Shown here: positions 1-64,000 of the stretch, in pieces | Layout: the number at the start of each line of letters is the position of its first letter | How positions within the stretch are numbered: the stretch's first letter is position 1 | Origin: Janthinobacterium sp. GW458P | GTDB lineage: Bacteria; Pseudomonadota; Gammaproteobacteria; Burkholderiales; Burkholderiaceae_D | DNA: 64,000 nt | Direction of reading: 5' to 3' | NCBI RefSeq assembly: GCF_002127585.1 | Contig: NZ_NEGZ01000015.1 | Span: forward strand, 1-64,000 | Notes under the pieces: model-generated | Told to the model about the DNA's origin: nothing | The model's input: the letters and a program-made list of their open reading frames with translations, nothing else | Database searches by the model: none | Translations under genes and position numbers: made by a program

Positions 1-823
1 CGATGCTGTCCGTGCCGCTGCGCACTTCGCCCACGATGTTGAGCAGGCTCGCGTTCATGTCCTTCAGGGCCAGCAGAAGTTGCCCGGTTTCATCCTTGGC
101 GCTGGCGTCGATCTGCGCCGTCAGGTCGCCGTCGGCCACCTTGCGGGCGATCTCCACGGCCGTGCGCAGGGGGCGCACGATGCCCATGGTCAAGACCCAG
201 GCGCAGACGACGCCAAAAGCCAGCGCCAGCGCGGCCAGCACCAGCATCAGGTTGCGGCTGGTATTGGCGACGGCGTCGATCTCGCGCGCGGTGGCGTCGA
301 TGCTGGCGCGCTGGTGTTCCAGCAAGTCCAGCACCATCTTCTGGTATTTGGCGGCGGCCGGCACGAAAGTCTTTTCAAACACCTCGTTGGCGGCATCGAC
401 CTGCGCTTCCCCCTTCAGCTTGTAGACCTGGTCGCGCGAACCGATGTACAGCTTGCGCTGTTCCAGCAGGCCGGCGAACATGGCTTTTTCCTCGGGCGTA
501 TCGATCAGCGCCTCGATCTTCTTTTGCAGCTCGGCCGAGCTGGCCGACGACACTTTCGATTCTTCAGCGAAGTAGCCGCTGAGCGAGGTATCGCTGCTGC
601 GGGCGATGGCGATGGTGCGGCGCACGGCGCTGTCGATGCGGCCGTACCAGTCGGAAATATAACGTTCCTTGGCCAAGGGCTGCTCCATCATGGTGCGCGT
701 GGCCGTGGCCACGTCGTGCAGGCGCCAGACACTGATGCCCGTGATAACCATGGAAAACAACAAGATCACGGCAAAACCGAGTCCAAGGCGGACCCCGATG
801 CTGACGTTTCGTAATAAATTCAT
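1..823 (-). CDS. Methyl-accepting chemotaxis protein, N-terminal part (cut by window edge)
   Basis: A chemoreceptor that would sense ligands and signal through CheW/CheA. The ATG at 823-821 follows an AGGATA ribosome site. The visible 274 residues start MNLLRNVSIGVRLG, followed by a first membrane helix (about residues 10-30). A helical periplasmic sensor region of about 160 residues of four-helix-bundle MCP type comes next. A second membrane helix rich in Leu/Ala/Val lies at about 190-210, and then a HAMP segment beginning near IVRPLRTAVEIARKVADGDL. The methylation and signalling domains lie beyond base 1. cheW lies just upstream on the same strand, supporting the call. The ligand is not predictable. 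Confidence 0.9.
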   Translation of the reverse strand, partial: MNLLRNVSIGVRLGLGFAVILLFSMVITGISVWRLHDVATATRTMMEQPLAKERYISDWYGRIDSAVRRTIAIARSSDTSLSGYFAEESKVSSASSAELQKKIEALIDTPEEKAMFAGLLEQRKLYIGSRDQVYKLKGEAQVDAANEVFEKTFVPAAAKYQKMVLDLLEHQRASIDATAREIDAVANTSRNLMLVLAALALAFGVVCAWVLTMGIVRPLRTAVEIARKVADGDLTAQIDASAKDETGQLLLALKDMNASLLNIVGEVRSGTDSI

Positions 824-930
824 GTGACTATCCTAAAAAGCCCCGATGCCAGCTTGATAACAGGCTGGCGATCTCGCTCATGGGCGCGTGCTGGCTGGCC
901 GCTGTAGCGAATTGGCGTGACAAGTGAAAC

Positions 931-960
931 TGGCGCACGGTTCGCGTGAACCGTGCGCCA
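931..960 (-). terminator. Perfect 13-bp hairpin between cheW and the MCP gene
   Basis: TGGCGCACGGTTC and its exact reverse complement are separated by a 4-base loop (GCGT). On the minus strand the stem is followed by GTTTCACTTGTC, a weak U-rich tail. It may end or attenuate cheW transcription before the MCP gene, or be a processing site. The stem is certain; its role is inferred. Confidence 0.4.
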
Positions 961-1021
961 GGAAATGCGCTAGCGTGCGCCTTGCTGAAAAAGCAAGCAA
1001 TGCTTGGGGTCAATTGTTTCC

Positions 1022-1110
1022 AAAAAAAACCTATCTGCACCAGGGCGGCATGAAAGGTTCAGGGCAAGGCGCGTTGCCGAAGACAGTACGGCAATGCAAC
1101 ACCGCCCTGG
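1022..1110 (-). terminator. Nested inverted repeats followed by a T8 run downstream of cheW
   Basis: CCAGGGCGG (1040-1048) pairs with CCGCCCTGG (1102-1110). Inside, GCGTTGCCG pairs with CGGCAATGC with one wobble. Reading the minus strand away from cheW, the structure is followed after about ten bases by eight T residues (1029-1022). This resembles an extended intrinsic terminator for cheW, but the distance from stem to T-run is longer than usual. With the 931-960 hairpin it accounts for the 302-bp gap 824-1125, in which no gene is seen. Confidence 0.35.
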
Positions 1111-1125
1111 ACTTTTCCTGGCGGC

Positions 1126-1617
1126 CTAGGCTGCCAGTTTTTCGATCAGGCCCATGTCGGCGCTGGACATCAGCTGGTCGATATCGACCAGGATCAGCAT
1201 GCGCTCGTCGATGGTGCCCAGGCCGATCACGTATTCCGTATCGATCGAGCGGCCCATGTCCGGCGCCGGCTTGATCTGTTCGGGCATCAAGGTGGTGACG
1301 TCGGAGACGCGGTCGACGACCATGCCGACGACGCGGTTGCCGATATTGAGGATGATGACGACGGTGAACTGGTCATAGCTGGGCGTGCCCAGGTTGAACT
1401 TGATGCGCATGTCAACGATCGGCACGATGATGCCGCGCAAGTTGACCACGCCCTTGACGAACTCGGGGGCGTTGGCGATGCGCGTCGGCGTTTCATAGCT
1501 GCGGATTTCGCTGACCTTCTGGATATCAATGCCGTACTCTTCCTGGCCCAGGGTAAAAGCCAGGTATTCGGCGGCCTTGGCGACGGCCGTGCCAGTTTCG
1601 CTGGAAATGGTGCTCAT
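1126..1617 (-). CDS. cheW: Chemotaxis coupling protein CheW
   Basis: Adaptor that bridges chemoreceptors and the CheA kinase in the polar arrays. It has 163 residues, the normal CheW size. A single CheW domain begins at about residue 16 (YLAFTLGQEEYGIDIQKV). It contains the conserved NLRGIIVPIVDMR segment around residues 60-72 and the VDRVSDVTTL stretch. The ATG is preceded by AAGGAAG. It lies upstream of the MCP gene on the same strand, but about 300 bp with two hairpins separate them, so they may be transcribed separately. No cheA, cheY or cheR is in the window. Confidence 0.95.
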   Translation of the reverse strand: MSTISSETGTAVAKAAEYLAFTLGQEEYGIDIQKVSEIRSYETPTRIANAPEFVKGVVNLRGIIVPIVDMRIKFNLGTPSYDQFTVVIILNIGNRVVGMVVDRVSDVTTLMPEQIKPAPDMGRSIDTEYVIGLGTIDERMLILVDIDQLMSSADMGLIEKLAA

Positions 1618-1970
1618 GATCTTCCTTTATCTAATTGAATCGCCCGGGGGCGCAGGCCACGGCACGCCGTACGCATGCCACTGACGTGAGAAGAGCCATC
1701 CAAACGAATGGCTCCTGCTAGTGTGTTTTTGCAAATACTTTCTTGTAATTAGCTTACGCTTCTAATTTCCGTGCGGCAATGTTACCCCATGTAAATTTTA
1801 CGTGCACTAAAAAAGAGCATTCGAGGCCAGCCGGCGTTACCAGGAAGGAAATTACGTGGCAAAAACGTCACGTCCGCGCGGCATCCGCGGGACCGCCGCC
1901 ACAGGCGTCCGCGCCACCGGGGCCGGCGTTTTATGCGACACTGCGCGCTTTGCCTTTTAGAAGTCTGAAC
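1618..1970. other. Divergent intergenic region between cheW and the HD hydrolase gene
   Basis: This 353-bp stretch must hold the promoters of both divergent genes. A short hairpin, GAGCCAT (1693-1699) with ATGGCTC (1708-1714), is followed by a T-rich stretch on the plus strand. An open frame runs through its right half in phase with the HD gene. It has no ribosome site at its upstream starts and no family resemblance, so I treat it as non-coding. No clear sigma-28 promoter was found for cheW. Confidence 0.5.
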
Positions 1971-2621
1971 ATGGATTCCTTGCTTTCCCAATGGCAACCA
2001 CGCCTGCTGGCGCTGGCCAGGGCCGGCCTGGGCGACGACAGCGCCCACGACATCAACCATTTGCAGCGCGTCTGGCGCAACGCCGCCGTCCTGCTGCGGG
2101 AGCATGCACAGGCCGATGCGCTCGTCGTGCTGGCCGCCTGCTATCTGCACGACCTGGTCAACTTGCCGAAAAACCATCCCGAACGCCACCTGGCATCGCG
2201 CCAGGCGGCCGTGCTGGCCTGCCGCCAGCTGGCCGAGCTGGATTTCCCCGCCGATAAACTCGAAGCCGTCGCCCACGCCATCGAGACGCACAGCTTTTCC
2301 GCCAACCTGGCGCCGGCCACCATCGAAGCGCGGATCGTGCAGGATGCCGACCGCATCGACGCGCTGGGCGCCGTGGGACTGGCGCGCCTGTTCTACACGG
2401 CGGCGCGCATGGACAGCGCGCTGGCGCATGGCACGGACCCGCTGGCCCGGCATCGCCCGCTCGACGACAAGGCCTACGCGCTCGACCATATCGTCACCAA
2501 GCTCGACAAGCTGCCCGGCAAGATGCAGACGGCGGCGGGCCGCGCCCTGGCCGAACAGCGGCTGGCCGTGCTGACGGATTTTCGCGCCGCCTTTGCCGAC
2601 GAATGGGGAATTGCTCTCTAG
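1971..2621 (+). CDS. HD-domain phosphohydrolase, YedJ-like
   Basis: Putative metal-dependent phosphohydrolase of 216 residues, close to the size of E. coli YedJ. The metal-ligand pattern is visible: H30 in the DINHLQRV motif, H60-D61 in CYLHD, and D125 in IVQDADRID. A partly conserved helical C-terminal part follows. I chose the ATG at 1971 because homologues begin near MDSLLSQW; an upstream extension in frame has no similarity and contains no good ribosome site. The natural substrate is unknown for this family. It is a stand-alone gene with divergent cheW upstream and a 156-bp gap before the MFS gene. Confidence 0.8.
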   Translation: MDSLLSQWQPRLLALARAGLGDDSAHDINHLQRVWRNAAVLLREHAQADALVVLAACYLHDLVNLPKNHPERHLASRQAAVLACRQLAELDFPADKLEAVAHAIETHSFSANLAPATIEARIVQDADRIDALGAVGLARLFYTAARMDSALAHGTDPLARHRPLDDKAYALDHIVTKLDKLPGKMQTAAGRALAEQRLAVLTDFRAAFADEWGIAL

Positions 2622-2777
2622 CATGGGTGGCGATAGCCAGCGCCGCACATGCTGTCTATAATATAAGACTCAACTATCGCGCCGCGCGTCAGCAGCATCC
2701 TGCCACGCAGCGGCGCAACGCCAACAACAGAACCCTGCCGGCCGCATGGCTGCGCGGGGTGCGCGCCGAAAGCATGC

Positions 2778-4067
2778 ATGTCCGATAAAACCAGCCCCGA
2801 CAGCCATTCCACATCCCCGCCCGCCGCGCCTGAGCGCGCCGGCAATCTCAACTTCATCCTCGTCTGCGTCTTCATCGACATGCTGGGCATCGGCCTGGTG
2901 GTGCCCGTGCTGCCCATCCTGATCGGCGACTTTGTCAGCGGCAAGGATGCGCAGGCATTCTGGTACGGCATCATGGCAGCCGTCTTCGGCTTGCTGCAAT
3001 TCATCTTCATGCCCATGCTGGGCGCCATCAGCGACCGCGTGGGACGCCGCCCGGTGCTGCTGTACTCGATGGCCGGCATGGGCATCAATTTCCTCGCCAC
3101 GGGATGGGCGCCCAACCTGGCCTGCCTGTTCATCGGCCGCATCATCGGCGGCGTCTCGTCGGCCAGCATGTCCGTGGCCTCGGCCTACGCCTCCGACATT
3201 TCCACGCCGGACAACCGCGCCAAGAGCTTCGGCAAGATCGGCGCCGCCTTCGGCCTGGGCTTCATCTGCGGCCCCATGCTGGGCGGCCTGCTGGGCGAGA
3301 TCAATCTGCACCTGCCGTTCTACGTGGCGGCAGGCCTGTCGGCGGCCAATTTCATCTACGGCTATTTTATGGTGCCCGAATCGCTGCTGCGGGGACCCGG
3401 TCCCCGCCCGCCATTTACTTTCGCCCGCATCAACCCGTTCGCGGCCCTGCTGAAACTGGCGCGCCGCGTGGAAATCCGCGGCCTGGTGGTGGCCTTCGGC
3501 CTGATGACGTTTGCGCAAATGATGCTCAACACCACCTGGGTGCTGTACACGCACTTCCGCTTCGACTGGACGCCGCGCCAGAACGGCATCGCCCTGTTCT
3601 GCGTGGGCCTGTGCGCGGCCGTCGTGCAGGCGGGCCTGCTGGGCATACTCATCAAGCGATTTGGCGAAGTGCGCTTGTCCTTGCTGGGCATGGCCTCGGG
3701 CGCCCTCACCTATCTGCTGTACGGCCTGGCCACGCAGGGCTGGATGATGTATGCCCTGATTCTGTGCAACCTGCTGGCCTTTGCCGCCGGCCCCGCCCTG
3801 CAAGGCATCATCTCGAAGGCGTCCGGCGCCGGCGAACAGGGTGAACTGATGGGTTCCCTGCAATCGATCAGCAGCCTGGGCATCATCATCATGCCTTTGC
3901 TGGGCAGCATGATCCTGGGCGAAGTGAGCCACTTGCCGGCGCAGGACTGGCGCATCGGCAGCACCTTCTATCTGTGCGCCATCATGCAGACTCTGGGCAT
4001 CGTCGTGGCCTGGCGCTACTTCCAGGCGCAGCGCCTGGCCAGACTTGCGGTTTCCACCACAAAGTAG
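2778..4067 (+). CDS. MFS efflux transporter, TetA-like (DHA1 family)
   Basis: Inner-membrane drug/proton antiporter-like protein of 429 residues with twelve predicted membrane segments. The first is at about residues 25-47. The MFS signature loop between helices 2 and 3 is clear as GAISDRVGRRPVLL (about 80-93). FGLGFICGPMLGG in helix 5 matches the antiporter motif C. The overall pattern is that of tetracycline-type (TCR/Tet) exporters, but chromosomal relatives often do not confer tetracycline resistance, so substrate and phenotype are open. The ATG at 2778 follows GAAAG. The N-terminal 22 residues are Ser/Pro-rich and cytoplasmic. Confidence 0.85.
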   Translation: MSDKTSPDSHSTSPPAAPERAGNLNFILVCVFIDMLGIGLVVPVLPILIGDFVSGKDAQAFWYGIMAAVFGLLQFIFMPMLGAISDRVGRRPVLLYSMAGMGINFLATGWAPNLACLFIGRIIGGVSSASMSVASAYASDISTPDNRAKSFGKIGAAFGLGFICGPMLGGLLGEINLHLPFYVAAGLSAANFIYGYFMVPESLLRGPGPRPPFTFARINPFAALLKLARRVEIRGLVVAFGLMTFAQMMLNTTWVLYTHFRFDWTPRQNGIALFCVGLCAAVVQAGLLGILIKRFGEVRLSLLGMASGALTYLLYGLATQGWMMYALILCNLLAFAAGPALQGIISKASGAGEQGELMGSLQSISSLGIIIMPLLGSMILGEVSHLPAQDWRIGSTFYLCAIMQTLGIVVAWRYFQAQRLARLAVSTTK

Positions 4068-4166
4068 TCGGCAGGATAATATTGCATTCGAGAAATAAAT
4101 AGGCGAGAATGGGAAATCAGCCGCGCGTCACCGACGTCCGGCATTCGATGGCAAGCAAGGATGGGT

Positions 4167-4988
4167 ATGACTGACTTTTATTCCAGCGCCTGGCGCCGAA
4201 CCGTGGCCCTGCTGGCGCTGACGCTGCCGTCGCTGGCGGGCGCACAATGCTCGCGCGACATCCAGGTGCCCGTCTCGGCCATCGGCGCCAGCGTGGTCGT
4301 CAATGGCGCCACGGTCAGCGGCATCTACCCCGACTTGCTGCGCAGCATGGGTGCCAAGCTCGGCTGCAACTTCATTTTCACGCCCGTGCCCCGCGCGCGC
4401 CTGGAAGCCATGTTCGAGGCGGGCAAGGCCGATATGCTGATCCCCGCCAACAGCACGCCGCGGCGCGACCAGCATGGCCTGTTCATTCCGCTGGTAGGCA
4501 ACCGTCCCCTGCTGATCTCGCTGCAGGGCGCGCGCGCGCCCGTCAACACCATGCAGGATCTGATCGAGCGGCGCGAATTGCGCGTGGCGCTCGTGCGCGG
4601 CTACGACTATGGCACGCCGTACCAGGCGCTGGCCAAGGAGCTGAGCAGCCAGGGCCGCCTGTTCTACGAGGTCGACGCCCTTTCCGTGGCGCGCCTGATG
4701 CAAAGCGGCTTCATCGACGCCACCATCATGAGCCCCACCATCCTGTCGGGCGTGGCGCAGAACGATGCGCGCGTGTACGGCCTGGCCGACCGGCTGCGCC
4801 TGGAAGCCTTGCCGGAATTGCCATGGGGCATGAGCGGCGTCTACCTGTCGCGCAAGTCGCTGACGGCGGAAGACCAGGCGGCCCTGCGCGAACTGCTGGA
4901 AAAAGCGGCCCGCTCAGGCGCCCTGATGGATGGCTTCCAGCGCCATCACCGGCAGGAACTGCTGTCGCTGAGCATACGTCCCCGCTAA
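4167..4988 (+). CDS. Periplasmic solute-binding protein of the amino-acid-binding type (SBP_bac_3 like)
   Basis: A secreted ligand-binding protein of 273 residues. It has a signal peptide with cleavage likely after LAGA (about residue 26), followed by a two-lobed periplasmic binding fold: VNGATVSGIYPDLLRSM near the start and FEAGKADMLIPAN mid-lobe. ATG 4167 is preferred over ATG 4161 because AAGGA then has proper spacing. No ABC permease or ATPase gene is next to it, so it may be an orphan binding protein or an environmental sensor. The next gene (DMT exporter) starts 8 bp downstream, suggesting a two-gene operon. Confidence 0.75.
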   Translation: MTDFYSSAWRRTVALLALTLPSLAGAQCSRDIQVPVSAIGASVVVNGATVSGIYPDLLRSMGAKLGCNFIFTPVPRARLEAMFEAGKADMLIPANSTPRRDQHGLFIPLVGNRPLLISLQGARAPVNTMQDLIERRELRVALVRGYDYGTPYQALAKELSSQGRLFYEVDALSVARLMQSGFIDATIMSPTILSGVAQNDARVYGLADRLRLEALPELPWGMSGVYLSRKSLTAEDQAALRELLEKAARSGALMDGFQRHHRQELLSLSIRPR

Positions 4989-4995
4989 GGCCGGC

Positions 4996-5853
4996 ATGTC
5001 CGGTCTCGTCGTCGCCGTCGTCCTGTTTGCCGCCCTGCTGCACGCCAGCTGGAACGTCATCGTCAAGTCGGGCAAGGATACCTTCCTCACGACGGTGCTC
5101 GTCTCCGTGGGCGCGGCGCTGATCTCGCTGGCAATCTTGCCTTTCGTCAATACTCCCGCTCCTGCCAGCTGGCCCTGGCTGGCCGCCTCGGCCGTGGCTC
5201 AGCTCGCCTATTATTCGCTGCTGGCGGCCGCCTACAAGGCCGGCGACATGAGCCATGCCTACCCGCTGATGCGCGGCAGCGCGCCCCTGCTGGTGGCGCT
5301 GGCCAGCTGGCCGCTGATCGGCGAGCGGCTCGCGCCCTTGCAGATGGGCGCGATCGCCTGCATCAGCGCGGGCATCCTTGGCCTGTATGTTGCCGCGCGC
5401 GCGCCCGCCACCCCTGGCATCGCGAAAAACACGGGGCGCGCCACCGCCTTTGCGCTGGGCAACGCCGGCGTCATCGCCAGCTATACCCTGATCGACGGCA
5501 TCGGCGTGCGCCTGTCGGGCGCGCCGGCCGCCTACACGATGTGGATTTTTGTGCTGAACGGCGCCGGACTGCTGCTGTGGACAATGCTGCGCCGCCGCGC
5601 CGGCCTGCTGGCGTATGCGCACACGCAATGGCGCCTGGCCGCCTTGGGCGGCTTCGGCACCCTGGCCTCGTACGGCCTGGCCCTGTGGGCCATGACGCAG
5701 GCGCCCGTGGCCGCCATCGCGGCCCTGCGCGAAACATCGATTCTGTTCGCCATCGCCATTGCGGCCCTGTTCCTGCGCGAAAAAATCAGCCCCCGCCGCT
5801 ATGTGGCCATCGCCCTGATCGCGGCGGGCGCCATTCTCATGCGCATGGGCTAG
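4996..5853 (+). CDS. EamA/DMT-superfamily transporter
   Basis: Inner-membrane exporter of 285 residues. It has ten predicted membrane helices arranged as two EamA halves, the second starting at about residue 150. Conserved features are HASWNVIVKSGKD after helix 1, the PLMRGSAPLL stretch, and LREKISPRRYVAIALI near the C-terminus. DMT proteins of this type export amino acids or other metabolites, but the substrate cannot be read from sequence. It begins 8 bp after the solute-binding protein gene. Its stop codon overlaps that of the convergent CocE-type esterase gene by four bases. Confidence 0.85.
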   Translation: MSGLVVAVVLFAALLHASWNVIVKSGKDTFLTTVLVSVGAALISLAILPFVNTPAPASWPWLAASAVAQLAYYSLLAAAYKAGDMSHAYPLMRGSAPLLVALASWPLIGERLAPLQMGAIACISAGILGLYVAARAPATPGIAKNTGRATAFALGNAGVIASYTLIDGIGVRLSGAPAAYTMWIFVLNGAGLLLWTMLRRRAGLLAYAHTQWRLAALGGFGTLASYGLALWAMTQAPVAAIAALRETSILFAIAIAALFLREKISPRRYVAIALIAAGAILMRMG

Positions 5854-7820
5854 CGGGCGTCCAGCGGCGCGATCGGCAATTCGATGGCGCTGGCCGCCCC
5901 TGCCGCGTGGTACACGCGCTGCGTCGCCTTTCTATAATGGCCCGGGTCGGCCAGGAAGATGTTCGGCACGTAGTTTTGCGGGTTGCGGTCGTACAGGGGG
6001 AACCAGCTCGACTGCACTTGCACGGCAATGCGGTGGCCGGGCAGGAAGACGTGATTCGCGTTCGGCAAGGCGAAGCGGTAGCGCTCCACTTTGCCCGCCG
6101 GTATCGGCGTCGGGTGCTCGAAGCTGTCGCGGTAGCGCCCGCGGAAGATATCCATCGCCACGCCCAGCTGGTAGCCGCCCATGGCCGGCTGCGACGGCAC
6201 TTCGTCCGGATACACGTCGATCAGTTTCACCACCCAGTCCGCATCCGTGCCGCTGGTGGCGGCGAACAGGTTGACCATCGGTGCGCCGGCAATGCGCACA
6301 GCTTCCTTCAACGGCGCGGACATGTAGCTGAGCACGTCCGTGCGGTCCGCATAGCCGCGCTGGTCGCTGACCAGCCATGGCTTCCACACGTCGGCGTCAA
6401 TGAGGCGCACGGGACGGGGCACGAACGGCACGGGCTTGGCCGGATCGGCCACGTATTCGTCGAAAGCGCCTTCCGCCGCATCCGCAGGGCCCGATGGCGC
6501 CGCAAAGCCCAGCTGGTTGCCCTCCTGCAGGTAGATCGGCGTCAGTTTCGTGTCGCAGGTCTCGCAGGCCAGCGGCCACTGCTGCAGGCGCTGCCACTGG
6601 TTGGTGCCGCTCTGGTAGGACACGACGGGCGCCGTGTTCGCTTCCGGCGCGCCATCCTTCAGGTATTGATTGAGGAATGGCTGCATGACTTTTTCGCGGA
6701 ACTGGCGCGCCGTGTCGCCGTCAAACTTCAGGGCGCCCAGGCTGGAACCGTCATAGTTGACGCCGCTGTGACGCCATGGCCCCACGGCCAGGTAATTGAG
6801 GTTGTTGCGCTTGTCGCGCCCTTCCATCGCCGTATAGGTGGCGTAGGCGCCATAGATGTCTTCCTGGTCCCATTGCCCCACCACGTGCATGGTGGGCACG
6901 ATCAGCGGGCGCTTCGCCAGGATTTTATCGAGCGCCTGTTCCTGCCAGTAACTGTCGTAGGCCGGGTGCTCGAACAGCTTTTTCGTGTACGTCAGCTTGT
7001 CGATGCCGAATTTCTTCGCATAGGCGCCTGCCGAGCCGATGCGCAGATACGCGTCGTACTCGTCGTAGACGCCCAGCACGGGAGACTCGCCGCTGCCGCG
7101 CGCGCTCGTCTGCCACGCCAGGTAGGACAAGCTGGGCATGCGGAAGGCGCCGTTGTGGAACCAGTCATCGCCGCGCCAGCCATCGACCATGGCGCTCATG
7201 GGGATGGCCACCTTCAGCGCCGGATGCGGGTCGACCAGGGCCATCAGCACCGTGTGGCCTTCGTACGACGAACCGAGCATGCCCACCTTGCCATTGCTTT
7301 CTGGAATATTTTTCGACAGCCAGTCGATGGTGTCCCACGCATCGGTCACATTATCGACCTTGGTATGGTTCAGCGGACCGCGCACGGGGCGCGTCATCAC
7401 GTAGTCGCCTTCGGAACCATGCTTGCCGCGCACGTCCTGGAAGACACGGATGTAGCCGTTTTCCACCAGGGTATCGTCGCCCTGCGGCAAGGTGGCCAGC
7501 ATGCTGGCGCTGGTGGCGCGCTGGGCGCGGCGGGCCGCGTTGTACGGCGTGCGCGTGAGCATGATCGGCGCTCCTTTCGCGCCCTTCGGCACGACGATCA
7601 CCGTGTACAGCTTGACGCCGTCGCGCATGGGGATCATCACCACGCGCTTGACGTAATCGTTCAGGTCCGGCATCACCAGCTTGGCGCCGATATCGGGCGT
7701 CATCGGCGGCGTTTGCGGCTTTTGCGACGTTTTCAGGGTTTGCGCCAGCAAGGGGGCGCTGAACAAGGTACTGACAAGCAGGGCCAGGCCGGTGAGCCGG
7801 ACGGGGGACGACACGCGCAT
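5850..7820 (-). CDS. CocE/NonD-family secreted hydrolase (X-Pro dipeptidyl-peptidase fold)
   Basis: A 656-residue alpha/beta hydrolase with a signal peptide (cleavage likely after LLAQ, about residue 27), hence periplasmic or secreted. The nucleophile motif GSSYEG places Ser at residue 185, and the PMRDGVKLYTVIVVPKG opening of the X-Pro/CocE fold is clear. The C-terminal third is the jelly-roll domain (ADWVVKLIDVYPDE). The family covers acyl esterases, glutaryl-7-ACA acylases and peptidases; the substrate is unknown here. ATG 7820 is preceded by GGAGAAC and is chosen over a start 72 bp upstream that would mask the signal peptide. Confidence 0.88.
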   Translation of the reverse strand: MRVSSPVRLTGLALLVSTLFSAPLLAQTLKTSQKPQTPPMTPDIGAKLVMPDLNDYVKRVVMIPMRDGVKLYTVIVVPKGAKGAPIMLTRTPYNAARRAQRATSASMLATLPQGDDTLVENGYIRVFQDVRGKHGSEGDYVMTRPVRGPLNHTKVDNVTDAWDTIDWLSKNIPESNGKVGMLGSSYEGHTVLMALVDPHPALKVAIPMSAMVDGWRGDDWFHNGAFRMPSLSYLAWQTSARGSGESPVLGVYDEYDAYLRIGSAGAYAKKFGIDKLTYTKKLFEHPAYDSYWQEQALDKILAKRPLIVPTMHVVGQWDQEDIYGAYATYTAMEGRDKRNNLNYLAVGPWRHSGVNYDGSSLGALKFDGDTARQFREKVMQPFLNQYLKDGAPEANTAPVVSYQSGTNQWQRLQQWPLACETCDTKLTPIYLQEGNQLGFAAPSGPADAAEGAFDEYVADPAKPVPFVPRPVRLIDADVWKPWLVSDQRGYADRTDVLSYMSAPLKEAVRIAGAPMVNLFAATSGTDADWVVKLIDVYPDEVPSQPAMGGYQLGVAMDIFRGRYRDSFEHPTPIPAGKVERYRFALPNANHVFLPGHRIAVQVQSSWFPLYDRNPQNYVPNIFLADPGHYRKATQRVYHAAGAASAIELPIAPLDAR

Positions 7821-8136
7821 ACTGTTCTCCAATGATACATGCCACGCAAAAGTGGCCGAACGGCAATAGTACCCGGAAAGCAAGTTTTGCATAAGGCAAG
7901 CCTCTGACGCGGCGCAGCAGATAAATCCGGCCGCAACTTGACAGAACGCGCCTGAACTGCAACCATAACGCCATGAAATTTATCCCGTCACAACACGCCT
8001 GCTTGAATTGGTGGTCCCGCTCACTTTCGCGCGGCCACTCTATAGTGATGTGAATTTGATCCACGCCGCCTCGATCGGTGGCGTAACAGGCTCAGCCTGG
8101 ATCATCCCCGATGCAGGCGGCTCAAAAGGAAACTTG
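7821..8136. other. Divergent promoter region of the CocE-type gene and trpS
   Basis: This 316-bp non-coding stretch separates two divergent genes. TATAGT at 8041-8046 is a plausible -10 for trpS, though no good -35 lies at the right distance. AAAAGGA at about 8126-8132 is the trpS ribosome site. I saw no T-box, tRNA gene or convincing leader-peptide attenuator for trpS. Confidence 0.4.
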
Positions 8137-9213
8137 ATGAGCTTGCCTAACACCCCCGATACCCCCGACACCGACAACGCCCCGGCAGCACCGCTGTCCG
8201 CCGCCGCCATCGCTTCGCAATCCGTGATCCTGACGGGTGACCGCCCGACCGGCCCCCTGCACCTGGGCCACTATGTGGGCAGCCTGCGCGACCGCGTCCG
8301 CTACCAGAACAGCTACAAGCAATTCATCATGCTGGCCGACGCGCAGGCGCTGACGGACAATATGGACGACATCGACAAGGTGCACCGCAACGTCGTCGAG
8401 GTGGCGCTCGACTACCTGGCCGTCGGCATCGACCCAACGAAAACCACGGTGTTCATCCAGTCGCAGATTCCGGAACTGGCCGAGCTGACCTTTTACTACC
8501 TGAACATCGTCACCGTGGCGCGCCTCGAGCGCAATCCCACCGTCAAGGAAGAAATCCGCCTGCGCGGCTTCGAGCGCGACATTCCGGCCGGCTTTTTGAC
8601 CTACCCCGCAAGCCAGGCGGCCGACATCACCGCCTTCAAGGCGGGCGTGGTGCCCGTGGGCGAAGACCAGATCCCGATGATCGAGCAGACGAATGAAATC
8701 GTGCGCCGCTTCAACCGCATGTACAACCGCGAAGTATTGATGGAATGCAAGGCGCTGGTGCCCGATATCGGCCGCCTGCCCGGCATCGACGGCAAGGCGA
8801 AGATGAGCAAGTCGCTGGGCAACACCATCAACCTGGGCGCTACCCCGGCCGAAATCACGGCCGCCGTGAAAAAAGTCTATACGGACCCGCTGCACCTGCG
8901 CGTGGAAGACCCGGGCCACCTGGAAGGCAATATCGCGTTTACCTACCTGGACGCGTTCGATCCGGAAAAAGCGGCGCTGGCCGAAATGAAAGCCCATTAC
9001 GTGCGCGGCGGCCTGGGCGACAGCATCGTCAAGAAGCGCCTGGACGTGGTCTTGCAGGAAATGCTGGCGCCGATCCGCGCCCGCCGCGAAGAGTTCGCCA
9101 AGGACAAGGGGCAAGTCATCCAGATGCTCAAGGAAGGCACCTTCAAGGCGCGCGAAGTGGCGGCCCGCACGGCCGACGAAGTCAAGTCCGCACTGGGCCT
9201 GAATTACTTCTAA
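8137..9213 (+). CDS. trpS: Tryptophan--tRNA ligase
   Basis: Class I aminoacyl-tRNA synthetase charging tRNA-Trp in the cytoplasm. It has 358 residues, usual for bacterial TrpRS. The signature HIGH motif is HLGH at residues 42-45 within [16 protein letters not shown], and the KMSKS loop starts at residue 222 ([10 protein letters not shown]). The start ATG at 8137 follows AAAAGGA and gives an N-terminal extension of about 30 Pro/Asp/Ala-rich residues before the catalytic fold. An upstream in-frame extension is not supported. It is a single gene with its own upstream region. Confidence 0.96.
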
Positions 9214-9334
9214 TCACCATTTACAAATAGCAAACTGATGCGCCTTGGCGGAGTCGGGTAAAATCCCGTCTTCGCCAGGGCGCAATGCATTTGGCACCGT
9301 GGCATCAGCAATCAGTAGAGAAGACAAACGCGCA

Positions 9335-10924
9335 ATGACCGATACCGCAATCGAACGGCTGCTGCAGCAGCATTTTTCCATCGATGCGCTGCAACAGGCG
9401 CCCGCGCCCCTGCAGCAGGCGCTGCGCATGCTGGGCGGCTGGCTGGCCGCCGGACGCGACACGGCCTATCCGCACACGCCCTACGCTGAGCTGCTGACGC
9501 AGCTGTCCGACATCAGCCCGCCCGCGCACGGCATGCCCGTGGCGGACTTTCTGCAGGAGCTGGACGCCACCGTGCTGGCCAATACGGCCCAGCTGAACCA
9601 CCCGCTCTACATCGGCCACATGACGCAGGCCCTGCCCTGGATCAGCGTGCTGGCCGAAGCGTTCACGGCCACCCTGAACCAGAACCAGGTGAAGATCGAG
9701 ACGGCGTATGTGTCGACCCTGATCGAAAAGCAGATCCTCGGCTGGCTGCACCGCCAGGTGTACCGGCAGGCCGACAGCGTCTACGCGCAGGCCATGGCCG
9801 CCACCAGCGGCGCGCTGGGCAATGTCGTCAATGGCGGCACCATGGGCAACCTGACGGCGCTGGCCGTGGCGCTGGAAAAACAATTGCCCGGCACGCGCAA
9901 GCGCGGTTTGTTTGCCGCCGTGCAAGAATCCGGCTACGCGGGACTGGCCGTGATCGGTTCGGCCCGCAGCCATTATTCCGTGAAAAAGGCGCTGGCGACC
10001 CTGGGCCTGGGCGAAAACGCGCTGCAGCTGGTGGCCGTCGACCGCGACAACCGCATCGACATCGCCGCGCTGGAAGCGACCATTGCCGACTTGAAATTGC
10101 GCAATATCAAGGTCGTCGCCATGATCGGCATCGCCGGCACGACGGAAACGGGCGCCATCGACCCGCTGGCCGCCATGGCGGCCATTGCGGCACGGGAAAA
10201 TATCTGGTTCCACGTGGACGCGGCCTGGGGCGGCGCCCTGCTGATCGCCGAACAGTACCGCGCGCTGTATGACGGCATTGCCCTGGCCGACTCCGTCGTC
10301 ATCGACGGCCACAAGCTGCTGTGGGTGCCGATGGCGCAAAGCATGGTGCTGTTCAAGGACAACGCCAGCCTGAACCTGTTGAAGCACAACGCCAACTACA
10401 TCTTGCGCGACAATTCCGGCGACCTGGGCCAGACATCGCTGGAAGGCTCGCGCCGCTTCGACGCCCTGAAACTGTGGACCTCGTTCAAGGTGCTGGGCGT
10501 GTCCGGCTACACGACCCTGCTGCGGCAGGCGGCCACCCTGTCCGGCCAGCTGCAGGATCTATTGGCCGACCAGCAGGATTTCGAGCTGATCACGCGCTCC
10601 GACACCTTCATCCTCACCTACCGCTACGTGCCCGCGCACTTGCGCCAGCGCATGGACAGCCTGCTGGCCGGCGGACAGCCGGAAGCGGCGGCCGAACTGA
10701 ACAAGCAACTGAACACCTTGAACGCCAAGCTGCAAAACCGCCAGAAAGCGCAAGGCCACAGCTTCGTGTCGCGCACGGTGCTCGAATCGACGCGCTACCC
10801 TGGCCCGACCAACGTGCTGCGCGTGGTCATGACGAATGTCAGGACGCGCCCCCACCACCTGCGCGCCATCCTGGCCGAGCAGCGCGCCATCGGCCAGGCG
10901 CTGGTGGCGGAACTGGGGATGTAA
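9335..10924 (+). CDS. PLP-dependent group II decarboxylase, possibly PanP-type aspartate 1-decarboxylase
   Basis: A 529-residue fold-type I enzyme of the glutamate/aromatic amino-acid decarboxylase family. The cofactor lysine is K327 in DGHKLLWVP, with HVDAAWGG about 30 residues before it and GGTMGNLTAL near residue 170. The length and the C-terminal insertion around QGHSFVSRT resemble the pyridoxal-dependent aspartate decarboxylases (PanP type) that supply beta-alanine for CoA; a glutamate or other amino-acid specificity is possible. The ATG at 9335 follows AGAGAAG. A ClC antiporter gene begins 35 bp downstream, suggesting co-transcription. Confidence 0.75.
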   Translation: MTDTAIERLLQQHFSIDALQQAPAPLQQALRMLGGWLAAGRDTAYPHTPYAELLTQLSDISPPAHGMPVADFLQELDATVLANTAQLNHPLYIGHMTQALPWISVLAEAFTATLNQNQVKIETAYVSTLIEKQILGWLHRQVYRQADSVYAQAMAATSGALGNVVNGGTMGNLTALAVALEKQLPGTRKRGLFAAVQESGYAGLAVIGSARSHYSVKKALATLGLGENALQLVAVDRDNRIDIAALEATIADLKLRNIKVVAMIGIAGTTETGAIDPLAAMAAIAARENIWFHVDAAWGGALLIAEQYRALYDGIALADSVVIDGHKLLWVPMAQSMVLFKDNASLNLLKHNANYILRDNSGDLGQTSLEGSRRFDALKLWTSFKVLGVSGYTTLLRQAATLSGQLQDLLADQQDFELITRSDTFILTYRYVPAHLRQRMDSLLAGGQPEAAAELNKQLNTLNAKLQNRQKAQGHSFVSRTVLESTRYPGPTNVLRVVMTNVRTRPHHLRAILAEQRAIGQALVAELGM

Positions 10925-10959
10925 CACCTTTCCACCCATCAACCTTGACTGGATGCCCG

Positions 10960-12201
10960 ATGCACAGGCTGACCGCCCTTTCTGACCTGTTACGGCATCT
11001 GCTGAAATGGCTGCTGCTGGCCGGTATGGTCGCGGTCCTGGCCGGCACAGCCTCGGCCGCCTTCCTGTACGCCCTGGACTGGGCCACGCGCACGCGCCTG
11101 GCGCACGCCTGGCTGATCTGGCTGCTGCCCGTGGCGGGCTTTGCCGTCGGCTGGCTGTATTTGCGCTACGGCAGCAGTGTCGAGGGCGGCGCGAACCTGC
11201 TCATCGATGAAATCCACGATCCGAAGAAAATCATCCCGCTGCGCATGGCGCCGCTGGTACTGGGCGGCACCGTCATCTCGCATGTGTTCGGCGCCTCCGT
11301 CGGGCGCGAAGGGACGGCCGTGCAGATGGGCGGCGCGCTGGCCGACCAGCTCACGCGCATGTTTCGCCTGAACAATGAAGACCGACGCATCATCCTGATG
11401 GCCGGCATCAGCGCCGGTTTTGCCTCCGTCTTCGGCACGCCGCTGGCGGGCGCCCTCTTCGGCCTGGAAGTGCTGGCCATCGGCCGCCTGCGCTATGAAG
11501 CCATGCTGCCCTGCCTGGCTGCCGCCGTCATCGCCGACCAGGTAGGCCTGCTGTGGGGCGTCCAGCATACGCATTACGCCGTACCCCTGATCCCCGCCCT
11601 CTCCGCCTGGACTTTATCCGCCATGGTGATCGCCGGCGTGCTGTTCGGCGTGACCGGCAAACTGTTTGCGCACGCCACGCACGGCTTGAGCGGCCTGATG
11701 AAGCGCTGCATCGGCTACGCCCCGCTGCGCCCGCTGGCGGGCGGCCTCGTCGTCGCCATCGCCGTGTGGCTGATGGGCACCGATAAATATATCGGCCTGG
11801 GCATTCCCACCATCGTCGACGCCCTCAAGGAGCCGCTGCCCGCATATGATTTCCTCGGCAAGATGGCGTTCACCATCGTCTCGCTGGGCACGGGATTCAA
11901 GGGCGGCGAAGTGACGCCCCTGTTCTTCATCGGCGCGACCCTGGGCAATGCGCTGGGGCCTGTGCTGCACCAGCCCGTCGCCCTGCTGGCCGCCGTCGGC
12001 TTCGTCGCCGTGTTTGCGGGAGCGGCCAACACGCCGATTGCCTCGACCCTGATGGCGATGGAACTGTTCGGCGCCGAGATCGGCGTGTACGCGGCCATCG
12101 CCTGCGTCGTGGCCTACCTGTTTTCCGGCCACGCGGGCATTTATAGGGCGCAGCGCAGCGGGCATGCCAAGCGCACCGCCCGCAAGGAACTTGAACCATG
12201 A
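10960..12201 (+). CDS. ClC-family anion/proton antiporter or channel
   Basis: An inner-membrane protein of 413 residues with ten or more helices. The ClC signature is GASVGREGTAVQMGG (near residue 110), with the gating glutamate in GREG. A second signature is GFKGGEVTPLFFIGATLGN (near 310). The usual GSGIP anion-binding motif is replaced by EGGANLLIDEIHD, a form I associate with the fluoride-type (CLC-F) branch; that subtype is a guess from memory of the family. It follows the decarboxylase by 35 bp and overlaps the next gene by four bases (ATGA). Confidence 0.82.
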   Translation: MHRLTALSDLLRHLLKWLLLAGMVAVLAGTASAAFLYALDWATRTRLAHAWLIWLLPVAGFAVGWLYLRYGSSVEGGANLLIDEIHDPKKIIPLRMAPLVLGGTVISHVFGASVGREGTAVQMGGALADQLTRMFRLNNEDRRIILMAGISAGFASVFGTPLAGALFGLEVLAIGRLRYEAMLPCLAAAVIADQVGLLWGVQHTHYAVPLIPALSAWTLSAMVIAGVLFGVTGKLFAHATHGLSGLMKRCIGYAPLRPLAGGLVVAIAVWLMGTDKYIGLGIPTIVDALKEPLPAYDFLGKMAFTIVSLGTGFKGGEVTPLFFIGATLGNALGPVLHQPVALLAAVGFVAVFAGAANTPIASTLMAMELFGAEIGVYAAIACVVAYLFSGHAGIYRAQRSGHAKRTARKELEP

Positions 12202-12929
12202 CCCAGAACATCTACGACAACGACGCCTTCTTCGCGGCCTACAGCCAGCTGCCCCGCTCGATTGGCGGCCTCGACAGCGCTCCCGAATGGCCGGCCCTGC
12301 GCGCCATGCTGCCCGACCTGCGGGGAAAAAGCGTGCTCGACCTGGGCTGCGGCTATGGCTGGTTCTGCCGCTGGGCGGCAGAACAGGGCGCGGCGCGGAT
12401 ATTGGGCGTGGACGTGTCGGAAAAGATGCTGGCGCAGGCAGGCGGCATGGGAGAACATGCAGCTGTCAGCTATGCCCGGCTTGATCTGGAACAACTGGCC
12501 TTGCCGCCCGCCAGCTATGATCTGATTTACAGCTCGCTCGCCTTCCACTACATCGAAGGTTTCGACGCCTTGCTGGCCGCCATCCGCCACGGCTTGAAGC
12601 CGGGCGGCAAGCTGGTGTTTTCCATCGAGCACCCGATCTTCATGGCGCCGCGCCAGCCAGGCTGGCTGACGGATGCGCAAGGCCGCAAGCGCTGGCCCGT
12701 CGACAGCTACCAGCAGCAAGGCCCGCGCGTGTCGGACTGGCTGGCACCCGGCGTCATCAAGCGGCACCGCACCCTGGGCACGACCATCAATGCGCTGCTG
12801 CAAGCGGGTTTGCAGCTGGACCATGTGGAAGAATGGGGCCCCACTGACGAGCAGATCGCGCAGCAGCCGGCCCTGGCGGAAGAGCGCGAACGGCCGATGC
12901 TGCTGCTGGTGGGGTGCGGCCTGCGCTAA
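12198..12929 (+). CDS. Class I SAM-dependent methyltransferase
   Basis: Cytoplasmic methyltransferase of 243 residues. Motif I is VLDLGCGYGWFC (about residues 47-58), the acidic residue after strand 2 is in GVDVSEKML, and the post-motif YDLIYSSLAFHYIEGF matches the Methyltransf_11 type. The substrate is not predictable. It starts inside the ClC stop codon (ATGA overlap), so it is translationally coupled to it. Its own stop overlaps the convergent JmjC gene stop by four bases. Confidence 0.85.
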   Translation: MTQNIYDNDAFFAAYSQLPRSIGGLDSAPEWPALRAMLPDLRGKSVLDLGCGYGWFCRWAAEQGAARILGVDVSEKMLAQAGGMGEHAAVSYARLDLEQLALPPASYDLIYSSLAFHYIEGFDALLAAIRHGLKPGGKLVFSIEHPIFMAPRQPGWLTDAQGRKRWPVDSYQQQGPRVSDWLAPGVIKRHRTLGTTINALLQAGLQLDHVEEWGPTDEQIAQQPALAEERERPMLLLVGCGLR

Positions 12930-13876
12930 TCCCCTTGGGGCCGCAGCGCCGCCCAGCCCTGCAAGGCCAGCGGCACGGCCCTGGCCCAGCGGTTCGACGA
13001 CAGCGAAAACGTCAGCGCGCGCACCTGGTGATACCAGCCGGCGGGCACGTACAGCATGTCGCCCGGCTCGACGATGCATTCAATCATGGTCGCCTGGCGC
13101 GCCAGGGGGAAGCGCTCGAAATCGGGCGCTTCCGGGTCGAAGGGCGAACCGAACAGGATGGCGTTCGCCTCGCTCGGATACAGGAAGGCGTCATGGTGCG
13201 GCGGCGACAAAAAGATGCGCTTGCGGCCCCACACCTGGGCGAAGATATTGTCGTCGTAATCGCAATGCAAAGGCGTCACCGTGCCGGCCGGCCCCACCCA
13301 GAAGCGCGGCGGGCCCATCTTGTCGAAATACGTGGGCCAGTGGCACAAACGGTTCAGCTCGCGCAATTCCAGGTTGCCCAGGTACGGCGGCAGCGCGTAC
13401 TCGCCCTCGGCCACCAGATCCAGGTATTGCCCCATCGACATGTCCTGCATGGCGCGGTCGGCCGCGAACGCCGTGTTGATGTAGTCGCCCACCCGCGCCC
13501 GCACGGGCACGTGGCTGAACTGCTCGCGCAAGACCTCCGGCCCCAGGGCCGACAAGGGCCAGCGCTGCACCAGGCCGCGCATCAGGAATGGCAAGCCCAG
13601 CGCGGCGCGCGCGCGAAAGGCGGCCGCATCCAGCATGGCCAGGCGCGGCACTTCGGCGATGGCGGGCAGGCCGCGTGCCGCCTGCCTGATGGCCTTGCGC
13701 ATGGCGTCGATGGACGTGACGCCGCGCACCAGCGCATCCTTGTGCTCGCGCGCCTGCTTGCGGGCCAGGGCCGCTTCAGGCGAACTGAATTCGGCTGGCG
13801 GGCGCGGCGGCAGCGCACGCGGCGCCGCCGATGGCGGCGTTTGCCCGGAGGCAAGTGAATTTTTCTTTACTGACAT
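12926..13876 (-). CDS. Cupin-like JmjC-domain Fe(II)/2-oxoglutarate oxygenase
   Basis: Putative hydroxylase of 316 residues. The metal triad is readable: H204 and D206 in TPLHCDYDDN and H283 in WYHQVR, the typical HxD...H of the Cupin_8/JmjC fold. GDYINTAFAADRAMQDMSMGQYL precedes it, as in bacterial FIH-like oxygenases, and PGDMLYVPAGWYHQV lies in the last strand region. The first 80 residues are Ala/Pro-rich with no known domain. The substrate (protein side chain or small molecule) is unknown. Confidence 0.85.
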   Translation of the reverse strand: MSVKKNSLASGQTPPSAAPRALPPRPPAEFSSPEAALARKQAREHKDALVRGVTSIDAMRKAIRQAARGLPAIAEVPRLAMLDAAAFRARAALGLPFLMRGLVQRWPLSALGPEVLREQFSHVPVRARVGDYINTAFAADRAMQDMSMGQYLDLVAEGEYALPPYLGNLELRELNRLCHWPTYFDKMGPPRFWVGPAGTVTPLHCDYDDNIFAQVWGRKRIFLSPPHHDAFLYPSEANAILFGSPFDPEAPDFERFPLARQATMIECIVEPGDMLYVPAGWYHQVRALTFSLSSNRWARAVPLALQGWAALRPQGD

Positions 13877-13929
13877 AAACCTTCTTTGCTATCGATGCCT
13901 TGCGCGACAGGAAGCACGCGTGCGCTATT

Positions 13930-14559
13930 TTAAGCGAGCACGGCCCGGCTGGGCGCAACGACGATCTTCTGCGGCACGTCCGGCACGGGAGCGCCGGCGG
14001 CCAGCGCCAGCAGGACTGGCGCCATGCCGGCCACGGACAAACGCCAGTCCACGGCTACATGGGCTAGCGCGCTTTGCGGCATCGATGGCGCTTGCGCCTC
14101 CTGCGGCTCCTGCACCAGCACCCTGCCGCCATGGGCCTTGATGGCCCGCAAGCCGGCCGTGCCGTCGTCCAGGTAGCCGCTGAGGATCACGCCCACCGTT
14201 TTCGGCCCGAAAGCGGCGGCAGCACTGCGAAACAGCGGGTCGATGGCGGGACGCGTGTGATGTTCCCTGGGCCCCCGGGTCAACTCGACCGTCGCCCGGC
14301 CAGCCAGCCTGACGACCAGCATATGCCGGTCCGGCGGCGCCAGCAGGATGCAGCCGGCGCGCAAGGGTTCGCCCGTTTCGGCAAAGCGCACGGGCAAGGC
14401 GGAGTGCTTGCCGAGGATCTCGGGCAGCACGCTCTTGCGCCTGCCCACATGCATGACGACCAGGATGGCCGCAGGAAAACCCGCCGGCAAGGCGGCGAAG
14501 GTGGTGGACAGCGCATTCACGCCACCCGCGGAAGCCCCCATGACGATCAGCGTTTCCAT
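13930..14559 (-). CDS. Stand-alone CheB-type protein-glutamate methylesterase
   Basis: A CheB catalytic domain of 209 residues without the N-terminal receiver domain. The Ser-His-Asp triad is at S10 (MGASAGG), H37 (VVMHVG) and D131 (GYLDDGTAG), with spacing close to that in classical CheB. Without a receiver it would not be switched by CheA phosphotransfer; such proteins usually work with chemosensory-like arrays or two-component hybrids. No cheR is adjacent. I chose ATG 14559, with AAAGGG upstream; a GTG 18 bp earlier lacks a ribosome site. Confidence 0.85.
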   Translation of the reverse strand: METLIVMGASAGGVNALSTTFAALPAGFPAAILVVMHVGRRKSVLPEILGKHSALPVRFAETGEPLRAGCILLAPPDRHMLVVRLAGRATVELTRGPREHHTRPAIDPLFRSAAAAFGPKTVGVILSGYLDDGTAGLRAIKAHGGRVLVQEPQEAQAPSMPQSALAHVAVDWRLSVAGMAPVLLALAAGAPVPDVPQKIVVAPSRAVLA

Positions 14560-14672
14560 GCCAGGCCCTTTTCGCACCAGGTTCAGGAATGCATTCTGCT
14601 GTGCCTTGCATCATGATTCCGTGCGCCGACTAACCCAGTATGTCACATCAGACACGCCCCCACGACGCATCG

Positions 14673-14790
14673 ACGCCTGGCAAAAGCGTCGCGAACGGAA
14701 GGGAGAGGTGGCCGAGAAGCGCAACCGCACTGAGGTGCGGTGAGCATCGCAGGCTACCTATACCGACGCGCAGCAGCTTAGGCCAGGCGT
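14673..14790 (+). repeat. 118-bp dispersed structured repeat, copy 1
   Basis: Ends ACGCCTGG and CCAGGCGT form an inverted repeat. A central hairpin ACCGCAC-TGAG-GTGCGGT lies within the conserved core GAAGCGCAACC...GTGAGCATCGCAGGC. It aligns without gaps to the other three copies. It sits two bases after the stop codon of the KfrA-like gene, in the antisense direction relative to that gene. In this copy the stem reads GCAC/GTGC, whereas the others have GTAC/GTAC, so pairing is preserved. Confidence 0.9.
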
Positions 14791-14792
14791 CC

Positions 14793-15536
14793 TCAGACAG
14801 GGGTTTTGAAGATGGGATCGACAATAAACTGCTGCGCCTTGATGCGCAAGGTGCGCTCCTCGTCCAGCTCGGCGCGCGTTTCGCCCAGCTCTTCGCGCTC
14901 CGCTTCCAGCTCCAGGCGCACGGCGGCCAGTTCCGTTTCCACGCGCGTCAGGCTCTCCAGCTTCAGCTGGGCCTGGATCAGTTCCGCGCGCGCCGCTTCG
15001 GCCGCGTCTTCCAGGCGCGGGATGCCTTCGAGCTTGAATTGCGCCTTGGCCAGGTCCATGCGCGCCTGCTCGGCCGCCTCTTCCAGGCGCGGCAAGCCTT
15101 CCAGGCGCAGCTGCGCCTTGGCCAGGTCCGTGCGGGCCTGGTTGGCCACCTGCCGTTCGCGCTCGAGTTCTTCGCGCAAGGTTTCCAGTTCGCCCGCCTG
15201 CAAATCGAGCAATTCCTGCTGGCGCTCGTTTTCGCTGGCCAGGTCCATCAATTCCTGTTGATTGTCGTTCATCTCGGCTTCATGCGCGCTGTGGCTGGCG
15301 CTTAATTCCTGCCCTACATAATCGAGGATGGCTTGCTGCAGCACGGGCGACAGTTCGGCGGCGGCGGCGATCTGGCGCTGCGCACCGGCCTTGCGGCGCT
15401 GCAAGAGTTTGCTGATGGTGCCCAGGCAGGCGCCGTTGCCCAGCCGCTCGCGCAGCGCGCGCACCGTGATGGCCTGGCCTTCGCCCGCCATCGCTTCCAT
15501 TGCCGCATTGATCTGTTCCGCGCTTACTTTTGCCAT
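14793..15536 (-). CDS. KfrA-like DNA-binding coiled-coil protein
   Basis: A 247-residue protein with an N-terminal helical DNA-binding region of KfrA_N type (MAKVSAEQINAAMEAMAGEG, then TVRALRERLGNG at about residues 24-35). A long coiled coil runs from about residue 85 to the end, rich in Glu/Ala/Leu/Gln. Three tandem repeats of about 24 residues lie at roughly 130-200, each with the pattern AR.DL.KAQ.(K/R)LEG(L/I)PRLE. Plasmid KfrA proteins are autoregulators and partition accessories; a chromosomal role in nucleoid or segregation functions is inference. No par genes are adjacent. Confidence 0.75.
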   Translation of the reverse strand: MAKVSAEQINAAMEAMAGEGQAITVRALRERLGNGACLGTISKLLQRRKAGAQRQIAAAAELSPVLQQAILDYVGQELSASHSAHEAEMNDNQQELMDLASENERQQELLDLQAGELETLREELERERQVANQARTDLAKAQLRLEGLPRLEEAAEQARMDLAKAQFKLEGIPRLEDAAEAARAELIQAQLKLESLTRVETELAAVRLELEAEREELGETRAELDEERTLRIKAQQFIVDPIFKTPV

Positions 15537-15676
15537 GTCGTCTACTCTTGAATGTTGCCCAGGGCAATCTTGCCCAGGGGCATTATCTTATGCCAGCGGC
15601 GGCAAAGCGTAAAGTATTTCTCAATAGAAATTGCAATTGCACAACGGAATGGCGTGCAAACATGCGGCTTGGGAGC

Positions 15677-16294
15677 TTATTCTTCGAGCAGACCGTTTTC
15701 GGTCAGCATATCCTGCACCAGTTCCAGGCGCAGCACGGGATTGTCCTGGCTCAGCAGCAATTGCTTTTGCATGGCGCTCAGCGACAGCAGCTCGCACCAG
15801 CGGTTCGCCACCCAGCCGCACTCGTCGAGCCGGTACGGCGGCTGCAGGGGCATTTGTTCGGGCGGAATCTTTTGCTCCTGCAAGGTGCGTATCAGCGCGC
15901 CCAGGGCGTCCGCCACGTTCTGCTGCTCTTGCGGGATGGGGATGGTTTTGTCGGGTGGCAGGGTTTCAATCCGCGCCGTCCACAAGCCGTTTTTCAGCTG
16001 TTCGCTGGCCACGATGTGGAAGCGCTGCATGCCCATGCACTTGATTTGCAGCAAACCCGACAGGGGCGCGGCCCAGTCGATGACGCGCGCCAGGGTGCCC
16101 ACGGGCGCCAGGGTTTCCAGCTGGCCCGGCTTGCGCACTTCCGCGCCGTCCAGCAACTGCACCACGCCGAACGGCTGCTCGCCCATGATGCACTGACGTA
16201 TCATGTCCAGGTAGCGCACCTCGAAGATCTGCAGGGGCAGATAGCCATCGGGATACAGCACCGTATTGAGCGGGAACAAAGGTATCGAGGTCAT
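15677..16294 (-). CDS. LON peptidase substrate-binding-domain protein
   Basis: A 205-residue protein consisting of the LON N-terminal (PUA-like) domain alone, without the AAA or protease parts. It opens SIPLFPLNTVLYPDGYLPLQIFE, the hallmark of this family, followed by the YLDMIRQC helix. The C-terminal part is helical (CELLSLSAMQKQLLLS). The function of stand-alone members is not established. I chose ATG 16294, since homologues start just before the SIPLFPL strand; a start 57 bp upstream is possible but adds an unrelated tail. The next gene upstream on this strand is rhlE, 66 bp away. Confidence 0.85.
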   Translation of the reverse strand: MTSIPLFPLNTVLYPDGYLPLQIFEVRYLDMIRQCIMGEQPFGVVQLLDGAEVRKPGQLETLAPVGTLARVIDWAAPLSGLLQIKCMGMQRFHIVASEQLKNGLWTARIETLPPDKTIPIPQEQQNVADALGALIRTLQEQKIPPEQMPLQPPYRLDECGWVANRWCELLSLSAMQKQLLLSQDNPVLRLELVQDMLTENGLLEE

Positions 16295-16360
16295 GGCGCA
16301 TGATGGCACGAATGCGATATCCGTGCTGCGCGCCTTGTCCTGCCTGGCCAACTGCGCCGA

Positions 16361-17599
16361 TTATTTGTAGAAGCGCCTTTTCTTGGCCCGCTCCGCCGCC
16401 TTCGGCGCCAGCACCTTGACGGGCTTTTTCTGGATCGTGCCGCCGGCCGACGTGCCCGGCACGCGGTGCTCCGCCTCGTAACCAGGTTCCTCGCCGCGTT
16501 TCAGGGTTTGCCGCGTCAGCGCTTCGACGGCCGACAGCAATTCGACTTCATCGGCGCAGACGAGGGAAATGGCTTCACCCGAAGCGCCCGCGCGGCCCGT
16601 GCGGCCGATGCGGTGGATATAGTCTTCCGCCACGGTGGGCAAATCAAAATTGACGACGACGGGCAACTGGTCGATGTCCAGGCCGCGGGCGGCCACGTCG
16701 GTAGCCACCAGCACCTGCACCTCGGCCGCCTTGAAACGGGCCAGCGCACGCAGGCGATTCGGCTGCGTCTTGTCGCCATGAATCGAATCGGCGCGCACGC
16801 CCTGCTCCAGCAAGGTATTGACCAGCTGCTCGACGCCCTTGCGCGTCTTGACGAAGACGAGGACCTGGCCCCAGCGCCTTTTCTTCAGCAGGTGCAAAAA
16901 CAGGTCCGGCTTGCGTTTCTTGTCACACACGATGACCGACTGTTTCACGGCCTTCACCGTACTGTTGCGCGCGCTCACCTCCACCGAGATGGGATCCTTC
17001 AGCATGGTTTTCGCCATGGCGCGGATGGCGTCCGAGAAGGTGGCCGAGAACAGCAGGGTCTGGCGCTGCTTGGGCATCGTCATCAGCAAAATATCGAGTT
17101 CGCGCTCGAAGCCCAGGTCCAGCATGCGGTCCGCCTCATCCAGCACCAGCGTCTGCACCTGCTCGAACTTGACGGCGCCCTGCGTCTGCAAGTCCAGCAA
17201 GCGGCCCGGCGTGGCCACCAGCACGTCGAGGCCCTTGCGCAGCTTGCTGATCTGCGGCTCGATGGGCACGCCGCCATAGGCGACAAAGCTGCGCAGCGGC
17301 AAGTTGCCGCCATAGCTGCGGAAGCTGGCATAGACTTGCTCGGCCAGTTCGCGCGTGGGCACGAGCACCAGCACGCGCACGCACTGGGGCGCCACCACGC
17401 CCTCCAGCGTCAGGCGCTGCAGCAGCGGCACGGCAAAGCCGGCCGTCTTGCCCGTGCCCGTCTGGGCGGCGGCCATCAGGTCGCGCCCGGCCAGGACAAA
17501 GGGAATCGCTTGCGCCTGCACGGGCGTGGGCTTGGCATAGCCGAGCTCATCGAGTTTGCGGACCAGGGGATCGATCAGGCCGAGGGAAGAAAACGTCAT
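16361..17599 (-). CDS. rhlE: DEAD-box ATP-dependent RNA helicase, RhlE type
   Basis: Cytoplasmic RNA helicase of 412 residues, acting in ribosome assembly or mRNA turnover in known members. The motifs appear in order: Q-motif PTPVQAQAIP, motif I AQTGTGKT (about 45-52), PTRELAEQ, TPGRLLDL, DEAD, SAT, and HRIGRTGRAG in the second RecA domain. The beginning MTFSSLGL...GY..PTPVQ and MAAAQTGTGKT match RhlE. The C-terminal tail after about 375 is basic (KKPVKVLAPKAAERAKKRR), fitting RNA binding, and shorter than in many RhlE proteins. Confidence 0.92.
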   Translation of the reverse strand: MTFSSLGLIDPLVRKLDELGYAKPTPVQAQAIPFVLAGRDLMAAAQTGTGKTAGFAVPLLQRLTLEGVVAPQCVRVLVLVPTRELAEQVYASFRSYGGNLPLRSFVAYGGVPIEPQISKLRKGLDVLVATPGRLLDLQTQGAVKFEQVQTLVLDEADRMLDLGFERELDILLMTMPKQRQTLLFSATFSDAIRAMAKTMLKDPISVEVSARNSTVKAVKQSVIVCDKKRKPDLFLHLLKKRRWGQVLVFVKTRKGVEQLVNTLLEQGVRADSIHGDKTQPNRLRALARFKAAEVQVLVATDVAARGLDIDQLPVVVNFDLPTVAEDYIHRIGRTGRAGASGEAISLVCADEVELLSAVEALTRQTLKRGEEPGYEAEHRVPGTSAGGTIQKKPVKVLAPKAAERAKKRRFYK

Positions 17600-17716
17600 G
17601 GGAAAGCAATCTTGGCAAATGAAATGGCAGCGCGCACGGGCTGGCCGTGCGCGCGATTGCCGAGATTATAGGCCAGCGGGGATGCCGGCCGGGGTTTCAC
17701 CGTTAAAACAAAGGCG

Positions 17717-19936
17717 TCAGAACTTCATTTCCAGCGTTGCGCGCGCCTGCGGCGAGCTCGGCGAAATGCTGTTGCGCACGATGGTGCCGCTGGCGTCCGT
17801 ATAGGTGGTGTCGCTTTCGAAGTCTTGCGCCAGCAGGTTGGACACGGCCAGGCGCAGCTGGTTCTTCGCATCGAATTTCCACAGTGCATAAATGTCGAGG
17901 TCGCGCCGCGGCGACGTGTAGGCGCTCTGGCGCTCGGTGATGCGCACGGGGCCGCCATTGCGGAAATTGAAGCTGCCGCCCGTGGTCAAGACGCCGTCCG
18001 GCGTCTTGTAGTCGAGACCGACATTGCCGCTGACGGGCGTTTGCTGGTCGAGCCGGTTGTTTGGCCCCGGCACCTGCTCCACTTGCGACCAGTTGCGGCT
18101 GACGCTGGCGCGCAGGTCGATGGCCGGCACGGGCGCGGCCAGCACGGCGCGCAACGGGAACTTCGCTTCCAGTTCCAGTGTCTGCGTATTTGCGCGGCCG
18201 TCGTTGACGGGCGTGGAGACCCAGCGGTCATTGATAAACAGCAAGCCCTGGCGCGTATAGCCATCGATGCGGCGGGCCGAGGCGCGCGCGCTGAGCAGGG
18301 CCCCTTCGGCCCAGTAATGCTCGTACGAAGCGTCGATGCCCAGTGCCAGTTCCGGTTTCAGGTAGGGATTGCCTTCACGGTCGGGATCCGTCTGGCTGTT
18401 GTTGGTCGAGGTATTGCGGCGCGGAATCAGGCTCGCCGTGGGCTGCGCCTTGTACGTGCGCGTCAGGGCCAGGCGCACCTGGTCGCCCTTGGTATCGGGC
18501 AACTTCCACAGGGTTTGCAGCAGCGGACTCCACACGCTGGTGCGCTGGTTCACTTCGTCGTAGGTGTCGCCCGCGCTGCGCGTATCGATGCCTTCCCAGC
18601 GCACGCCCGCATACATCGACCAGCGCGGCGTGATCTCCCATTCATCCTGCACGTACAGGGCCAGGCGCTTGATGGTGGCGTCGAAACCCTCGTCGCTGTT
18701 GACGGGCGGACGCGCGCCCAGCGCCGCCTCGCGCTGGCGGCGCGTTTCGTCGCGCTCCGTGTAGGCGCCGTCCCAGCCCATCGACAGGGCATGGCCGGGC
18801 AGCAAGGGCGAGGAATACTTGCCGGTGGAACTGACGCCGTTTTCCGTCGACTTCACCGCCACCTGGCGCTCCAGCGCCAGGCCGCTGCCGTCGATAAAGC
18901 CCTGCTGCAGGCTGTCGGACGTATTGCGGGCGGCCGAGGCGCCGATCTTCAGTTCCAGTCTGGCGCCGCCGGCCAGTTTGTGCATCCACGTCAGGTCGCT
19001 GCGGCCGAAGGCATTGTGGTTGCTGGAACTGCCCGTGTTGGTGTCGTAATCGGGGCGCAAGCCCTGCAGCGTCTCGGCGCGGCTGAAATTGCGGTGGTTC
19101 GAGCGCCCGCCATTGAAGAAAAATTGCGCCGTCACATTGTCGCCGCCGGCCAGCACCCAGTTCAGGCGCGGCGACAGGTTGATGCCTTCGGGACGGCCAT
19201 CGCCCGTGCCGCTGGTGCGGCGCAGCAGGTTTTGCCGGCCGTCGGGCGCGTAGCCCAGTTCCAGCCCGGGGTTATCGTAATGATAATCGTAGCGGTACAG
19301 CGAGCCGGCCATCGAGTACGAGAAATTGCCGTCGCGGTCAGACAGTTGCAGGTTGACGCTGGGCGAAAAGCTCACGTCGCTGCCCTGCACGCCCAGCTTG
19401 AGTTCGCGCTGCGCCGTTTTGACGGCCTTTTTCAGCACCACGTTGATGGTGCCGGCGATCGACTGCGTGCTGTATTCGGCGCTGGCGGCGTGCAAAATCT
19501 CGATGCGCTCGATGACGTCGGGCGACAGCGTGTCGAGCGAAAAACCGGCCGGCGCCCGTTCGCCGTTGAGCAGGATCTGCGTGTAGCCGCTGCCCAGGCC
19601 GCGCATGCGGATTTCGCCGCCCGAGCGCCCGGCCGCGCCGGACACGGTAATGCCGGGCAAGCGCTTGAGCACGTCGGTGACATTGCTGTCGCCATACTTG
19701 AGGATTTCCTCGCTGCTGACAATCATCTTGCTGGCCGTATCGTCGCGGCGCGGGTCATAGCCGCTGCCCTTGACTTCGACGGTCTGCATGGCGGGCGCGG
19801 CGGCCTTGGCGGCCTTCAGCGGCGCGCCGGCAGGGTCGGTGGCGGCGGGCGTTTCGGATTGCTGGGCCTGGACATTCCAGGCAAACAGGACAGCTGAACA
19901 AACAACGGTGAGGCGGAGGCAAGGGCGTGGCATCAT
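17717..19936 (-). CDS. TonB-dependent outer-membrane receptor
   Basis: A 739-residue outer-membrane transporter. It has a signal peptide (cleavage about residue 24, after NVQA), then a plug domain from about residue 60 (DVLKRLPGITVSG, with RGLGSGYTQILLNGERAP). A beta-barrel follows, ending in the C-terminal aromatic signature LEMKF. The plug resembles the FecA/ferrienterobactin class, but no siderophore-specific feature or Fur box was identified. No TonB or ABC uptake genes are beside it. Start is the first of two adjacent ATGs at 19936/19933, with AGGTC upstream. Confidence 0.88.
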   Translation of the reverse strand: MMPRPCLRLTVVCSAVLFAWNVQAQQSETPAATDPAGAPLKAAKAAAPAMQTVEVKGSGYDPRRDDTASKMIVSSEEILKYGDSNVTDVLKRLPGITVSGAAGRSGGEIRMRGLGSGYTQILLNGERAPAGFSLDTLSPDVIERIEILHAASAEYSTQSIAGTINVVLKKAVKTAQRELKLGVQGSDVSFSPSVNLQLSDRDGNFSYSMAGSLYRYDYHYDNPGLELGYAPDGRQNLLRRTSGTGDGRPEGINLSPRLNWVLAGGDNVTAQFFFNGGRSNHRNFSRAETLQGLRPDYDTNTGSSSNHNAFGRSDLTWMHKLAGGARLELKIGASAARNTSDSLQQGFIDGSGLALERQVAVKSTENGVSSTGKYSSPLLPGHALSMGWDGAYTERDETRRQREAALGARPPVNSDEGFDATIKRLALYVQDEWEITPRWSMYAGVRWEGIDTRSAGDTYDEVNQRTSVWSPLLQTLWKLPDTKGDQVRLALTRTYKAQPTASLIPRRNTSTNNSQTDPDREGNPYLKPELALGIDASYEHYWAEGALLSARASARRIDGYTRQGLLFINDRWVSTPVNDGRANTQTLELEAKFPLRAVLAAPVPAIDLRASVSRNWSQVEQVPGPNNRLDQQTPVSGNVGLDYKTPDGVLTTGGSFNFRNGGPVRITERQSAYTSPRRDLDIYALWKFDAKNQLRLAVSNLLAQDFESDTTYTDASGTIVRNSISPSSPQARATLEMKF

Positions 19937-20176
19937 GACCTGGCTGAAAAAAGTTGGCTGAATAAAAATGGCTAAATGCTAAAAAACAGGCCGCCGTATT
20001 GTGCTGCAATTTTTTCCCACTGACACAGTTTCCTGAAAATATTTCCTAGAGCAAATTAAATTCGGTGGCAGACTGCGATACGCACCCTTGCATACGGCGC
20101 ATATCATTGCGCGCCACATCGCCGCTATAATGCGTTTTCGCCATTATTCCGCTCACCCCGTCAAAGGCTTCCCATC

Positions 20177-21025
20177 GTGTCTGACCGTCTTGCCGTTTTG
20201 CCTCAATATCTGCTGCCCAAGGGCGCGCTGACCAACTTTGCCGGACGCATCGCCGGCGCCAAGGGCGGCGCCATGACCACGCGTTTGATCCGCTGGTTCG
20301 TCGGCCGCTACAACGTCAACATGGATGAGGCGCTGGACCCGGACATCACGCACTACACGAGCTTCAACGATTTCTTTACGCGCGCGCTGCGCCCCGATGC
20401 CCGTCCGCTGGCCCGGGCCGACTACGTCTGCCCCGTCGACGGCCGCATCAGCCAGTTCGGCACGATCGACAAGGACCAGATCTTCCAGGCCAAGGGCCAC
20501 CATTTCAGCACCACGGCCCTGGTGGGCGGCGATGCGGCCCTGGCGGCGCAGTTCGAGCACGGCAGCTTCGCCAATCTGTACCTGAGCCCGCGCGACTACC
20601 ACCGCATCCACATGCCCTGCGACGGCCGTTTGACGCGCATGATTTATGTGCCCGGCGAATTGTTCTCCGTCAACCCGACGACGGCGCGCGGCATTCCCGG
20701 CCTGTTCGCCCGCAACGAGCGCGTCGTCTGCGTGTTCGACACGGCCAACGGCCCCTTCGTCATGACCCTGGTGGGCGCCACCATCGTCGGCAGCATGGCC
20801 ACCGTCTGGCACGGCGTCGTCAACCCGCCCCGCACGGGCGAGATCCGCGACTGGAGCTATGCCAACGACAATGTGGTGCTGAAACAGGGCGAAGAACTGG
20901 GCCGCTTCCTGCTCGGTTCCACCGTCGTGATGCTGTTCCCGCAAGACACCGTGCAATTTAATGCCAGCTGGCAACCGGCCGGCCCCGTGCAACTGGGCGA
21001 AGTCATGGGCAACGTGCCCAGCTAA
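20177..21025 (+). CDS. psd: Phosphatidylserine decarboxylase proenzyme
   Basis: Makes phosphatidylethanolamine from phosphatidylserine at the inner membrane. It has 282 residues, normal for the bacterial type. The self-cleavage motif LGST lies near the C-terminus, with S248 becoming the pyruvoyl group after cleavage at G247-S248. Upstream are YTSFNDFFTRALRP and SPRDYHRIHMPCDG, conserved in Psd. The start is GTG 20177 with AAAGG upstream. TATAAT at 20126-20131 could be its -10, although the matching -35 is poor. Confidence 0.95.
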   Translation: MSDRLAVLPQYLLPKGALTNFAGRIAGAKGGAMTTRLIRWFVGRYNVNMDEALDPDITHYTSFNDFFTRALRPDARPLARADYVCPVDGRISQFGTIDKDQIFQAKGHHFSTTALVGGDAALAAQFEHGSFANLYLSPRDYHRIHMPCDGRLTRMIYVPGELFSVNPTTARGIPGLFARNERVVCVFDTANGPFVMTLVGATIVGSMATVWHGVVNPPRTGEIRDWSYANDNVVLKQGEELGRFLLGSTVVMLFPQDTVQFNASWQPAGPVQLGEVMGNVPS

Positions 21026-21042
21026 GCCTGCGGGATGCGCGC

Positions 21043-21948
21043 CTACACGGGCGCATCCGTGCGATACATTTCCTCCATCAAGTCCAGAAATGCCCGCGTC
21101 TTGGCCGGCATCAAGCGCCGGCCGGGAAACACGGCCCAGCCCGTGACCAGCGGGAAACTCCACTCCGGCAGTACGCGCACCAGTTCCCCCGTCGCCACAT
21201 ACGCCTTGGCGAAGCGGTCCGTGCTGGCCGCGATGCCCACGCCCGTGCAGGCCATGCGTACCAGCAATTCCGGCGAATTCGCCAGCAGGCGCACGGGCAA
21301 GTCGCGCTCCCACGTCGTCTTGCCGCGCATCAAAGTCCAGTGCACGAGGCCGTGCACGGCGCGGGGCAGGCTCAGCAAATCATGGCCATACAGGTCGTCG
21401 GGATGCTCGGGCAAGCCGTGCACGCTCGTGTATTGCGGCGAGGCATATAGCGCCAGCGTGCTGAAGGCCACGCGGCGCGCCGCCAGGCTGGCGTCGTCGG
21501 GCAAGTTGCCCATGCGGATGGCCAGGTCGAAATTTTCTTCCAGCAAGTCCACGCGGCGCGCCGACAAGTCCAGTTCCAGCGAAATGGCCGGATAGCGGCG
21601 CACGAATTCGGCCAGCACCTGGCGCATCAGCGCGTCGCCGAAGTCGGCCGGCATGGAAATGCGCAGCAAGCCGCTGGGGCCCGCCTGCCGGTGCTGCGCC
21701 AGCGCGCCGGCCGCCTCCGTCTCTTCCACCACCTTGCGCGCATGTTCGAGCAGGCTGGCGCCAAACTCCGTCAGCGCCAGCTTGCGCGTGGTGCGCAGCA
21801 GCAGCCGTTCGCCCAGCTTCGCTTCCAGCTGCGAGATGCGGCGCGACAGGGTCGACTTGGGCAAGTCCACGCGCACGGCGGCACGACTGAAACTGCCGCA
21901 CTCGACGACGCGGGCAAACAGCAGCAAATCTCCGGGATCGATATCCAT
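21043..21948 (-). CDS. LysR-family transcriptional regulator
   Basis: A 301-residue DNA-binding regulator. It has a winged helix-turn-helix at residues 5-65 (LLLFARVVECGSFSRAAVRV, then LPKSTLSRRISQLEAKLGERLL) and an effector-binding domain from about 90 to 290. It is divergent from azoR with 125 bp between the starts. LysR proteins typically control the divergent gene, so azoR and pirin are the likely targets in response to quinones or electrophiles (inference). Confidence 0.92.
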   Translation of the reverse strand: MDIDPGDLLLFARVVECGSFSRAAVRVDLPKSTLSRRISQLEAKLGERLLLRTTRKLALTEFGASLLEHARKVVEETEAAGALAQHRQAGPSGLLRISMPADFGDALMRQVLAEFVRRYPAISLELDLSARRVDLLEENFDLAIRMGNLPDDASLAARRVAFSTLALYASPQYTSVHGLPEHPDDLYGHDLLSLPRAVHGLVHWTLMRGKTTWERDLPVRLLANSPELLVRMACTGVGIAASTDRFAKAYVATGELVRVLPEWSFPLVTGWAVFPGRRLMPAKTRAFLDLMEEMYRTDAPV

Positions 21949-22073
21949 CGCTTACCTTTACGCTCAATTGTTCCATGAGTGGATTAATGTTATCCATTTT
22001 AACGGCTTCCGCATCAATTTTGGAATTGCTATAGTTCATCCATCGCAAGACACCTCACAACGGAGAAAACAAG

Positions 22074-22673
22074 ATGAACATCCTGCAAATCAATTCCAGC
22101 GCCCGCAGCACCGGCTCCGCCTCGACCCGCCTGGCTGACGCCATCGTTGCCCGCGTGCAAGCAGCCAACCCCGGCGCCGCCCTGGCGCGCCGCGACCTGG
22201 CTGCCCAGCCGCATCCCGTGCTCGACGAACCTACCCTGCAAGCGCTGTTCACCCCGGCAGACAAGCGTACGCCGGAACAGGCGGCCCGCATCGCCCTGGA
22301 CGACGCGCTGATTGCGCAAGTGCAAGCGGCGGACGTCATCGTCATCGGCGCGCCCATGTACAACTTCGGCATCACCGTGCAACTGAAAAGCTGGTTCGAC
22401 GCAATTGCCCGCGCCAACGTCACCTTCAAGTACACGGAAAACGGCCCCGTCGGCCTCTTGACCGGCAAGAAAGTCTACGTGGGCCTGTCCCGCGGCGGCT
22501 TGCACCGCGACAGCGCCAACGACAGCCAGGTGCCTTACCTGAACACCATGTTCGGCTTCCTGGGCATGACGGACGTGCAGTACGTATATTCGGAAGGCAT
22601 GGGCATGGGTCCGGAAGCCGTGGCCAAGGCACAGGCGCTAGCCGATGCCGAGATCAACGCGATCCTGGTATAA
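22074..22673 (+). CDS. azoR: FMN-dependent NADH:quinone reductase / azoreductase
   Basis: Flavodoxin-fold reductase of 199 residues that reduces quinones and azo compounds with NADH. It shows the N-terminal FMN site [12 protein letters not shown] (residues 6-17), [21 protein letters not shown] at about 98-118, and LSRGGLH at 141-147. The ATG at 22074 follows GGAG. It precedes the pirin gene by 68 bp; a 9-bp GC-rich hairpin (22701-22723) lies between them without a T-run. Quinone-reductase next to pirin (quercetinase fold) is a common LysR-controlled detoxification pair. Confidence 0.93.
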
Positions 22674-22741
22674 ATACAAAGATTGATGGGCATCAAACCG
22701 GGACGGCGCGCGAGCGCCGTTCCTCCCGACTGGAGAACACA

Positions 22742-23617
22742 ATGAGCGACATCACCACCGTCAACAAGCCACGCGCCGTCGAGCGCGTGATCGCCGGCCA
22801 GGCCGTCATGGATGGCGCCGGCGTGAAGATCAACCGCGTGCTGACGCAGCAGCTGCAGCGCCGCCTCGACCCGTTCTTGATGCTCGACAACTTTGCCAGC
22901 GACCAGCCGAACGACTACATCGCCGGCTTCCCCGAGCATCCGCACCGGGGGTTCGAGACAGTCTCGTACATGATCACGGGGCGCATGCGCCACAAGGACA
23001 GCGCGGGCCACGAAGGCTTGCTGACTTCGGGCGGCGTGCAATGGATGACGGCCGGCAGCGGCGTGATCCACTCGGAAATGCCGGAGCAGGAAGCGGGCGT
23101 GATGGAAGGGTTCCAGCTGTGGCTGAACCTGCCCGCGCGCGACAAGATGCGCACGCCGTGGTACCGCGATTTCACGAGCAGCGAAATCCCCCGCTACACG
23201 ACGGACGCGGGCGTGACCGTGCAAGTGATCGCCGGCGAGAGCCATGGCGTGGCGGGCGCCGTGCAGCGCGAACTGACGCAGCCGCTGTACCTCGACATCG
23301 ACTTGCCGGCCGGCGCCAGCTTCGAGCAACCCTTGCCGCCAGGCCATAACGCCTTCCTGTACGCCTTCCGCGGCGAAGTGCGGGTGGACGGCAAGGCCGT
23401 GCCCGCCCTGCGCATGGCCATCTTCGCCAATACGCCAGGCAGCGACGGCGTGCGCATCGAAGCGCCCGCAGGCGGCCGCGTGATCCTCGTCGCCGGCCAG
23501 CCCCTGAACGAGCCCATCGCACAATATGGCCCGTTTGTCATGAATACCCAGGCGGAAGTGTTCCAGGCCGTGCAGGATTTCCGCGAAGGCAAGTTTGGCG
23601 AGACTGCCTCGCAGTAA
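22742..23617 (+). CDS. Pirin-family bicupin protein
   Basis: A 291-residue pirin with N- and C-terminal cupin domains. The metal-site motif HPHRGFETVSYM lies at about residues 61-72, and further ligands lie in the segment ending SGVIHSEMPE (about 108-117). Some pirins are quercetin 2,3-dioxygenases and others are redox regulators; activity here is not known. The ATG follows GGAGAAC. It is followed by a strong intrinsic terminator, so azoR-pirin form a closed unit. Confidence 0.93.
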   Translation: MSDITTVNKPRAVERVIAGQAVMDGAGVKINRVLTQQLQRRLDPFLMLDNFASDQPNDYIAGFPEHPHRGFETVSYMITGRMRHKDSAGHEGLLTSGGVQWMTAGSGVIHSEMPEQEAGVMEGFQLWLNLPARDKMRTPWYRDFTSSEIPRYTTDAGVTVQVIAGESHGVAGAVQRELTQPLYLDIDLPAGASFEQPLPPGHNAFLYAFRGEVRVDGKAVPALRMAIFANTPGSDGVRIEAPAGGRVILVAGQPLNEPIAQYGPFVMNTQAEVFQAVQDFREGKFGETASQ

Positions 23618-23635
23618 TATTGTTTCGTATCAAGA

Positions 23636-23673
23636 AAAGACCTGCTGCGCCTCCGGGCCTGCAGGTCTTTTTT
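23636..23673 (+). terminator. Intrinsic terminator after the pirin gene
   Basis: A 10-bp stem AAAGACCTGC / GCAGGTCTTT with a 15-base loop, followed directly by more T residues, 19 bp after the pirin stop codon. Confidence 0.9.
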
Positions 23674-23736
23674 CGTGCCGACTATTTTGTTACTTTTCAT
23701 TTACACTAACGGCAACCTCATTCAACAAAGCATTCC

Positions 23737-24687
23737 ATGCAGCCGACGCACACCGAACACGACGCCACCCATTTGCACGCCCACCTGAAGGGCGACGCCA
23801 AGCACACGCACTCGTTCGAGGGGCGCAGCCAGAGCATCCTCGCGTGGGCGCTGGGCCTGACCCTGTCGTTTGCCGGCATCGAGGTGGCGGCCGGCTTCCT
23901 GTCCAATTCGCTGGCGCTGATTTCCGACGCGGGCCACATGGTCACGGACGCGGCCGCGCTGGGCCTGGCCCTGCTGGCGCAACTGATCGCGCGCCGCCCG
24001 CCCTCGCCGCGCCACTCGTTCGGCTTTGGCCGCGCCGAGGCGCTGGCCGCCTTCGTCAACGGCCTGGCCATGCTGTGCGTGGTGGGCTGGATCTGCTATG
24101 AAGCCGTGCTGCGCTTTTCCGCCCCGCAACCCGTCAAGGGCGGCATGGTCTTCATCGTCGCCTTCATCGGCCTGGCGATCAACGTGGTGGTGGCGTGGGT
24201 ATTGTCGAAGGACAAGCAAAGCGTGAACACGCGCGCCGCCCTCGTGCACGTGATGGGCGATTTGCTCGGTTCCGTCGCCGCCATCATCGCCGGCGCCGTG
24301 ATTTACTTCACGGGCTGGATGCAGATCGACCCGCTGCTGTCCGTGCTGGTATCGCTGCTGATCCTGAAATCGACGTTCGGCGTGCTGCGCGAGTCCTACC
24401 ATTTCCTGATGGAAGGCGTGCCGCACCACATCGACTACATCGAAGTGGGCACGGACGTGGAGCAGGTGGACGGCGTGATTGCCGTACACGATCTGCATGT
24501 GTGGGACATGTCGCCGGGCCAGCCGGCCCTGATCGGCCACGTGGAAATCGAGCACCTCGACCATTGGCCAAAGGTATTGCGCGCGATCAAGAAGATGTTG
24601 CTGGCCAAGCATGGCATCGACCATATTACTTTGCAGCCAGAGACGGCGGCAATGGCGGGGTTGCATCAGGGTGACAAGACCCACTAA
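23737..24687 (+). CDS. CDF-family divalent metal cation exporter (CzcD/ZitB-like)
   Basis: Inner-membrane metal/proton antiporter of 316 residues. The His-rich N-terminus (HLHAHLKGDAKHTHSFEG) is typical of zinc/cobalt exporters. Six helices follow, with metal-site residues in SLALISDAGHMVTDA (helix 2) and ALVHVMGDLLGS (helix 5). The cytoplasmic C-terminal domain has VHDLHVWDMSPGQPALIGHVEIE. Zn2+, Co2+, Cd2+ or Ni2+ are possible substrates; HxxxD in helix 5 favours zinc-type transport. It is a single gene, with the repeat element starting 24 bp after its stop. Confidence 0.92.
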   Translation: MQPTHTEHDATHLHAHLKGDAKHTHSFEGRSQSILAWALGLTLSFAGIEVAAGFLSNSLALISDAGHMVTDAAALGLALLAQLIARRPPSPRHSFGFGRAEALAAFVNGLAMLCVVGWICYEAVLRFSAPQPVKGGMVFIVAFIGLAINVVVAWVLSKDKQSVNTRAALVHVMGDLLGSVAAIIAGAVIYFTGWMQIDPLLSVLVSLLILKSTFGVLRESYHFLMEGVPHHIDYIEVGTDVEQVDGVIAVHDLHVWDMSPGQPALIGHVEIEHLDHWPKVLRAIKKMLLAKHGIDHITLQPETAAMAGLHQGDKTH

Positions 24688-24710
24688 CAGGCATTTCAAC
24701 AAACATCACA

Positions 24711-24828
24711 ACGCCTGACAAAACCGTAGCGAGCGGAAGGGAGGGGTGGCTAAGAAGCGCAACCGTACGAAGGTACGGTGAGCATCGCAGGCCGCCTATA
24801 CCGACGCGCAGTAGGTTTGGTCAGACGT
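24711..24828 (+). repeat. 118-bp dispersed structured repeat, copy 2
   Basis: Ends ACGCCTGAC and GTCAGACGT pair with one mismatch, extended inward by AAACC/GGTTT. The central hairpin is ACCGTAC-GAAG-GTACGGT. It aligns without gaps to the other copies. It ends two bases after the relA stop codon (minus strand), the same spacing that copy 1 has to its neighbour, and lies antisense to relA. Confidence 0.9.
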
Positions 24829-24830
24829 CC

Positions 24831-27080
24831 TCAACTGCGCCGCGCTTCTAACACCCCACTCACATCCTTGATCACATTCAGCGCCTTCAACAACTGCGCC
24901 GTCGAGCTGATCTCGGCCGTAAACGTCATGCGGGCCTGGCCCTTGGCGCTTTGGGTGTTGACGCCGATCACGTTGATCTTTTCACGCGAAAAGATTTCGG
25001 AGATGTCGCGCAGCAAGCCCTGGCGGTCGCCAGCAAGAATAAAAATGTCGACCGGATACACGGTGTCGTGGCCCGTGCTGCCCCACTCGGTAAAAATCAC
25101 GCGCTCGGGCGCCTTGGCGCGCATTTCCTCGAAATTCTTGCAGGTGGCGCGGTGGATGGAGACGCCCTTGCCGCGCGTGACGAAACCGACGATGCTGTCC
25201 GGCGGCGCCGGCTTGCAGCACTTGGCCAGCACCGTCATCAAGCCCTCGGTACCGACCACCAGCACGCCGGACTTGGCGCCCTGCTCCACGCTGGAGGCGC
25301 GGCTCTTGCCGACCAGCACGGCGTCTTCCGGCACCACCACTTCGCCATTGTCGTGCAGCGCCTGCTCCACGTGGCGCAGGCTGAATTCATCCTTGCCCAC
25401 CGACAGGAACAGCTCGTCGACCTTCGCAAAACCGAGCTTTTGCGCCAGCGCCTCGAGGTTGACGGCCGTCTTGCCTTCGCGCTGCAGCGACTTTTCCACC
25501 AGCGAGCGGCCGTGGGCCAGGGTTTCCTGCATGTCGATGGCATGGAACCAGGCGCGGATCTTCGAGCGCGTGCGCGTGCTGACGGCGTAGCCGGCGCTGA
25601 GCCAGTCGCGCGACGGCCCGGCCGTGCCCGGCGCGCCCTTGGCCGTGATGATTTCGCAGGTCTGGCCGTTCTTCAGCTGCGTATTCAGGGGCACCATGAT
25701 GCCGTCGACCTTGGCGCCGCGGCAGCGGTGGCCCACGTCCGTATGCAGGTGATACGCAAAGTCGACGGGCGTGGCGCCCACGGGCAATTCCAGCACGCGC
25801 GCCTGCGGCGTCATGACGAAGATGCGGTCATCCAGGGTGGCGGACTTGAGCTTTTCCACCCATTCGCGCTGGATTTCTTCCTGGCCCACGACGGCGTCGG
25901 CCACCTCCGTTTTCCAGGCCAGCAACTGGCGCAGCCAGGCGATCTTTTCGTCGTATTTCTGGCCGGCAAAGTTCGAGCCGCCCTCTTCCTTGTAGCGCCA
26001 GTGCGCGGCCACGCCGTATTCGGCAAAGCTGTGCATTTCATTCGTGCGTATCTGCACTTCCAGCGGGCGGCCATCCTCGGCCGTCACCACCGTGTGCAGC
26101 GACTGGTAACCGTTGGGTTTCGGGCGCGAAATGTAATCGTCGAACTCCTTCGGGATGGGGGTCCAGATATTGTGGACCACGCCCAGCACCGTGTAGCAGG
26201 TTTTCACGTCGGCAACGATGACGCGGAAGGCGCGCACGTCGTACAGGGCCGTAAAGTCCAGTTCCTTGCCGCGCATCTTGTTCCAGATGCTGTAAATGTG
26301 TTTCGGGCGGCCAAATACTTCCGCCTGGATGCCGGCCGAAGCCAGTTCCGTCTGCAGGCGCAGAATCGCCGAGGACACGAAGCCCTCGCGCATCATGCGC
26401 TTTTCTTCCAGCATCTTGGCGATGCGTTTATACGCTTCCGGCTCGATGAAGCGGAACGATAAATCTTCCAGTTCCCACTTCAGCTGCCAGATGCCGAGGC
26501 GGTTGGCCAGCGGCGCATACAAATCCAGTGTTTCCTTGCCGTACTCGCGCGTCATTTCATTGAACAGCTTCAAGTCGGCAAAGTAGCGCAAGGTCGTCAC
26601 GCAGGCGGCCAGGCGCACCAGCACGACGCGCATGTCGGAGGCCATGGCCAGCAACATCTTGCGCAAGGTTTCCACCTGGGCCACGGCTTGCTGCGCCGCA
26701 TTCTTGCCACGCCCGCCGGCGCCGCCGTGCTGCGCCTGGGTCAGCGCGCGCAGCCGGATCAGCTGGCGCACGCCTGTCGCCAGGTCGCACACCTGCTTGC
26801 CGAAGCGCGGCTCGATGTCCGCCGCCGTGTCCGGCTCAAGCAGGGTCAGCTCGAACATCAGGCCGGCAATGCGCGTTTCCGCATCGCTGCGCAGGAAAGC
26901 CAGCGTAGTAGCCACGCCGATGGCGAACTCCAGCGCGGAGCGGCCGGCAAAGGTCTGCTTGTCGCCATACGCTGCGGTGGCATACGCGAGCGCATCCAGC
27001 ACGCGCGCGCTGTCCGGCGCACTCAAGCCCTCTACCAGTTGTTCCGATGTGGCGCTATTCGGGGCCGAGATGGAAACCAT
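24831..27080 (-). CDS. relA: GTP pyrophosphokinase RelA (monofunctional (p)ppGpp synthetase)
   Basis: A 749-residue ribosome-associated alarmone synthetase. Domains in order: a degenerate HD hydrolase domain (about 30-180), synthetase domain (about 230-360), TGS (about 405-465), helical/zinc region, and C-terminal ACT (about 670-749). In the HD domain the catalytic His-Asp is replaced (AGLMFELTLLEPD), so hydrolysis should be lost, as expected for RelA rather than SpoT. Synthetase motifs GKELDFTALYDVRAFRV and RPKPNGYQSLHTVV are intact. The ATG follows AAGGTAT. It is third in a run hydrolase-ridA-relA with gaps of 54 and 40 bp. Confidence 0.95.
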   Translation of the reverse strand: MVSISAPNSATSEQLVEGLSAPDSARVLDALAYATAAYGDKQTFAGRSALEFAIGVATTLAFLRSDAETRIAGLMFELTLLEPDTAADIEPRFGKQVCDLATGVRQLIRLRALTQAQHGGAGGRGKNAAQQAVAQVETLRKMLLAMASDMRVVLVRLAACVTTLRYFADLKLFNEMTREYGKETLDLYAPLANRLGIWQLKWELEDLSFRFIEPEAYKRIAKMLEEKRMMREGFVSSAILRLQTELASAGIQAEVFGRPKHIYSIWNKMRGKELDFTALYDVRAFRVIVADVKTCYTVLGVVHNIWTPIPKEFDDYISRPKPNGYQSLHTVVTAEDGRPLEVQIRTNEMHSFAEYGVAAHWRYKEEGGSNFAGQKYDEKIAWLRQLLAWKTEVADAVVGQEEIQREWVEKLKSATLDDRIFVMTPQARVLELPVGATPVDFAYHLHTDVGHRCRGAKVDGIMVPLNTQLKNGQTCEIITAKGAPGTAGPSRDWLSAGYAVSTRTRSKIRAWFHAIDMQETLAHGRSLVEKSLQREGKTAVNLEALAQKLGFAKVDELFLSVGKDEFSLRHVEQALHDNGEVVVPEDAVLVGKSRASSVEQGAKSGVLVVGTEGLMTVLAKCCKPAPPDSIVGFVTRGKGVSIHRATCKNFEEMRAKAPERVIFTEWGSTGHDTVYPVDIFILAGDRQGLLRDISEIFSREKINVIGVNTQSAKGQARMTFTAEISSTAQLLKALNVIKDVSGVLEARRS

Positions 27081-27120
27081 GTGATACCTTATAAACTTAA
27101 CAACTCAATAACTGAATAAC

Positions 27121-27471
27121 TTAGCGTTCTGCAGCGATGATGACGATTTCTACCAGGCAAGCCGGATTGGCCAGCTTCGCTTCCACCGTGGCGCGCGGCG
27201 GCGTGTGGCTTGATGCGACCCAGTCGTCCCACACTGCATTCATGCCGTCGAAATCCTTCATGTCGGCGATGTAGATCTGGCATGACAGGATGCAAGTCTT
27301 GTCGCTGCCCGCTTCCATCAGCAAACGGTCGACGTGACCGAGCACTTCGCGCGTCTGGCCGACGATGTCCTGCGTCGTGTCTTCGGCGATCTGACCCGCC
27401 AGGTAGATGGTGCTGTTGTGTATCGCTACTTCAGACAGGCGTTTGCCTACGTGCAGTCGTGTAATTTCCAT
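27121..27471 (-). CDS. RidA-family (YjgF/YER057c/UK114) protein
   Basis: A small cytoplasmic trimeric enzyme of 116 residues. The family deaminates reactive enamine/imine intermediates of PLP enzymes. The key arginine lies in PPRATVEAKLANPACLVEI (about residues 92-110), and the beginning LSEVAIHNSTIYLAGQIAED matches the family. It is more like the Rid1-7 subgroups than archetypal RidA, so the exact activity is uncertain. It lies 40 bp upstream of relA on the same strand and is probably co-transcribed with it. Confidence 0.88.
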   Translation of the reverse strand: MEITRLHVGKRLSEVAIHNSTIYLAGQIAEDTTQDIVGQTREVLGHVDRLLMEAGSDKTCILSCQIYIADMKDFDGMNAVWDDWVASSHTPPRATVEAKLANPACLVEIVIIAAER

Positions 27472-27525
27472 GCTTCTTCTTTCGGTTGTTTCAAAATCGG
27501 TACAGCGGTACTGCTTGATATCTGA

Positions 27526-28407
27526 TTACTTTCCCAGCAAAAACTGGCGCGCGATGGCGATCTGGTCGTCGTGGATGAAGGTGGGCGCATGGCCCACGCC
27601 CTCGATCTCGACCAGTTGCGCCTTCGGGCCGCGGCCCAGCATGATCTGCGCCGTCGCGTGCGACAGCAGATCCGATTCCGCGCCGCGCACCAGCAAGGTG
27701 GGGCAGCGCACGGCATCATACGCGGCCCACAGCATGGCTTCGTCGCTGGCCGCCGATTCCGGCGTGGCCGAGCGGAACGGCATGGCCAGGCCCATATCAT
27801 AGTGGCGGCGCCAGTGACCATCCTTGTCCTGGCGCAAGACGTCCACTGCCAGTTTATGCCATTCCGCATCCGTGTGCGGGCCGAAGCTGGCGGACACGTC
27901 GCGCACGAATCTGGCGCCCTGCTCGAAGGTATCGAAACGCAAGTCCTGGCCGATGTAGTCGCCGATGCGCTGCAAGGCTTCGGGCGCCAGCGTGGGGCCG
28001 ATATCGTTCAAGACCAGCTTGCTGATCGGGCTGTCCGGCAGCGAAGCCAGGCCCAGGCCGATCAAGCCGCCCATCGAGGTGCCGAACCAGTCCACTGTCT
28101 GGCGTTCGCCGTTGGCCAGCACGCGCGCCAGCAAGGTCACCATGTCGCTCACGTACTGCGGTATGCGGTAGAACTGCGGATTGGCCAGCCAGCCCGAGCG
28201 CCCGCGTCCCACCACGTCGGGGCAGATCACGCGGTAATCGCTGGCCATGGCGCGCGCCAGGCTGTCGAAGTCGTCCGCCACGCGCGTCACGCCATGGGCG
28301 CAGACGAGCACGTTCGGATTGTCGGGCGCACCCCATTCCTTGTAGGACATGGTGTGCAGGCCTGCGGGGGAGATGCATTGCACTGACTTGATGCTCGCTT
28401 CGATCAT
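27526..28407 (-). CDS. Alpha/beta hydrolase
   Basis: A 293-residue cytoplasmic hydrolase. The nucleophile elbow is WFGTSMGGLIGLG (Ser near residue 110), with CAHGVTRVADDF as the oxyanion loop and VEIEGVGHAPTF providing the C-terminal His. Substrate not predictable. The ATG at 28407 follows AAGGAAT. It is the first gene of the run towards ridA and relA. Its promoter region is occupied by repeat copy 3, which begins 13 bp upstream of the start codon. Confidence 0.88.
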   Translation of the reverse strand: MIEASIKSVQCISPAGLHTMSYKEWGAPDNPNVLVCAHGVTRVADDFDSLARAMASDYRVICPDVVGRGRSGWLANPQFYRIPQYVSDMVTLLARVLANGERQTVDWFGTSMGGLIGLGLASLPDSPISKLVLNDIGPTLAPEALQRIGDYIGQDLRFDTFEQGARFVRDVSASFGPHTDAEWHKLAVDVLRQDKDGHWRRHYDMGLAMPFRSATPESAASDEAMLWAAYDAVRCPTLLVRGAESDLLSHATAQIMLGRGPKAQLVEIEGVGHAPTFIHDDQIAIARQFLLGK

Positions 28408-28783
28408 GCCATTCCTTATAACACCGGAGAAAACCTACTGCGCGTCGGTGTTTACGGCCTGCGATGCTCACCGTACTTCAGTACGGTTGCGCTTCTCGGC
28501 CACAACTCCCTTCCGCTCGCTACGGTTTTGTCCGGCGTCGTTTTATTTGGTAGTAAAAAATAAAGAAACCGGCGATTTGCCAGTTGCCTCGCGCGCGATG
28601 CTACGGCAGTGTAGCGCAGCGCGGGCAATGCTCCAAGCGCACGCCTGAAATGCTGCGCCGCAGCATGCGCTGTATGGCGCAATACCCGATATAGCGAAAA
28701 TGCATATCTGCGGTTATCCACAATTGAGCACGCCTGCCAATGGGCGGATGATCGCAGCATCAACCCGCAAGAGGAGACCACTC
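28408..28783. other. Divergent intergenic region with repeat copy 3
   Basis: This 376-bp non-coding stretch lies between the alpha/beta hydrolase gene and dctA. It holds the 118-bp repeat (28421-28538), an AT-rich patch (28539-28570), and GC-rich sequence with partial palindromes around CTGCGCCGCAGCATGCGC. TTATCCACA at 28714-28722 equals the DnaA-box consensus but is single. No clear gene is present. Confidence 0.5.
28421..28538 (-). repeat. 118-bp dispersed structured repeat, copy 3
   Basis: In the minus direction the ends ACGCCGGA and TCCGGTGT pair (one G-T), extended by AAAACC/GGTTTT. Compared with copies 1-2 the end sequence changed on both sides together, keeping pairing. The central hairpin is ACCGTAC-TGAA-GTACGGT. 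It lies 13 bp upstream of the alpha/beta hydrolase start codon, in the sense direction, so it would be in the mRNA leader or overlap the promoter. Confidence 0.9.
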
Positions 28784-30085
28784 GTGAAAAAACCATTCTA
28801 TAAAATCCTGTACGTGCAGGTGCTGTTCGCCATCGTCGCCGGCGTGCTGCTGGGGGTGTTCTACCCTTCGAACGCCGTCGACATGAAACCGCTGGGCGAC
28901 GGCTTCATCAAGCTGATCAAGATGATCATCGCCCCCGTGATCTTCTGCACCGTGGTCTCCGGCATCGCGGGCATGCAGGACGTCAAGAAAATCGGCCGCG
29001 TGGGCGGCAAGGCGCTGCTGTACTTCGAGGTGGTGTCCACCTTCGCGCTGGCCATCGGCTTGCTGGTTGCCAATATCCTGAAACCGGGCGCCGGCTTCAA
29101 TGCCGATCCGGCCCACCTGGACGCCAAGTCGATCGCGCAATACACGCACGCCGAAGGCATGTCGACGGTCGACTTCCTGATGAATATCATCCCGAAGACC
29201 TTCGTCGACGCCTTCGCCAAGGGCGACATCCTGCAAGTGCTGCTCATCGCCATCCTGTTCGGCTTCTCGCTGTCCCTGCTGGGCGAGCGCGGCCGTCCCG
29301 TCACGAAGCTGATCGACGAGCTGTCGCATGCCATCTTCGGCATGGTCAACATCATCATGAAAGTCGCTCCGATCGGCGCCTTCGGTGCAATGGCTTTTAC
29401 CATCGGTAAATACGGCCTGGCTTCGCTGATCCCGCTGGCCAAGCTGATGGGTTCGTTCTACCTGACCTGCTTCCTGTTCGTCTTCGTCGTGCTGGGCGCC
29501 ATCGCCAAGTACACGGGCTTCTCCATCGGCCGCTTCCTGTTGTACATCAAGGAAGAGCTGCTGATCGTGCTCGGCACCAGCTCGTCGGAATCGGCCCTGC
29601 CGGCCCTGATGAAAAAACTCGAGCGCCTGGGCTGCTCGAAACCGGTGGTCGGCCTGGTCGTGCCTACCGGCTACTCGTTCAACCTGGACGGCACCAACAT
29701 CTACATGACCATGGCGGCCCTGTTCGTGGCACAGGCCACCAACACGGACCTGACGATCTGGCAGGAACTGACCATTCTGGGCGTGGCGATGCTGACCTCG
29801 AAAGGCGCGTCCGGCATCACGGGCGCCGGCTTCATCACCCTGGCCGCCACCCTGGCCGTGGTGCCGACGATTCCCGTGGCCGGCATGGCGCTGATCCTGG
29901 GCATCGACCGCTTCATGAGCGAATGCCGCGCGCTGACCAATTTTGTGGGCAACGGCGTGGCCACCATCGTCGTGTCGAAATGGGAAAAAGAACTGGACAT
30001 GGACAAGCTGCACAGCGAGCTGGCCCATCCCACCCACCCGGCCGACGACGCCTACGTTGCACCGACCGTGAATATCGTCAAGTAA
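28784..30085 (+). CDS. dctA: C4-dicarboxylate transporter DctA
   Basis: Inner-membrane sodium/proton symporter of 433 residues for succinate, fumarate and malate (DAACS family). It shows the serine-rich hairpin motif [18 protein letters not shown] (about 258-275) and the substrate/ion motif [16 protein letters not shown] (about 295-310). The GTG at 28784 after GAGGAGACC is the likely start ([16 protein letters not shown]); an upstream in-frame ATG lacks a site. It ends 31 bp before a strong terminator. No dctBD two-component genes are nearby. Confidence 0.94.
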
Positions 30086-30116
30086 GCCTTACCTGCCATT
30101 GATACTCAGCATTGAA

Positions 30117-30148
30117 AAGCCCCGCGGAGCGATCCGCGGGGCTTTTTT
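30117..30148 (+). terminator. Intrinsic terminator of dctA
   Basis: A perfect 12-bp stem AAGCCCCGCGGA / TCCGCGGGGCTT around a GCGA tetraloop, followed by TTTT. Confidence 0.95.
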
Positions 30149-30333
30149 CATGCGCGCGCAGCATATGCCATCATCAACAAACAGTAAATCATCCATCAAT
30201 ATTTATCACGATGATCAATGAATGCAAAACCATTACAGTACTGACTGACTGTTCGCCACCAGGCTCGCGCATAATGACACGGCGTTAATGCCAGTCTGAC
30301 AGCGAACCATCCACCTTTTGAATGGAGTACCTC

Positions 30334-30744
30334 ATGACCCTCACGCCCGCCTTCTACGCCACCTGGTCCCCACGTTTGCTGGGCCTGCTTCGCATCATCC
30401 TCGGCTTCCTCTTCCTGCAGCACGGCACGGCAAAACTGTTCGGCGCGCCGCACGTGGCCATGTTCGACGGCCTGCAACTGTTTTCCCTGATGGGCGCGGC
30501 CGGCGTCATCGAACTGGCGGGCGGCACCCTGCTGCTGCTGGGCCTGTTCACGCGGCCCGTCGCTTTCATCCTGTCGGGCCAGATGGCGGCCGCCTATTTC
30601 ATCGCGCATGCGCCGGCCGGCTTTTTGCCCATCCTGAACGGCGGTGAAATGGCCGTGATGTACTGCTTCACCTTCCTGTACTTCGCGGCGGCGGGCGGCG
30701 GCGCCTACAGCCTCGACGGCTTGCGCGGCAAGGCGGGCGCATAA
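30334..30744 (+). CDS. DoxX-family membrane protein
   Basis: A 136-residue inner-membrane protein with four predicted helices. DoxX features are LGLLRIILGFLFLQHGTAKLFG near the N-terminus, AGVIELAGGTLLLLGLFTRPVAF in the middle and GEMAVMYCFTFLYFAAAGGG near the end. Family members are linked to thiosulfate:quinone oxidation or redox stress, but most are uncharacterised. ATG 30334 is chosen because GGAG lies 7 bases upstream; ATG 30322 is too close to any site. It ends in a terminator shared with scoB. Confidence 0.88.
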   Translation: MTLTPAFYATWSPRLLGLLRIILGFLFLQHGTAKLFGAPHVAMFDGLQLFSLMGAAGVIELAGGTLLLLGLFTRPVAFILSGQMAAAYFIAHAPAGFLPILNGGEMAVMYCFTFLYFAAAGGGAYSLDGLRGKAGA

Positions 30745-30772
30745 AAAAGGGCGGACATCGCTGTCCGCCCTT
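30743..30772. terminator. Bidirectional terminator between doxX and scoB
   Basis: An 11-bp perfect stem AAGGGCGGACA / TGTCCGCCCTT with a TCGC loop at 30747-30772. A run of A residues on its left becomes a T-run for minus-strand transcripts of scoB. The plus side has only TTCTTC. Confidence 0.85.
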
Positions 30773-30795
30773 CTTCGATACGAGCATCCGCCTGC

Positions 30796-31446
<651 letters not shown>

Positions 31447-31471
31447 GATCATCTCCCTCAATTTTCGTGAA

Positions 31472-31589
31472 ACGCCTGTCCAAACCTACTGTGCGGCGCG
31501 CTTTGCGGCCTGCGATGCTCACCGTACTCAAGTACGGTTGCGCTTCTTAACCACAAATCACTGCCACTCGCTACGGTTTTGCCATGCGT
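31472..31589 (-). repeat. 118-bp dispersed structured repeat, copy 4 (inside the scoA-scoB unit)
   Basis: In the minus direction the ends are ACGCATGGC and GGACAGGCGT, with weaker pairing than in the other copies. The inner AAACC/GGTTT and the central hairpin ACCGTAC-TTGA-GTACGGT are intact. It fills most of the gap between scoA and scoB, in the sense direction, so it must be transcribed if the two genes share an mRNA. Confidence 0.88.
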
Positions 31590-31603
31590 AAATCTTCTAT
31601 TTA

Positions 31604-32302
31604 TTAGTCAGTGCGCACTGTGCGCTGCTCGATGCGTTTTTCCGGGTTCGCGTTGACCACGATGCGGTGCACGAAGATGCTCGGCGTATGCACCTGGTCC
31701 GGGTCGATCTCGCCCACTTCGACCAGTTTTTCCACTTCGACGATGGTGATCTTGCCCGCCATGGCCACGTTCGGGTTGAAATTGCGCGCCGTCTTGCGAT
31801 AGATCAGGTTGCCGGCGCGGTCGGCCATGTAGGCTTTGACCAGCGCCACGTCGGCCACGAGGCTGCGTTCCATCACGTATTGTTCGCCGTCGAATTCGCG
31901 CAGTTCCTTGCCGTCGGCAACGATGGTGCCCACGCCCGTCTTGGTGAAGAAGGCGGGGATGCCGGCGCCGCCGGCGCGCAGTTTCTCGGCCAGGGTGCCT
32001 TGCGGCGTGAATTCCAGTTCCAATTCGCCCGCCAGGTACTGGCGCGCGAACTCCTTGTTTTCGCCCACGTAGGAGGCGATCATTTTCTTGATCTGGCGCG
32101 TGGTGAGCAGCTGGCCCAGGCCGAAGCCGTCCACGCCGGCGTTGTTGGAAATGGCCGTCAGGCCCGTCACGCCCGAATCGCGCAAGGCGCCGATCAGGGC
32201 TTCGGGAATGCCGCACAGGCCGAAGCCGCCGACGGCGATGGTCTGGCCATCTTGGACGATACCGGCCAGCGCCGAGGCGGCGTCAGGATAAACTTTATTC
32301 AT
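31604..32302 (-). CDS. scoA: Succinyl-CoA:3-ketoacid CoA-transferase subunit A
   Basis: The alpha subunit, 232 residues. It shows the CoA-transferase family I signature DGQTIAVGGFGLCGIPEALI (about 18-37), NNAGVDGFGLGQLL, and TFTPQGTLAEKLRAGGAGIPAF-like sequence at about 97-118. The ATG at 32302 follows GAGGGAC. It is the first gene of the scoA-scoB unit for acetoacetate or short-chain ketoacid use. Confidence 0.94.
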   Translation of the reverse strand: MNKVYPDAASALAGIVQDGQTIAVGGFGLCGIPEALIGALRDSGVTGLTAISNNAGVDGFGLGQLLTTRQIKKMIASYVGENKEFARQYLAGELELEFTPQGTLAEKLRAGGAGIPAFFTKTGVGTIVADGKELREFDGEQYVMERSLVADVALVKAYMADRAGNLIYRKTARNFNPNVAMAGKITIVEVEKLVEVGEIDPDQVHTPSIFVHRIVVNANPEKRIEQRTVRTD

Positions 32303-32449
32303 GGGTGTCCCTCTATCTTTTGTTAAGCTTTGGTCTTGAGTCCATGACTCAGGCAGCGACTCAGCATAAAATACGCGAGTGGAAAGTACAATACCGTAGA
32401 ACTACCGGCGCCGTGCCGGCCATCCCCCTGTGAGAGTGATACGTATCAG

Positions 32450-33016
32450 ATGAACGCCGCGTCAGCCATCGATTATGAAAGCATCTTCCTGCACGCGCCC
32501 GTGGGCATGTGCATGTCGGAAAACCGCATCATGCGCAGCTGCAACGAGGCGCTGGCGGCCATGTTCGGCTACGCGCGCGCCCAGCTCGACGACCAGTCCT
32601 TCGAGGTACTCTACCCCACGCACGACGAATTCCTGCGCACGGGTGACCGCATCATCCCCATCATGAACGCCAGGGGCCGCTATTCGGACGAGCGCATCAT
32701 GCGCCGCAGCAATGGAGAATTGTTCTGGTGCCACGTCACGGGCCACGCCATGCTGCCGAACCAACCGCTGGGAGCGGGCATCTGGACGTTCGAGGATGTC
32801 AGCGAGAAACGTCCCGTGACGGCGGAGCTGACCCCGCGCGAGCGCGAAATCGCCGCCCTGCTGGTGGAAGGCAAGACCAGCAAGGTGATCGCCCGCCAGA
32901 TCGACCTCAGCCCCCGCACGGTGGAAATGCACCGCGCCAAGCTGATGCGCAAGTTCGCCGCCGCCACATCTTCGGAACTGGTGCACAAGCTGGTGGGACT
33001 GCAGCTGCAGCGCTGA
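32450..33016 (+). CDS. PAS-LuxR transcriptional regulator
   Basis: A 188-residue regulator with an N-terminal PAS domain (about 8-115; HAPVGMCMSENRIMRSCNEALAAMFGY-type start) and a C-terminal LuxR helix-turn-helix (about 125-185). The HTH segment ELTPREREIAALLVEGKTSK, then SPRTVEMHRAKLMRKF, is canonical. No receiver domain is present, so a ligand or cofactor bound in the PAS pocket should control it. It is divergent from scoA (147 bp), so scoAB could be a target (inference). It is convergent with the PhyH gene, 9 bp apart. Confidence 0.9.
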   Translation: MNAASAIDYESIFLHAPVGMCMSENRIMRSCNEALAAMFGYARAQLDDQSFEVLYPTHDEFLRTGDRIIPIMNARGRYSDERIMRRSNGELFWCHVTGHAMLPNQPLGAGIWTFEDVSEKRPVTAELTPREREIAALLVEGKTSKVIARQIDLSPRTVEMHRAKLMRKFAAATSSELVHKLVGLQLQR

Positions 33017-33025
33017 GGCCGACGT

Positions 33026-33841
33026 TTACGGCGTGCCGGCCTGCTCCCGCATCGCTTTTTCGTACTTGATGATTTTCAGCACCCTGGAGTTGGCAAAATA
33101 CTGGATGCAATTGAGCGGCGAATAGAAAATATCGGTCTTCCACTCGCCCGACACCAGTTCCTTGCCCGTCGGGTCGTCCGCCGGCTGGAAAATCGTATCG
33201 GCCAGAATGCGGTGAACGCCAGACACGTTCGGTCCCGACTCATGCCACGTCGAGCTGTTCATGACCACGAAATCACCGGGGTTCAGGACCGGCGTGACCC
33301 TGGCGAACTTGATGCTGAAACTGTCGGGATTGATTTCGCCGGCATCGCCGAGATAACCGAGTTTATGCGAACCGACATAAAAACTCATCGCACCGTTATC
33401 CTCGTCGACGCGGCTCAAGGCGGTAAAAATGCTGCATTTATTCAGATTGCCAAGGTGATAACAGCTATCCTGATGCAGGAATACCTTGTTCGGACTGAAT
33501 GCATCCTTGATGACGAAGCGGTGATTGTACAGCGCCACGTCGGGACCAAATATCCGCGTCAGCGTAGCGGCATATACCGGCGCGCGGTACATTTCCAGCA
33601 GTTTTGCAGGCAGTTCTTCGGTCAGGGAAACGGGATTGGCCTGGCTGACATTGCGGCCGGCACGTAGCTTGGCGTCATAAAAGCTATCCCACTCATGCTG
33701 CCATTGCGCCAGCAGATCCGGCGCAATGGCATTGCGCACGACAAAAACGCCCGTCTCCCGGAATACCTCCGGCAGGAACTGGTCCCCGCTGATGCGCTGC
33801 AAGACGTCCGCGGCCTGCTCATTCGATACAGCCAATGCCAT
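33026..33841 (-). CDS. Phytanoyl-CoA dioxygenase (PhyH) family Fe(II)/2-oxoglutarate oxygenase
   Basis: A 271-residue hydroxylase. Iron ligands are in FLHQDSCYH (HxD, about residues 121-129) and the distal WHESGPNVSGVHR (His about 199, with Arg for 2-oxoglutarate). ATG 33841 has TAGGAG five bases upstream; that site overlaps the stop codon of the preceding methyltransferase gene, so the pair is translationally coupled. The substrate is unknown. Base composition is visibly less GC-rich than in flanking genes. Confidence 0.82.
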   Translation of the reverse strand: MALAVSNEQAADVLQRISGDQFLPEVFRETGVFVVRNAIAPDLLAQWQHEWDSFYDAKLRAGRNVSQANPVSLTEELPAKLLEMYRAPVYAATLTRIFGPDVALYNHRFVIKDAFSPNKVFLHQDSCYHLGNLNKCSIFTALSRVDEDNGAMSFYVGSHKLGYLGDAGEINPDSFSIKFARVTPVLNPGDFVVMNSSTWHESGPNVSGVHRILADTIFQPADDPTGKELVSGEWKTDIFYSPLNCIQYFANSRVLKIIKYEKAMREQAGTP

Positions 33842-33849
33842 CGCCACTC

Positions 33850-34428
33850 CTAGATAAAACGGAACGTCAGTTCATTATCTTGCGTGTTTTTGAACTTATT
33901 GCATTTCGCCAGCACGTTATATTTGATAGGAAACAACTCGCGGTCAGGCGTTTCGAGAATATCAATTTCAATGATGTCGAAATCACGCAGCAAGGCGCTC
34001 CAGCCATGCTCGGTAATGCGCCAGCAGTCCGGAATCGGGCCATGTATGCGCCAGTTCAAGGGGGCGGAAATGAGCAGATAGCCTTCATGCTTGAGGATGC
34101 GGCGGATTTCCTTGACGGTGTCGAACGGATTGAGCGTATGTTCAATCACTTCCAGGCAGACGACGCAGTCATAGGCGCTGTCGGCGATCGCCGAGTTGAC
34201 CTTGGTGATGTCGCCCACCAGGGTGGGGCTGTAAGTGTCGACGATGTCAAAGGTATCGACGCTGAAATTGCTGAAGTTTTCGCGCACGGTGGAGCGGTCC
34301 TGCGGCCCCACTTCCAGCAGCTTGCCCGTCTCACCGGCAAGCTTGGCGGCGGTTCTTGCCACAAAAGCGTTCAAGTGATCGCGGGCCAGCTGAAACGTGT
34401 CATTGTCAAACTTCGAAGGAGTTGCCAT
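33850..34428 (-). CDS. SAM-dependent methyltransferase (Methyltransf_11/23 type)
   Basis: A 192-residue methyltransferase. Motif I is KLLEVGPQDRST (about 35-46), weaker than usual in lacking GxGxG. The motif with CVVCLEVIEHTLNPFDTVKEI (about 92-112) is clear, as is LKHEGYLLISAPLNW. It resembles methyltransferases of surface-polysaccharide loci. ATG 34428 follows GAAGGAG; an upstream in-frame extension is unsupported. It is coupled to the downstream PhyH gene. It has lower GC than its surroundings, suggesting acquisition. Confidence 0.8.
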   Translation of the reverse strand: MATPSKFDNDTFQLARDHLNAFVARTAAKLAGETGKLLEVGPQDRSTVRENFSNFSVDTFDIVDTYSPTLVGDITKVNSAIADSAYDCVVCLEVIEHTLNPFDTVKEIRRILKHEGYLLISAPLNWRIHGPIPDCWRITEHGWSALLRDFDIIEIDILETPDRELFPIKYNVLAKCNKFKNTQDNELTFRFI

Positions 34429-34531
34429 CGTAAAAATTCTCGTATAGTGGTTATGCCCGGACGCTATGCCGCAAGCAAAAACATCATAGCCGCTAATTTT
34501 CCCTGTGGCAACAATACCTTCCCTATGCCGC

Positions 34532-35308
34532 TTACATGCTGGCCATGCCGCCATCGGCAGAGATAATCGCGCCGTTGATGAAGTGCGAATCCTCGCCCGC
34601 CAGCAACAGCAGCAGGCCGTCGAGGTCTTCCGGCTTGCCCGGACGTTTATTGGGCAGCATCTCGATCAGTTTCTTGCCCTGCTCGGTGGCGAAATAATCT
34701 TCGTTAATTTCCGTGGAAATGTAGCCGGGGCAGATGGCGTTCGTGTTGATGCCATATTTGCCCCACTCCACGGCCATGGCGCGCGTCATGTGCACCATGC
34801 CCGCCTTGCTCATGCAGTACACGCCGATCTGCGGCAGCACCTGCAAGCCCGCCATCGAGGCGATATTGATGATGCGGTGCTGTTTCTTCGGGTCGCCCTT
34901 GGCGCGCGCAATCATGCGCTTGGCCGTCTGCTGGGCCACGAAGAACGATCCGCGCAGATTGGTGTCCATCACGAACGAGTAATCTTCGGGCGTGACGTCG
35001 ACCAGGCGTTGCGTGGTGGACACACCTGAGTTATTGACGAGGATATCGATGGGACCGGCCTCCGTTTCCGCGTGCGCGATGGCCGACTTGATGCTGGCAA
35101 AGTCGGTCACGTCAAGCGAGACCACGTGCGCGGCGCCGCCGTCCGCTTCGATTTCGGCGCGCAACTCCTTCAGGCGCTCGGTACGGCGCGAGGCCAGCAC
35201 GACCTGGGCGCCGGCCTGGGCCAGCACTTTCGCAAAGCGCGCGCCGAGGCCGCTCGATGCGCCGGTAATCAGGGCAATCTTGCCCTCGAAATTGACTTCT
35301 ATGCCCAC
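34532..35308 (-). CDS. SDR-family NAD(P)-dependent oxidoreductase
   Basis: A classical short-chain dehydrogenase of 258 residues. It has the cofactor motif TGASSGLG (about 14-21), NNSG at about 93, the catalytic Tyr-Lys in YCMSKAGMVHMTRAM, and a C-terminal GAIISADGGMASM. FabG-like in pattern, but the substrate is unclear (3-hydroxyacyl, sugar or alcohol). The GTG at 35308 is preceded by AGGAG at good spacing. The next gene on this strand is 103 bp downstream, so linkage to the methyltransferase/PhyH pair is possible but unproven. Confidence 0.88.
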   Translation of the reverse strand: MGIEVNFEGKIALITGASSGLGARFAKVLAQAGAQVVLASRRTERLKELRAEIEADGGAAHVVSLDVTDFASIKSAIAHAETEAGPIDILVNNSGVSTTQRLVDVTPEDYSFVMDTNLRGSFFVAQQTAKRMIARAKGDPKKQHRIINIASMAGLQVLPQIGVYCMSKAGMVHMTRAMAVEWGKYGINTNAICPGYISTEINEDYFATEQGKKLIEMLPNKRPGKPEDLDGLLLLLAGEDSHFINGAIISADGGMASM

Positions 35309-35559
35309 GAGCTACTCCTGTTTTGTTTTAAACAACACTTTACGCCATGCCCATGGCAATCGGGCAAATTCCCCCGCAGCGCACTTGAGCAAAAGTAAAC
35401 GCCATCATTACACAAAATGGCCGGATTTAGATTGCGGCGAGGGGCAATGTCACGCAAAATGGCGCCAAAGTTGCAATCCTCGCCAAAAACAAGCACACTC
35501 GTGCTTAAATTTATTCGAAGATTCCTCACCCACCCATTTAGTGAATAACAATCGAGACC

Positions 35560-37236
35560 ATGACACAGCCTAATAACTTAGTTGAACAGTACGGACCGCG
35601 CGAGACCATGGAGTATGACGTGGTCATCGTGGGCGGCGGCCCCGCAGGCCTGGCGGCCGCGATCCGCCTGAAGCAGCTGGCGGCGGAAAAAAGCCAGGAA
35701 GTGTCCGTCTGCGTGCTGGAAAAAGGCGGCGAGCTGGGCGCGCACATCCTGTCGGGCGCCATCATGGACCCGAAAGCCTTGACCGAACTGATCCCGAACT
35801 GGAAGGAACTGGGCGCGCCCCTGAACACGGCCGTGACGGAAGACCGCATCCTGTTCCTGACCGAAACGAAGGCCTACAAGACGCCGAACTTCGCCGTGCC
35901 GGCCTGTTTTGAAAACCACGGCAACTACATCGTCTCGCTGGGCAATGTGGTGCGCTGGATGGGCCAGCAGGCGGAAAACCTGGGCGTGGAAATCTTCCCG
36001 GGCTTCCCTGCCGCGGAAATCCTCTACAACGACGACGGCTCCGTGAAAGGCGTAGCAACCGGCAACATGGGCGTCAAGCGCGATGGCCAGCCCGGCCCCG
36101 ACTTCCAGCTGGGCATGGAACTGCACGCCAAGTACACCCTGTTCGCCGAGGGCGCGCGCGGCCACCTGGGCAAGCAATTGATGGCCAAATATGACTTGAA
36201 CGCCGGCAAGGACCCGCAATCGTACGGCATCGGCATCAAGGAACTGTGGGAAATCGACCCCGCCCTGCACCAGCCGGGCCTGGTGATCCACTCGACGGGC
36301 TGGCCGCTGGACGCGAAAACCTACGGCGGCTCCTTCCTGTATCACCTGGAAAACAACCAGGTGATGGTCGGCTACGTCGTCGGCCTGGCCTACGAAAACC
36401 CGTACCTGTCGCCGTACGAGGAATTCCAGCGCTACAAGACGCATCCGGAAATCCGCAAGTTCTTCGAAGGCGGCAAGCGCATCTCCTACGGCGCGCGCGC
36501 GATCACGGCCGGCGGCCTGCAATCGTTGCCGAAACTGGTATTCGCGGGCGGCGCGCTGATCGGCTGCGACGCGGGCTTTTTGAACATGAGCCGCATCAAG
36601 GGCAGCCATGCGGCGATCAAGAGCGGCATGCTGGCGGCCGAGGCGGCCTTCGGCGCGCTGGGCGAACAGCGCCAGCACGACGAGCTGGCCAGCTACCCGC
36701 TTGCGTTTGAGCAATCCTGGCTGCACGACGAGCTGCACGTGGCGCGCAACGTCAAGCCATGGCTGTCGAAGGGCCTGTACCTGGGCAGCCTGATGACGGG
36801 CATCGACCAGATCATCTTCCGCGGCAAGGCGCCATGGACCCTGCACCACACGCACGGCGACCACGAATGCCTGAAGCCGGCCGCCCAGTCGAAAAAGATC
36901 GTGTATCCGAAACCGGATGGCAAGTTGACCTTCGACAAGATGTCCTCCGTCTTCATCTCGAACACCAACCATGCGGAAGACCAGCCGATCCACCTGACCC
37001 TGAAAAACGCCAGCGTGCCCGTCGACGTCAACCTGGCCACGTATGCCGGTCCGGAAGCCCGTTACTGTCCGGCCGGCGTGTACGAGTTCGTGAAGAACGA
37101 CGACGGCGCCGAACGCCTGCAGATCAATGCGCAAAACTGCGTGCACTGCAAGACCTGCGACATCAAGGACCCGACGCAGAATATCGTGTGGGTGACGCCG
37201 GAAGGCGGCGGCGGACCGAATTATCCGAACATGTAG
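35560..37236 (+). CDS. Electron transfer flavoprotein-ubiquinone oxidoreductase
   Basis: A monotopic inner-membrane flavoprotein of 558 residues passing electrons from ETF (fatty and amino acid oxidation) to ubiquinone. The FAD dinucleotide motif is VVIVGGGPAGLAAAIRLK (about 13-30). The C-terminal 4Fe-4S binding region has Cys in RYCPAGVYEF and the CVHCKTCDIKDP cluster (about 525-536). The family end GGGGPNYPNM is present. No etfAB genes are in the window. It is followed 27 bp later by a terminator. Confidence 0.95.
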   Translation: MTQPNNLVEQYGPRETMEYDVVIVGGGPAGLAAAIRLKQLAAEKSQEVSVCVLEKGGELGAHILSGAIMDPKALTELIPNWKELGAPLNTAVTEDRILFLTETKAYKTPNFAVPACFENHGNYIVSLGNVVRWMGQQAENLGVEIFPGFPAAEILYNDDGSVKGVATGNMGVKRDGQPGPDFQLGMELHAKYTLFAEGARGHLGKQLMAKYDLNAGKDPQSYGIGIKELWEIDPALHQPGLVIHSTGWPLDAKTYGGSFLYHLENNQVMVGYVVGLAYENPYLSPYEEFQRYKTHPEIRKFFEGGKRISYGARAITAGGLQSLPKLVFAGGALIGCDAGFLNMSRIKGSHAAIKSGMLAAEAAFGALGEQRQHDELASYPLAFEQSWLHDELHVARNVKPWLSKGLYLGSLMTGIDQIIFRGKAPWTLHHTHGDHECLKPAAQSKKIVYPKPDGKLTFDKMSSVFISNTNHAEDQPIHLTLKNASVPVDVNLATYAGPEARYCPAGVYEFVKNDDGAERLQINAQNCVHCKTCDIKDPTQNIVWVTPEGGGGPNYPNM

Positions 37237-37263
37237 TCGTTCTCGCGCGTAACAGGCGACAAC

Positions 37264-37297
37264 AGCGCGGCACCCTCGGGTCGCCGCGCTTTTTTTA
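37264..37297 (+). terminator. Intrinsic terminator of the ETF-QO gene
   Basis: Stem AGCGCGGC / GCCGCGCT with an 11-base loop, then a run of seven T residues and a further T-rich tract. Confidence 0.92.
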
Positions 37298-37341
37298 TTT
37301 TTATCGCAATCTTTCCGTCCCCTGTGGCGTGCCAGGAACAG

Positions 37342-37377
37342 GGAAATTTGCTCAATGATGCTCTGGAGCAAAATTCC
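37342..37377. promoter_or_regulatory. 12-bp inverted repeat upstream of the glycosylation operon
   Basis: GGAAATTTGCTC and GAGCAAAATTCC are complementary except for one position, separated by 12 bases. A further GGAAATTTTC half-like sequence follows at 37382-37391. It lies about 70-100 bp before the GT41 start codon, where a promoter or operator is expected. It stands out as AT-rich palindromic DNA in a GC-rich setting. The binding factor is unknown. Confidence 0.45.
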
Positions 37378-37445
37378 ATGGGGAAATTTTCTATTCGCCA
37401 CTCCCAGCAGTTACAATTGCCGCTGGTACATTTTCCTTCCCTCTC

Positions 37446-40400
37446 ATGAACGCTGACGCCACCCCGGAAACGCAACTCGACACCCAACTGGCGCTGGCAC
37501 TTGAAGCGCACCAGGCTGGCCGCCTGGAAGAGGCGGAAGACCTGTATGTCGGCATCCTGCAAGAACAGCCCTACCATGCCATCGCCAACCACAATATGGG
37601 TTTGCTGGCCGGCCAGGTCGGCCAGTTCCGGGCAGGACTGCCGTATCTGCGCAAGGCGCTGTCGGTCAATCCCGACGAAGGCCAGTTCTGGCTGTCGCTT
37701 GCCGAGGGCCTGCTCAAGGCCGGCGAACGGGACGAAGCGCTCGACATCATCGACACGGCCATCGGCCGCGGCCTCGATAACGACCAGGCGCACGCCTTGC
37801 GCGCGCGCATAGCCGCGGCGATTGCCGCCGCGCCGACGGCCGACGAATGCCAGCACGTGGTGGCGCTGTACCAGGCGGCACGGTACGCGGAAATGGAAAC
37901 GGCCACCCGGGCGCTGATCGCCCGCTACCCCACCTCCGATTTTGCCTGGAGCGTGCTCGGCACCGTCCTGCAGGCGCAGGGCAAGGACGCCCTCGACGCG
38001 CTGCAAACCACGGTGCAGCTCACCCCGTATGACGCCGAAGCCCATTGCAACCTGGCCAATGCGTGGCAGGCGCGCGGGGAACACGCGCAGGCGGTCCAGT
38101 CCTACCAGCAGGCGCTGCAGTTCAATCCGGCGTTCGCCGAGGCGCACAGCAACCTGGGCGGCGCCCTGCAGGCGCTCGGCGCCCTGGCGGAAGCGGAAGC
38201 ATCCTACCTGCGGGCCATTGCCCTGCGGCCCGACTATGGCATGGCGCACTTTAACCTGGGCAACACACGCAAGGCGCGTGGCGATCTCGACGGCGCCGTC
38301 AGCGCCTACCACGCCGCCCTGGCAAGCATGCCCGGCGACGCCGAAGTGCTCTGCAATCTGGGCAACGCCCTGCAGGGGCTGGAGCGCAATGAAGAAGCGG
38401 CCGACAGCTATCGCCGCGCGCTGGCGCTCGATCCCCGGCTGGTGATGGCGCACAGCAACCTCGGCGCCGCGCTACAGAATCTGGAACAGTACCCGCAGGC
38501 GGAAGCGAGCTACCGCAGCGCCTTGTCGCTGGCGCCGCGCCATGCGGACCTGTGGAATGGCCTGGGCAACAGCCTGCAGTCGCAGCAGCGCCTCGACGAG
38601 GCCGCCGATGCCTATCGCCAGGCGCTGGCCGTGCAGCCCGACTATTCCCAGGCCCAGTCCAACCTGGGCGGCGTGCTGGTGAGCCTGGGCGAATTCGATG
38701 CGGCGATCGCCAGCTATCGCCGGGCCCTGCAGCTGCAGCCGGACAGCGCCGACGCGCACACCCAGCTGGGCCTGGGCCTGCAATCGGTCGGCGAACTCGA
38801 CGAAGCACTGGCCCTGCACCAGCGCGCGGTACAGCTGGCGCCCGACAAGCTGCAGGCGCACACCTGCCTCGGACATTGCCTCAAGCAAATGCGCCGCTTT
38901 GAGGAAGCGCAAGTCGCTTACCGGCAAGCGCTCGCGCTGGCGCCCGATGTCGCCAACCTGCACAATGACCTGGCCATCGCCGTGCAGGACGCCGGCGATT
39001 ATCCCGAGGCGATCCGCATCTACCAGCACGCGCTGGAACTGGACCCGCGCTCATCGCTGATCCATTGCAACCTGAGCGTGGCGTTCGAGGATAGCGGCCA
39101 GTCGGAGCGGGCGCTCGAGTATCTGCAGCGCGCGCGCGAAATCGCGCCCGACTCCAGCCGCGTGCACTTTACGATGGGCAATTGCCTGCGCTCGCTGAAG
39201 CGCTACGACGAAGCGCTGGCCAGCTATGCGCGCTCGCTGGAAATCCAGGACGACTTCATCGGCTCCCATTTGAACACGTGCGCGACCTACAGCGAGATGG
39301 GCCGCACCGACGACGCCGTCCAGGCCTGCCGCACGGCCCTGGCCAGGTATCCGCAGTACGATGAGGTCTACAGCAACATGCTGTTCGGCCTGTCACACAT
39401 GCATGCCGACGACCCCGCCGCCATGGTGGCCGACCATTTCGGCTTCGGTGAACGCTACGAAACGCCGCTGCGCGCCGCATGGCAGCCGCATGCGAACGAG
39501 CGCGACCCGCAGCGCCAGTTGAAGATCGGCCTGGTCTCGGGCGACTTCTGCAACCACGCCGTGGCGCATTTCATTACGCCCCTGCTTGAAGAACTGGTGA
39601 CGATGCCGCAGTTTGCGCTGTATGCGTACTACAACAATAGCCGCGTCGACAACGTCACCATGCGCATCGCGCAACTGCTGCCCAACTGGCTGCCAGTGAC
39701 CCACCTGAGCCAGGAAAAGCTGGCCGAGCGCATCCGCGCCGACGGCATCGACATCCTGATCGACCTGTCCGGGCACACGGCCAAGAATTGCCTGCTGGCC
39801 TTTGCCCGCAAGCCGGCGCCCATACAGATGAGCTGGATCGGCTATCCGCTGACCACGGGCCTGCAGGCCATGGATTATTATCTGGGCGACCGCCATTTCT
39901 CGCCGCCGGAGACATTCGCCAGCCATTTCACGGAAAAACTGATACTGCTGCCGACCATCGCCCCGTTCCTGCCATCGGAGCATGCGGACGGCATCCTGCC
40001 GGCGCCGGTGCTGAAGAACAAATACCTGACGTTCGGCAGCTTCAACCGCCCTAACAAGCTCAACCGCCAAACCATCGCGCGCTGGGCCAAGGTCTTGCGC
40101 GCCATCCCGGACGCCAGGATGCTGCTGGCGGCCATGCCGGCGCCCGGTCCCCACCCCGGCCTGACGGCGTGGTTCGCCGAAGAAGGCATCAGCGCCGACC
40201 GCCTGATCTTCGAGCCGCGCGCCAACATGGCCAACTTCCTGGCCATGCATCACCGCGTCGACATCTGCCTCGATACGGCGCCGTACGGCGGCGGCACCAC
40301 CACCTTCCACGGCTTGTGGATGGGCGTGCCCACCCTTACCGTTGCCGGACCGACAGTACCAAGCCGCGCCGGCACCTCGATACTGCGCCATGTGCAGCTG

Positions 40401-40658
40401 GAGGAATTCATCGCCCGCGACGACGAGGAATTTGTCAGCAAGGCCCTGTACATGGCGGCCAACCCCATGCTGCTGGGCGCCTACCGCTTCAGCACCCGGC
40501 ACCGCCTGGCGCAAACGGCGCTGGGCCAGCCGAAGTTGATTGCGGAAGGCGTGGCCAACAGCCTGCGCCTGGCCTGGCAGCGCTGGTGCGCGGGCCTGCC
40601 GCCAGCGAGCTTCGATGCGCCGCTCGACAGCCAGTTGCCCGGGGAGCTGGCAGCATGA
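37446..40658 (+). CDS. TPR-GT41 protein O-glycosyltransferase (OGT/SPINDLY/FlmG-like)
   Basis: A 1070-residue cytoplasmic enzyme. Residues about 10-640 are consecutive 34-residue TPR units with the pattern A..NLG..L...G....A...Y..AL...P (for example AHSNLGGALQALG). Residues about 685-1055 form a GT41 catalytic region: KIGLVSGDFCNHAVAHF (about 692), LIDLSGHT, IQMSWIGYPLTTGL, then YGGGTTTFHGLWMGVP and SRAGTSILRHVQL near the donor site. In Caulobacter FlmG, a TPR-GT41-like protein, the TPR part binds flagellin and the GT part modifies it. By position upstream of flagellin genes this protein probably does the same. Its stop overlaps the next start (ATGA). Confidence 0.9.
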   Translation: MNADATPETQLDTQLALALEAHQAGRLEEAEDLYVGILQEQPYHAIANHNMGLLAGQVGQFRAGLPYLRKALSVNPDEGQFWLSLAEGLLKAGERDEALDIIDTAIGRGLDNDQAHALRARIAAAIAAAPTADECQHVVALYQAARYAEMETATRALIARYPTSDFAWSVLGTVLQAQGKDALDALQTTVQLTPYDAEAHCNLANAWQARGEHAQAVQSYQQALQFNPAFAEAHSNLGGALQALGALAEAEASYLRAIALRPDYGMAHFNLGNTRKARGDLDGAVSAYHAALASMPGDAEVLCNLGNALQGLERNEEAADSYRRALALDPRLVMAHSNLGAALQNLEQYPQAEASYRSALSLAPRHADLWNGLGNSLQSQQRLDEAADAYRQALAVQPDYSQAQSNLGGVLVSLGEFDAAIASYRRALQLQPDSADAHTQLGLGLQSVGELDEALALHQRAVQLAPDKLQAHTCLGHCLKQMRRFEEAQVAYRQALALAPDVANLHNDLAIAVQDAGDYPEAIRIYQHALELDPRSSLIHCNLSVAFEDSGQSERALEYLQRAREIAPDSSRVHFTMGNCLRSLKRYDEALASYARSLEIQDDFIGSHLNTCATYSEMGRTDDAVQACRTALARYPQYDEVYSNMLFGLSHMHADDPAAMVADHFGFGERYETPLRAAWQPHANERDPQRQLKIGLVSGDFCNHAVAHFITPLLEELVTMPQFALYAYYNNSRVDNVTMRIAQLLPNWLPVTHLSQEKLAERIRADGIDILIDLSGHTAKNCLLAFARKPAPIQMSWIGYPLTTGLQAMDYYLGDRHFSPPETFASHFTEKLILLPTIAPFLPSEHADGILPAPVLKNKYLTFGSFNRPNKLNRQTIARWAKVLRAIPDARMLLAAMPAPGPHPGLTAWFAEEGISADRLIFEPRANMANFLAMHHRVDICLDTAPYGGGTTTFHGLWMGVPTLTVAGPTVPSRAGTSILRHVQLEEFIARDDEEFVSKALYMAANPMLLGAYRFSTRHRLAQTALGQPKLIAEGVANSLRLAWQRWCAGLPPASFDAPLDSQLPGELAA

Positions 40659-41770
40659 GCGACTCCAAACCCATCTACGTCACCCAGCCGCTGCTGCCGG
40701 ACCTGCAGGATTTCCTGCCATACCTGGAAAGCATCTGGCAAAACAAGATCCTCACCAATGGCGGCCCCTTCCACCAGCAGCTGGAAAAAGCGCTGTGCGA
40801 CTACCTGGGCGTGCGGCATATCTGCCTGTTTACCAATGGAACGCTGGCATTGATGACGGCCTTGCAAGCCTTGCGCGTGAAGGGCGAAGTCATCACGACG
40901 CCGTATTCCTTCGTTGCCACGGCCCATTCGCTGCTGTGGAACGACATCAAGCCCGTCTTCGCCGACATCGATGCGCGCACGCTGAACCTCGATCCGGCGC
41001 GCATCGAGGCGGCCATCACGGCGCAGACCACGGCCATCATGCCCGTGCACTGCTATGGCCAGCCCTGCGATGTCGACGCCATCCAGAAGATTGCCGACAA
41101 TTATGATCTGAAGGTCATCTATGACGCCGCGCATGCGTTCGGCGTGCGCCATCAGGGCACAAGCGTGCTCAATTACGGCGACCTGTCCGTGATCAGCTTT
41201 CACGCGACAAAGATCTTCAACACCTTCGAAGGCGGCGCCATCGTCTGCCCGGACGCCAAGACCAAGCAGCGCATCGACCATCTGAAAAATTTCGGCTTTG
41301 TCGACGAAGTCACGGTCGTCGCCGCCGGCATCAATGGCAAGATGAGCGAAATCAATGCCGCCTTCGGCCTGCTGCAGCTGAAGGGCATCGACCAGGCGCG
41401 CCAGCAGCGGCGCGGCATCGACGCCCACTACCGCCAGCGCCTGGCCGGCATCGCCGGCATCACCTGCCTGGAAGCGGCCGATGCGGAAGCGGCCAATCAC
41501 GCCTACTTCCCCATCCTCGTCGGCCCCGAGTATCCGCTGGCGCGCGACGCCCTGTTCCAGCGGCTGCGCGATCACCAGATCTATGCGCGCCGCTATTTCT
41601 ACCCGCTCATCAGCGATTTCCCCATGTACCGCGGCATGCCGTCCGCCGTGCACGCCAATCTGCCGGTGGCGCGCCTGGCCGCGTCCCAGGTGATCTGCCT
41701 GCCGATCTACCCTGCCCTCGAGCTGTCGAGCGTGGATGCGATCACCGCCCTGATCGCCGGGCCTGCCTGA
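40655..41770 (+). CDS. DegT/DnrJ/EryC1/StrS-family sugar aminotransferase
   Basis: PLP-dependent transaminase of 371 residues acting on keto-nucleotide-sugars (VioA/PseC-like role). The cofactor lysine is K186 in SFHATKIFNTFEGGAI. Conserved FTNGTLALMTALQAL (about 54-68), PYSFVATAHS and DAAHAFGV are present. It probably makes a 4-amino-4,6-dideoxy sugar nucleotide. The 4,6-dehydratase that would supply the keto sugar is not in the window, so it must be encoded elsewhere (for example by rmlB). It overlaps the glycosyltransferase gene by four bases. Confidence 0.92.
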   Translation: MSDSKPIYVTQPLLPDLQDFLPYLESIWQNKILTNGGPFHQQLEKALCDYLGVRHICLFTNGTLALMTALQALRVKGEVITTPYSFVATAHSLLWNDIKPVFADIDARTLNLDPARIEAAITAQTTAIMPVHCYGQPCDVDAIQKIADNYDLKVIYDAAHAFGVRHQGTSVLNYGDLSVISFHATKIFNTFEGGAIVCPDAKTKQRIDHLKNFGFVDEVTVVAAGINGKMSEINAAFGLLQLKGIDQARQQRRGIDAHYRQRLAGIAGITCLEAADAEAANHAYFPILVGPEYPLARDALFQRLRDHQIYARRYFYPLISDFPMYRGMPSAVHANLPVARLAASQVICLPIYPALELSSVDAITALIAGPA

Positions 41771-41813
41771 GCGCCGCGCCCATCCCTATTGACCCAGAAC
41801 AAACGGCCACCGC

Positions 41814-42830
41814 ATGTCCCACTACGCCCACCTTACCGCGATCGCCTGCCACCTGCCGCAGGCGATCCTGACGAATGCCGCGCTGGAACAGGAATTCATC
41901 GACTGGCCGGCGCAAAAAATCCTCGACAAGACAGGCATTGCACAGCGTCATATCGCCGCGGCACATGAAACGGCCAGCGACCTGGCGTTCCATGCCGCGG
42001 AAAAACTGTTCGCCACGCATGACATCGCGCGCGGCGACATCGATTTCCTGATCCTGTGCACGCAGGCGCCCGACTACCTGCTGCCCAGCAGCGCCTGCGT
42101 GCTGCAGCAGCGGCTCGGCTTGCCGACCTCGTGCGGCGCGCTCGACATCAACCTCGGCTGTTCCGGCTACGTCTACGCGCTGGCCATGGCCAAGGGCCTG
42201 ATCGAGAGCGGCATCCGCAAGAAGGTGCTGCTGCTGACGGCCGACACCTATTCCAAGTACATCAACGCGCGCGACCGCAGCGTACGCACGCTGTTCGGCG
42301 ACGGCGCCGCCGCCAGCGTGATCGCCGGCGGCGCGCCCGAACTGGCGCTGGGACCGTTCGTCCTGGGCACGGACGGCAGCGGCGCGAACAACCTGATCGT
42401 GCCGGCCGGCGGCATGCGCACGGCCCGCAGCGCGGCCACGGCCGTCCCCGTCGAGGACGCGTCCGGCAACTGGCGCAGCCAGGACGACCTGTTCATGGAT
42501 GGCGCGCAGATCGTCCAGTTCACCTTGGGCGCCGTGCCGCGTACAATGCAGGAGCTGCTGGAGACGGCCGGCAAGACCCTCGATGACATCGATCACGTGA
42601 TTTTCCATCAGGCAAACAAATTCATGCTGGACGCCTTGCGCCGCAAAATCCGTATTCCGGAAGACAAATTTGTGATTGAAATCGATACTGTCGGCAATAC
42701 CGTCTCCTCGACCATTCCCATCGCCATCGCCCGCGCGCGCGCCTCGGGGCGCATCCGGCCGGGCGACACGGCCCTGCTGCTGGGCTTTGGCGTCGGCTAT
42801 TCCTGGGCCGGCACGCTGGCGCGACTGTAG
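41814..42830 (+). CDS. 3-oxoacyl-ACP synthase III (FabH-like), first copy
   Basis: Thiolase-fold condensing enzyme of 338 residues. The triad is intact: C116 (INLGCSGYVYAL), H265 (FHQANKFM) and N295 (VGNTVSST). It can start an acyl chain by condensing acyl-CoA with malonyl-ACP. In this operon, with its own ACP and a FabG-like reductase, it probably makes a short 3-hydroxyacyl group for a sugar amine rather than membrane lipid. It begins 43 bp after the aminotransferase. A second, clearly diverged FabH-like gene lies two genes later. Confidence 0.9.
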   Translation: MSHYAHLTAIACHLPQAILTNAALEQEFIDWPAQKILDKTGIAQRHIAAAHETASDLAFHAAEKLFATHDIARGDIDFLILCTQAPDYLLPSSACVLQQRLGLPTSCGALDINLGCSGYVYALAMAKGLIESGIRKKVLLLTADTYSKYINARDRSVRTLFGDGAAASVIAGGAPELALGPFVLGTDGSGANNLIVPAGGMRTARSAATAVPVEDASGNWRSQDDLFMDGAQIVQFTLGAVPRTMQELLETAGKTLDDIDHVIFHQANKFMLDALRRKIRIPEDKFVIEIDTVGNTVSSTIPIAIARARASGRIRPGDTALLLGFGVGYSWAGTLARL

Positions 42831-42874
42831 GCGTCCGCGCGCCTGCGCACTGAACTTCTCTGAAAGGAAACACA

Positions 42875-43093
42875 ATGCAAGAATTTTTCAACGGCATGGC
42901 CGACATTCTGGAAATCGACGCCGACAAGGTCGTGCCGGGCCTGAAACTGGGCGATTACGCCTGGGATTCGCTGGCCATCATTTCCACCATCGCCCTGGCC
43001 GACGAACTGTTCGATCAGATGCTCGAAGGCCAGGCCCTGGCCAATTGCGAAACCCTGGCCGACGTGCTGGCATTGATCGCCGTCAAGGTCTGA
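42875..43093 (+). CDS. Acyl carrier protein, operon-specific
   Basis: A small acidic four-helix protein of 72 residues. The phosphopantetheine attachment serine is S32 in YAWDSLAIIS, matching the DSL motif. It should carry the acyl intermediate between the two KAS III enzymes, the SDR and the acyltransferase. It is shorter and more diverged than housekeeping AcpP, and the absence of the usual fab neighbours supports a dedicated carrier. The ATG follows AAAGGAAAC. The next gene starts 2 bp after its stop. Confidence 0.9.
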   Translation: MQEFFNGMADILEIDADKVVPGLKLGDYAWDSLAIISTIALADELFDQMLEGQALANCETLADVLALIAVKV

Positions 43094-43095
43094 CC

Positions 43096-44151
43096 ATGTC
43101 CAGCCAGCGCCTGGAATCGGGACTGCCGTTCAGCACCGCCCATCTGGCCATGCGCGGCGTGGTGTGCGCGCTGCCGCGCACGCAGGTCCACAATGCCGAC
43201 CTGGCCGAGCGCTTCGGCGCCGAGGCCGTGGCCGACGTGAGCAAGATGATCGGCGTGCAGTCGCGCCGCCGCGCCGCCGACGGCCAGACGACGGCCGACC
43301 TGTGCCAGGCGGCGGCGCAAACCCTGCTCGACGACCTGGGCTGGGAGCGCGACAGCATCGACGCCCTGATCTTCATTTCGCAAACCCCCGATTACGTGCT
43401 GCCGGCCACCGCCTGCGCCCTGCATGGACGGCTGGGCCTGCACAAGGCCTGCGCCGCCTTCGACATCAACCTCGGCTGCTCTGCCTACGCGTATGGCCTG
43501 TGGCTGGCGGCGAAGATGCTCGATGGCCAGGCCATGTGCCGCATCCTGCTGCTGGTGGGCGACACCATCAGCAAGACCGTCGACGAGACCGACCGCGCCA
43601 CCGCGCTGCTGTTCGGCGACGCCGGCACGGCCACGGCGCTGGAATTCGATGCGGCGGCGGCGCCCGCCCATTTCATCGTCGGCAGCGACGGCGGCGGCGA
43701 ACGCCACCTGATGATGGCCGCCAGCGCCTGCCGCCCCTACGCGGGCGACGATGCGCGGCTGGCGCAGCGCGATCCGGCCAAGCTGTACATGGACGGCGGC
43801 GAAATCTTCAATTTCACGCTGAAAAGCATTCCGCCGCTGGTAGCGGACCTGCTGCGCCTGGCTGGCCGCACGAGCGACGAGGTCGATGCCTTCCTGTTTC
43901 ACCAGGCAAATACCTTCATGCTCAAGCACATTATCAAAAAAGCCAAATTGCCGGCCGGGCGCGCGCCGATCAACATGGACCGCTATGGCAACACGTCCAG
44001 CGCCTCCATCCCCCTGTTGATCGCCGACAGCCTGGGGGCGGCGGCACAGGGCCAGACCATCGCCATGTTCGGCTTTGGCGTCGGCTACTCCTGGTCGGCG
44101 GCCGTGCTGGGCCTGCAATCGCTGACCGTCAACCGCCTTATCGAAGTCTGA
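43096..44151 (+). CDS. 3-oxoacyl-ACP synthase III (FabH-like), second copy
   Basis: A 351-residue paralogue of the first KAS III. Catalytic residues are C128 (NLGCSAYAYGL), H269 (FHQANTFM) and N299 (YGNTSSASIP), so it should be active. It differs from the first copy in its N-terminus and substrate-pocket region, so the two may act in consecutive steps, or one may act as an acyltransferase. The gene is 2 bp after the ACP gene and 3 bp before the SDR gene. Confidence 0.9.
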   Translation: MSSQRLESGLPFSTAHLAMRGVVCALPRTQVHNADLAERFGAEAVADVSKMIGVQSRRRAADGQTTADLCQAAAQTLLDDLGWERDSIDALIFISQTPDYVLPATACALHGRLGLHKACAAFDINLGCSAYAYGLWLAAKMLDGQAMCRILLLVGDTISKTVDETDRATALLFGDAGTATALEFDAAAAPAHFIVGSDGGGERHLMMAASACRPYAGDDARLAQRDPAKLYMDGGEIFNFTLKSIPPLVADLLRLAGRTSDEVDAFLFHQANTFMLKHIIKKAKLPAGRAPINMDRYGNTSSASIPLLIADSLGAAAQGQTIAMFGFGVGYSWSAAVLGLQSLTVNRLIEV

Positions 44152-44154
44152 ACC

Positions 44155-44913
44155 ATGATCTTTCAACCCGACATGCTGGCCGGCCAGCGCATCCTCGTCA
44201 CCGGCGCCTCGTCCGGCATCGGCCGCGACACGGCCCTGCTGCTGGCGCGCTGCGGCGCGCAACTGCTGATCAGCGGACGCGACCCGGCTCGCCTGGAGCA
44301 AACCCTGCAGGCGCTTGACGGCAGCGGCCACCGCGCCGAAGTGCTCGAACTCGACGGCGGCGACCACATCGTCGACTTCCTCAGGCAGGCCACGCAGGAG
44401 GCGCCCCTGAGCGGCATCTTCCATGCGGCCGGCATCGAGTTATTGCGCCCGGTCAAATTGTCCAAGGCCCAGCAGTTTGACGAGGTCTTCGCCTCCAGCG
44501 TCAAGACGGCGCTGGCGCTGGCGCGCGGCGCCGCCCTGCGCGGCGTGCTCAGCGATGGCGCGGCCCTGCTCTTCATGTCTTCCGTGGCGGGCCAGAGCGG
44601 CCAGTCCGGCATGAGCGTGTATTCGGCCGCCAAGGCCGCCATCGACGGCCTGGTGCGCGCCCTGGCCGTGGAACTGGCGCCGCGCGGCATGCGCGTCAAC
44701 AGCATTGCCGCCGGCGCCGTCGAAACGGAAATGCACGCGCGCCTGAGCCGCGGCTTGCCGGACGAGGCCATGCGCGCCTACGCGGAACGCCATCCGCTCG
44801 GCTTCGGCCGCAGCAGCGACATCGCGCAGACGGCGGCCTTTTTGCTGTCGCCGGCGGCCCGCTGGGTCAGCGGCGCCACCTGGGCCGTCGACGGCGGCTA
44901 CCTGGCCCGTTAG
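44155..44913 (+). CDS. FabG-like short-chain dehydrogenase
   Basis: An NAD(P)H-dependent reductase of 252 residues. It shows the cofactor motif [17 protein letters not shown] (about 16-32), catalytic [16 protein letters not shown] (Tyr about 157), [11 protein letters not shown] before it, and the C-terminal [14 protein letters not shown]. By position between KAS III/ACP and the acyltransferase it should reduce the 3-ketoacyl-ACP to 3-hydroxyacyl-ACP. A sugar-reducing role is an alternative. Confidence 0.88.
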
Positions 44914-44921
44914 GAGTGCCC

Positions 44922-45554
44922 ATGCAAACCATCCTCATCGTCGGCGCCGGACGCTTCGCCCGAGAATTGCTGTGCTGGCTGGAAGACAGCCTCGACCCTG
45001 CTACCGCCCGCATCGGCGGCCTGCTCGACGACACGCTGCCGCCCTCGGCCGTGCTCGACGCCGACTACCCGTATCCCGTGCTGGGCAGCATCGGCGGCTA
45101 CCAGCCGGCGCCCGGCGAAGCGCTGCTGCTGGCCATCGGCGCGCCGAAAGCCCGGCTGGAAGTGGCGCAGATGCTGGCCGCGCGCGGCGCCCGCTTCCAT
45201 ACCCTGATCCACCCCAGCGCCATTGTCGCGCGCACGGCCCGCATCGGCCAGGGCGCCGTCGTCTGCCCGTTCGCCCTCGTCTCGGCAGGCAGCGAACTGG
45301 GCGACTATGTCACCATCAACAGCTACGCCAGCGTCGGCCATGATGCAGTGCTGGAACCGGGCTGCACGCTCAGTTCGCACGTCGACATCACGGGCGGCGT
45401 GCATCTGGGCCAGGCCGTCATGGTCGGCTCGGGCGCATCCATCCTGCCGCGCGTGCGCATCGGCGCCGGCGCCACCGTGGGCGCCGGCGCCGTCGTCATG
45501 CGCCGCGTGGCCGCCGGCGCCACCGTTTACGCTCCACCCGCAAAGACATTATGA
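44922..45554 (+). CDS. PglD/NeuD-like left-handed beta-helix acyltransferase
   Basis: A 210-residue transferase of the sugar N/O-acyltransferase type. The N-terminal Rossmann-like part (ILIVGAGRFARELLCWLED) is followed from about residue 90 by hexapeptide repeats (GQGAVVCPFALVSAGSELGDY, GSGASILPRVRIG). The catalytic His is probably in INSYASVGHDAVL. It would attach an acyl group to the sugar amine made by the aminotransferase; here the donor may be the operon's acyl-ACP rather than acetyl-CoA (inference). ATG 44922 is chosen because TAGGAG lies five bases before it; a GTG at 44916 overlaps that site. Confidence 0.88.
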   Translation: MQTILIVGAGRFARELLCWLEDSLDPATARIGGLLDDTLPPSAVLDADYPYPVLGSIGGYQPAPGEALLLAIGAPKARLEVAQMLAARGARFHTLIHPSAIVARTARIGQGAVVCPFALVSAGSELGDYVTINSYASVGHDAVLEPGCTLSSHVDITGGVHLGQAVMVGSGASILPRVRIGAGATVGAGAVVMRRVAAGATVYAPPAKTL

Positions 45555-46570
45555 CCATCCACTCCGAAACGCGGCAGCTGCGCGACCAGTTCTGGCACCT
45601 GCTGTGCCACCGCAGCGAATTGCCCTCCAGCGGCGACTATCTGAAGCTCGACTGGCTGGGCGAGGAAGTGGTCGTCTACAACGACCAGGGCGAGCTGATC
45701 GCCTTCGACAACCTGTGTCCGCACCGCGGCACGCGCTTCTTCACTGCAAAACGCGGCAATGCGCCGCTGGCCTGCCCCTACCATGGCTGGGCCTACCGGG
45801 CCGGCGCCATGCACATCCCCTGCCGCGAACGCTACGCCCCGGCCGAGCTGGACAACGCCCGCCTGCAGGTGCTGCAGCTGGACTGGTGCGCCGATTTCCT
45901 GTTCGCCTCGCCACGGCCGCGCCTGTCGCTCGGCGCGCAGCTGGGCGAGACGCAGGCCCTGCTGGAAAACATGTCCTTCAACGTCGACGGCCTGGGCGAT
46001 TTCAACGCCTATGACTTCGAGTGCGACTGGCGCATCGCGCTGGAAAATGCGCTCGAACCGCTGCACGTGCCGTTCGTGCACCCGGAATCGCTGGCGCAAC
46101 TGCAACTGGGCGACGGCGAGAACCGCTTCACGGAGTGGACTTCCGTGTGGCAAGCCCCGCTGGGCAATGCGGGCATGGCCAGGAAGCTGCGCTCCGTCAA
46201 ACGCCTGTTCCAGCTCGACAGCCAGTTCGAGGGTTACCAGAGCCTGTACCTGTTCCCGTTTACCATGCTCTCGTCGACATTTTCGTATTCGTATTCGCTG
46301 CAGCATTTCTTTCCGTCAACGCAAGCGCAGCGCACGCATTTCTCCAGCCGCCTGCTCAAGGCCGCGACCAAACCCGCCGCCAGCGCCACGCTGCAGGGCT
46401 TTTTCGACTCGAGCGCGCAGATGAACCGCCAGGTGTTCGAGGAAGACCATGCCATCTGCAAGCGCATCGCCGTCCAGGCGGCCGACAGTGCGCGCTTCAA
46501 GGTCCTTTCCAGCGACGAGGCAAAGATCGCGCATTTCCGGGCCTGCATCGTGGCGGCAAGCCGGTCCTAG
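45551..46570 (+). CDS. Rieske-type aromatic-ring-hydroxylating-like oxygenase
   Basis: A 339-residue non-haem iron oxygenase. Rieske ligands are C56-H58 (CPHRG) and C75-H78 (CPYHGW). The mononuclear iron site follows in NALEPLHVPFVHPESL (about 168-183). It has the length of an oxygenase alpha subunit, and no ferredoxin or reductase gene is beside it. In this operon it may hydroxylate or oxidise the acyl or sugar part of the glycan. It overlaps the acyltransferase gene by four bases and is the last gene of the operon. Confidence 0.9.
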   Translation: MTIHSETRQLRDQFWHLLCHRSELPSSGDYLKLDWLGEEVVVYNDQGELIAFDNLCPHRGTRFFTAKRGNAPLACPYHGWAYRAGAMHIPCRERYAPAELDNARLQVLQLDWCADFLFASPRPRLSLGAQLGETQALLENMSFNVDGLGDFNAYDFECDWRIALENALEPLHVPFVHPESLAQLQLGDGENRFTEWTSVWQAPLGNAGMARKLRSVKRLFQLDSQFEGYQSLYLFPFTMLSSTFSYSYSLQHFFPSTQAQRTHFSSRLLKAATKPAASATLQGFFDSSAQMNRQVFEEDHAICKRIAVQAADSARFKVLSSDEAKIAHFRACIVAASRS

Positions 46571-46572
46571 GG

Positions 46573-46595
46573 GGCTGGCGGCGAGTCCGCCGGCC
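46573..46595 (+). terminator. GC-rich hairpin at the end of the glycosylation operon
   Basis: GGCTGGCGG and CCGCCGGCC form a 9-bp stem (one G-T) around CGAGT, three bases after the Rieske gene stop. A T-run (CTTTTTT) begins about 10 bases later. It is a probable but imperfect terminator separating the operon from the flagellin gene. Confidence 0.5.
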
Positions 46596-46602
46596 GATGT
46601 GA

Positions 46603-46675
46603 AACTTTTTTAAAAATAATTTTAAAAAATTTCCACAAAGCATTTAATAAGCTTATGCGTACGGTCGTCTTGTAC
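46603..46675 (+). promoter_or_regulatory. AT-rich upstream region and shared motif before the first flagellin gene
   Basis: Bases 46603-46655 are strongly A/T-rich with A-tracts, as in an UP element or regulator-bending site. Bases 46663-46675 read GGTCGTCTTGTAC, nearly identical to GGTCGCCTTGTAC at 62381-62393 upstream of fliD. No canonical sigma-28 flagellin promoter (TAAA...GCCGATAA) was found. A shared promoter or operator is inference. Confidence 0.4.
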
Positions 46676-46734
46676 TTGGGAGAGCACAAAGAACCGTTGC
46701 TCCGGACTGAACCCAACAAACCAGGAGTTACACC

Positions 46735-47586
46735 ATGCTGAGCCTTCACACTAACAACGCTGCACTGTCCGCACAAAATTCGATCACCCGCACCCAAAAC
46801 CAACTGTCGACCTCGATGACCCGCCTGAGCACCGGCTTCCGCATCAACTCGGCAATGGATGACGCAGCAGGCTTGCAAATCGCAACCCGCCTGAAAGCAC
46901 AAACCAGCGGCATGACCGTTGCAATGTCGAACACCCAGAACAGCACCTCGATGCTGCAAACGGCCGAAGGCGCGTTTGACGAAGTCACCAACATGCTGAT
47001 CCGCATGAAGGATCTGGCAACCCAGGCAGCCGATGCTTCGTCGGGCGCCAAAGACAAGACCGCCATGCAATCGGAATACGATGCACTGGGCCTGGAACTG
47101 TCGAACGTGATGAAAAACACCACCTTCGGCGGCAACAAGCTGCTGGTAGGCGGCACCTTGGCTTCGTCGATGACCTTCCAGATCGGTGCAAGCTCGACCG
47201 AAACGATGGCATTTGACGTTTCCGCCAAAATGACCAGCCTGACCGCATCGCTGGGTTCGGCTACCGCCAACTACGCTTCGGCCGCCACCGGCACCGAGCT
47301 GACCAGCGCCGCCAACGCCACCATCGCCCTGCTGGAAACGGCCATCGGCGACGTCGGCACCGTTCGCTCGGCACTGGGTGCTGCTGCCAACCGTCTGGAC
47401 CACGTCAACACCAACTTGTCCAACATCGCCACCAACACCAAAGCCGCTACCGGCCGCATCATGGACGTCGACTTCGCTACCGAAAGCTCGAACATGACGT
47501 CGTCGCAAATGCTGCTGCAAGCTGGCACCGCAATGTTGAAACAAAGCAACAGCATGTCCTCGATGGTCATGTCCCTGCTGCAATAA
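46735..47586 (+). CDS. fliC: Flagellin, major (first copy)
   Basis: Filament subunit of 283 residues, small, with only the conserved D0/D1 helices and a short central part; no D2/D3 domains. N-terminal LSLHTNNAALSAQNSI and LSTSMTRLSTGFRINSAMDD, and the C-terminal RIMDVDFATESSNMT and QMLLQAGTAMLKQ, are diagnostic. The ATG follows AGGAG. Codon use is visibly optimised (many AAC, ACC, CTG, TCG and GCA codons) compared with the second copy, suggesting high expression. The first gene after the glycosylation operon; probable glycan acceptor, with many Ser/Thr in the central part. Confidence 0.96.
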   Translation: MLSLHTNNAALSAQNSITRTQNQLSTSMTRLSTGFRINSAMDDAAGLQIATRLKAQTSGMTVAMSNTQNSTSMLQTAEGAFDEVTNMLIRMKDLATQAADASSGAKDKTAMQSEYDALGLELSNVMKNTTFGGNKLLVGGTLASSMTFQIGASSTETMAFDVSAKMTSLTASLGSATANYASAATGTELTSAANATIALLETAIGDVGTVRSALGAAANRLDHVNTNLSNIATNTKAATGRIMDVDFATESSNMTSSQMLLQAGTAMLKQSNSMSSMVMSLLQ

Positions 47587-47622
47587 TTTTTACCTGCATG
47601 GCCGCTCGCGGCCTGCCAGCAA

Positions 47623-47649
47623 AAACCAGGCCGCGGCCTGGTTTTTTTT
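47623..47649 (+). terminator. Intrinsic terminator of the first flagellin gene
   Basis: A self-complementary 20-base sequence AACCAGGCCGCGGCCTGGTT followed by a run of T residues, 37 bp after the stop codon. Confidence 0.93.
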
Positions 47650-47773
47650 CGTTCCGCGCAGCGGCAGGCGCGCCCGGAAAACTATTTCCCCGCAATCTTT
47701 AACGATGTGCTCCATGCGGTCGCCTGTTTGCTGGGTAGCCCCGTAAACTGCCGTCATCCACAGGAATCGCCGA

Positions 47774-48628
47774 GTGCTGAGCCTTCACACCAATATCGCC
47801 GCACTATCCGCACAGAATGCCGCCGCGCGGGCGCAAACGCGGCTGTCGACGTCGATGACGCGCCTGTCCACCGGCTTTCGCATCAATTCGGCCATGGACG
47901 ACGCGGCCGGCCTGCAAATCGCCACGCGGCTGCGGGCCCAGGCAAGCGGCATGGCCGTCGCCATGCGCAACACGCAAAACAGCACTTCGATGCTGCAAAC
48001 GGCCGAAGGCGCGTTTGATGAAGTGACCACCATGCTGATCCGCATGAAGGATCTGGCCACGCAGGCCGCCGATGCATCGTCGGGCGCCAAGGACAAGGTC
48101 GCCATGCAGGCCGAATACGACGCCCTGGGCCTGGAACTGGCCAACGTGATGAAAAACACTAGTTTCGGCGGCAACAAACTGCTGGCCGGCGGCACGCTGG
48201 CATCGGCCATGACGTTCCAGATCGGCGCCAGCCAAAGCGAGACGATGGCGTTCGACGTCTCGGGCAAGATGGGCAGCGTGCTGGCCTCGCTCGGCGCGGC
48301 CAGCGCCAACTTCGGCGCACCCGCCGCCGGCACCGAACTGACGGGCAGCGCCAACGCCACCATCGCCCTGCTGGAAACGGCCATCGATGATGTGGGCGGC
48401 GTGCGCTCGGCCCTGGGCGCCGCGGGCAACCGCCTCGACCACGTCAACAATAACCTGGCCAATATGGTCACCAACACCCGGGCCGCCATCGGCCGTATCA
48501 TGGATGTCGACTACGCGGCGGAAAGCGCGAACATGACGTCGGCGCAAATGCTGCTGCAAGCGAGCACGGCGATGCTCAAGCAAAGCCAGAGCATGCAGAA
48601 AATGATACTGTCCCTGTTACAGCCATGA
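47774..48628 (+). CDS. Flagellin, second copy
   Basis: A 284-residue flagellin very similar over its whole length to the first copy, including MDDAAGLQIATRL and MLQTAEGAFDEVT, and so a recent tandem duplicate. It starts with GTG (47774) behind a modest AGGAAT site, and its codons follow the GC-rich genomic norm rather than the optimised set. This suggests lower expression: a minor filament component or back-up. It has its own upstream region after the terminator of the first copy; no good sigma-28 promoter was found. Confidence 0.94.
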   Translation: MLSLHTNIAALSAQNAAARAQTRLSTSMTRLSTGFRINSAMDDAAGLQIATRLRAQASGMAVAMRNTQNSTSMLQTAEGAFDEVTTMLIRMKDLATQAADASSGAKDKVAMQAEYDALGLELANVMKNTSFGGNKLLAGGTLASAMTFQIGASQSETMAFDVSGKMGSVLASLGAASANFGAPAAGTELTGSANATIALLETAIDDVGGVRSALGAAGNRLDHVNNNLANMVTNTRAAIGRIMDVDYAAESANMTSAQMLLQASTAMLKQSQSMQKMILSLLQP

Positions 48629-48684
48629 TGGCTGACGCAGCCTGATTCTCCGGCTTTTATAGACTTTCATCTGGACATAGTGGC

Positions 48685-49794
48685 ATGGCGATAGACCGCA
48701 TTTCATCGGGTAACCCTGTTCCCCTGATTACCCAGCGCCTCGACGTCAGTCCCGCCACGCCGATGACGCCTGGCGTGGTGCAGCCGCTGGTGCCCATCGG
48801 CCCCTACATGGCGCCCGCGCCCGACGCCGGCACCCTGCCAGCGCAACTGCAGCAGCAAGGCCAGGACAGCCTGGCGTCGCTGATCAAGCCGAACGCCGAT
48901 GGCGCCGCCGGCGCCATGCCGCGCGACAGCAGCGCCATGCAGGTCAATCAGCTGTTCTTCACGCGCCAGCTGGTCTGGCAGCCGCCCGACGCGGCGCAGC
49001 TGGCCGCCTCCTGGCGCGTGATGGTGCGCACCTATGGCGAGCAATATGCGGCCCTGCAGGAGCAGGCGCGCGGCCAGCACGTGCCGGGCAACCTCTTCAT
49101 GGCCGAGCAGCAGCCCGCCCTGCTGCGCGAAGGCCCGCGCCCGCCCTTGAGCATCGACAGCGAAGCATGGCGCTTTGCCGTCTACGGCTGGGGCGGACAG
49201 CGCCTGCTGCTGCGCGTGCTGGCCAGCGATGCCGACGAGGAAGAAGGCCCGCCCCGGCGCCGCGGCAAGGTGGCGCTGCGCGTCGAACTGGTCATCCTCG
49301 GCATCGGCCGGGTGGTGATCCAAATGGAGCCGGCCGGCGACGGCGTGCTGCTGGAACTGGCCGCCGATGCAGAGAGCGCCCTGCGCCATTTGCGCCTGGT
49401 CCTGCCCGGGATCGCCGGCGCCGTGCACCGCGCCGGCCTGCGCGTCATGCGCTGCCGCCTGAACCGCCAGCTGCACGCGCAGCGCGTGCATGGCAATTTT
49501 CCCATGCAGGCGGGCGCCGCCTCGCTGTCGCCGGCCCTGTTCCGCGCCATGGCCGAAGTGGCGCTGCTGCTGACGCAGCCGGAAGCGGAGGCGGCGGCCG
49601 ATCCCGATGCGCCCGCGACGCCCCCGGCTGAAGCGGAAAAGGAAGTCCTCTTCATCTCGAAGGAAGTGCCGGCCCCGCTCGGCTACGACTATGGCGACGC
49701 GACGGCGGACGGACGGGAAGAGGAAGTGCTGCTGCTGGCCGGACCGGCAGAGCCAACGCAGGATTTGCTGCCGCCAATCGACGAACAGGATTGA
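48685..49794 (+). CDS. FliK-like flagellar hook-length control protein (LafE-type), diverged
   Basis: A 369-residue protein. The N-terminal half is Pro/Ala/Gln-rich with low complexity. Residues about 195-270 resemble the FliK C-terminal domain: ALRVELVILGIGRVVIQMEP, then LRHLRLVLPGIAGAVHRAGL. The tail is acidic. FliK controls hook length and switches FlhB specificity, and lateral systems carry a short FliK (LafE) near the flagellin genes. The position between flagellin and flhA supports this, but similarity is weak and based on pattern. It ends before a bidirectional terminator shared with flhA. Confidence 0.55.
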   Translation: MAIDRISSGNPVPLITQRLDVSPATPMTPGVVQPLVPIGPYMAPAPDAGTLPAQLQQQGQDSLASLIKPNADGAAGAMPRDSSAMQVNQLFFTRQLVWQPPDAAQLAASWRVMVRTYGEQYAALQEQARGQHVPGNLFMAEQQPALLREGPRPPLSIDSEAWRFAVYGWGGQRLLLRVLASDADEEEGPPRRRGKVALRVELVILGIGRVVIQMEPAGDGVLLELAADAESALRHLRLVLPGIAGAVHRAGLRVMRCRLNRQLHAQRVHGNFPMQAGAASLSPALFRAMAEVALLLTQPEAEAAADPDAPATPPAEAEKEVLFISKEVPAPLGYDYGDATADGREEEVLLLAGPAEPTQDLLPPIDEQD

Positions 49795-49805
49795 TACAGC
49801 GCAAT

Positions 49806-49832
49806 AAAAACGGCGCCCGAAGCGCCGTTTTT
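49806..49832. terminator. Bidirectional terminator between the FliK-like gene and flhA
   Basis: A perfect 11-bp stem AAAAACGGCGC / GCGCCGTTTTT with a 5-base loop. It gives a T-run in both directions, serving the two convergent units. Confidence 0.95.
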
Positions 49833-49849
49833 GTTGTTTACCCCACCAT

Positions 49850-51937
49850 TTACCCCACCGTGCCGATGATGCTCACTTCGCGGTTTTCCGGGATTTCGTT
49901 ATACGACAGCACGTGCAGGCCGGGCGCGAACAGGCGCGCGTAGCGGGCCAGCAGCGGACGGATCTGCGGCAGCACCAGCAGCAGCGGCGGCGTGGCCTGC
50001 TGCTTCATCTGCTCGCGCGCCACCGGCATGTTCACCTGCAGCTGCGACAGCAGGTGCGGGTCGATCGGATAATTATCCAGAGTCACCTTGCCCGACTGGC
50101 GCGCCTGGTTCAGTGAACCGAGCAGCATGTTTTCCAGCTCGCCGCCCAGGTTGAACGCCTGCATTTCCATCTTTTGGCCGAACAGGCCGCTGACGATCTG
50201 GCGCCGCAGCGCGCAGCGCACTTCGGCCGCCAGCAGGATCGGGTCCTTGGTCGTCTCCGAGCTGTCGAGCAAGGTGGTGGCGATGGGCACGATGTCCTTC
50301 AGGGACACGTTCTCTGCCAGCAAGACGCGGAACACGCGCAGCATCTGCGTGTGCGTCAACGCCTTGTCCAGCGCGCCGGCCAGCTTCGGCGACAGGGCCG
50401 TCAGGCGCTCCATCAGGTTCGAGACGTCTTCGTGGCGGAACAGTTCCGGCAGGTATTCGCGCACCATCTTCGACAAGTGCGTGGCGATCACGCTGGGCGC
50501 CTCGATGACCTGGTAGCCGAGACCCAGCGCATGCGCCTTTTCGCCCGGTTCGATCCATGTGACAGGCATGCCGTAGGCCGGCTCGATGCCGGGTATGCCG
50601 TCCAGCTGGCCATACACGTTCGGCGACGGGATCGCCATCAGGCGGTCGGCCTGCACTTCCGCCTGCGCCACCACGGTGCCCGACAGCACGATCGCGTATT
50701 GCGACGGCTTCAGGGCCAGGTCATCGCGCACGCCGATGTTCGGCAGCAGCAAGCCCATGGCTTCGGACAGGCTCTGGCGCACGCCCTTGACGCGCTTGTT
50801 CAATGGCTCGCCTTGCGTTTTATCAACCATGCCCACCAGTTTATAGCCCAGCATCACCATCAATGGCTGCACCGCCGGCAGTTGCTGCCACTCCAGCTCG
50901 GCCGGGCGTTCCTCGCGCAGGGCCGCCTCGATGGCCGCCATGCCGGCCGCGTCCGGCCCTTTCACGCGCTTGGTGAGGCGCCAGGCGACAAAGGCCAGCA
51001 CGGCGGCGAAGGTCATGAACATGAACCACGGCATGCCCGGAATCAGGGCCAGCGCCACCATCATGCCGGCCGCGCTGAAGATCACCGTTGGCGACGTCAG
51101 CACCTGGCCGGCAACTTGCTGCTCGAAATCGCCCGAATCGCTGATGCGGGTGACCAGGATGGCGGCGGCGGCCGACAGCAGCAGCGCCGGGATCTGCGCC
51201 ACCAGGCCGTCACCGATGGTCAGCAGCGCATATTGACGGAAGGCGTCGCCGAACGACAGGTCGTGCATCAGCGAGCCGATGGCCACGCCGCCCACCATAT
51301 TGATGATCAAAATCAGGATACTGGCGACGGCGTCGCCGCGCACGAACTTCGAAGCACCGTCCATGGCGCCGTAGAAATCCGCTTCGGCGGCCACGTCCTT
51401 GCGGCGGATCTGGGCTTTTTCCTGGTTGATCAGGCCGGCGTTCAGGTCGGCGTCGATGGCCATCTGCTTGCCCGGCAAGGCGTCCAGCGTAAAGCGCGCG
51501 GACACTTCGGAAATACGCTCGGCGCCCTTGGTGACGACGGCGAAGTTGATAATCATCAAGATTACGAAGACAACGATACCGACGACGAAGTTGCCGCCGA
51601 TCACCACGTTACCGAAGGCCTCGATCACCTTACCGGCCGCATCCGCGCCCGTATGGCCGTGCAGCAATACCACGCGCGTGGACGCCACGTTCAGGGTCAG
51701 CCTGAGCATGGTGGTGGCCAGGATCACCGTCGGGAAGACGGAGAAATCGAGCGGCCGCTTGGCCGAGACGCTGACGAGGATGACGATCAGTGCCAGCACG
51801 ATATTGAATGTGAACAAGATATCGAGCAGCACGGGCGGCAGCGGCAGGATGATCATCGCCAGGATCACCAGCAGGAACAGCGGCGTGGCGAACTTGTGGC
51901 GGCGCATTTCAGCAACCACGCGGTTCAGGAAATTCAT
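49850..51937 (-). CDS. flhA: Flagellar type III export protein FlhA
   Basis: The main export-gate protein, 695 residues. The N-terminal half has eight membrane helices; the FHIPEP signature region is seen around RLTLNVASTRVVLLHG (about 78-93) and FAVVTKGAERISEVSARFTLDALPGK region (about 132-158). The cytoplasmic C-terminal half (from about 350) binds chaperone-substrate complexes. It starts inside the flhB stop region (4-base overlap). Last gene of the fliMNPQR-flhBA operon. Confidence 0.96.
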   Translation of the reverse strand: MNFLNRVVAEMRRHKFATPLFLLVILAMIILPLPPVLLDILFTFNIVLALIVILVSVSAKRPLDFSVFPTVILATTMLRLTLNVASTRVVLLHGHTGADAAGKVIEAFGNVVIGGNFVVGIVVFVILMIINFAVVTKGAERISEVSARFTLDALPGKQMAIDADLNAGLINQEKAQIRRKDVAAEADFYGAMDGASKFVRGDAVASILILIINMVGGVAIGSLMHDLSFGDAFRQYALLTIGDGLVAQIPALLLSAAAAILVTRISDSGDFEQQVAGQVLTSPTVIFSAAGMMVALALIPGMPWFMFMTFAAVLAFVAWRLTKRVKGPDAAGMAAIEAALREERPAELEWQQLPAVQPLMVMLGYKLVGMVDKTQGEPLNKRVKGVRQSLSEAMGLLLPNIGVRDDLALKPSQYAIVLSGTVVAQAEVQADRLMAIPSPNVYGQLDGIPGIEPAYGMPVTWIEPGEKAHALGLGYQVIEAPSVIATHLSKMVREYLPELFRHEDVSNLMERLTALSPKLAGALDKALTHTQMLRVFRVLLAENVSLKDIVPIATTLLDSSETTKDPILLAAEVRCALRRQIVSGLFGQKMEMQAFNLGGELENMLLGSLNQARQSGKVTLDNYPIDPHLLSQLQVNMPVAREQMKQQATPPLLLVLPQIRPLLARYARLFAPGLHVLSYNEIPENREVSIIGTVG

Positions 51938-53073
51938 GAAGGTACTACCTCGCTCAAATGAGATGGCACGACCACCTCGGTGGGAAATGGGGGCTGGGCG
52001 GCACGCTGCCCAGTACGGAATGCTTTCAGCTGCAGTATGTAGTTGAGCACCTGCGACACGGCCTGGTACAGCTGCACGGGTATCTGCTGCTGCACCTGGC
52101 TGGTGTTGTAGATGGCGCGCGCCAGCGGCGGCAGTTCCAGCGTTTCAATATCGTGCTCCTTCGCCACCTGCCGGATGTACAACGCCATCTCGTCGACGCC
52201 CTTGGCGACGACAAACGGCGCCTCGGCGCGGTCCTGGTCATATTTCAGGGCCACGGCGTAATGCTCGGGGTTGACGATCACCACGTCGGCGTCGGGCACG
52301 GTCTTGCGCACGCTGCGCCGGCCGATCTGCTGCTGCAGCTGGCGGATGCGCTGGCGCACCTCGGGCCGGCCTTCGCTGCTTTTATGCTCTTCCTTGACGT
52401 CCTGCTTGCTCATGCGCTGGTTGCGGGCAAAGAAAAACGCCTGCGCCGGCACGTCGATGATGGCGAACAGGATGAACACGGAAATGAGGGCCATCAGGCC
52501 GTCGAGCATCAGCGCCGAGCCATCGAGCATGGCCTGCTGCAGGGGGCGGTGCTGCAAGTCCACGTATTGCACCAGGCTGGAACGGCTGACGTGCACCAGC
52601 ACCATGCCCAGCACGGCGGCCTTGGCGATGGACAAGCCGAATTCAAAACCATGCTTGGGCGACACCAGGCGGCCCAGATTCTTGGCCGGGCTCAGGCGTT
52701 CCATCTTCGGCATCCAGTTCTTCGTGCTGATGACCCAGCCGCCTGGCACCAGCGAGCCCAGCACGACAAACAGGGGCACGCAGAACAGCGGCACGATCAT
52801 CTTGATCAGCAAGCCCACCGAGGTGGTAAACGCCATCGACATGGCATTGTCGAGCGCGCCCTTGCTGTCGAGCGGCATGAAGGCCATGGCGAACAGCTCG
52901 CGGAACGTGTCCAGATAGCCGGGCAGCAGGAACACGAACAGCTTCATGCTGATCAGGATGCCCAGGGCCGTCGACAGGTCGCGCGAGCGCACCACCTGCC
53001 CTTCCTGGCGCGACTTCTTCAGCTTTTGCTGTGACGCCTTTTCTGTCTTGTCGCCCGTGCTGCTATCGGCCAT
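51934..53073 (-). CDS. flhB: Flagellar export switch protein FlhB
   Basis: Export-gate protein of 379 residues with four membrane helices (from about residue 30 to 215) and a cytoplasmic autocleaving domain. The cleavage site reads N268-P-E-H271 (VIVNPEHYAVALKYD) instead of the usual NPTH. Asn and Pro, which drive cleavage, are kept. The N-terminus DKTEKASQQKLKKSRQEGQV is typical. It lies 20 bp after fliR and overlaps flhA by 4 bases. Confidence 0.95.
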   Translation of the reverse strand: MADSSTGDKTEKASQQKLKKSRQEGQVVRSRDLSTALGILISMKLFVFLLPGYLDTFRELFAMAFMPLDSKGALDNAMSMAFTTSVGLLIKMIVPLFCVPLFVVLGSLVPGGWVISTKNWMPKMERLSPAKNLGRLVSPKHGFEFGLSIAKAAVLGMVLVHVSRSSLVQYVDLQHRPLQQAMLDGSALMLDGLMALISVFILFAIIDVPAQAFFFARNQRMSKQDVKEEHKSSEGRPEVRQRIRQLQQQIGRRSVRKTVPDADVVIVNPEHYAVALKYDQDRAEAPFVVAKGVDEMALYIRQVAKEHDIETLELPPLARAIYNTSQVQQQIPVQLYQAVSQVLNYILQLKAFRTGQRAAQPPFPTEVVVPSHLSEVVPS

Positions 53074-53093
53074 GCTTCACACCTTTCCGCGCG

Positions 53094-53891
53094 CTAGCCA
53101 TGGGCCACCCGCATCTGTTCGGCGATCATGTCGAGCACCCGGTTGGTCATGGCGATGTAGTGCTCGGGGATAAAGCGCACGATCTGCACCAGCATCAGCA
53201 GGCCGAACATGGTGATCATGGAAAAGCCCAGCGAAAACAGGTTCAGCGACGGCGCCACGCGGTTCAGGAAGCCGAAACCCAGCTGCACCACCATGGTGGA
53301 AAACACGATCGGCATGGCCAGCAGCATGGCCGCGGCGAAAATCCACGCCACGTTGTAGGCCACCGTCTGCAGCAGCAGCGGGCCGTAGCCCTGCCCCACG
53401 GGCCAGGCCTTGAAACTGGCGCCGATGACGCCCGTCAGCACCAGGTGCCCGTCGATGGCAAAGAAGACAATCATGCACATGATCGTCAGCAAGCCGGTGA
53501 TGACGTCCGATGAGGTGCCGTTCAGCGGGTCATTCATGACGGCCATGGAAAAGCCCACCTGGCTCGACACCAGATAGCCAAGCACCGACATCACCGACAT
53601 GGCGAAGTGGAAGGCCAGGCCCAGCACGAAGCCGACGACGGCCTGCTCCAGGGTGGCGACGACGGCGTGCAGGGAAAACGGATCAATCTTCAGCAAGTCC
53701 TGCGAGATGCCCGACGCCTGCATCACGGGCAGCATGAGGATCGCCAGCACCAGCGACAGCAGCACCCGCACGGGCACGGGCACCATGGCGTCGCCGATCA
53801 CGGGCGAGGCGCTGAGCATGGCCAGGATGCGGCAGAACGGCCACCATACGGCCAGCAGAAACGGCAGCACCTGATTGAAGATCTGATCCAT
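53094..53891 (-). CDS. fliR: Flagellar export protein FliR
   Basis: A polytopic component of the export-gate channel, 265 residues, six predicted helices. Typical FliR stretches include WWPFCRILAMLSASPVIGD near the N-terminus, LGFLNRVAPSLNLFSLGFSM (about 205-224) and MFGLLMLVQIVRFIP. It starts 13 bp after fliQ. Confidence 0.94.
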   Translation of the reverse strand: MDQIFNQVLPFLLAVWWPFCRILAMLSASPVIGDAMVPVPVRVLLSLVLAILMLPVMQASGISQDLLKIDPFSLHAVVATLEQAVVGFVLGLAFHFAMSVMSVLGYLVSSQVGFSMAVMNDPLNGTSSDVITGLLTIMCMIVFFAIDGHLVLTGVIGASFKAWPVGQGYGPLLLQTVAYNVAWIFAAAMLLAMPIVFSTMVVQLGFGFLNRVAPSLNLFSLGFSMITMFGLLMLVQIVRFIPEHYIAMTNRVLDMIAEQMRVAHG

Positions 53892-53904
53892 GGGGCGCGC
53901 AGCG

Positions 53905-54177
53905 CTATCCGACCAGGGTGGCCGCGCGCTGAAAAATGGACACGCAATAATCCATCAGGTAACCGGCCATCCAGCGCCCGGCCAGTATCAGGGCCAGCAA
54001 GGTGACCAGCAGGCGCGGCAGGAAACTCATGGTCTGCTCATTGATCGACGTGGCCGCCTGCACCAGCGCAACCAGCAGGCCCATCAGCAAACCTGGCACG
54101 ACGAGGATGACCACCAGCAGCATCACGACATGCAGCGCTTCGATGATCAGGTCGACGGCGACTTCAGGGGTAAACAT
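53905..54177 (-). CDS. fliQ: Flagellar export protein FliQ
   Basis: A 90-residue protein with two membrane hairpin helices. The pattern LVVILVVPGLLMGLLVALVQAATSINEQTMSFLPRLL-like (about 19-55) is that of FliQ. Part of the FliPQR channel. It starts 3 bp after the fliP stop. Confidence 0.94.
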   Translation of the reverse strand: MFTPEVAVDLIIEALHVVMLLVVILVVPGLLMGLLVALVQAATSINEQTMSFLPRLLVTLLALILAGRWMAGYLMDYCVSIFQRAATLVG

Positions 54178-54180
54178 GGG

Positions 54181-54951
54181 TCAATACGCCTGTATGCTGG
54201 TAACTAAGGTGTTGACGGTCAGCGTCCAGCCGTCGACCAGCACGAACAGCAGCAGCTTGAACGGCAGCGAGATGACGAGCGGCGACAGCATCATCATGCC
54301 CATCGCCATCAGCACGGACGCCACCACCAGATCGATGATCAGGAACGGTATGAACAGCATGCAGCCGATCTGGAACGCCGTCTTGAGTTCGGACAAGACA
54401 AACGCGGCCAGCTTGACCGTGAAGCTGTGGTCCTGCGGGCGCATGGTCGACGGCTCGCCGGCCAGGTGCGCGATCTGCGCCAGGGCCGCCTTGCTCGTCT
54501 GCGCCAGCATGAAGCGCGAAATCGGCACTTCGGCAATCTTCAACGCTTCCTGCATGCCGATCTGGTCGCGGTCGTACGGCACGAACGCTTCCTTCCACAC
54601 CTGGTCGCCGATGGGGCGCATGACGAGCAGGGTCAGGATCAGGGCGATGCCGGTGACGATACGGTTGGGCAAGCCCTGCTGCAGGCCCAGGGCCTGGCGC
54701 AGCAGGGAAAGCACGATGACGAAGCGGGTAAAGCTGGTCATCATCATGACCATCACGGGCAGCAGCCCGAGCAGGGTCATGACGACGAGGATCTGCATCT
54801 TCACCGACAGGTCGGTCTTCGCGCCCGGCACCACGCCGGACAATAGATCCTGGGCGCCGGCGGCGCTGCAGCACAGCATCAGAACGGGAACGGCGAGCGC
54901 CGCCGCCAGCGTGCCGCGGCGCCGGCTCAAACCGGGTACCGCCAGCTTCAT
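54181..54951 (-). CDS. fliP: Flagellar export protein FliP
   Basis: Export-gate channel subunit of 256 residues with a signal peptide (cleavage about residue 33, after AAGA), normal for FliP. It shows TSFTRFVIVLSLLRQALGLQQ (about 72-92) and FLIIDLVVASVLMAMGMMML, diagnostic. It overlaps fliN by 4 bases. No fliO gene precedes it, a trait of lateral-type clusters. Confidence 0.95.
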   Translation of the reverse strand: MKLAVPGLSRRRGTLAAALAVPVLMLCCSAAGAQDLLSGVVPGAKTDLSVKMQILVVMTLLGLLPVMVMMMTSFTRFVIVLSLLRQALGLQQGLPNRIVTGIALILTLLVMRPIGDQVWKEAFVPYDRDQIGMQEALKIAEVPISRFMLAQTSKAALAQIAHLAGEPSTMRPQDHSFTVKLAAFVLSELKTAFQIGCMLFIPFLIIDLVVASVLMAMGMMMLSPLVISLPFKLLLFVLVDGWTLTVNTLVTSIQAY

Positions 54952-55325
54952 GCTGTCATCATGTCGAGATTGAGACCGTCGAGGTCGATGACTTTGAGGC
55001 CATAGTTTTCGCCGGCCACCACCACTTCGGCGCGGCCGATCGGCGTGCCGTTGACCTTGATCACCAGCGGTTCGCCGGCCAGCATATCGAGTTCGATCAC
55101 GCTTTCAGGGCCGATGGCCATCAGCTCCTCGAGCGAAATGCGGGCCGAGCCCACTTCCAGGGTCAGGGTGACGGGAATCTTGCGCATCATCTGCGGAATG
55201 TCGCGTCGCGCGCGGCCGCTGGGCACGTCGGCAACGTCGCCCTGGTCGATGATCATATCGTCGCCCAGGTCTTCCAGCAGGGTTTCGCTCTGGTTGGTAT
55301 CGGTCATATTCATATTATTCGACAT
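54948..55325 (-). CDS. fliN: Flagellar motor switch protein FliN
   Basis: C-ring subunit of 125 residues. The SpoA/FliN domain covers about 45-125 (IPVTLTLEVGSARISLEEL, VIELDMLAGEPLVIKVNGTPIGRAEVVV). The N-terminus is acidic. ATG 55325 is used here, overlapping the fliM end by 11 bases; internal ATGs at 55313 and 55307 are alternatives, since no strong ribosome site distinguishes them. Confidence 0.93.
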   Translation of the reverse strand: MSNNMNMTDTNQSETLLEDLGDDMIIDQGDVADVPSGRARRDIPQMMRKIPVTLTLEVGSARISLEELMAIGPESVIELDMLAGEPLVIKVNGTPIGRAEVVVAGENYGLKVIDLDGLNLDMMTA

Positions 55326-56190
55326 CTTCAAATGAGGTTAAACAGAGCTTGCCCTTGTGTTCGGAAACGGCGGCCGTAAACAAGCGGGAATCGTCGAGCA
55401 TGACGTCGGTACGACTCAGGCTGACGGGAATCACGTCCCCCACGCGCAGGTCGAACAAGGCGCCCAGCTGCATTTGCTTGCTGACCAGCCGGCCCTCCAG
55501 GGTCACCTGCAGGCGCGACGCCAGCGGGCGCACGCTGCGCAGGGCTTTCTTGGCCTGCGCCCGTTCGGGCAGCAAGCCGCGCAGCACGTCGGCCATCAGG
55601 CGCTTGTCCAGCGAGAACCAGAAGTAACCGCTCTGCCCCGCCTCGACATCGCTGAGCGCCACGGTGACGACCCAGGCGCCGCGCGCCGGATGCACACCCG
55701 ACTGTACGCCGATTTCGGCGGCGGTGTCGATGGCGCTGGCTTTGCCCAGCGCTTGCAGGTTTTTATGGATGCGCGCGAACAGGCTGGTAACCAACTGTTG
55801 TCCCAGCACCACAGCCAGACGCTCTTCGGTGGCAGTCACGCGCACCAAGGAGGGATCGGGCAATACGCCCTTCGCGCCGGCACTACCATAGCGATAGTTC
55901 AGGACACTGAGCAGTATCTGGCGTTCGAGCGTGAAGCCGGCCTGACCGGCCGGCGTGGAAAAACTCAGCCAGCGGTTCACGCTGTCCTCGTCCTCGGCGC
56001 GCGCCAGGGTGACGGCGTCGATCTGGAAATTACCCCAGTAGCGGCGGCTCATGGGCTGGCGCAGCGCCGCCGCCAGGTCGTCGCGCAGCTGGGCGCCGAA
56101 TACATGCAGCAAATGGACAGGACGTCCAAGCAGACAGGAATCCAGGGCTTGATGGCGTACGGTTTGATCTGTCTTGGTAATGGTTGTCAT
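55315..56190 (-). CDS. fliM: Flagellar motor switch protein FliM, short form without CheY-binding motif
   Basis: C-ring protein of 291 residues, shorter than the 320-335 usual for FliM. The middle CheC-like domain (about 35-195) and the C-terminal SpoA domain (about 210-285; RLQVTLEGRLVSKQMQLGALFDLRVGDVIP region) are present. The N-terminal LSQ.EIDALL-type peptide that binds CheY-P is absent; the protein begins MTTITKTDQTVRHQALDS. This form is typical of lateral (Flag-2) motors. First gene of the operon, divergent from fliE across 550 bp; no clear ribosome site before the ATG. Confidence 0.85.
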   Translation of the reverse strand: MTTITKTDQTVRHQALDSCLLGRPVHLLHVFGAQLRDDLAAALRQPMSRRYWGNFQIDAVTLARAEDEDSVNRWLSFSTPAGQAGFTLERQILLSVLNYRYGSAGAKGVLPDPSLVRVTATEERLAVVLGQQLVTSLFARIHKNLQALGKASAIDTAAEIGVQSGVHPARGAWVVTVALSDVEAGQSGYFWFSLDKRLMADVLRGLLPERAQAKKALRSVRPLASRLQVTLEGRLVSKQMQLGALFDLRVGDVIPVSLSRTDVMLDDSRLFTAAVSEHKGKLCLTSFEDVE

Positions 56191-56740
56191 GTAGTGGTCA
56201 TGTCGGTATTGCGGTGGCAGAACAAATTATACGGATCGCCCGAAATTAAATACAGCTTCATCTTGGCATTGCTGACTCTGACGCAAGCAAACGGTTGCGC
56301 ATCGTATCGCATGCTAGATGACTACGGTGCTGAACAATACATGAAAATCATAAATATTGCCATGTATCAATATTCCTTGAGCCAAAGCTCTCTTTACTTT
56401 ATAGTTGCCGCGAGGTAAGCTTATAGCGACAAAAAGCAGATTTGCAGTGCGCCATTCCGCTTACCTGATTCCGGTTTTTATGGCAGTTTTCAGCCCCTCT
56501 TGATTGCCGCCTGTAGAAACTTTTATCAGTTATTTATTGTTTATCATGGCCATGTGAATCGATGCGCAGGTTTGCTGGGTTTGTTTCAATCTGCTTGCGG
56601 CGGATGGTGTGGCAACTGATAAAACTGATGGGCCCTGGGAATCGGGCTGGAGCGAAAGGCGTGCAGCGCCGATTTCGCTGGAATGGCAACACCAGTATTT
56701 CTGATTGATACGTCACCGCATATTGAAAGTAGAGGGCAAG
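56191..56740. other. AT-rich 550-bp region between fliM and fliE, at the position of lafK in Flag-2 clusters
   Basis: Clearly lower in GC than everything around it, with short palindromes and direct repeats (for example CTGATAAAACTGATG) but no convincing gene. A frame that continues from inside fliM territory has no family resemblance. It must hold divergent promoters for both flagellar operons. I searched by eye for sigma-54 (GG-N10-GC) and sigma-28 promoters on both strands and found none convincing. Confidence 0.6.
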
Positions 56741-57079
56741 ATGAGCAACGAACTCGCAGGTTTGATCAAGGCCGATCTGGCAGCACTGAGCAACGACGCG
56801 CGCGCCCTGGGTGCCAGCATCGCGCCGGCGGCCCACTTCGGCGGGCCGGAACAATCCGGCTTTTCCTTTGCACAAAGCATGAAAGACGCCGTCGGCAAGG
56901 TCAACAACGATGACCGCATGGCCGCGCAAAAAATGAGCGACGTCGACAGCGGCAAGAGCGATGACCTGGTCGGCGCCATGCTGGCCAGCCAGGAAGCGGG
57001 CCTGTCCTTCTCCATGTTGATGCAGGTACGCAACAAGGTCATGGGCGCCGTCGATGAACTCATCAAACTGCCTCTGTAA
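56741..57079 (+). CDS. fliE: Flagellar hook-basal body protein FliE
   Basis: Links the MS ring to the rod; 112 residues, normal size. The C-terminal FliE pattern is clear: AMLASQEAGLSFSMLMQVRNKVMGAVDELIKLPL-like (about 79-112), with GFSFAQSMKDAVGKVN upstream. The ATG at 56741 follows AGAGGG; an upstream in-frame start would add 12 residues without a site. First gene of the fliEFGHIJ operon. Confidence 0.93.
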   Translation: MSNELAGLIKADLAALSNDARALGASIAPAAHFGGPEQSGFSFAQSMKDAVGKVNNDDRMAAQKMSDVDSGKSDDLVGAMLASQEAGLSFSMLMQVRNKVMGAVDELIKLPL

Positions 57080-57127
57080 TCTTCACGTCCTGATCCACGC
57101 CCAGCCTCCCAGCGAAAGTTACCCCAA

Positions 57128-58876
57128 GTGATTACCCCCATGAAGTCCGCATTTGCGCGCTGGCGCCTTGGCGCCCAGCCCGCCATCCCGCCCGCCCTGC
57201 TGAAAAACCTGGTTCCCATCGTCGTGCTGGCCATCGGCATCACCGCCATGGTGACCATGTATGCCTGGCGCGACCAGGCCAACTACAAGCCGGTCTTCGG
57301 CGCGCGCGAAAAAGTGGCCGTGACGGACATGATGGCCACCCTGGACGCCGAGCACATTCCCTACCGTTTGCATCCGGACAGCGGCCAGGTGCTGGTGCCC
57401 GACGCCATGCTGGGCAAGGTGCGCATGCTGCTGGCCTCGAAGGGCGTGACGGCGCAGCTGCCGGCCGGCCTGGAGCTGATGGACAAGAATGACCCGCTGG
57501 GCGTGTCGCAATTCGTGCAGGATGTGCGCTTCCGCCGCGGCCTCGAAGGCGAATTGTCGCAAAGCATCATGACGATGGACGCGATCGCTTCGGCGCGCGT
57601 CCATTTGTCGATTGCCAAGTCGACCTCGTTCGTCGCCAGCGACGGCGACAAATCGTCCGCCTCCGTGGTCGTGGCCCTGAAACCGGGCCGTACCCTGGCG
57701 CCGGAACAGATCGCCGCCGTCATCAACATGGTAGCCGGCAGCGTGGCCAGCTTGGCGCCCACGCGCGTGAGCCTGGTCGACCAGGGCGGCAACCTGCTGT
57801 CCTCGCACATCGACCTGGCCGACGGCTTCGACGCCTCGGCGGCCGGTAATGAAGGTGCGAAACGTTTCCAGGATGAAATCCGCCGCAACGTCACGGGCCT
57901 GCTCGGCCCCGTCATCGGCGAAGACAACTTCAAGCTCAGCGTCACGGCCGCCGTCAACAACGACCGCGTGGATGAAACGCTGGAAAAATACGGCGAAGCC
58001 CCGAAAGTGACCAGCGAAGCGATGCGCGAAGAGCAGGAGCGCAACCGCACCGTGGCCGGCGTCCCCGGCAGCCTGTCGAACCGTCCGCCGGCCGCCGCCG
58101 TGCCTGCGCCCACCGATGCGGCGGGCAATCCGCCAGCCGATGGCGCACCGAAGCCGGCCGATGACGGTACGGCGCGCAAGAACGCCACCACGCGCCAGTA
58201 CGCGTACGACCGCAGCATCACGCAGATCAAGCGCAGCCGTGGCCGCCTGGAAAAACTCAGCGTCGCCGTCGTCCTCAACAGCGCCGCCGCACCGAATCCG
58301 AAGACCGGCTGGACCCCCGCCGAACTGGGTAATATTGAAAAAATGCTCAGCAGCGGCCTGGGCATCAACGCCCAGCGCGGCGACAGCCTGAGCCTGACGG
58401 CCCTGGCCTTCCCCGCCAAGCCGCCCGTGGCGCAATGGTGGGAAGAGCGCGATACCGTCGTCGACTTCAGCAGCTGGCTGCTGTACGCGCTCGGCGCCGT
58501 GCTTGGCTACTTCCTGATCCTGCGTCCGCTGATGCGCCTGCTGACCTCGCGCCTGGCGCCGCCCGTACTGAAGCAGCTCGATCCCGCCCTGGCCCTGAAC
58601 GGCGCCGGCGCCGGCGCCGCCGCTGCAAACGGCGCGGCCGTGGCCGGTGCGCCAGCCCTGGGCCTGAGCGGCTTGCCGGCCCTCGAAGGCGAAGCGGCCG
58701 CCGGCGGCGGCATGCCTGTCGTGCCGCTGCTGGAAAACTATGACTTGCCGCCGCCCGGCTCGGCGGTCGACGTGATGGTCGACCACCTGAAAGTGCTGGC
58801 GGAAAAAGAACCCGAGCGTGTCGCCGAAGTCGTCAAACAATGGATGCAGAAAAATGGCCGAACTCAACAACAATAA
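57128..58876 (+). CDS. fliF: Flagellar MS-ring protein FliF
   Basis: Membrane ring protein of 582 residues. First helix at about 26-46; YscJ-like ring domain at about 50-220 (MDKNDPLGVSQFVQDVRFRRGLEGEL region). A second ring-building region is interrupted by a Pro/Ala-rich linker at about 318-355, and a second helix lies at about 445-465. The C-terminal FliG-binding tail overlaps the fliG start. GTG 57128 is used; ATG 57140 is an equal alternative, neither with a strong ribosome site. Confidence 0.95.
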   Translation: MITPMKSAFARWRLGAQPAIPPALLKNLVPIVVLAIGITAMVTMYAWRDQANYKPVFGAREKVAVTDMMATLDAEHIPYRLHPDSGQVLVPDAMLGKVRMLLASKGVTAQLPAGLELMDKNDPLGVSQFVQDVRFRRGLEGELSQSIMTMDAIASARVHLSIAKSTSFVASDGDKSSASVVVALKPGRTLAPEQIAAVINMVAGSVASLAPTRVSLVDQGGNLLSSHIDLADGFDASAAGNEGAKRFQDEIRRNVTGLLGPVIGEDNFKLSVTAAVNNDRVDETLEKYGEAPKVTSEAMREEQERNRTVAGVPGSLSNRPPAAAVPAPTDAAGNPPADGAPKPADDGTARKNATTRQYAYDRSITQIKRSRGRLEKLSVAVVLNSAAAPNPKTGWTPAELGNIEKMLSSGLGINAQRGDSLSLTALAFPAKPPVAQWWEERDTVVDFSSWLLYALGAVLGYFLILRPLMRLLTSRLAPPVLKQLDPALALNGAGAGAAAANGAAVAGAPALGLSGLPALEGEAAAGGGMPVVPLLENYDLPPPGSAVDVMVDHLKVLAEKEPERVAEVVKQWMQKNGRTQQQ

Positions 58877-59894
58877 TTTCCCGGACGACGCAGAAGTCGA
58901 AAACGTCAGCCTGAGCCCCGTGGAACAGGCCGCCATCGTGCTGCTGAGCATGGGAGAAGAACAGGCCGCCAATGTGCTGCGCTGCCTGTCGCGCGAAGAA
59001 TTGCTCGAAGTCACGCAAGTGATGTCGCGCATGAGCGGCATCAAGGTCGAAGCCGTGAAAACGGCCATGCAGACCTTTTTCGACGACTACCGCCAGCAAA
59101 GCGGCGTGCACGGCGCCTCGCGCAGCTACCTGAAGCGCTCGCTGGACATGGCGCTGGGCAGCGATATCGCAAATAGCGTGCTCAACAACATTTACGGCGA
59201 TGCCATCCGTCCCAAAATGGCGCGCCTGCAGTGGGCTTCGCCAAAATGGCTGGCCGAATACATCGTCAACGAACACGTGCAGATGCAGGCCGTCTTCCTG
59301 GCCTTTTTGCCGCCCGCGCTGGCCGGCCAGATCCTCGACGCCCTGCCCGCCGAAGGCCGCGACCTGGTGCTGCTGAACCTGGCGCGCCTGGACGAGATCG
59401 ACCGCGACCTGCTGGTCGAGCTCGACGAGCTGGTGGGCCGCTGCCTGGGCACGCTCGACACGCAAAGCACCAGCGTCGAAGGCATCCGCCAGGCGGCCGA
59501 GATCCTCAACCGCATGCCGGGCAACCGCGCCGCGCTGGTCGAGCTGCTGCGCGCGCACGACCCGGACGTGGTGTCGGAAATCGAACTGAGCATGTACGAC
59601 TTCCTGATCCTGGCCACGCAGAGCGACGTCACGCTCACGCGCATCCTGGAAGACGTGCCGATGGAACAGTGGGCCATCGCGCTCAAGGGCGCCGAGCCGT
59701 CGATCCGCGAAGCCGTGCTGAAAACCATGCCGCGCCGCCAGGCGCAAAGCTTCGAAGACATGATGCGCCGGTCCGGCCCCGTGCCGCTGTCGCGCATCGA
59801 ACAGACGCGCCAGGAAATCATGGCCACCGTCAAGGGCCTCGCCGATGCGGGCGAGATCGAAGTGCAACTGTTTGCCGAAGCGGTGATTGAATGA
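58854..59894 (+). CDS. fliG: Flagellar motor switch protein FliG
   Basis: C-ring torque protein of 346 residues. N-domain from about 18 (LSPVEQAAIVLLSMGEEQAANVL), middle domain with EHVQMQAVFLAFLPP, and C-domain with DVPMEQWAIALKGAEPSIREAVLKTMPRRQ carrying the stator-facing charged residues. ATG 58854 lies 23 bases inside fliF, a common fliF-fliG overlap that implies coupling. An earlier in-frame start is less likely. Confidence 0.96.
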   Translation: MAELNNNNFPDDAEVENVSLSPVEQAAIVLLSMGEEQAANVLRCLSREELLEVTQVMSRMSGIKVEAVKTAMQTFFDDYRQQSGVHGASRSYLKRSLDMALGSDIANSVLNNIYGDAIRPKMARLQWASPKWLAEYIVNEHVQMQAVFLAFLPPALAGQILDALPAEGRDLVLLNLARLDEIDRDLLVELDELVGRCLGTLDTQSTSVEGIRQAAEILNRMPGNRAALVELLRAHDPDVVSEIELSMYDFLILATQSDVTLTRILEDVPMEQWAIALKGAEPSIREAVLKTMPRRQAQSFEDMMRRSGPVPLSRIEQTRQEIMATVKGLADAGEIEVQLFAEAVIE

Positions 59895-60580
59895 AGCACT
59901 TCCGCTCGTATCGTTTCCCGCCCCTGTCGCAATTCATCGCCGCCGGCCAGCGCGCCGCCAGCGAGGACACGGACGGCCAGTGGCAGGCATCCATCTCGGA
60001 AGGCTTCGAACAGGGCCAGCGCGACGGCTACGAAGTGGGCCTGGTGCAGGGCCAGCAGGATGGCTACGACGCCGGCCGCAGCGACGGCGTGGCGCAGGGA
60101 CGTGAAGAGGGCCGCAATGAAACCCTGGTGGCGCTGGACCGCCTGGCGCGCCCCGTCGACGCGATTTTGCGCGACCTGAAGAAAGTGCGCGCCGATTACC
60201 GCGAAGCGCAGCGCAAGGAAGTGGTCGACCTGGTGGCCAAGGTGGCGCGCCAGGTGATCCGCGCGGAACTGGCCTTGCAGCCGGTGCAATTGCTGGCCCT
60301 GGTCGACGAGACCCTGGCCTCGATGCCGCCCACGCGCGAGGAAATCGACGTCTTCCTCAATCCGGAAGAACTCAAACGCATCAGCGAACTCGATCCGAAG
60401 CGCGCCAAGCGCTGGAACCTGATCGCCGACGCCCGCCTCGACGCGGGCGAATGCCGCATCAAGGCCGGCGACAATGAAGTCGACGCGGGCTGCCATCAGC
60501 GCCTGTCGGCCTGCATGGAGCAGGTCAGCAGCCACCTGGCGCTGGCCGCCGAACACGCGGACCAGGGCGCGCCTGCATGA
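59891..60580 (+). CDS. fliH: Flagellar export ATPase regulator FliH
   Basis: Stator of the export ATPase, 229 residues. A GxxxG repeat stretch is obvious at about 38-76 (EGFEQGQRDGYEVGLVQGQQ onward), known in FliH proteins. It is followed by a coiled coil and a C-terminal domain (VVDLVAKVARQVIRAELAL, about 106-124) that binds FliI. It overlaps fliG and fliI by four bases each. Confidence 0.93.
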   Translation: MKHFRSYRFPPLSQFIAAGQRAASEDTDGQWQASISEGFEQGQRDGYEVGLVQGQQDGYDAGRSDGVAQGREEGRNETLVALDRLARPVDAILRDLKKVRADYREAQRKEVVDLVAKVARQVIRAELALQPVQLLALVDETLASMPPTREEIDVFLNPEELKRISELDPKRAKRWNLIADARLDAGECRIKAGDNEVDAGCHQRLSACMEQVSSHLALAAEHADQGAPA

Positions 60581-61887
60581 TCGCCGACACGCTGCGCAGT
60601 TTCGAGATCGGCGATATCCCGGTCGCGACACCCACCGGCCGCCTGGTCGGCGCCTCCGGCCTGCTGCTGGAAAGCGCCGGCTGCCGGCTGCACACGGGCC
60701 AGCGTTGTCAAATTGAAACAGTCAATGGCGAATGGCTCGATGCGCAAGTCGTCGGCTTCCGCGAAAAACTCTCTTACCTGATGCCGTTCAAGAAGGCCAC
60801 GGGCCTGACCACCGGCGCGCGCGTGCTGCCCCTGCCCGACAAGGCCAGCCTGCAGATCGGCCAGTCCTGGCTGGGCCGCATGGTCAATGGCCTGGGCGAG
60901 CCCATCGACGACCTGGGCCGCCTCGGCGGCGAACACATCCTGGAAGTGACGCCGCCGAAGATCAATCCCCTGAAGAAACAACCGGTGGTCGAGCCGCTGG
61001 ACGTGGGCGTGCGGGCGATTAACAGCATGCTGACCCTGGGCAAGGGCCAGCGCGTGGGCCTGATGGCCGGCTCCGGCGTCGGCAAGAGCGTGCTGCTGGG
61101 GCTGATCACGCGCCAGACGGTGGCCGATGTCGTCGTCGTCGGCCTGATCGGCGAACGGGGGCGCGAAGTGCGCGAATTCGTCGAAAAATCGCTGGGCGCC
61201 GATGGCTTGAAGAAAGCCGTGCTGGTGATCGCGCCGGCCGACGAGTCGCCCTTGATGCGCATCATGGCCACCGAACTGTGCCATTCCATCGCCGCGCATT
61301 TCCGCGACCAGGGCAAGCACGTGCTGCTGCTGGTCGATTCGCTCACGCGCTACGCGATGGCGCTGCGCGAAGTGGCGCTGGCCCTGGGCGAGCCGCCGGC
61401 CACGCGCGGCTATCCGCCGTCCGTGTTTTCGAACCTGCCGCAGCTGGTGGAAAGCGCCGGCAACGGCGCCCACCCCGACGGCAGCATGAGCGCCATTTAT
61501 ACCGTGCTGGCCGAAGGCGACGACCAGCAGGATCCCGTGGTCGACACGGCGCGCGCGATTCTCGACGGCCATATCGTGCTCACGCGCGAACTGGCCGAGC
61601 GGGGCCACTACCCCGCCATCGACATCGCCGCCTCGATCAGCCGCTGCATGGCGCAGGTGATCACGCCCGAACACATGCAGGCGGCGCGCGCGCTGAAGGC
61701 GTCGATGGCGCGCCACGCGCGCGTGCGCGACCTGATCCCGCTGGGCGCCTACGTGCCCGGCGCCGACCCCGTCACCGACCGCGCCGTGCAACTGCACGCG
61801 CCGATCGAGGCCTTCCTGTGCCAGGGCACCAAGGAAGAGGCGCCGATGGGGCCGTGCATCGAACAACTTGAACAGATCATGGCCTAG
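60577..61887 (+). CDS. fliI: Flagellum-specific ATP synthase FliI
   Basis: Export ATPase of 436 residues, F1-beta-like. Walker A is GSGVGKSV (K170), Walker B is HVLLLVDSLTRYAMALREV (about 248-266), and GYPPSVFSNLPQLVESAGN follows, as in FliI. The C-terminal domain has AARALKASMARHARVRDLI. It starts in the fliH stop (ATGA overlap). Confidence 0.97.
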   Translation: MIADTLRSFEIGDIPVATPTGRLVGASGLLLESAGCRLHTGQRCQIETVNGEWLDAQVVGFREKLSYLMPFKKATGLTTGARVLPLPDKASLQIGQSWLGRMVNGLGEPIDDLGRLGGEHILEVTPPKINPLKKQPVVEPLDVGVRAINSMLTLGKGQRVGLMAGSGVGKSVLLGLITRQTVADVVVVGLIGERGREVREFVEKSLGADGLKKAVLVIAPADESPLMRIMATELCHSIAAHFRDQGKHVLLLVDSLTRYAMALREVALALGEPPATRGYPPSVFSNLPQLVESAGNGAHPDGSMSAIYTVLAEGDDQQDPVVDTARAILDGHIVLTRELAERGHYPAIDIAASISRCMAQVITPEHMQAARALKASMARHARVRDLIPLGAYVPGADPVTDRAVQLHAPIEAFLCQGTKEEAPMGPCIEQLEQIMA

Positions 61888-61895
61888 GAGCAAAC

Positions 61896-62333
61896 GTGAG
61901 CGACGCGCATACCATACGCAACCTGACCACCCTGGTCGGCCTGCGCAGCACCGAGGTGGAACGCCTGCAAGGGGAAATGGCGGCGCAGACGGCCGTGCGC
62001 GAGCGCTACCAGAAAAACCTGGAACGCCTGACGGGCCTGTACACGGATAGCGGCCCAAGCGGCGCCCTGCCCCTGGCCCTGTCCGTCAATTGCGGCAACT
62101 TCAAGCAGGCCGTCATGCAGATGGCCGACCAGCACCGCACCGATTTGCACCTGCACGAGGCCAACATGGCCATTTCGCAGCGCGCCCTGAACACGGCCTG
62201 GGCCAAGCGCGAGGTGCTGGACCAGGTGCTGACGCAAAAACAGAAACATGTTGCGAATGAGCAACAACGCGTTGATGCCAAGCGGCAAGATGAGCTGGCA
62301 ACCCAATTCTGGTTCCGCGGGCAGGTAAAATAA
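61896..62333 (+). CDS. fliJ: Flagellar export chaperone FliJ
   Basis: A small coiled-coil protein of 145 residues between the ATPase ring and FlhA. Two long amphipathic helices at about 5-60 and 70-135 carry the FliJ-like pattern. The GTG start at 61896 follows TAGGAG at good spacing. The assignment rests on helical pattern plus position directly after fliI, since FliJ is poorly conserved. Last gene of the fliE-J run, before an 89-bp gap. Confidence 0.88.
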   Translation: MSDAHTIRNLTTLVGLRSTEVERLQGEMAAQTAVRERYQKNLERLTGLYTDSGPSGALPLALSVNCGNFKQAVMQMADQHRTDLHLHEANMAISQRALNTAWAKREVLDQVLTQKQKHVANEQQRVDAKRQDELATQFWFRGQVK

Positions 62334-62380
62334 TGTTTGTGTAAGTTTCTTTCAGGAAAACTTCACAAAACGGGAATGGG

Positions 62381-62393
62381 GGTCGCCTTGTAC
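62381..62393 (+). promoter_or_regulatory. Motif shared by the fliD and first flagellin upstream regions
   Basis: GGTCGCCTTGTAC, differing at one base from 46663-46675 before the flagellin gene. It lies 30 bp before the fliD ATG (59 bp in the flagellin case). TTCACAAAA precedes it here and TTCCACAAA there. A common regulator or promoter is a guess. Confidence 0.3.
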
Positions 62394-62422
62394 CGGTATA
62401 TCCCTTTATTCAGGAGTCTGGC

Positions 62423-63850
62423 ATGGCAAACGTAATTACTGCACCGCAATACGATCCGCTCGTCACTGCAAAAAACCTGGCAACCAAATCGGTCGCGGCG
62501 CAGCAGGACAAATTGACTAAGCAAACCGCACTGGCCAATAACACGGCCGCGGCGCTGAACAACCTGAAGCTGGCCATGAGCGCCTTCCAGAGCACGATGA
62601 CGACCATGAGCAGCAGCAACAAGTCGCTGCTGAGCCAGTCCGCCACCTTCAGCAATACCGCCTATGGCAGCGGCACGGCCGATGCCACGGCAGTCGCCGG
62701 CAGCTATTCCTTTTTCGTGCAGCAACTGGCCACAGCCAGCCAGACTTCGTACAGCGGCCTCGCCAGCAGCCCCGCCGCCGGCAGCGGCACGCTGGCCGTG
62801 CGGATCGGCGATCCGCTGGCCCCCGTCACCGCCGACAACAGCTTTGACATCGACCTGAGCGCCGCCGACAAGGATGCCGACGGCAACCTGACGCCGCAGG
62901 AAATCGCCGCCGCCATCAATGGCAACAGCAAGAACAACTCGCGCGTGACGGCTTCCATCGTCACCATCGGCAACCAGGCGCAGCTGGTATTGACATCGAA
63001 CCTGACGGGCAAGGAAAACGCCGTCACGCTGGACGCGTCGAGCGTGACGAATACCGCGCTGACCAAGGCCCTGGTGACGGACGCGGCCACCAACATCAAG
63101 GAAGTCGTCAAGGCGCAGGACGCCATCGTCTGGCTGGGCGCAAAGGATACCGGCACACAAATCACGCAGGCGTCGAATACCTTTACCAACGTGACGGGCG
63201 TGAAGATGACCTTCACCAAGGCCATGAACACGGGCGACGCACCCGTGACGGTCACGGTGGCAACGGACAGCGGCGGCACGGCAACCAATGTGCAGGCATT
63301 CGTCGATGCCTACAACAAACTGAAAAGCGTGCTGGACGGCCTGGCCAGCTCCGGCGATCCGGACAAGAACGTCGCGGCAGGCATCTTTGCCCACGATTCC
63401 GGCCTCAATGCCCTGCGCAGCAATTTGAACAATCTGCTGCGCCAGAGCGTCGGCGGCGTATCGCTGGTCTCCTACGGCGTGACCGCCAACCGCGACGGCA
63501 CGCTGAGCCTGAATACGGCCAAGCTGACGGCCAAGCTGGCGTCGAATCCGGGCGACCTGGATAAATTGTTCGGCAACAATAGTCTGTCGGCCCCATCAGG
63601 CGTATTAGGCAGCTTGGACAAGGCACTGGGCCAATGGAGCAACATCACCAAGGGCCAGCTGGTGCAGCGTCTCGATGCGAACACCAGCTTGCAGAAGTCG
63701 CTGAGCAAAAGCACCGACCTGCTGACGACCCAGTACAACACGGCCTACAAGCGTTTCCTGGATCAATATACGCGCCTGCAAGTGATGCAGGAACAGATGT
63801 ACAAGACGGTCGACATGTTCGACGCCATGTTTGGCAACAACAAATCCTAA
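62423..63850 (+). CDS. fliD: Flagellar filament cap protein FliD
   Basis: Filament cap of 475 residues. The N-terminal FliD_N region (about 8-105; YDPLVTAKNLATKSVAAQQDKL) and the FliD_C region (about 230-450) are both recognisable, ending in a coiled coil (QYTRLQVMQEQMYKTVDMFDAMF) needed for cap assembly. The ATG follows CAGGAG. An 89-bp upstream gap contains AAGTTT...AAACTT and the GGTCGCCTTGTAC motif shared with the flagellin gene. The gene next to it is fliS. Confidence 0.93.
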   Translation: MANVITAPQYDPLVTAKNLATKSVAAQQDKLTKQTALANNTAAALNNLKLAMSAFQSTMTTMSSSNKSLLSQSATFSNTAYGSGTADATAVAGSYSFFVQQLATASQTSYSGLASSPAAGSGTLAVRIGDPLAPVTADNSFDIDLSAADKDADGNLTPQEIAAAINGNSKNNSRVTASIVTIGNQAQLVLTSNLTGKENAVTLDASSVTNTALTKALVTDAATNIKEVVKAQDAIVWLGAKDTGTQITQASNTFTNVTGVKMTFTKAMNTGDAPVTVTVATDSGGTATNVQAFVDAYNKLKSVLDGLASSGDPDKNVAAGIFAHDSGLNALRSNLNNLLRQSVGGVSLVSYGVTANRDGTLSLNTAKLTAKLASNPGDLDKLFGNNSLSAPSGVLGSLDKALGQWSNITKGQLVQRLDANTSLQKSLSKSTDLLTTQYNTAYKRFLDQYTRLQVMQEQMYKTVDMFDAMFGNNKS

Positions 63851-63901
63851 GGCGAGCGTGCCTGCCGCGCCGCCGCAAGTTTACACAGTGAGAAATAAGA
63901 C

Positions 63902-64000
63902 ATGTTAAACAATGAAGCTTACGGCAACTACCATGCAGTCAACCTGGATGCCCAGACCTCGCGCGCCTCGCCGGTGGAGCTGGTGCTGGTCCTGACGGAC
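63902..64000 (+). CDS. fliS: Flagellar export chaperone FliS, N-terminal part (cut by window edge)
   Basis: Starts at the ATG 52 bp after fliD; 33 residues are visible, MLNNEAYGNYHAVNLDAQTS onward to SPVELVLVLTD. YxxY..V...T and SP.EL...L.D are the FliS beginning. It would be the flagellin chaperone. Confidence 0.9.
   Translation, partial: MLNNEAYGNYHAVNLDAQTSRASPVELVLVLTD

What the first reader, a model, noticed from the sequence alone, without database searches (positions are those of the whole stretch)
37446..48628. Flagellin glycosylation operon with its own acyl-chain machinery
Eight genes with overlaps or tiny gaps lie directly before two flagellin genes: TPR-GT41 transferase, DegT aminotransferase, KAS III, ACP, KAS III, SDR, PglD-like acyltransferase, Rieske oxygenase. 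The set reads as a pathway: amino-sugar nucleotide, dedicated 3-hydroxyacyl-ACP, N-acylation, oxidation, then transfer to protein. Related gene content (aminotransferase, FabH, ACP, FabG-like) is known from Pseudomonas flagellar glycosylation/viosamine islands, and FlmG of Caulobacter is a TPR-GT41 flagellin transferase. The combination with a Rieske oxygenase, two KAS III paralogues and a GT41 enzyme is not one I know as described. No sugar 4,6-dehydratase is in the window.
Basis: partly seen in the sequence, partly recalled or inferred. Interest (0 to 1): 0.85.

Follow-up and report, generated by a model that had tools for sequence, protein, structure and literature searches.

The report
Flagellin sugar operon with acyl oxygenase
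Next to two flagellin genes lies an eight-gene operon that most likely builds an unusual amino sugar carrying a short, oxidised fatty-acid-like side chain and attaches it to flagellin; the same gene set sits beside flagellin genes of some Burkholderia-related bacteria and predicts a sugar mass that matches one reported but unsolved flagellin sugar.

Summary
Observation confirmed: eight genes (37446-46570, distances -4 to +44 bases) directly before two short flagellin genes. The set is not unique: B. glumae pBGF3 has the same order beside a flagellin gene, and B. pseudomallei tags BPSL3323-3329 fit it and rise with flagellar genes. KAS-ACP-KAS-SDR-acyltransferase matches Flavobacterium psychrophilum wfpC-G, proposed in print to make 3,5-dihydroxyhexanoyl. 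The Rieske protein belongs to a subfamily that travels with KAS III genes (22 of 23 close Rieske-found loci, 2 of 57 distant ones), in flagellar and O-antigen-type loci; one Flavobacterium locus has the cassette without it.

Best model: VioA makes dTDP-Qui4N (rmlB lies elsewhere in the genome); KAS1, KAS2, ACP and SDR build a C6 dihydroxyacyl chain; VioB attaches it; the Rieske enzyme adds one oxygen; TPR-GT41 glycosylates flagellin. Predicted residue C12H21NO7, 291.13 Da; B. pseudomallei K96243 flagellin carries an unsolved 291.1-Da glycan. That match is to one decimal only, its published reading names other groups, and no enzyme step is shown. New variant of a known kind.

The parts
37446..40658 (+). 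TPR-GT41 protein O-glycosyltransferase (1070 aa); predicted to move the finished sugar to flagellin
   Evidence: Pfam TPR and Glyco_transf_41; His and Lys conserved in 19 of 19 aligned rows of 400 bits or more; 40% identical over 584 columns to the B. glumae pBGF3 TPR protein near its flagellin gene
40655..41770 (+). VioA/DesI-like dTDP-4-keto-6-deoxyglucose 4-aminotransferase
   Evidence: DegT family; best NCBIfam model TIGR04427 DesI, 305.8 bits, below its cut-off of 650; 73% identical to the B. glumae protein annotated VioA
41814..42830 (+). KAS III-1 (condensing enzyme, KAS1 type)
   Evidence: best PDB sequence 3gwa, 414 bits; falls outside the KAS2 branch; C-H-N present
42875..43093 (+). 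dedicated acyl carrier protein
   Evidence: weak PP-binding match; DSL serine conserved in 26 of 26 aligned rows
43096..44151 (+). KAS III-2 (condensing enzyme, KAS2 type)
   Evidence: best PDB sequence 4efi, 380 bits; inside the KAS2 branch, 96% SH-aLRT
44155..44913 (+). SDR, predicted 3-oxoacyl-ACP reductase
   Evidence: S-Y-K conserved in 47 of 47 rows
44916..45554 (+). PglD/VioB-type N-acyltransferase
   Evidence: TIGR03570 above cut-off; best PDB sequence 7txp VioB, 90 bits; His conserved in 46 of 46 rows
45551..46570 (+). Rieske non-haem iron oxygenase alpha subunit of a cassette-linked subfamily
   Evidence: AlphaFold model pTM 0.83 with Rieske oxygenase fold
46735..47586 (+). flagellin 1, 283 aa, predicted acceptor
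   Evidence: Flagellin_N and Flagellin_C; closest NCBIfam model is lateral flagellin LafA, below cut-off
47774..48628 (+). flagellin 2, 284 aa, predicted acceptor
47621..47646 (+). intrinsic-terminator-like hairpin after flagellin 1
   Evidence: 11-pair stem and T run; the scan as a whole finds 9 such sites against 9.9 in shuffles

Best explanation
A flagellin O-glycosylation operon. VioA turns dTDP-4-keto-6-deoxyglucose (from RmlA/RmlB elsewhere in the genome) into dTDP-Qui4N. KAS III-1 and KAS III-2 carry out two successive condensations on the dedicated ACP, with the SDR reducing each 3-keto group, giving 3,5-dihydroxyhexanoyl-ACP. VioB moves the chain to the 4-amino group. The Rieske enzyme acts as a monooxygenase and adds one oxygen, most likely to the acyl chain (position unknown, before or after transfer). 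The TPR-GT41 enzyme then attaches the sugar to Ser/Thr of the flagellins before export. Predicted residue C12H21NO7, 291.132 Da per site. Shown: gene content, order, families, catalytic residues, linkage across genomes. Inferred: every enzyme reaction, chain length, oxidation and acceptor.
For: 1) Directly before flagellins here and next to a flagellin-fliD-fliT run in B. glumae. 2) B. pseudomallei BPSL3323 transferase, 3324 KAS, 3326 KAS, 3327 SDR and 3329 Rieske rise with fliA, flhG, flhF and flhA in BprRS-system mutants. 3) Same functions and order as F. psychrophilum wfpC-G, whose R1 group is 3,5-dihydroxyhexanoyl by NMR. 4) The two KAS III are of two types: the KAS2 side is one branch (96% SH-aLRT), the window's KAS1 lies outside it, and both are apart from the own FabH-like gene, as two distinct steps need. 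5) Rieske-KAS linkage: 22 of 23 close against 2 of 57 distant Rieske-found loci; the KAS-linked Rieskes lie on one side of a branch with 99% SH-aLRT. 6) The Rieske keeps company with the acyl genes while the sugar genes change: VioA + GT41 here, PglF/PglE types in O-antigen-type loci. 7) L211 has the same cassette without Rieske; six proteins it shares with L002, which has the Rieske, are 50-71% identical. 8) Predicted 291.13 Da against a reported 291.1-Da glycan in B. pseudomallei K96243; without Rieske 275.1, with a C4 chain 231.1 or 247.1.
Against: No mass, NMR or mutant data for this organism. [quoted passage not shown] an N-acetylneuraminic acid residue is also nominal 291 (291.095). The wfpC-G function is itself a proposal from gene content, and that locus was not inspected here for a Rieske gene. 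Single-KAS loci also carry distant Rieskes, so the pairing is not only with C6 chains. No reductase partner is in the operon. The own genome has a second GT41 beside another flagellin, so the acceptor is not proven. Three of 12 other Burkholderiales loci with a KAS2-like gene have no Rieske hit. An even draw of 399 Burkholderiales genomes had a close Rieske in the own genome only, so the system is rare.
Confidence: 0.5

Rival explanations
1. Same pathway, but the chain is C4 (3-hydroxybutyryl), as in P. syringae and B. cenocepacia; the second KAS III is redundant or forms a heterodimer, and the Rieske makes a dihydroxybutyryl group (residue 247.1 Da).
For: Known flagellin relatives carry 3-hydroxybutyryl: P. 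syringae viosamine and B. cenocepacia Qui4N(3-OHBut). Single-KAS loci with a distant Rieske exist.
Against: The two KAS III are of different types and both keep C-H-N; the seven-gene P. syringae island has one vioS; the two-KAS set is tied in print to a C6 chain; 247.1 does not fit the 291.1-Da glycan of B. pseudomallei.
Confidence: 0.17
2. The Rieske enzyme oxidises the sugar ring, or makes a ketone or double bond, instead of hydroxylating the acyl chain.
For: Rieske oxygenases catalyse many reactions (established knowledge); a ring hydroxylation would give the same mass.
Against: The subfamily stays with KAS, SDR and acyltransferase genes while the sugar genes change. A ketone would give 273.1 and ketone plus oxygen 289.1, not 291.1.
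Confidence: 0.2
3. The operon serves O-antigen or another surface glycan, and its nearness to flagellin is incidental.
For: The same cassette sits in O-antigen-type loci of a Burkholderiales genome (L185) and of Flavobacterium.
Against: Here it is joined to a TPR-GT41 gene, and none of the eight operon genes is a flippase, polymerase or sugar-lipid transferase (the rest of the window was not scanned for these); GT41 lies in the fetched stretch in 16 of 25 fetched proteobacterial loci and a flagellin in 9 of 25; joint rise with flagellar genes.
Confidence: 0.1

Closest known systems
Burkholderia flagellin-linked operon: B. glumae pBGF3 TPR-vioA-KAS-ACP-(KAS)-SDR-acyltransferase-Rieske, and B. 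pseudomallei BPSL3323-3329
   Same: Same genes in the same order after a flagellin-fliD-fliT run; seven shared proteins 40-73% identical. The five B. pseudomallei genes listed match by position.
   Different: No pathway is named in what I read: the B. pseudomallei genes are grouped under fatty acid biosynthesis. KAS2 of pBGF3 is split over two frames in the record.
Pseudomonas syringae viosamine island (vioA, vioS, acp, vioR, vioB, vioT, vioM)
   Same: Aminotransferase, KAS III, ACP, reductase and acyltransferase for dTDP-N-acyl-viosamine used on flagellin.
   Different: One KAS III and a C4 chain, a methyltransferase, no Rieske among the seven genes listed; VioT puts modified viosamine on a rhamnosyl glycan, whereas a GT41 enzyme would act on protein.
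Flavobacterium psychrophilum O-antigen R1 cassette wfpC-wfpG
   Same: KAS, ACP, second KAS, 3-ketoacyl-ACP reductase and PglD-type acyltransferase; product group 3,5-dihydroxyhexanoyl by NMR.
   Different: On bacillosamine in O-antigen, not on flagellin; the word Rieske does not occur in the paper's main text, but its gene table is in a supplement not seen.
FlmG of Caulobacter, a TPR-type flagellin O-glycosyltransferase
   Same: N-terminal TPR part plus C-terminal glycosyltransferase acting on flagellins; parts tested against flagellins by two-hybrid (passages).
   Different: No sequence comparison with FlmG was made; its sugar is a nonulosonate (recalled).

Membership tests
dTDP-Qui4N (viosamine) N-acyl flagellin glycosylation | VioA/DesI-type sugar 4-aminotransferase | tested here: met
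   DegT family with DesI the best NCBIfam model though under its cut-off; 73% identical to an annotated VioA
dTDP-Qui4N (viosamine) N-acyl flagellin glycosylation | source of dTDP-4-keto-6-deoxyglucose (RmlA, RmlB) in the genome | tested here: met
   two rmlB genes above cut-off; ORFs read by eye as rmlA beside both
dTDP-Qui4N (viosamine) N-acyl flagellin glycosylation | flagellin carries N-acyl-Qui4N | not testable with these tools
   needs mass spectrometry or NMR
F. psychrophilum wfpC-G type dihydroxyhexanoyl cassette | two KAS III, ACP, reductase and PglD-type acyltransferase, contiguous | tested here: met
   published set; wfp sequences themselves were not compared
F. psychrophilum wfpC-G type dihydroxyhexanoyl cassette | product is 3,5-dihydroxyhexanoyl | not testable with these tools
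   inferred from gene content only
TPR-GT41 flagellin O-glycosyltransferase (FlmG type) | TPR array plus glycosyltransferase domain, encoded beside flagellin | tested here: met
TPR-GT41 flagellin O-glycosyltransferase (FlmG type) | binds and modifies flagellin | not testable with these tools
   needs two-hybrid or glycopeptide data
Rieske non-haem iron oxygenase (alpha subunit) | CxH-CxxH cluster ligands, two His and one Asp iron ligands, Rieske oxygenase fold | tested here: met
   ligands in 47 of 47 rows; the position three before the first iron His is Glu in 42 and Asp in 5; fold by AlphaFold, Foldseek and VIA
Rieske non-haem iron oxygenase (alpha subunit) | reductase partner | not tested
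   none among the eight operon genes; the rest of the genome was not searched for one

The most novel reading that the evidence does not exclude
A subfamily of Rieske oxygenases is dedicated to hydroxylating the short acyl chain of N-acylated bacterial surface sugars. It is part of a portable KAS1-ACP-KAS2-SDR-acyltransferase-Rieske cassette plugged into flagellin (VioA + TPR-GT41) or O-antigen (PglF/PglE) pathways across phyla. In its flagellar form it makes Qui4N carrying a trihydroxyhexanoyl group (291.13 Da), which is the unsolved 291-Da flagellin glycan of B. pseudomallei.
Probability: 0.35. Interest if true: 0.82.

Novelty: new variant of a known kind. Interest (0 to 1): 0.7.

Why it matters
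It proposes a role for a Rieske oxygenase subfamily in surface-sugar acylation, explains why two KAS III genes recur in such loci, and gives one exact, checkable number (291.132 Da per site, minus 15.995 without the oxygenase) for flagellin glycans of the Betaproteobacteria that carry the operon, including one reported mass that the review read describes only in part. It also shows one acyl cassette shared by protein glycosylation and O-antigen-type pathways.

Tried and rejected
Promoter: the pattern TAAA-N13-17-GCCGATA (a sigma-28-like consensus, recalled) gives 0 matches in the window (0.02 expected), and the sigma-70 scan finds 1 site against 1.6 in shuffles; no promoter claim is made. Rieske in aromatic catabolism: the nearest solved structures by sequence score 60.4 bits or less and are mostly ring-hydroxylating dioxygenases, and by fold TPADO, NagG and CntA lead with toluene and naphthalene dioxygenases within 2 Z units; the conserved neighbours are acyl and sugar genes, so this was rejected on context, not on fold. 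Uniqueness of the operon: rejected. Literature: 'flagellin glycosylation' with 'Rieske' lists 1 paper, on tobacco cells. Of the 19 papers listed the one on such a cassette is the F. psychrophilum paper, without the word Rieske; searches listed nothing that joins a Rieske gene to flagellin or sugar acylation in title or abstract start. The library lacks most subscription papers, including the two primary Burkholderia flagellin papers, so no claim of first description is made. B. thailandensis as a possible contradiction (300 or 342 Da): its fliC and fliD are BTH_I3196 and BTH_I3197 and a csgG-like operon is BTH_I3204-3206, so tags leave six numbers in between, too few for the eight genes; this fits absence of the full operon at that place but rests on tag numbers, not on sequence.

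Rows dropped: L140 left out because it is the same contig as L001. Rieske tree: 41 of 125 rows dropped (every second row without KAS neighbour, near-copies, short pieces, L187). KAS tree: L006, L009, L011, L013, L016, L017, L140, L143, L151 and L187, rows under 140 bits and pieces under 250 aa left out. L208, L213, L214 and L216 lie on contigs of the same length as those of L004, L007, L013 and L014, so the Flavobacterium counts overlap the earlier ones. In one search some loci are cut short by contig ends, so a missing KAS neighbour there is not always a true absence.


Full report
What is there. The window is G000:C56:1-64000. Its Rieske protein is 92% identical to that of Janthinobacterium sp. 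FT68W, Oxalobacteraceae, and genome G509, whose contig has the same length as the FT68W contig, is marked same genus. Eight genes run from 37446 to 46570 with distances of -4, 43, 44, 2, 3, 2 and -4 bases, then 164 bases to the first of two flagellin genes. Families were confirmed by Pfam and NCBIfam. The window proteins keep every catalytic residue looked for, and these are conserved in the relatives aligned, apart from one KAS1 row and single KAS2 rows with a gap or change.

The locus in relatives. B. glumae BGR1 pBGF3 has a flagellin gene, fliD, fliT, then TPR protein, vioA, KAS III, ACP, a stretch without a listed gene that holds KAS2 in two frames, SDR, acetyltransferase and Rieske; seven proteins compared are 40-73% identical to the window's. 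In B. pseudomallei, tables in PMC4855414 (passages read) list BPSL3323 transferase, BPSL3324 and BPSL3326 keto/oxoacyl-ACP synthases, BPSL3327 short chain dehydrogenase and BPSL3329 Rieske protein among genes raised in BprRS-system mutants, together with fliA, flhG, flhF and flhA; BPSL3319-3321 are named there as flagella genes (that 3319 is fliC is recalled). The authors group bpsl3323-3329 under fatty acid biosynthesis. That the unlisted numbers 3322, 3325 and 3328 are the TPR-GT41, ACP and acyltransferase is my inference from the B. glumae order. In an even draw of 399 Burkholderiales genomes only the own genome had the Rieske at E of 1e-30 or better. In the window's family 26 of 392 genomes match at 1e-20, 20 of them (own included) at 1e-100 or better. 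All 19 others of these carry the cassette genes; in 18 the order KAS1-ACP-KAS2-SDR-VioB-Rieske is kept (L143 is cut in KAS1 by its contig end), while L146 has its second KAS after the Rieske. Of these 25 fetched loci, 16 show a GT41 gene and 9 a flagellin in the stretch fetched, which is at most 20 kb and 4.2 kb for L143. The distribution is patchy: in the window's genus 6 genomes with a match and at least 20 without (list truncated).

The two KAS III genes. In F. psychrophilum the O-antigen R1 group, 3,5-dihydroxyhexanoyl by NMR, is ascribed to wfpC (KAS), wfpD (ACP), wfpE (KAS), wfpF (ketoacyl-ACP reductase) and wfpG (PglD-type acyltransferase) (PMC6519341: passages; Discussion section). The window has the same five functions in the order of those letters. 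In a tree of 94 KAS III proteins (quick method, SH-aLRT only) the KAS2 side is one branch (51 rows, 96%); KAS1 rows fall outside it in two groups (13 rows, 99%; 26 rows, 81%), and L170 outside all of them; all are apart from the own FabH-like gene L188 (99%). The labels KAS1 and KAS2 were given by best score; the second KAS of six Flavobacterium or Chryseobacterium loci, five of them labelled KAS1, and the late KAS of L146 fall on the KAS2 side. So each two-KAS cassette in the tree from these loci holds different condensing enzymes, L146 excepted, which fits two elongations, acetyl to C4 to C6. The known one-KAS flagellin case, P. syringae, gives a 3-hydroxybutanoyl viosamine (PMC3927599 passages; PMC3958885 passages).

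The Rieske gene. Of 80 loci found by Rieske similarity alone (best 80 of 413), 23 score 100 bits or more against the window protein, and 22 of these have a KAS III gene of 140 bits or more within 6 kb; of the other 57, 2 do. In a tree of 84 Rieske proteins (quick method), all 53 with a KAS neighbour lie on one side of a branch (99% SH-aLRT), together with one row without such a neighbour, L039. Ten loci of that set came from a KAS-based search and so had a KAS by choice or nearly so, and several long branches are inside it, so its deepest forks are unsure. That KAS2-based search in Burkholderiales found 12 other genomes; 9 of the 12 loci also hold a distant Rieske (54-97 bits), L167, L169 and L170 do not. 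The partners change: VioA + GT41 + flagellin here; a PglF-like dehydratase family, DegT aminotransferase, glycosyltransferase and UDP-GlcNAc 2-epimerase beside the cassette in L185, and a PglF-like enzyme, bacterial sugar transferase and genes read by eye as rml in Flavobacterium L002. The acyl genes stay, so the acyl chain is the likelier substrate. In Flavobacterium, 14 of 199 genomes have the KAS1 gene at E of 1e-70 or better. Of 13 fetched besides L002's own, 9 have a Rieske and 4 do not: L210 and L220 lack a KAS2 hit as well, L218 is a 5.5-kb contig, and L211 has KAS1-ACP-KAS2-SDR-PglD-PglE-PglF without Rieske. Six enzymes that L211 shares with L002 are 50-71% identical, so L211 looks like a natural version without the oxygenase; the rest of that genome was not searched for one. 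The AlphaFold model (pTM 0.83, mean pLDDT 79) has the Rieske oxygenase fold. Foldseek ranks carnitine monooxygenase CntA first; by VIA Z, terephthalate dioxygenase, salicylate 5-hydroxylase and CntA lead at 28.7-29.7, with toluene and naphthalene dioxygenases at 28. The fold does not tell the substrate.

Sugar supply and transfer. The aminotransferase is DesI/VioA-like. No dehydratase hit is in the window, but two rmlB genes, with neighbours read by eye as rmlA, are elsewhere. The genome has a second TPR-GT41 gene on contig C85 beside another flagellin of 485 aa and an NDP-sugar epimerase-family gene; the two GT41 proteins are 30% identical over 625 columns. This suggests, but does not show, one dedicated transferase per flagellin locus.

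The mass test. Qui4N residue plus 3,5-dihydroxyhexanoyl is 275.137 Da; plus one oxygen 291.132 (C12H21NO7); a ketone would give 273.121, ketone plus oxygen 289.116; a C4 chain 231.111 or with oxygen 247.106. A review (PMC3958885: section 4.5 read, Table 1 passage) gives 291.1 Da, and 582.4 Da as 2 x 291, for B. pseudomallei K96243 FliC, and 300 or 342.1 Da for B. thailandensis; it says that mutagenesis of the O-antigen cluster showed its involvement in flagellar glycosylation, which fits an rml-derived sugar. The primary paper was not held. [quoted passage not shown] Loss of CH2O2 can also be water plus CO from a 2-hydroxyacyl group, but that is my speculation. An N-acetylneuraminic acid residue is also nominal 291 (291.095). 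In B. thailandensis the tags (PMC3966863 passages) leave no room for the whole operon after fliD, which would fit its different glycan, but no sequence was seen. B. cenocepacia carries Qui4N(3-OHBut) (review PMC12355684, passages); its genes were not examined.

Verdict. A real, conserved flagellin glycosylation operon of a known kind (Qui4N N-acyl sugars for flagellin), in a variant with a two-KAS acyl cassette and a cassette-linked Rieske oxygenase. The pathway assignment is well supported by comparison, the single oxygenation and its position are inference, and the link to the 291-Da glycan is a sharp but unproven prediction.

Recalled, from no call: that 3gwa and 4efi come from Burkholderia species; that BPSL3319 is fliC; the abstracts of the two Burkholderia flagellin papers not held; the nonulosonate of Caulobacter FlmG; the sigma-28 consensus.

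Noticed in passing
L100 (own genome C85) 4608-9477: A second flagellin (485 aa) lies divergent from its own TPR-GT41 gene (701 aa), followed by an NDP-sugar epimerase-family gene; the GT41 is only 30% identical to the window's, so the two flagellin loci may carry different sugars.
   Followed up: partly
L081 17435-18536 (B. glumae pBGF3): The KAS2 region is split over two frames and carries no listed gene; sequencing error or real decay is not decided.
   Followed up: no
L187 9396-15533: A decaying copy of the operon: Rieske and KAS1 are split, VioA and GT41 hits are short.
   Followed up: no
L021 3213-13477 (Acetobacter lambici): A Rieske on the same side of the tree sits with KAS III and two SDR genes, near an aminotransferase and what looks like a nonulosonic acid locus (read by eye, not scanned).
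   Followed up: no
L159, L162-L166, L168: Single-KAS (KAS2 side) loci with a distant Rieske; L162-L165 show two SDR hits and mostly a second hexapeptide hit. Probably a related pathway with another acyl group.
   Followed up: partly
window 46735-48628: The flagellins are short (283 and 284 aa), closest to lateral flagellin LafA models but below cut-off, with 21 and 14 Ser/Thr in residues 140-200.
   Followed up: no
own genome C1:347978-349652: Another KAS III gene next to an epimerase-type gene, far from the operon's KAS III in the tree; possibly an olefin-type locus (recalled idea).
   Followed up: no
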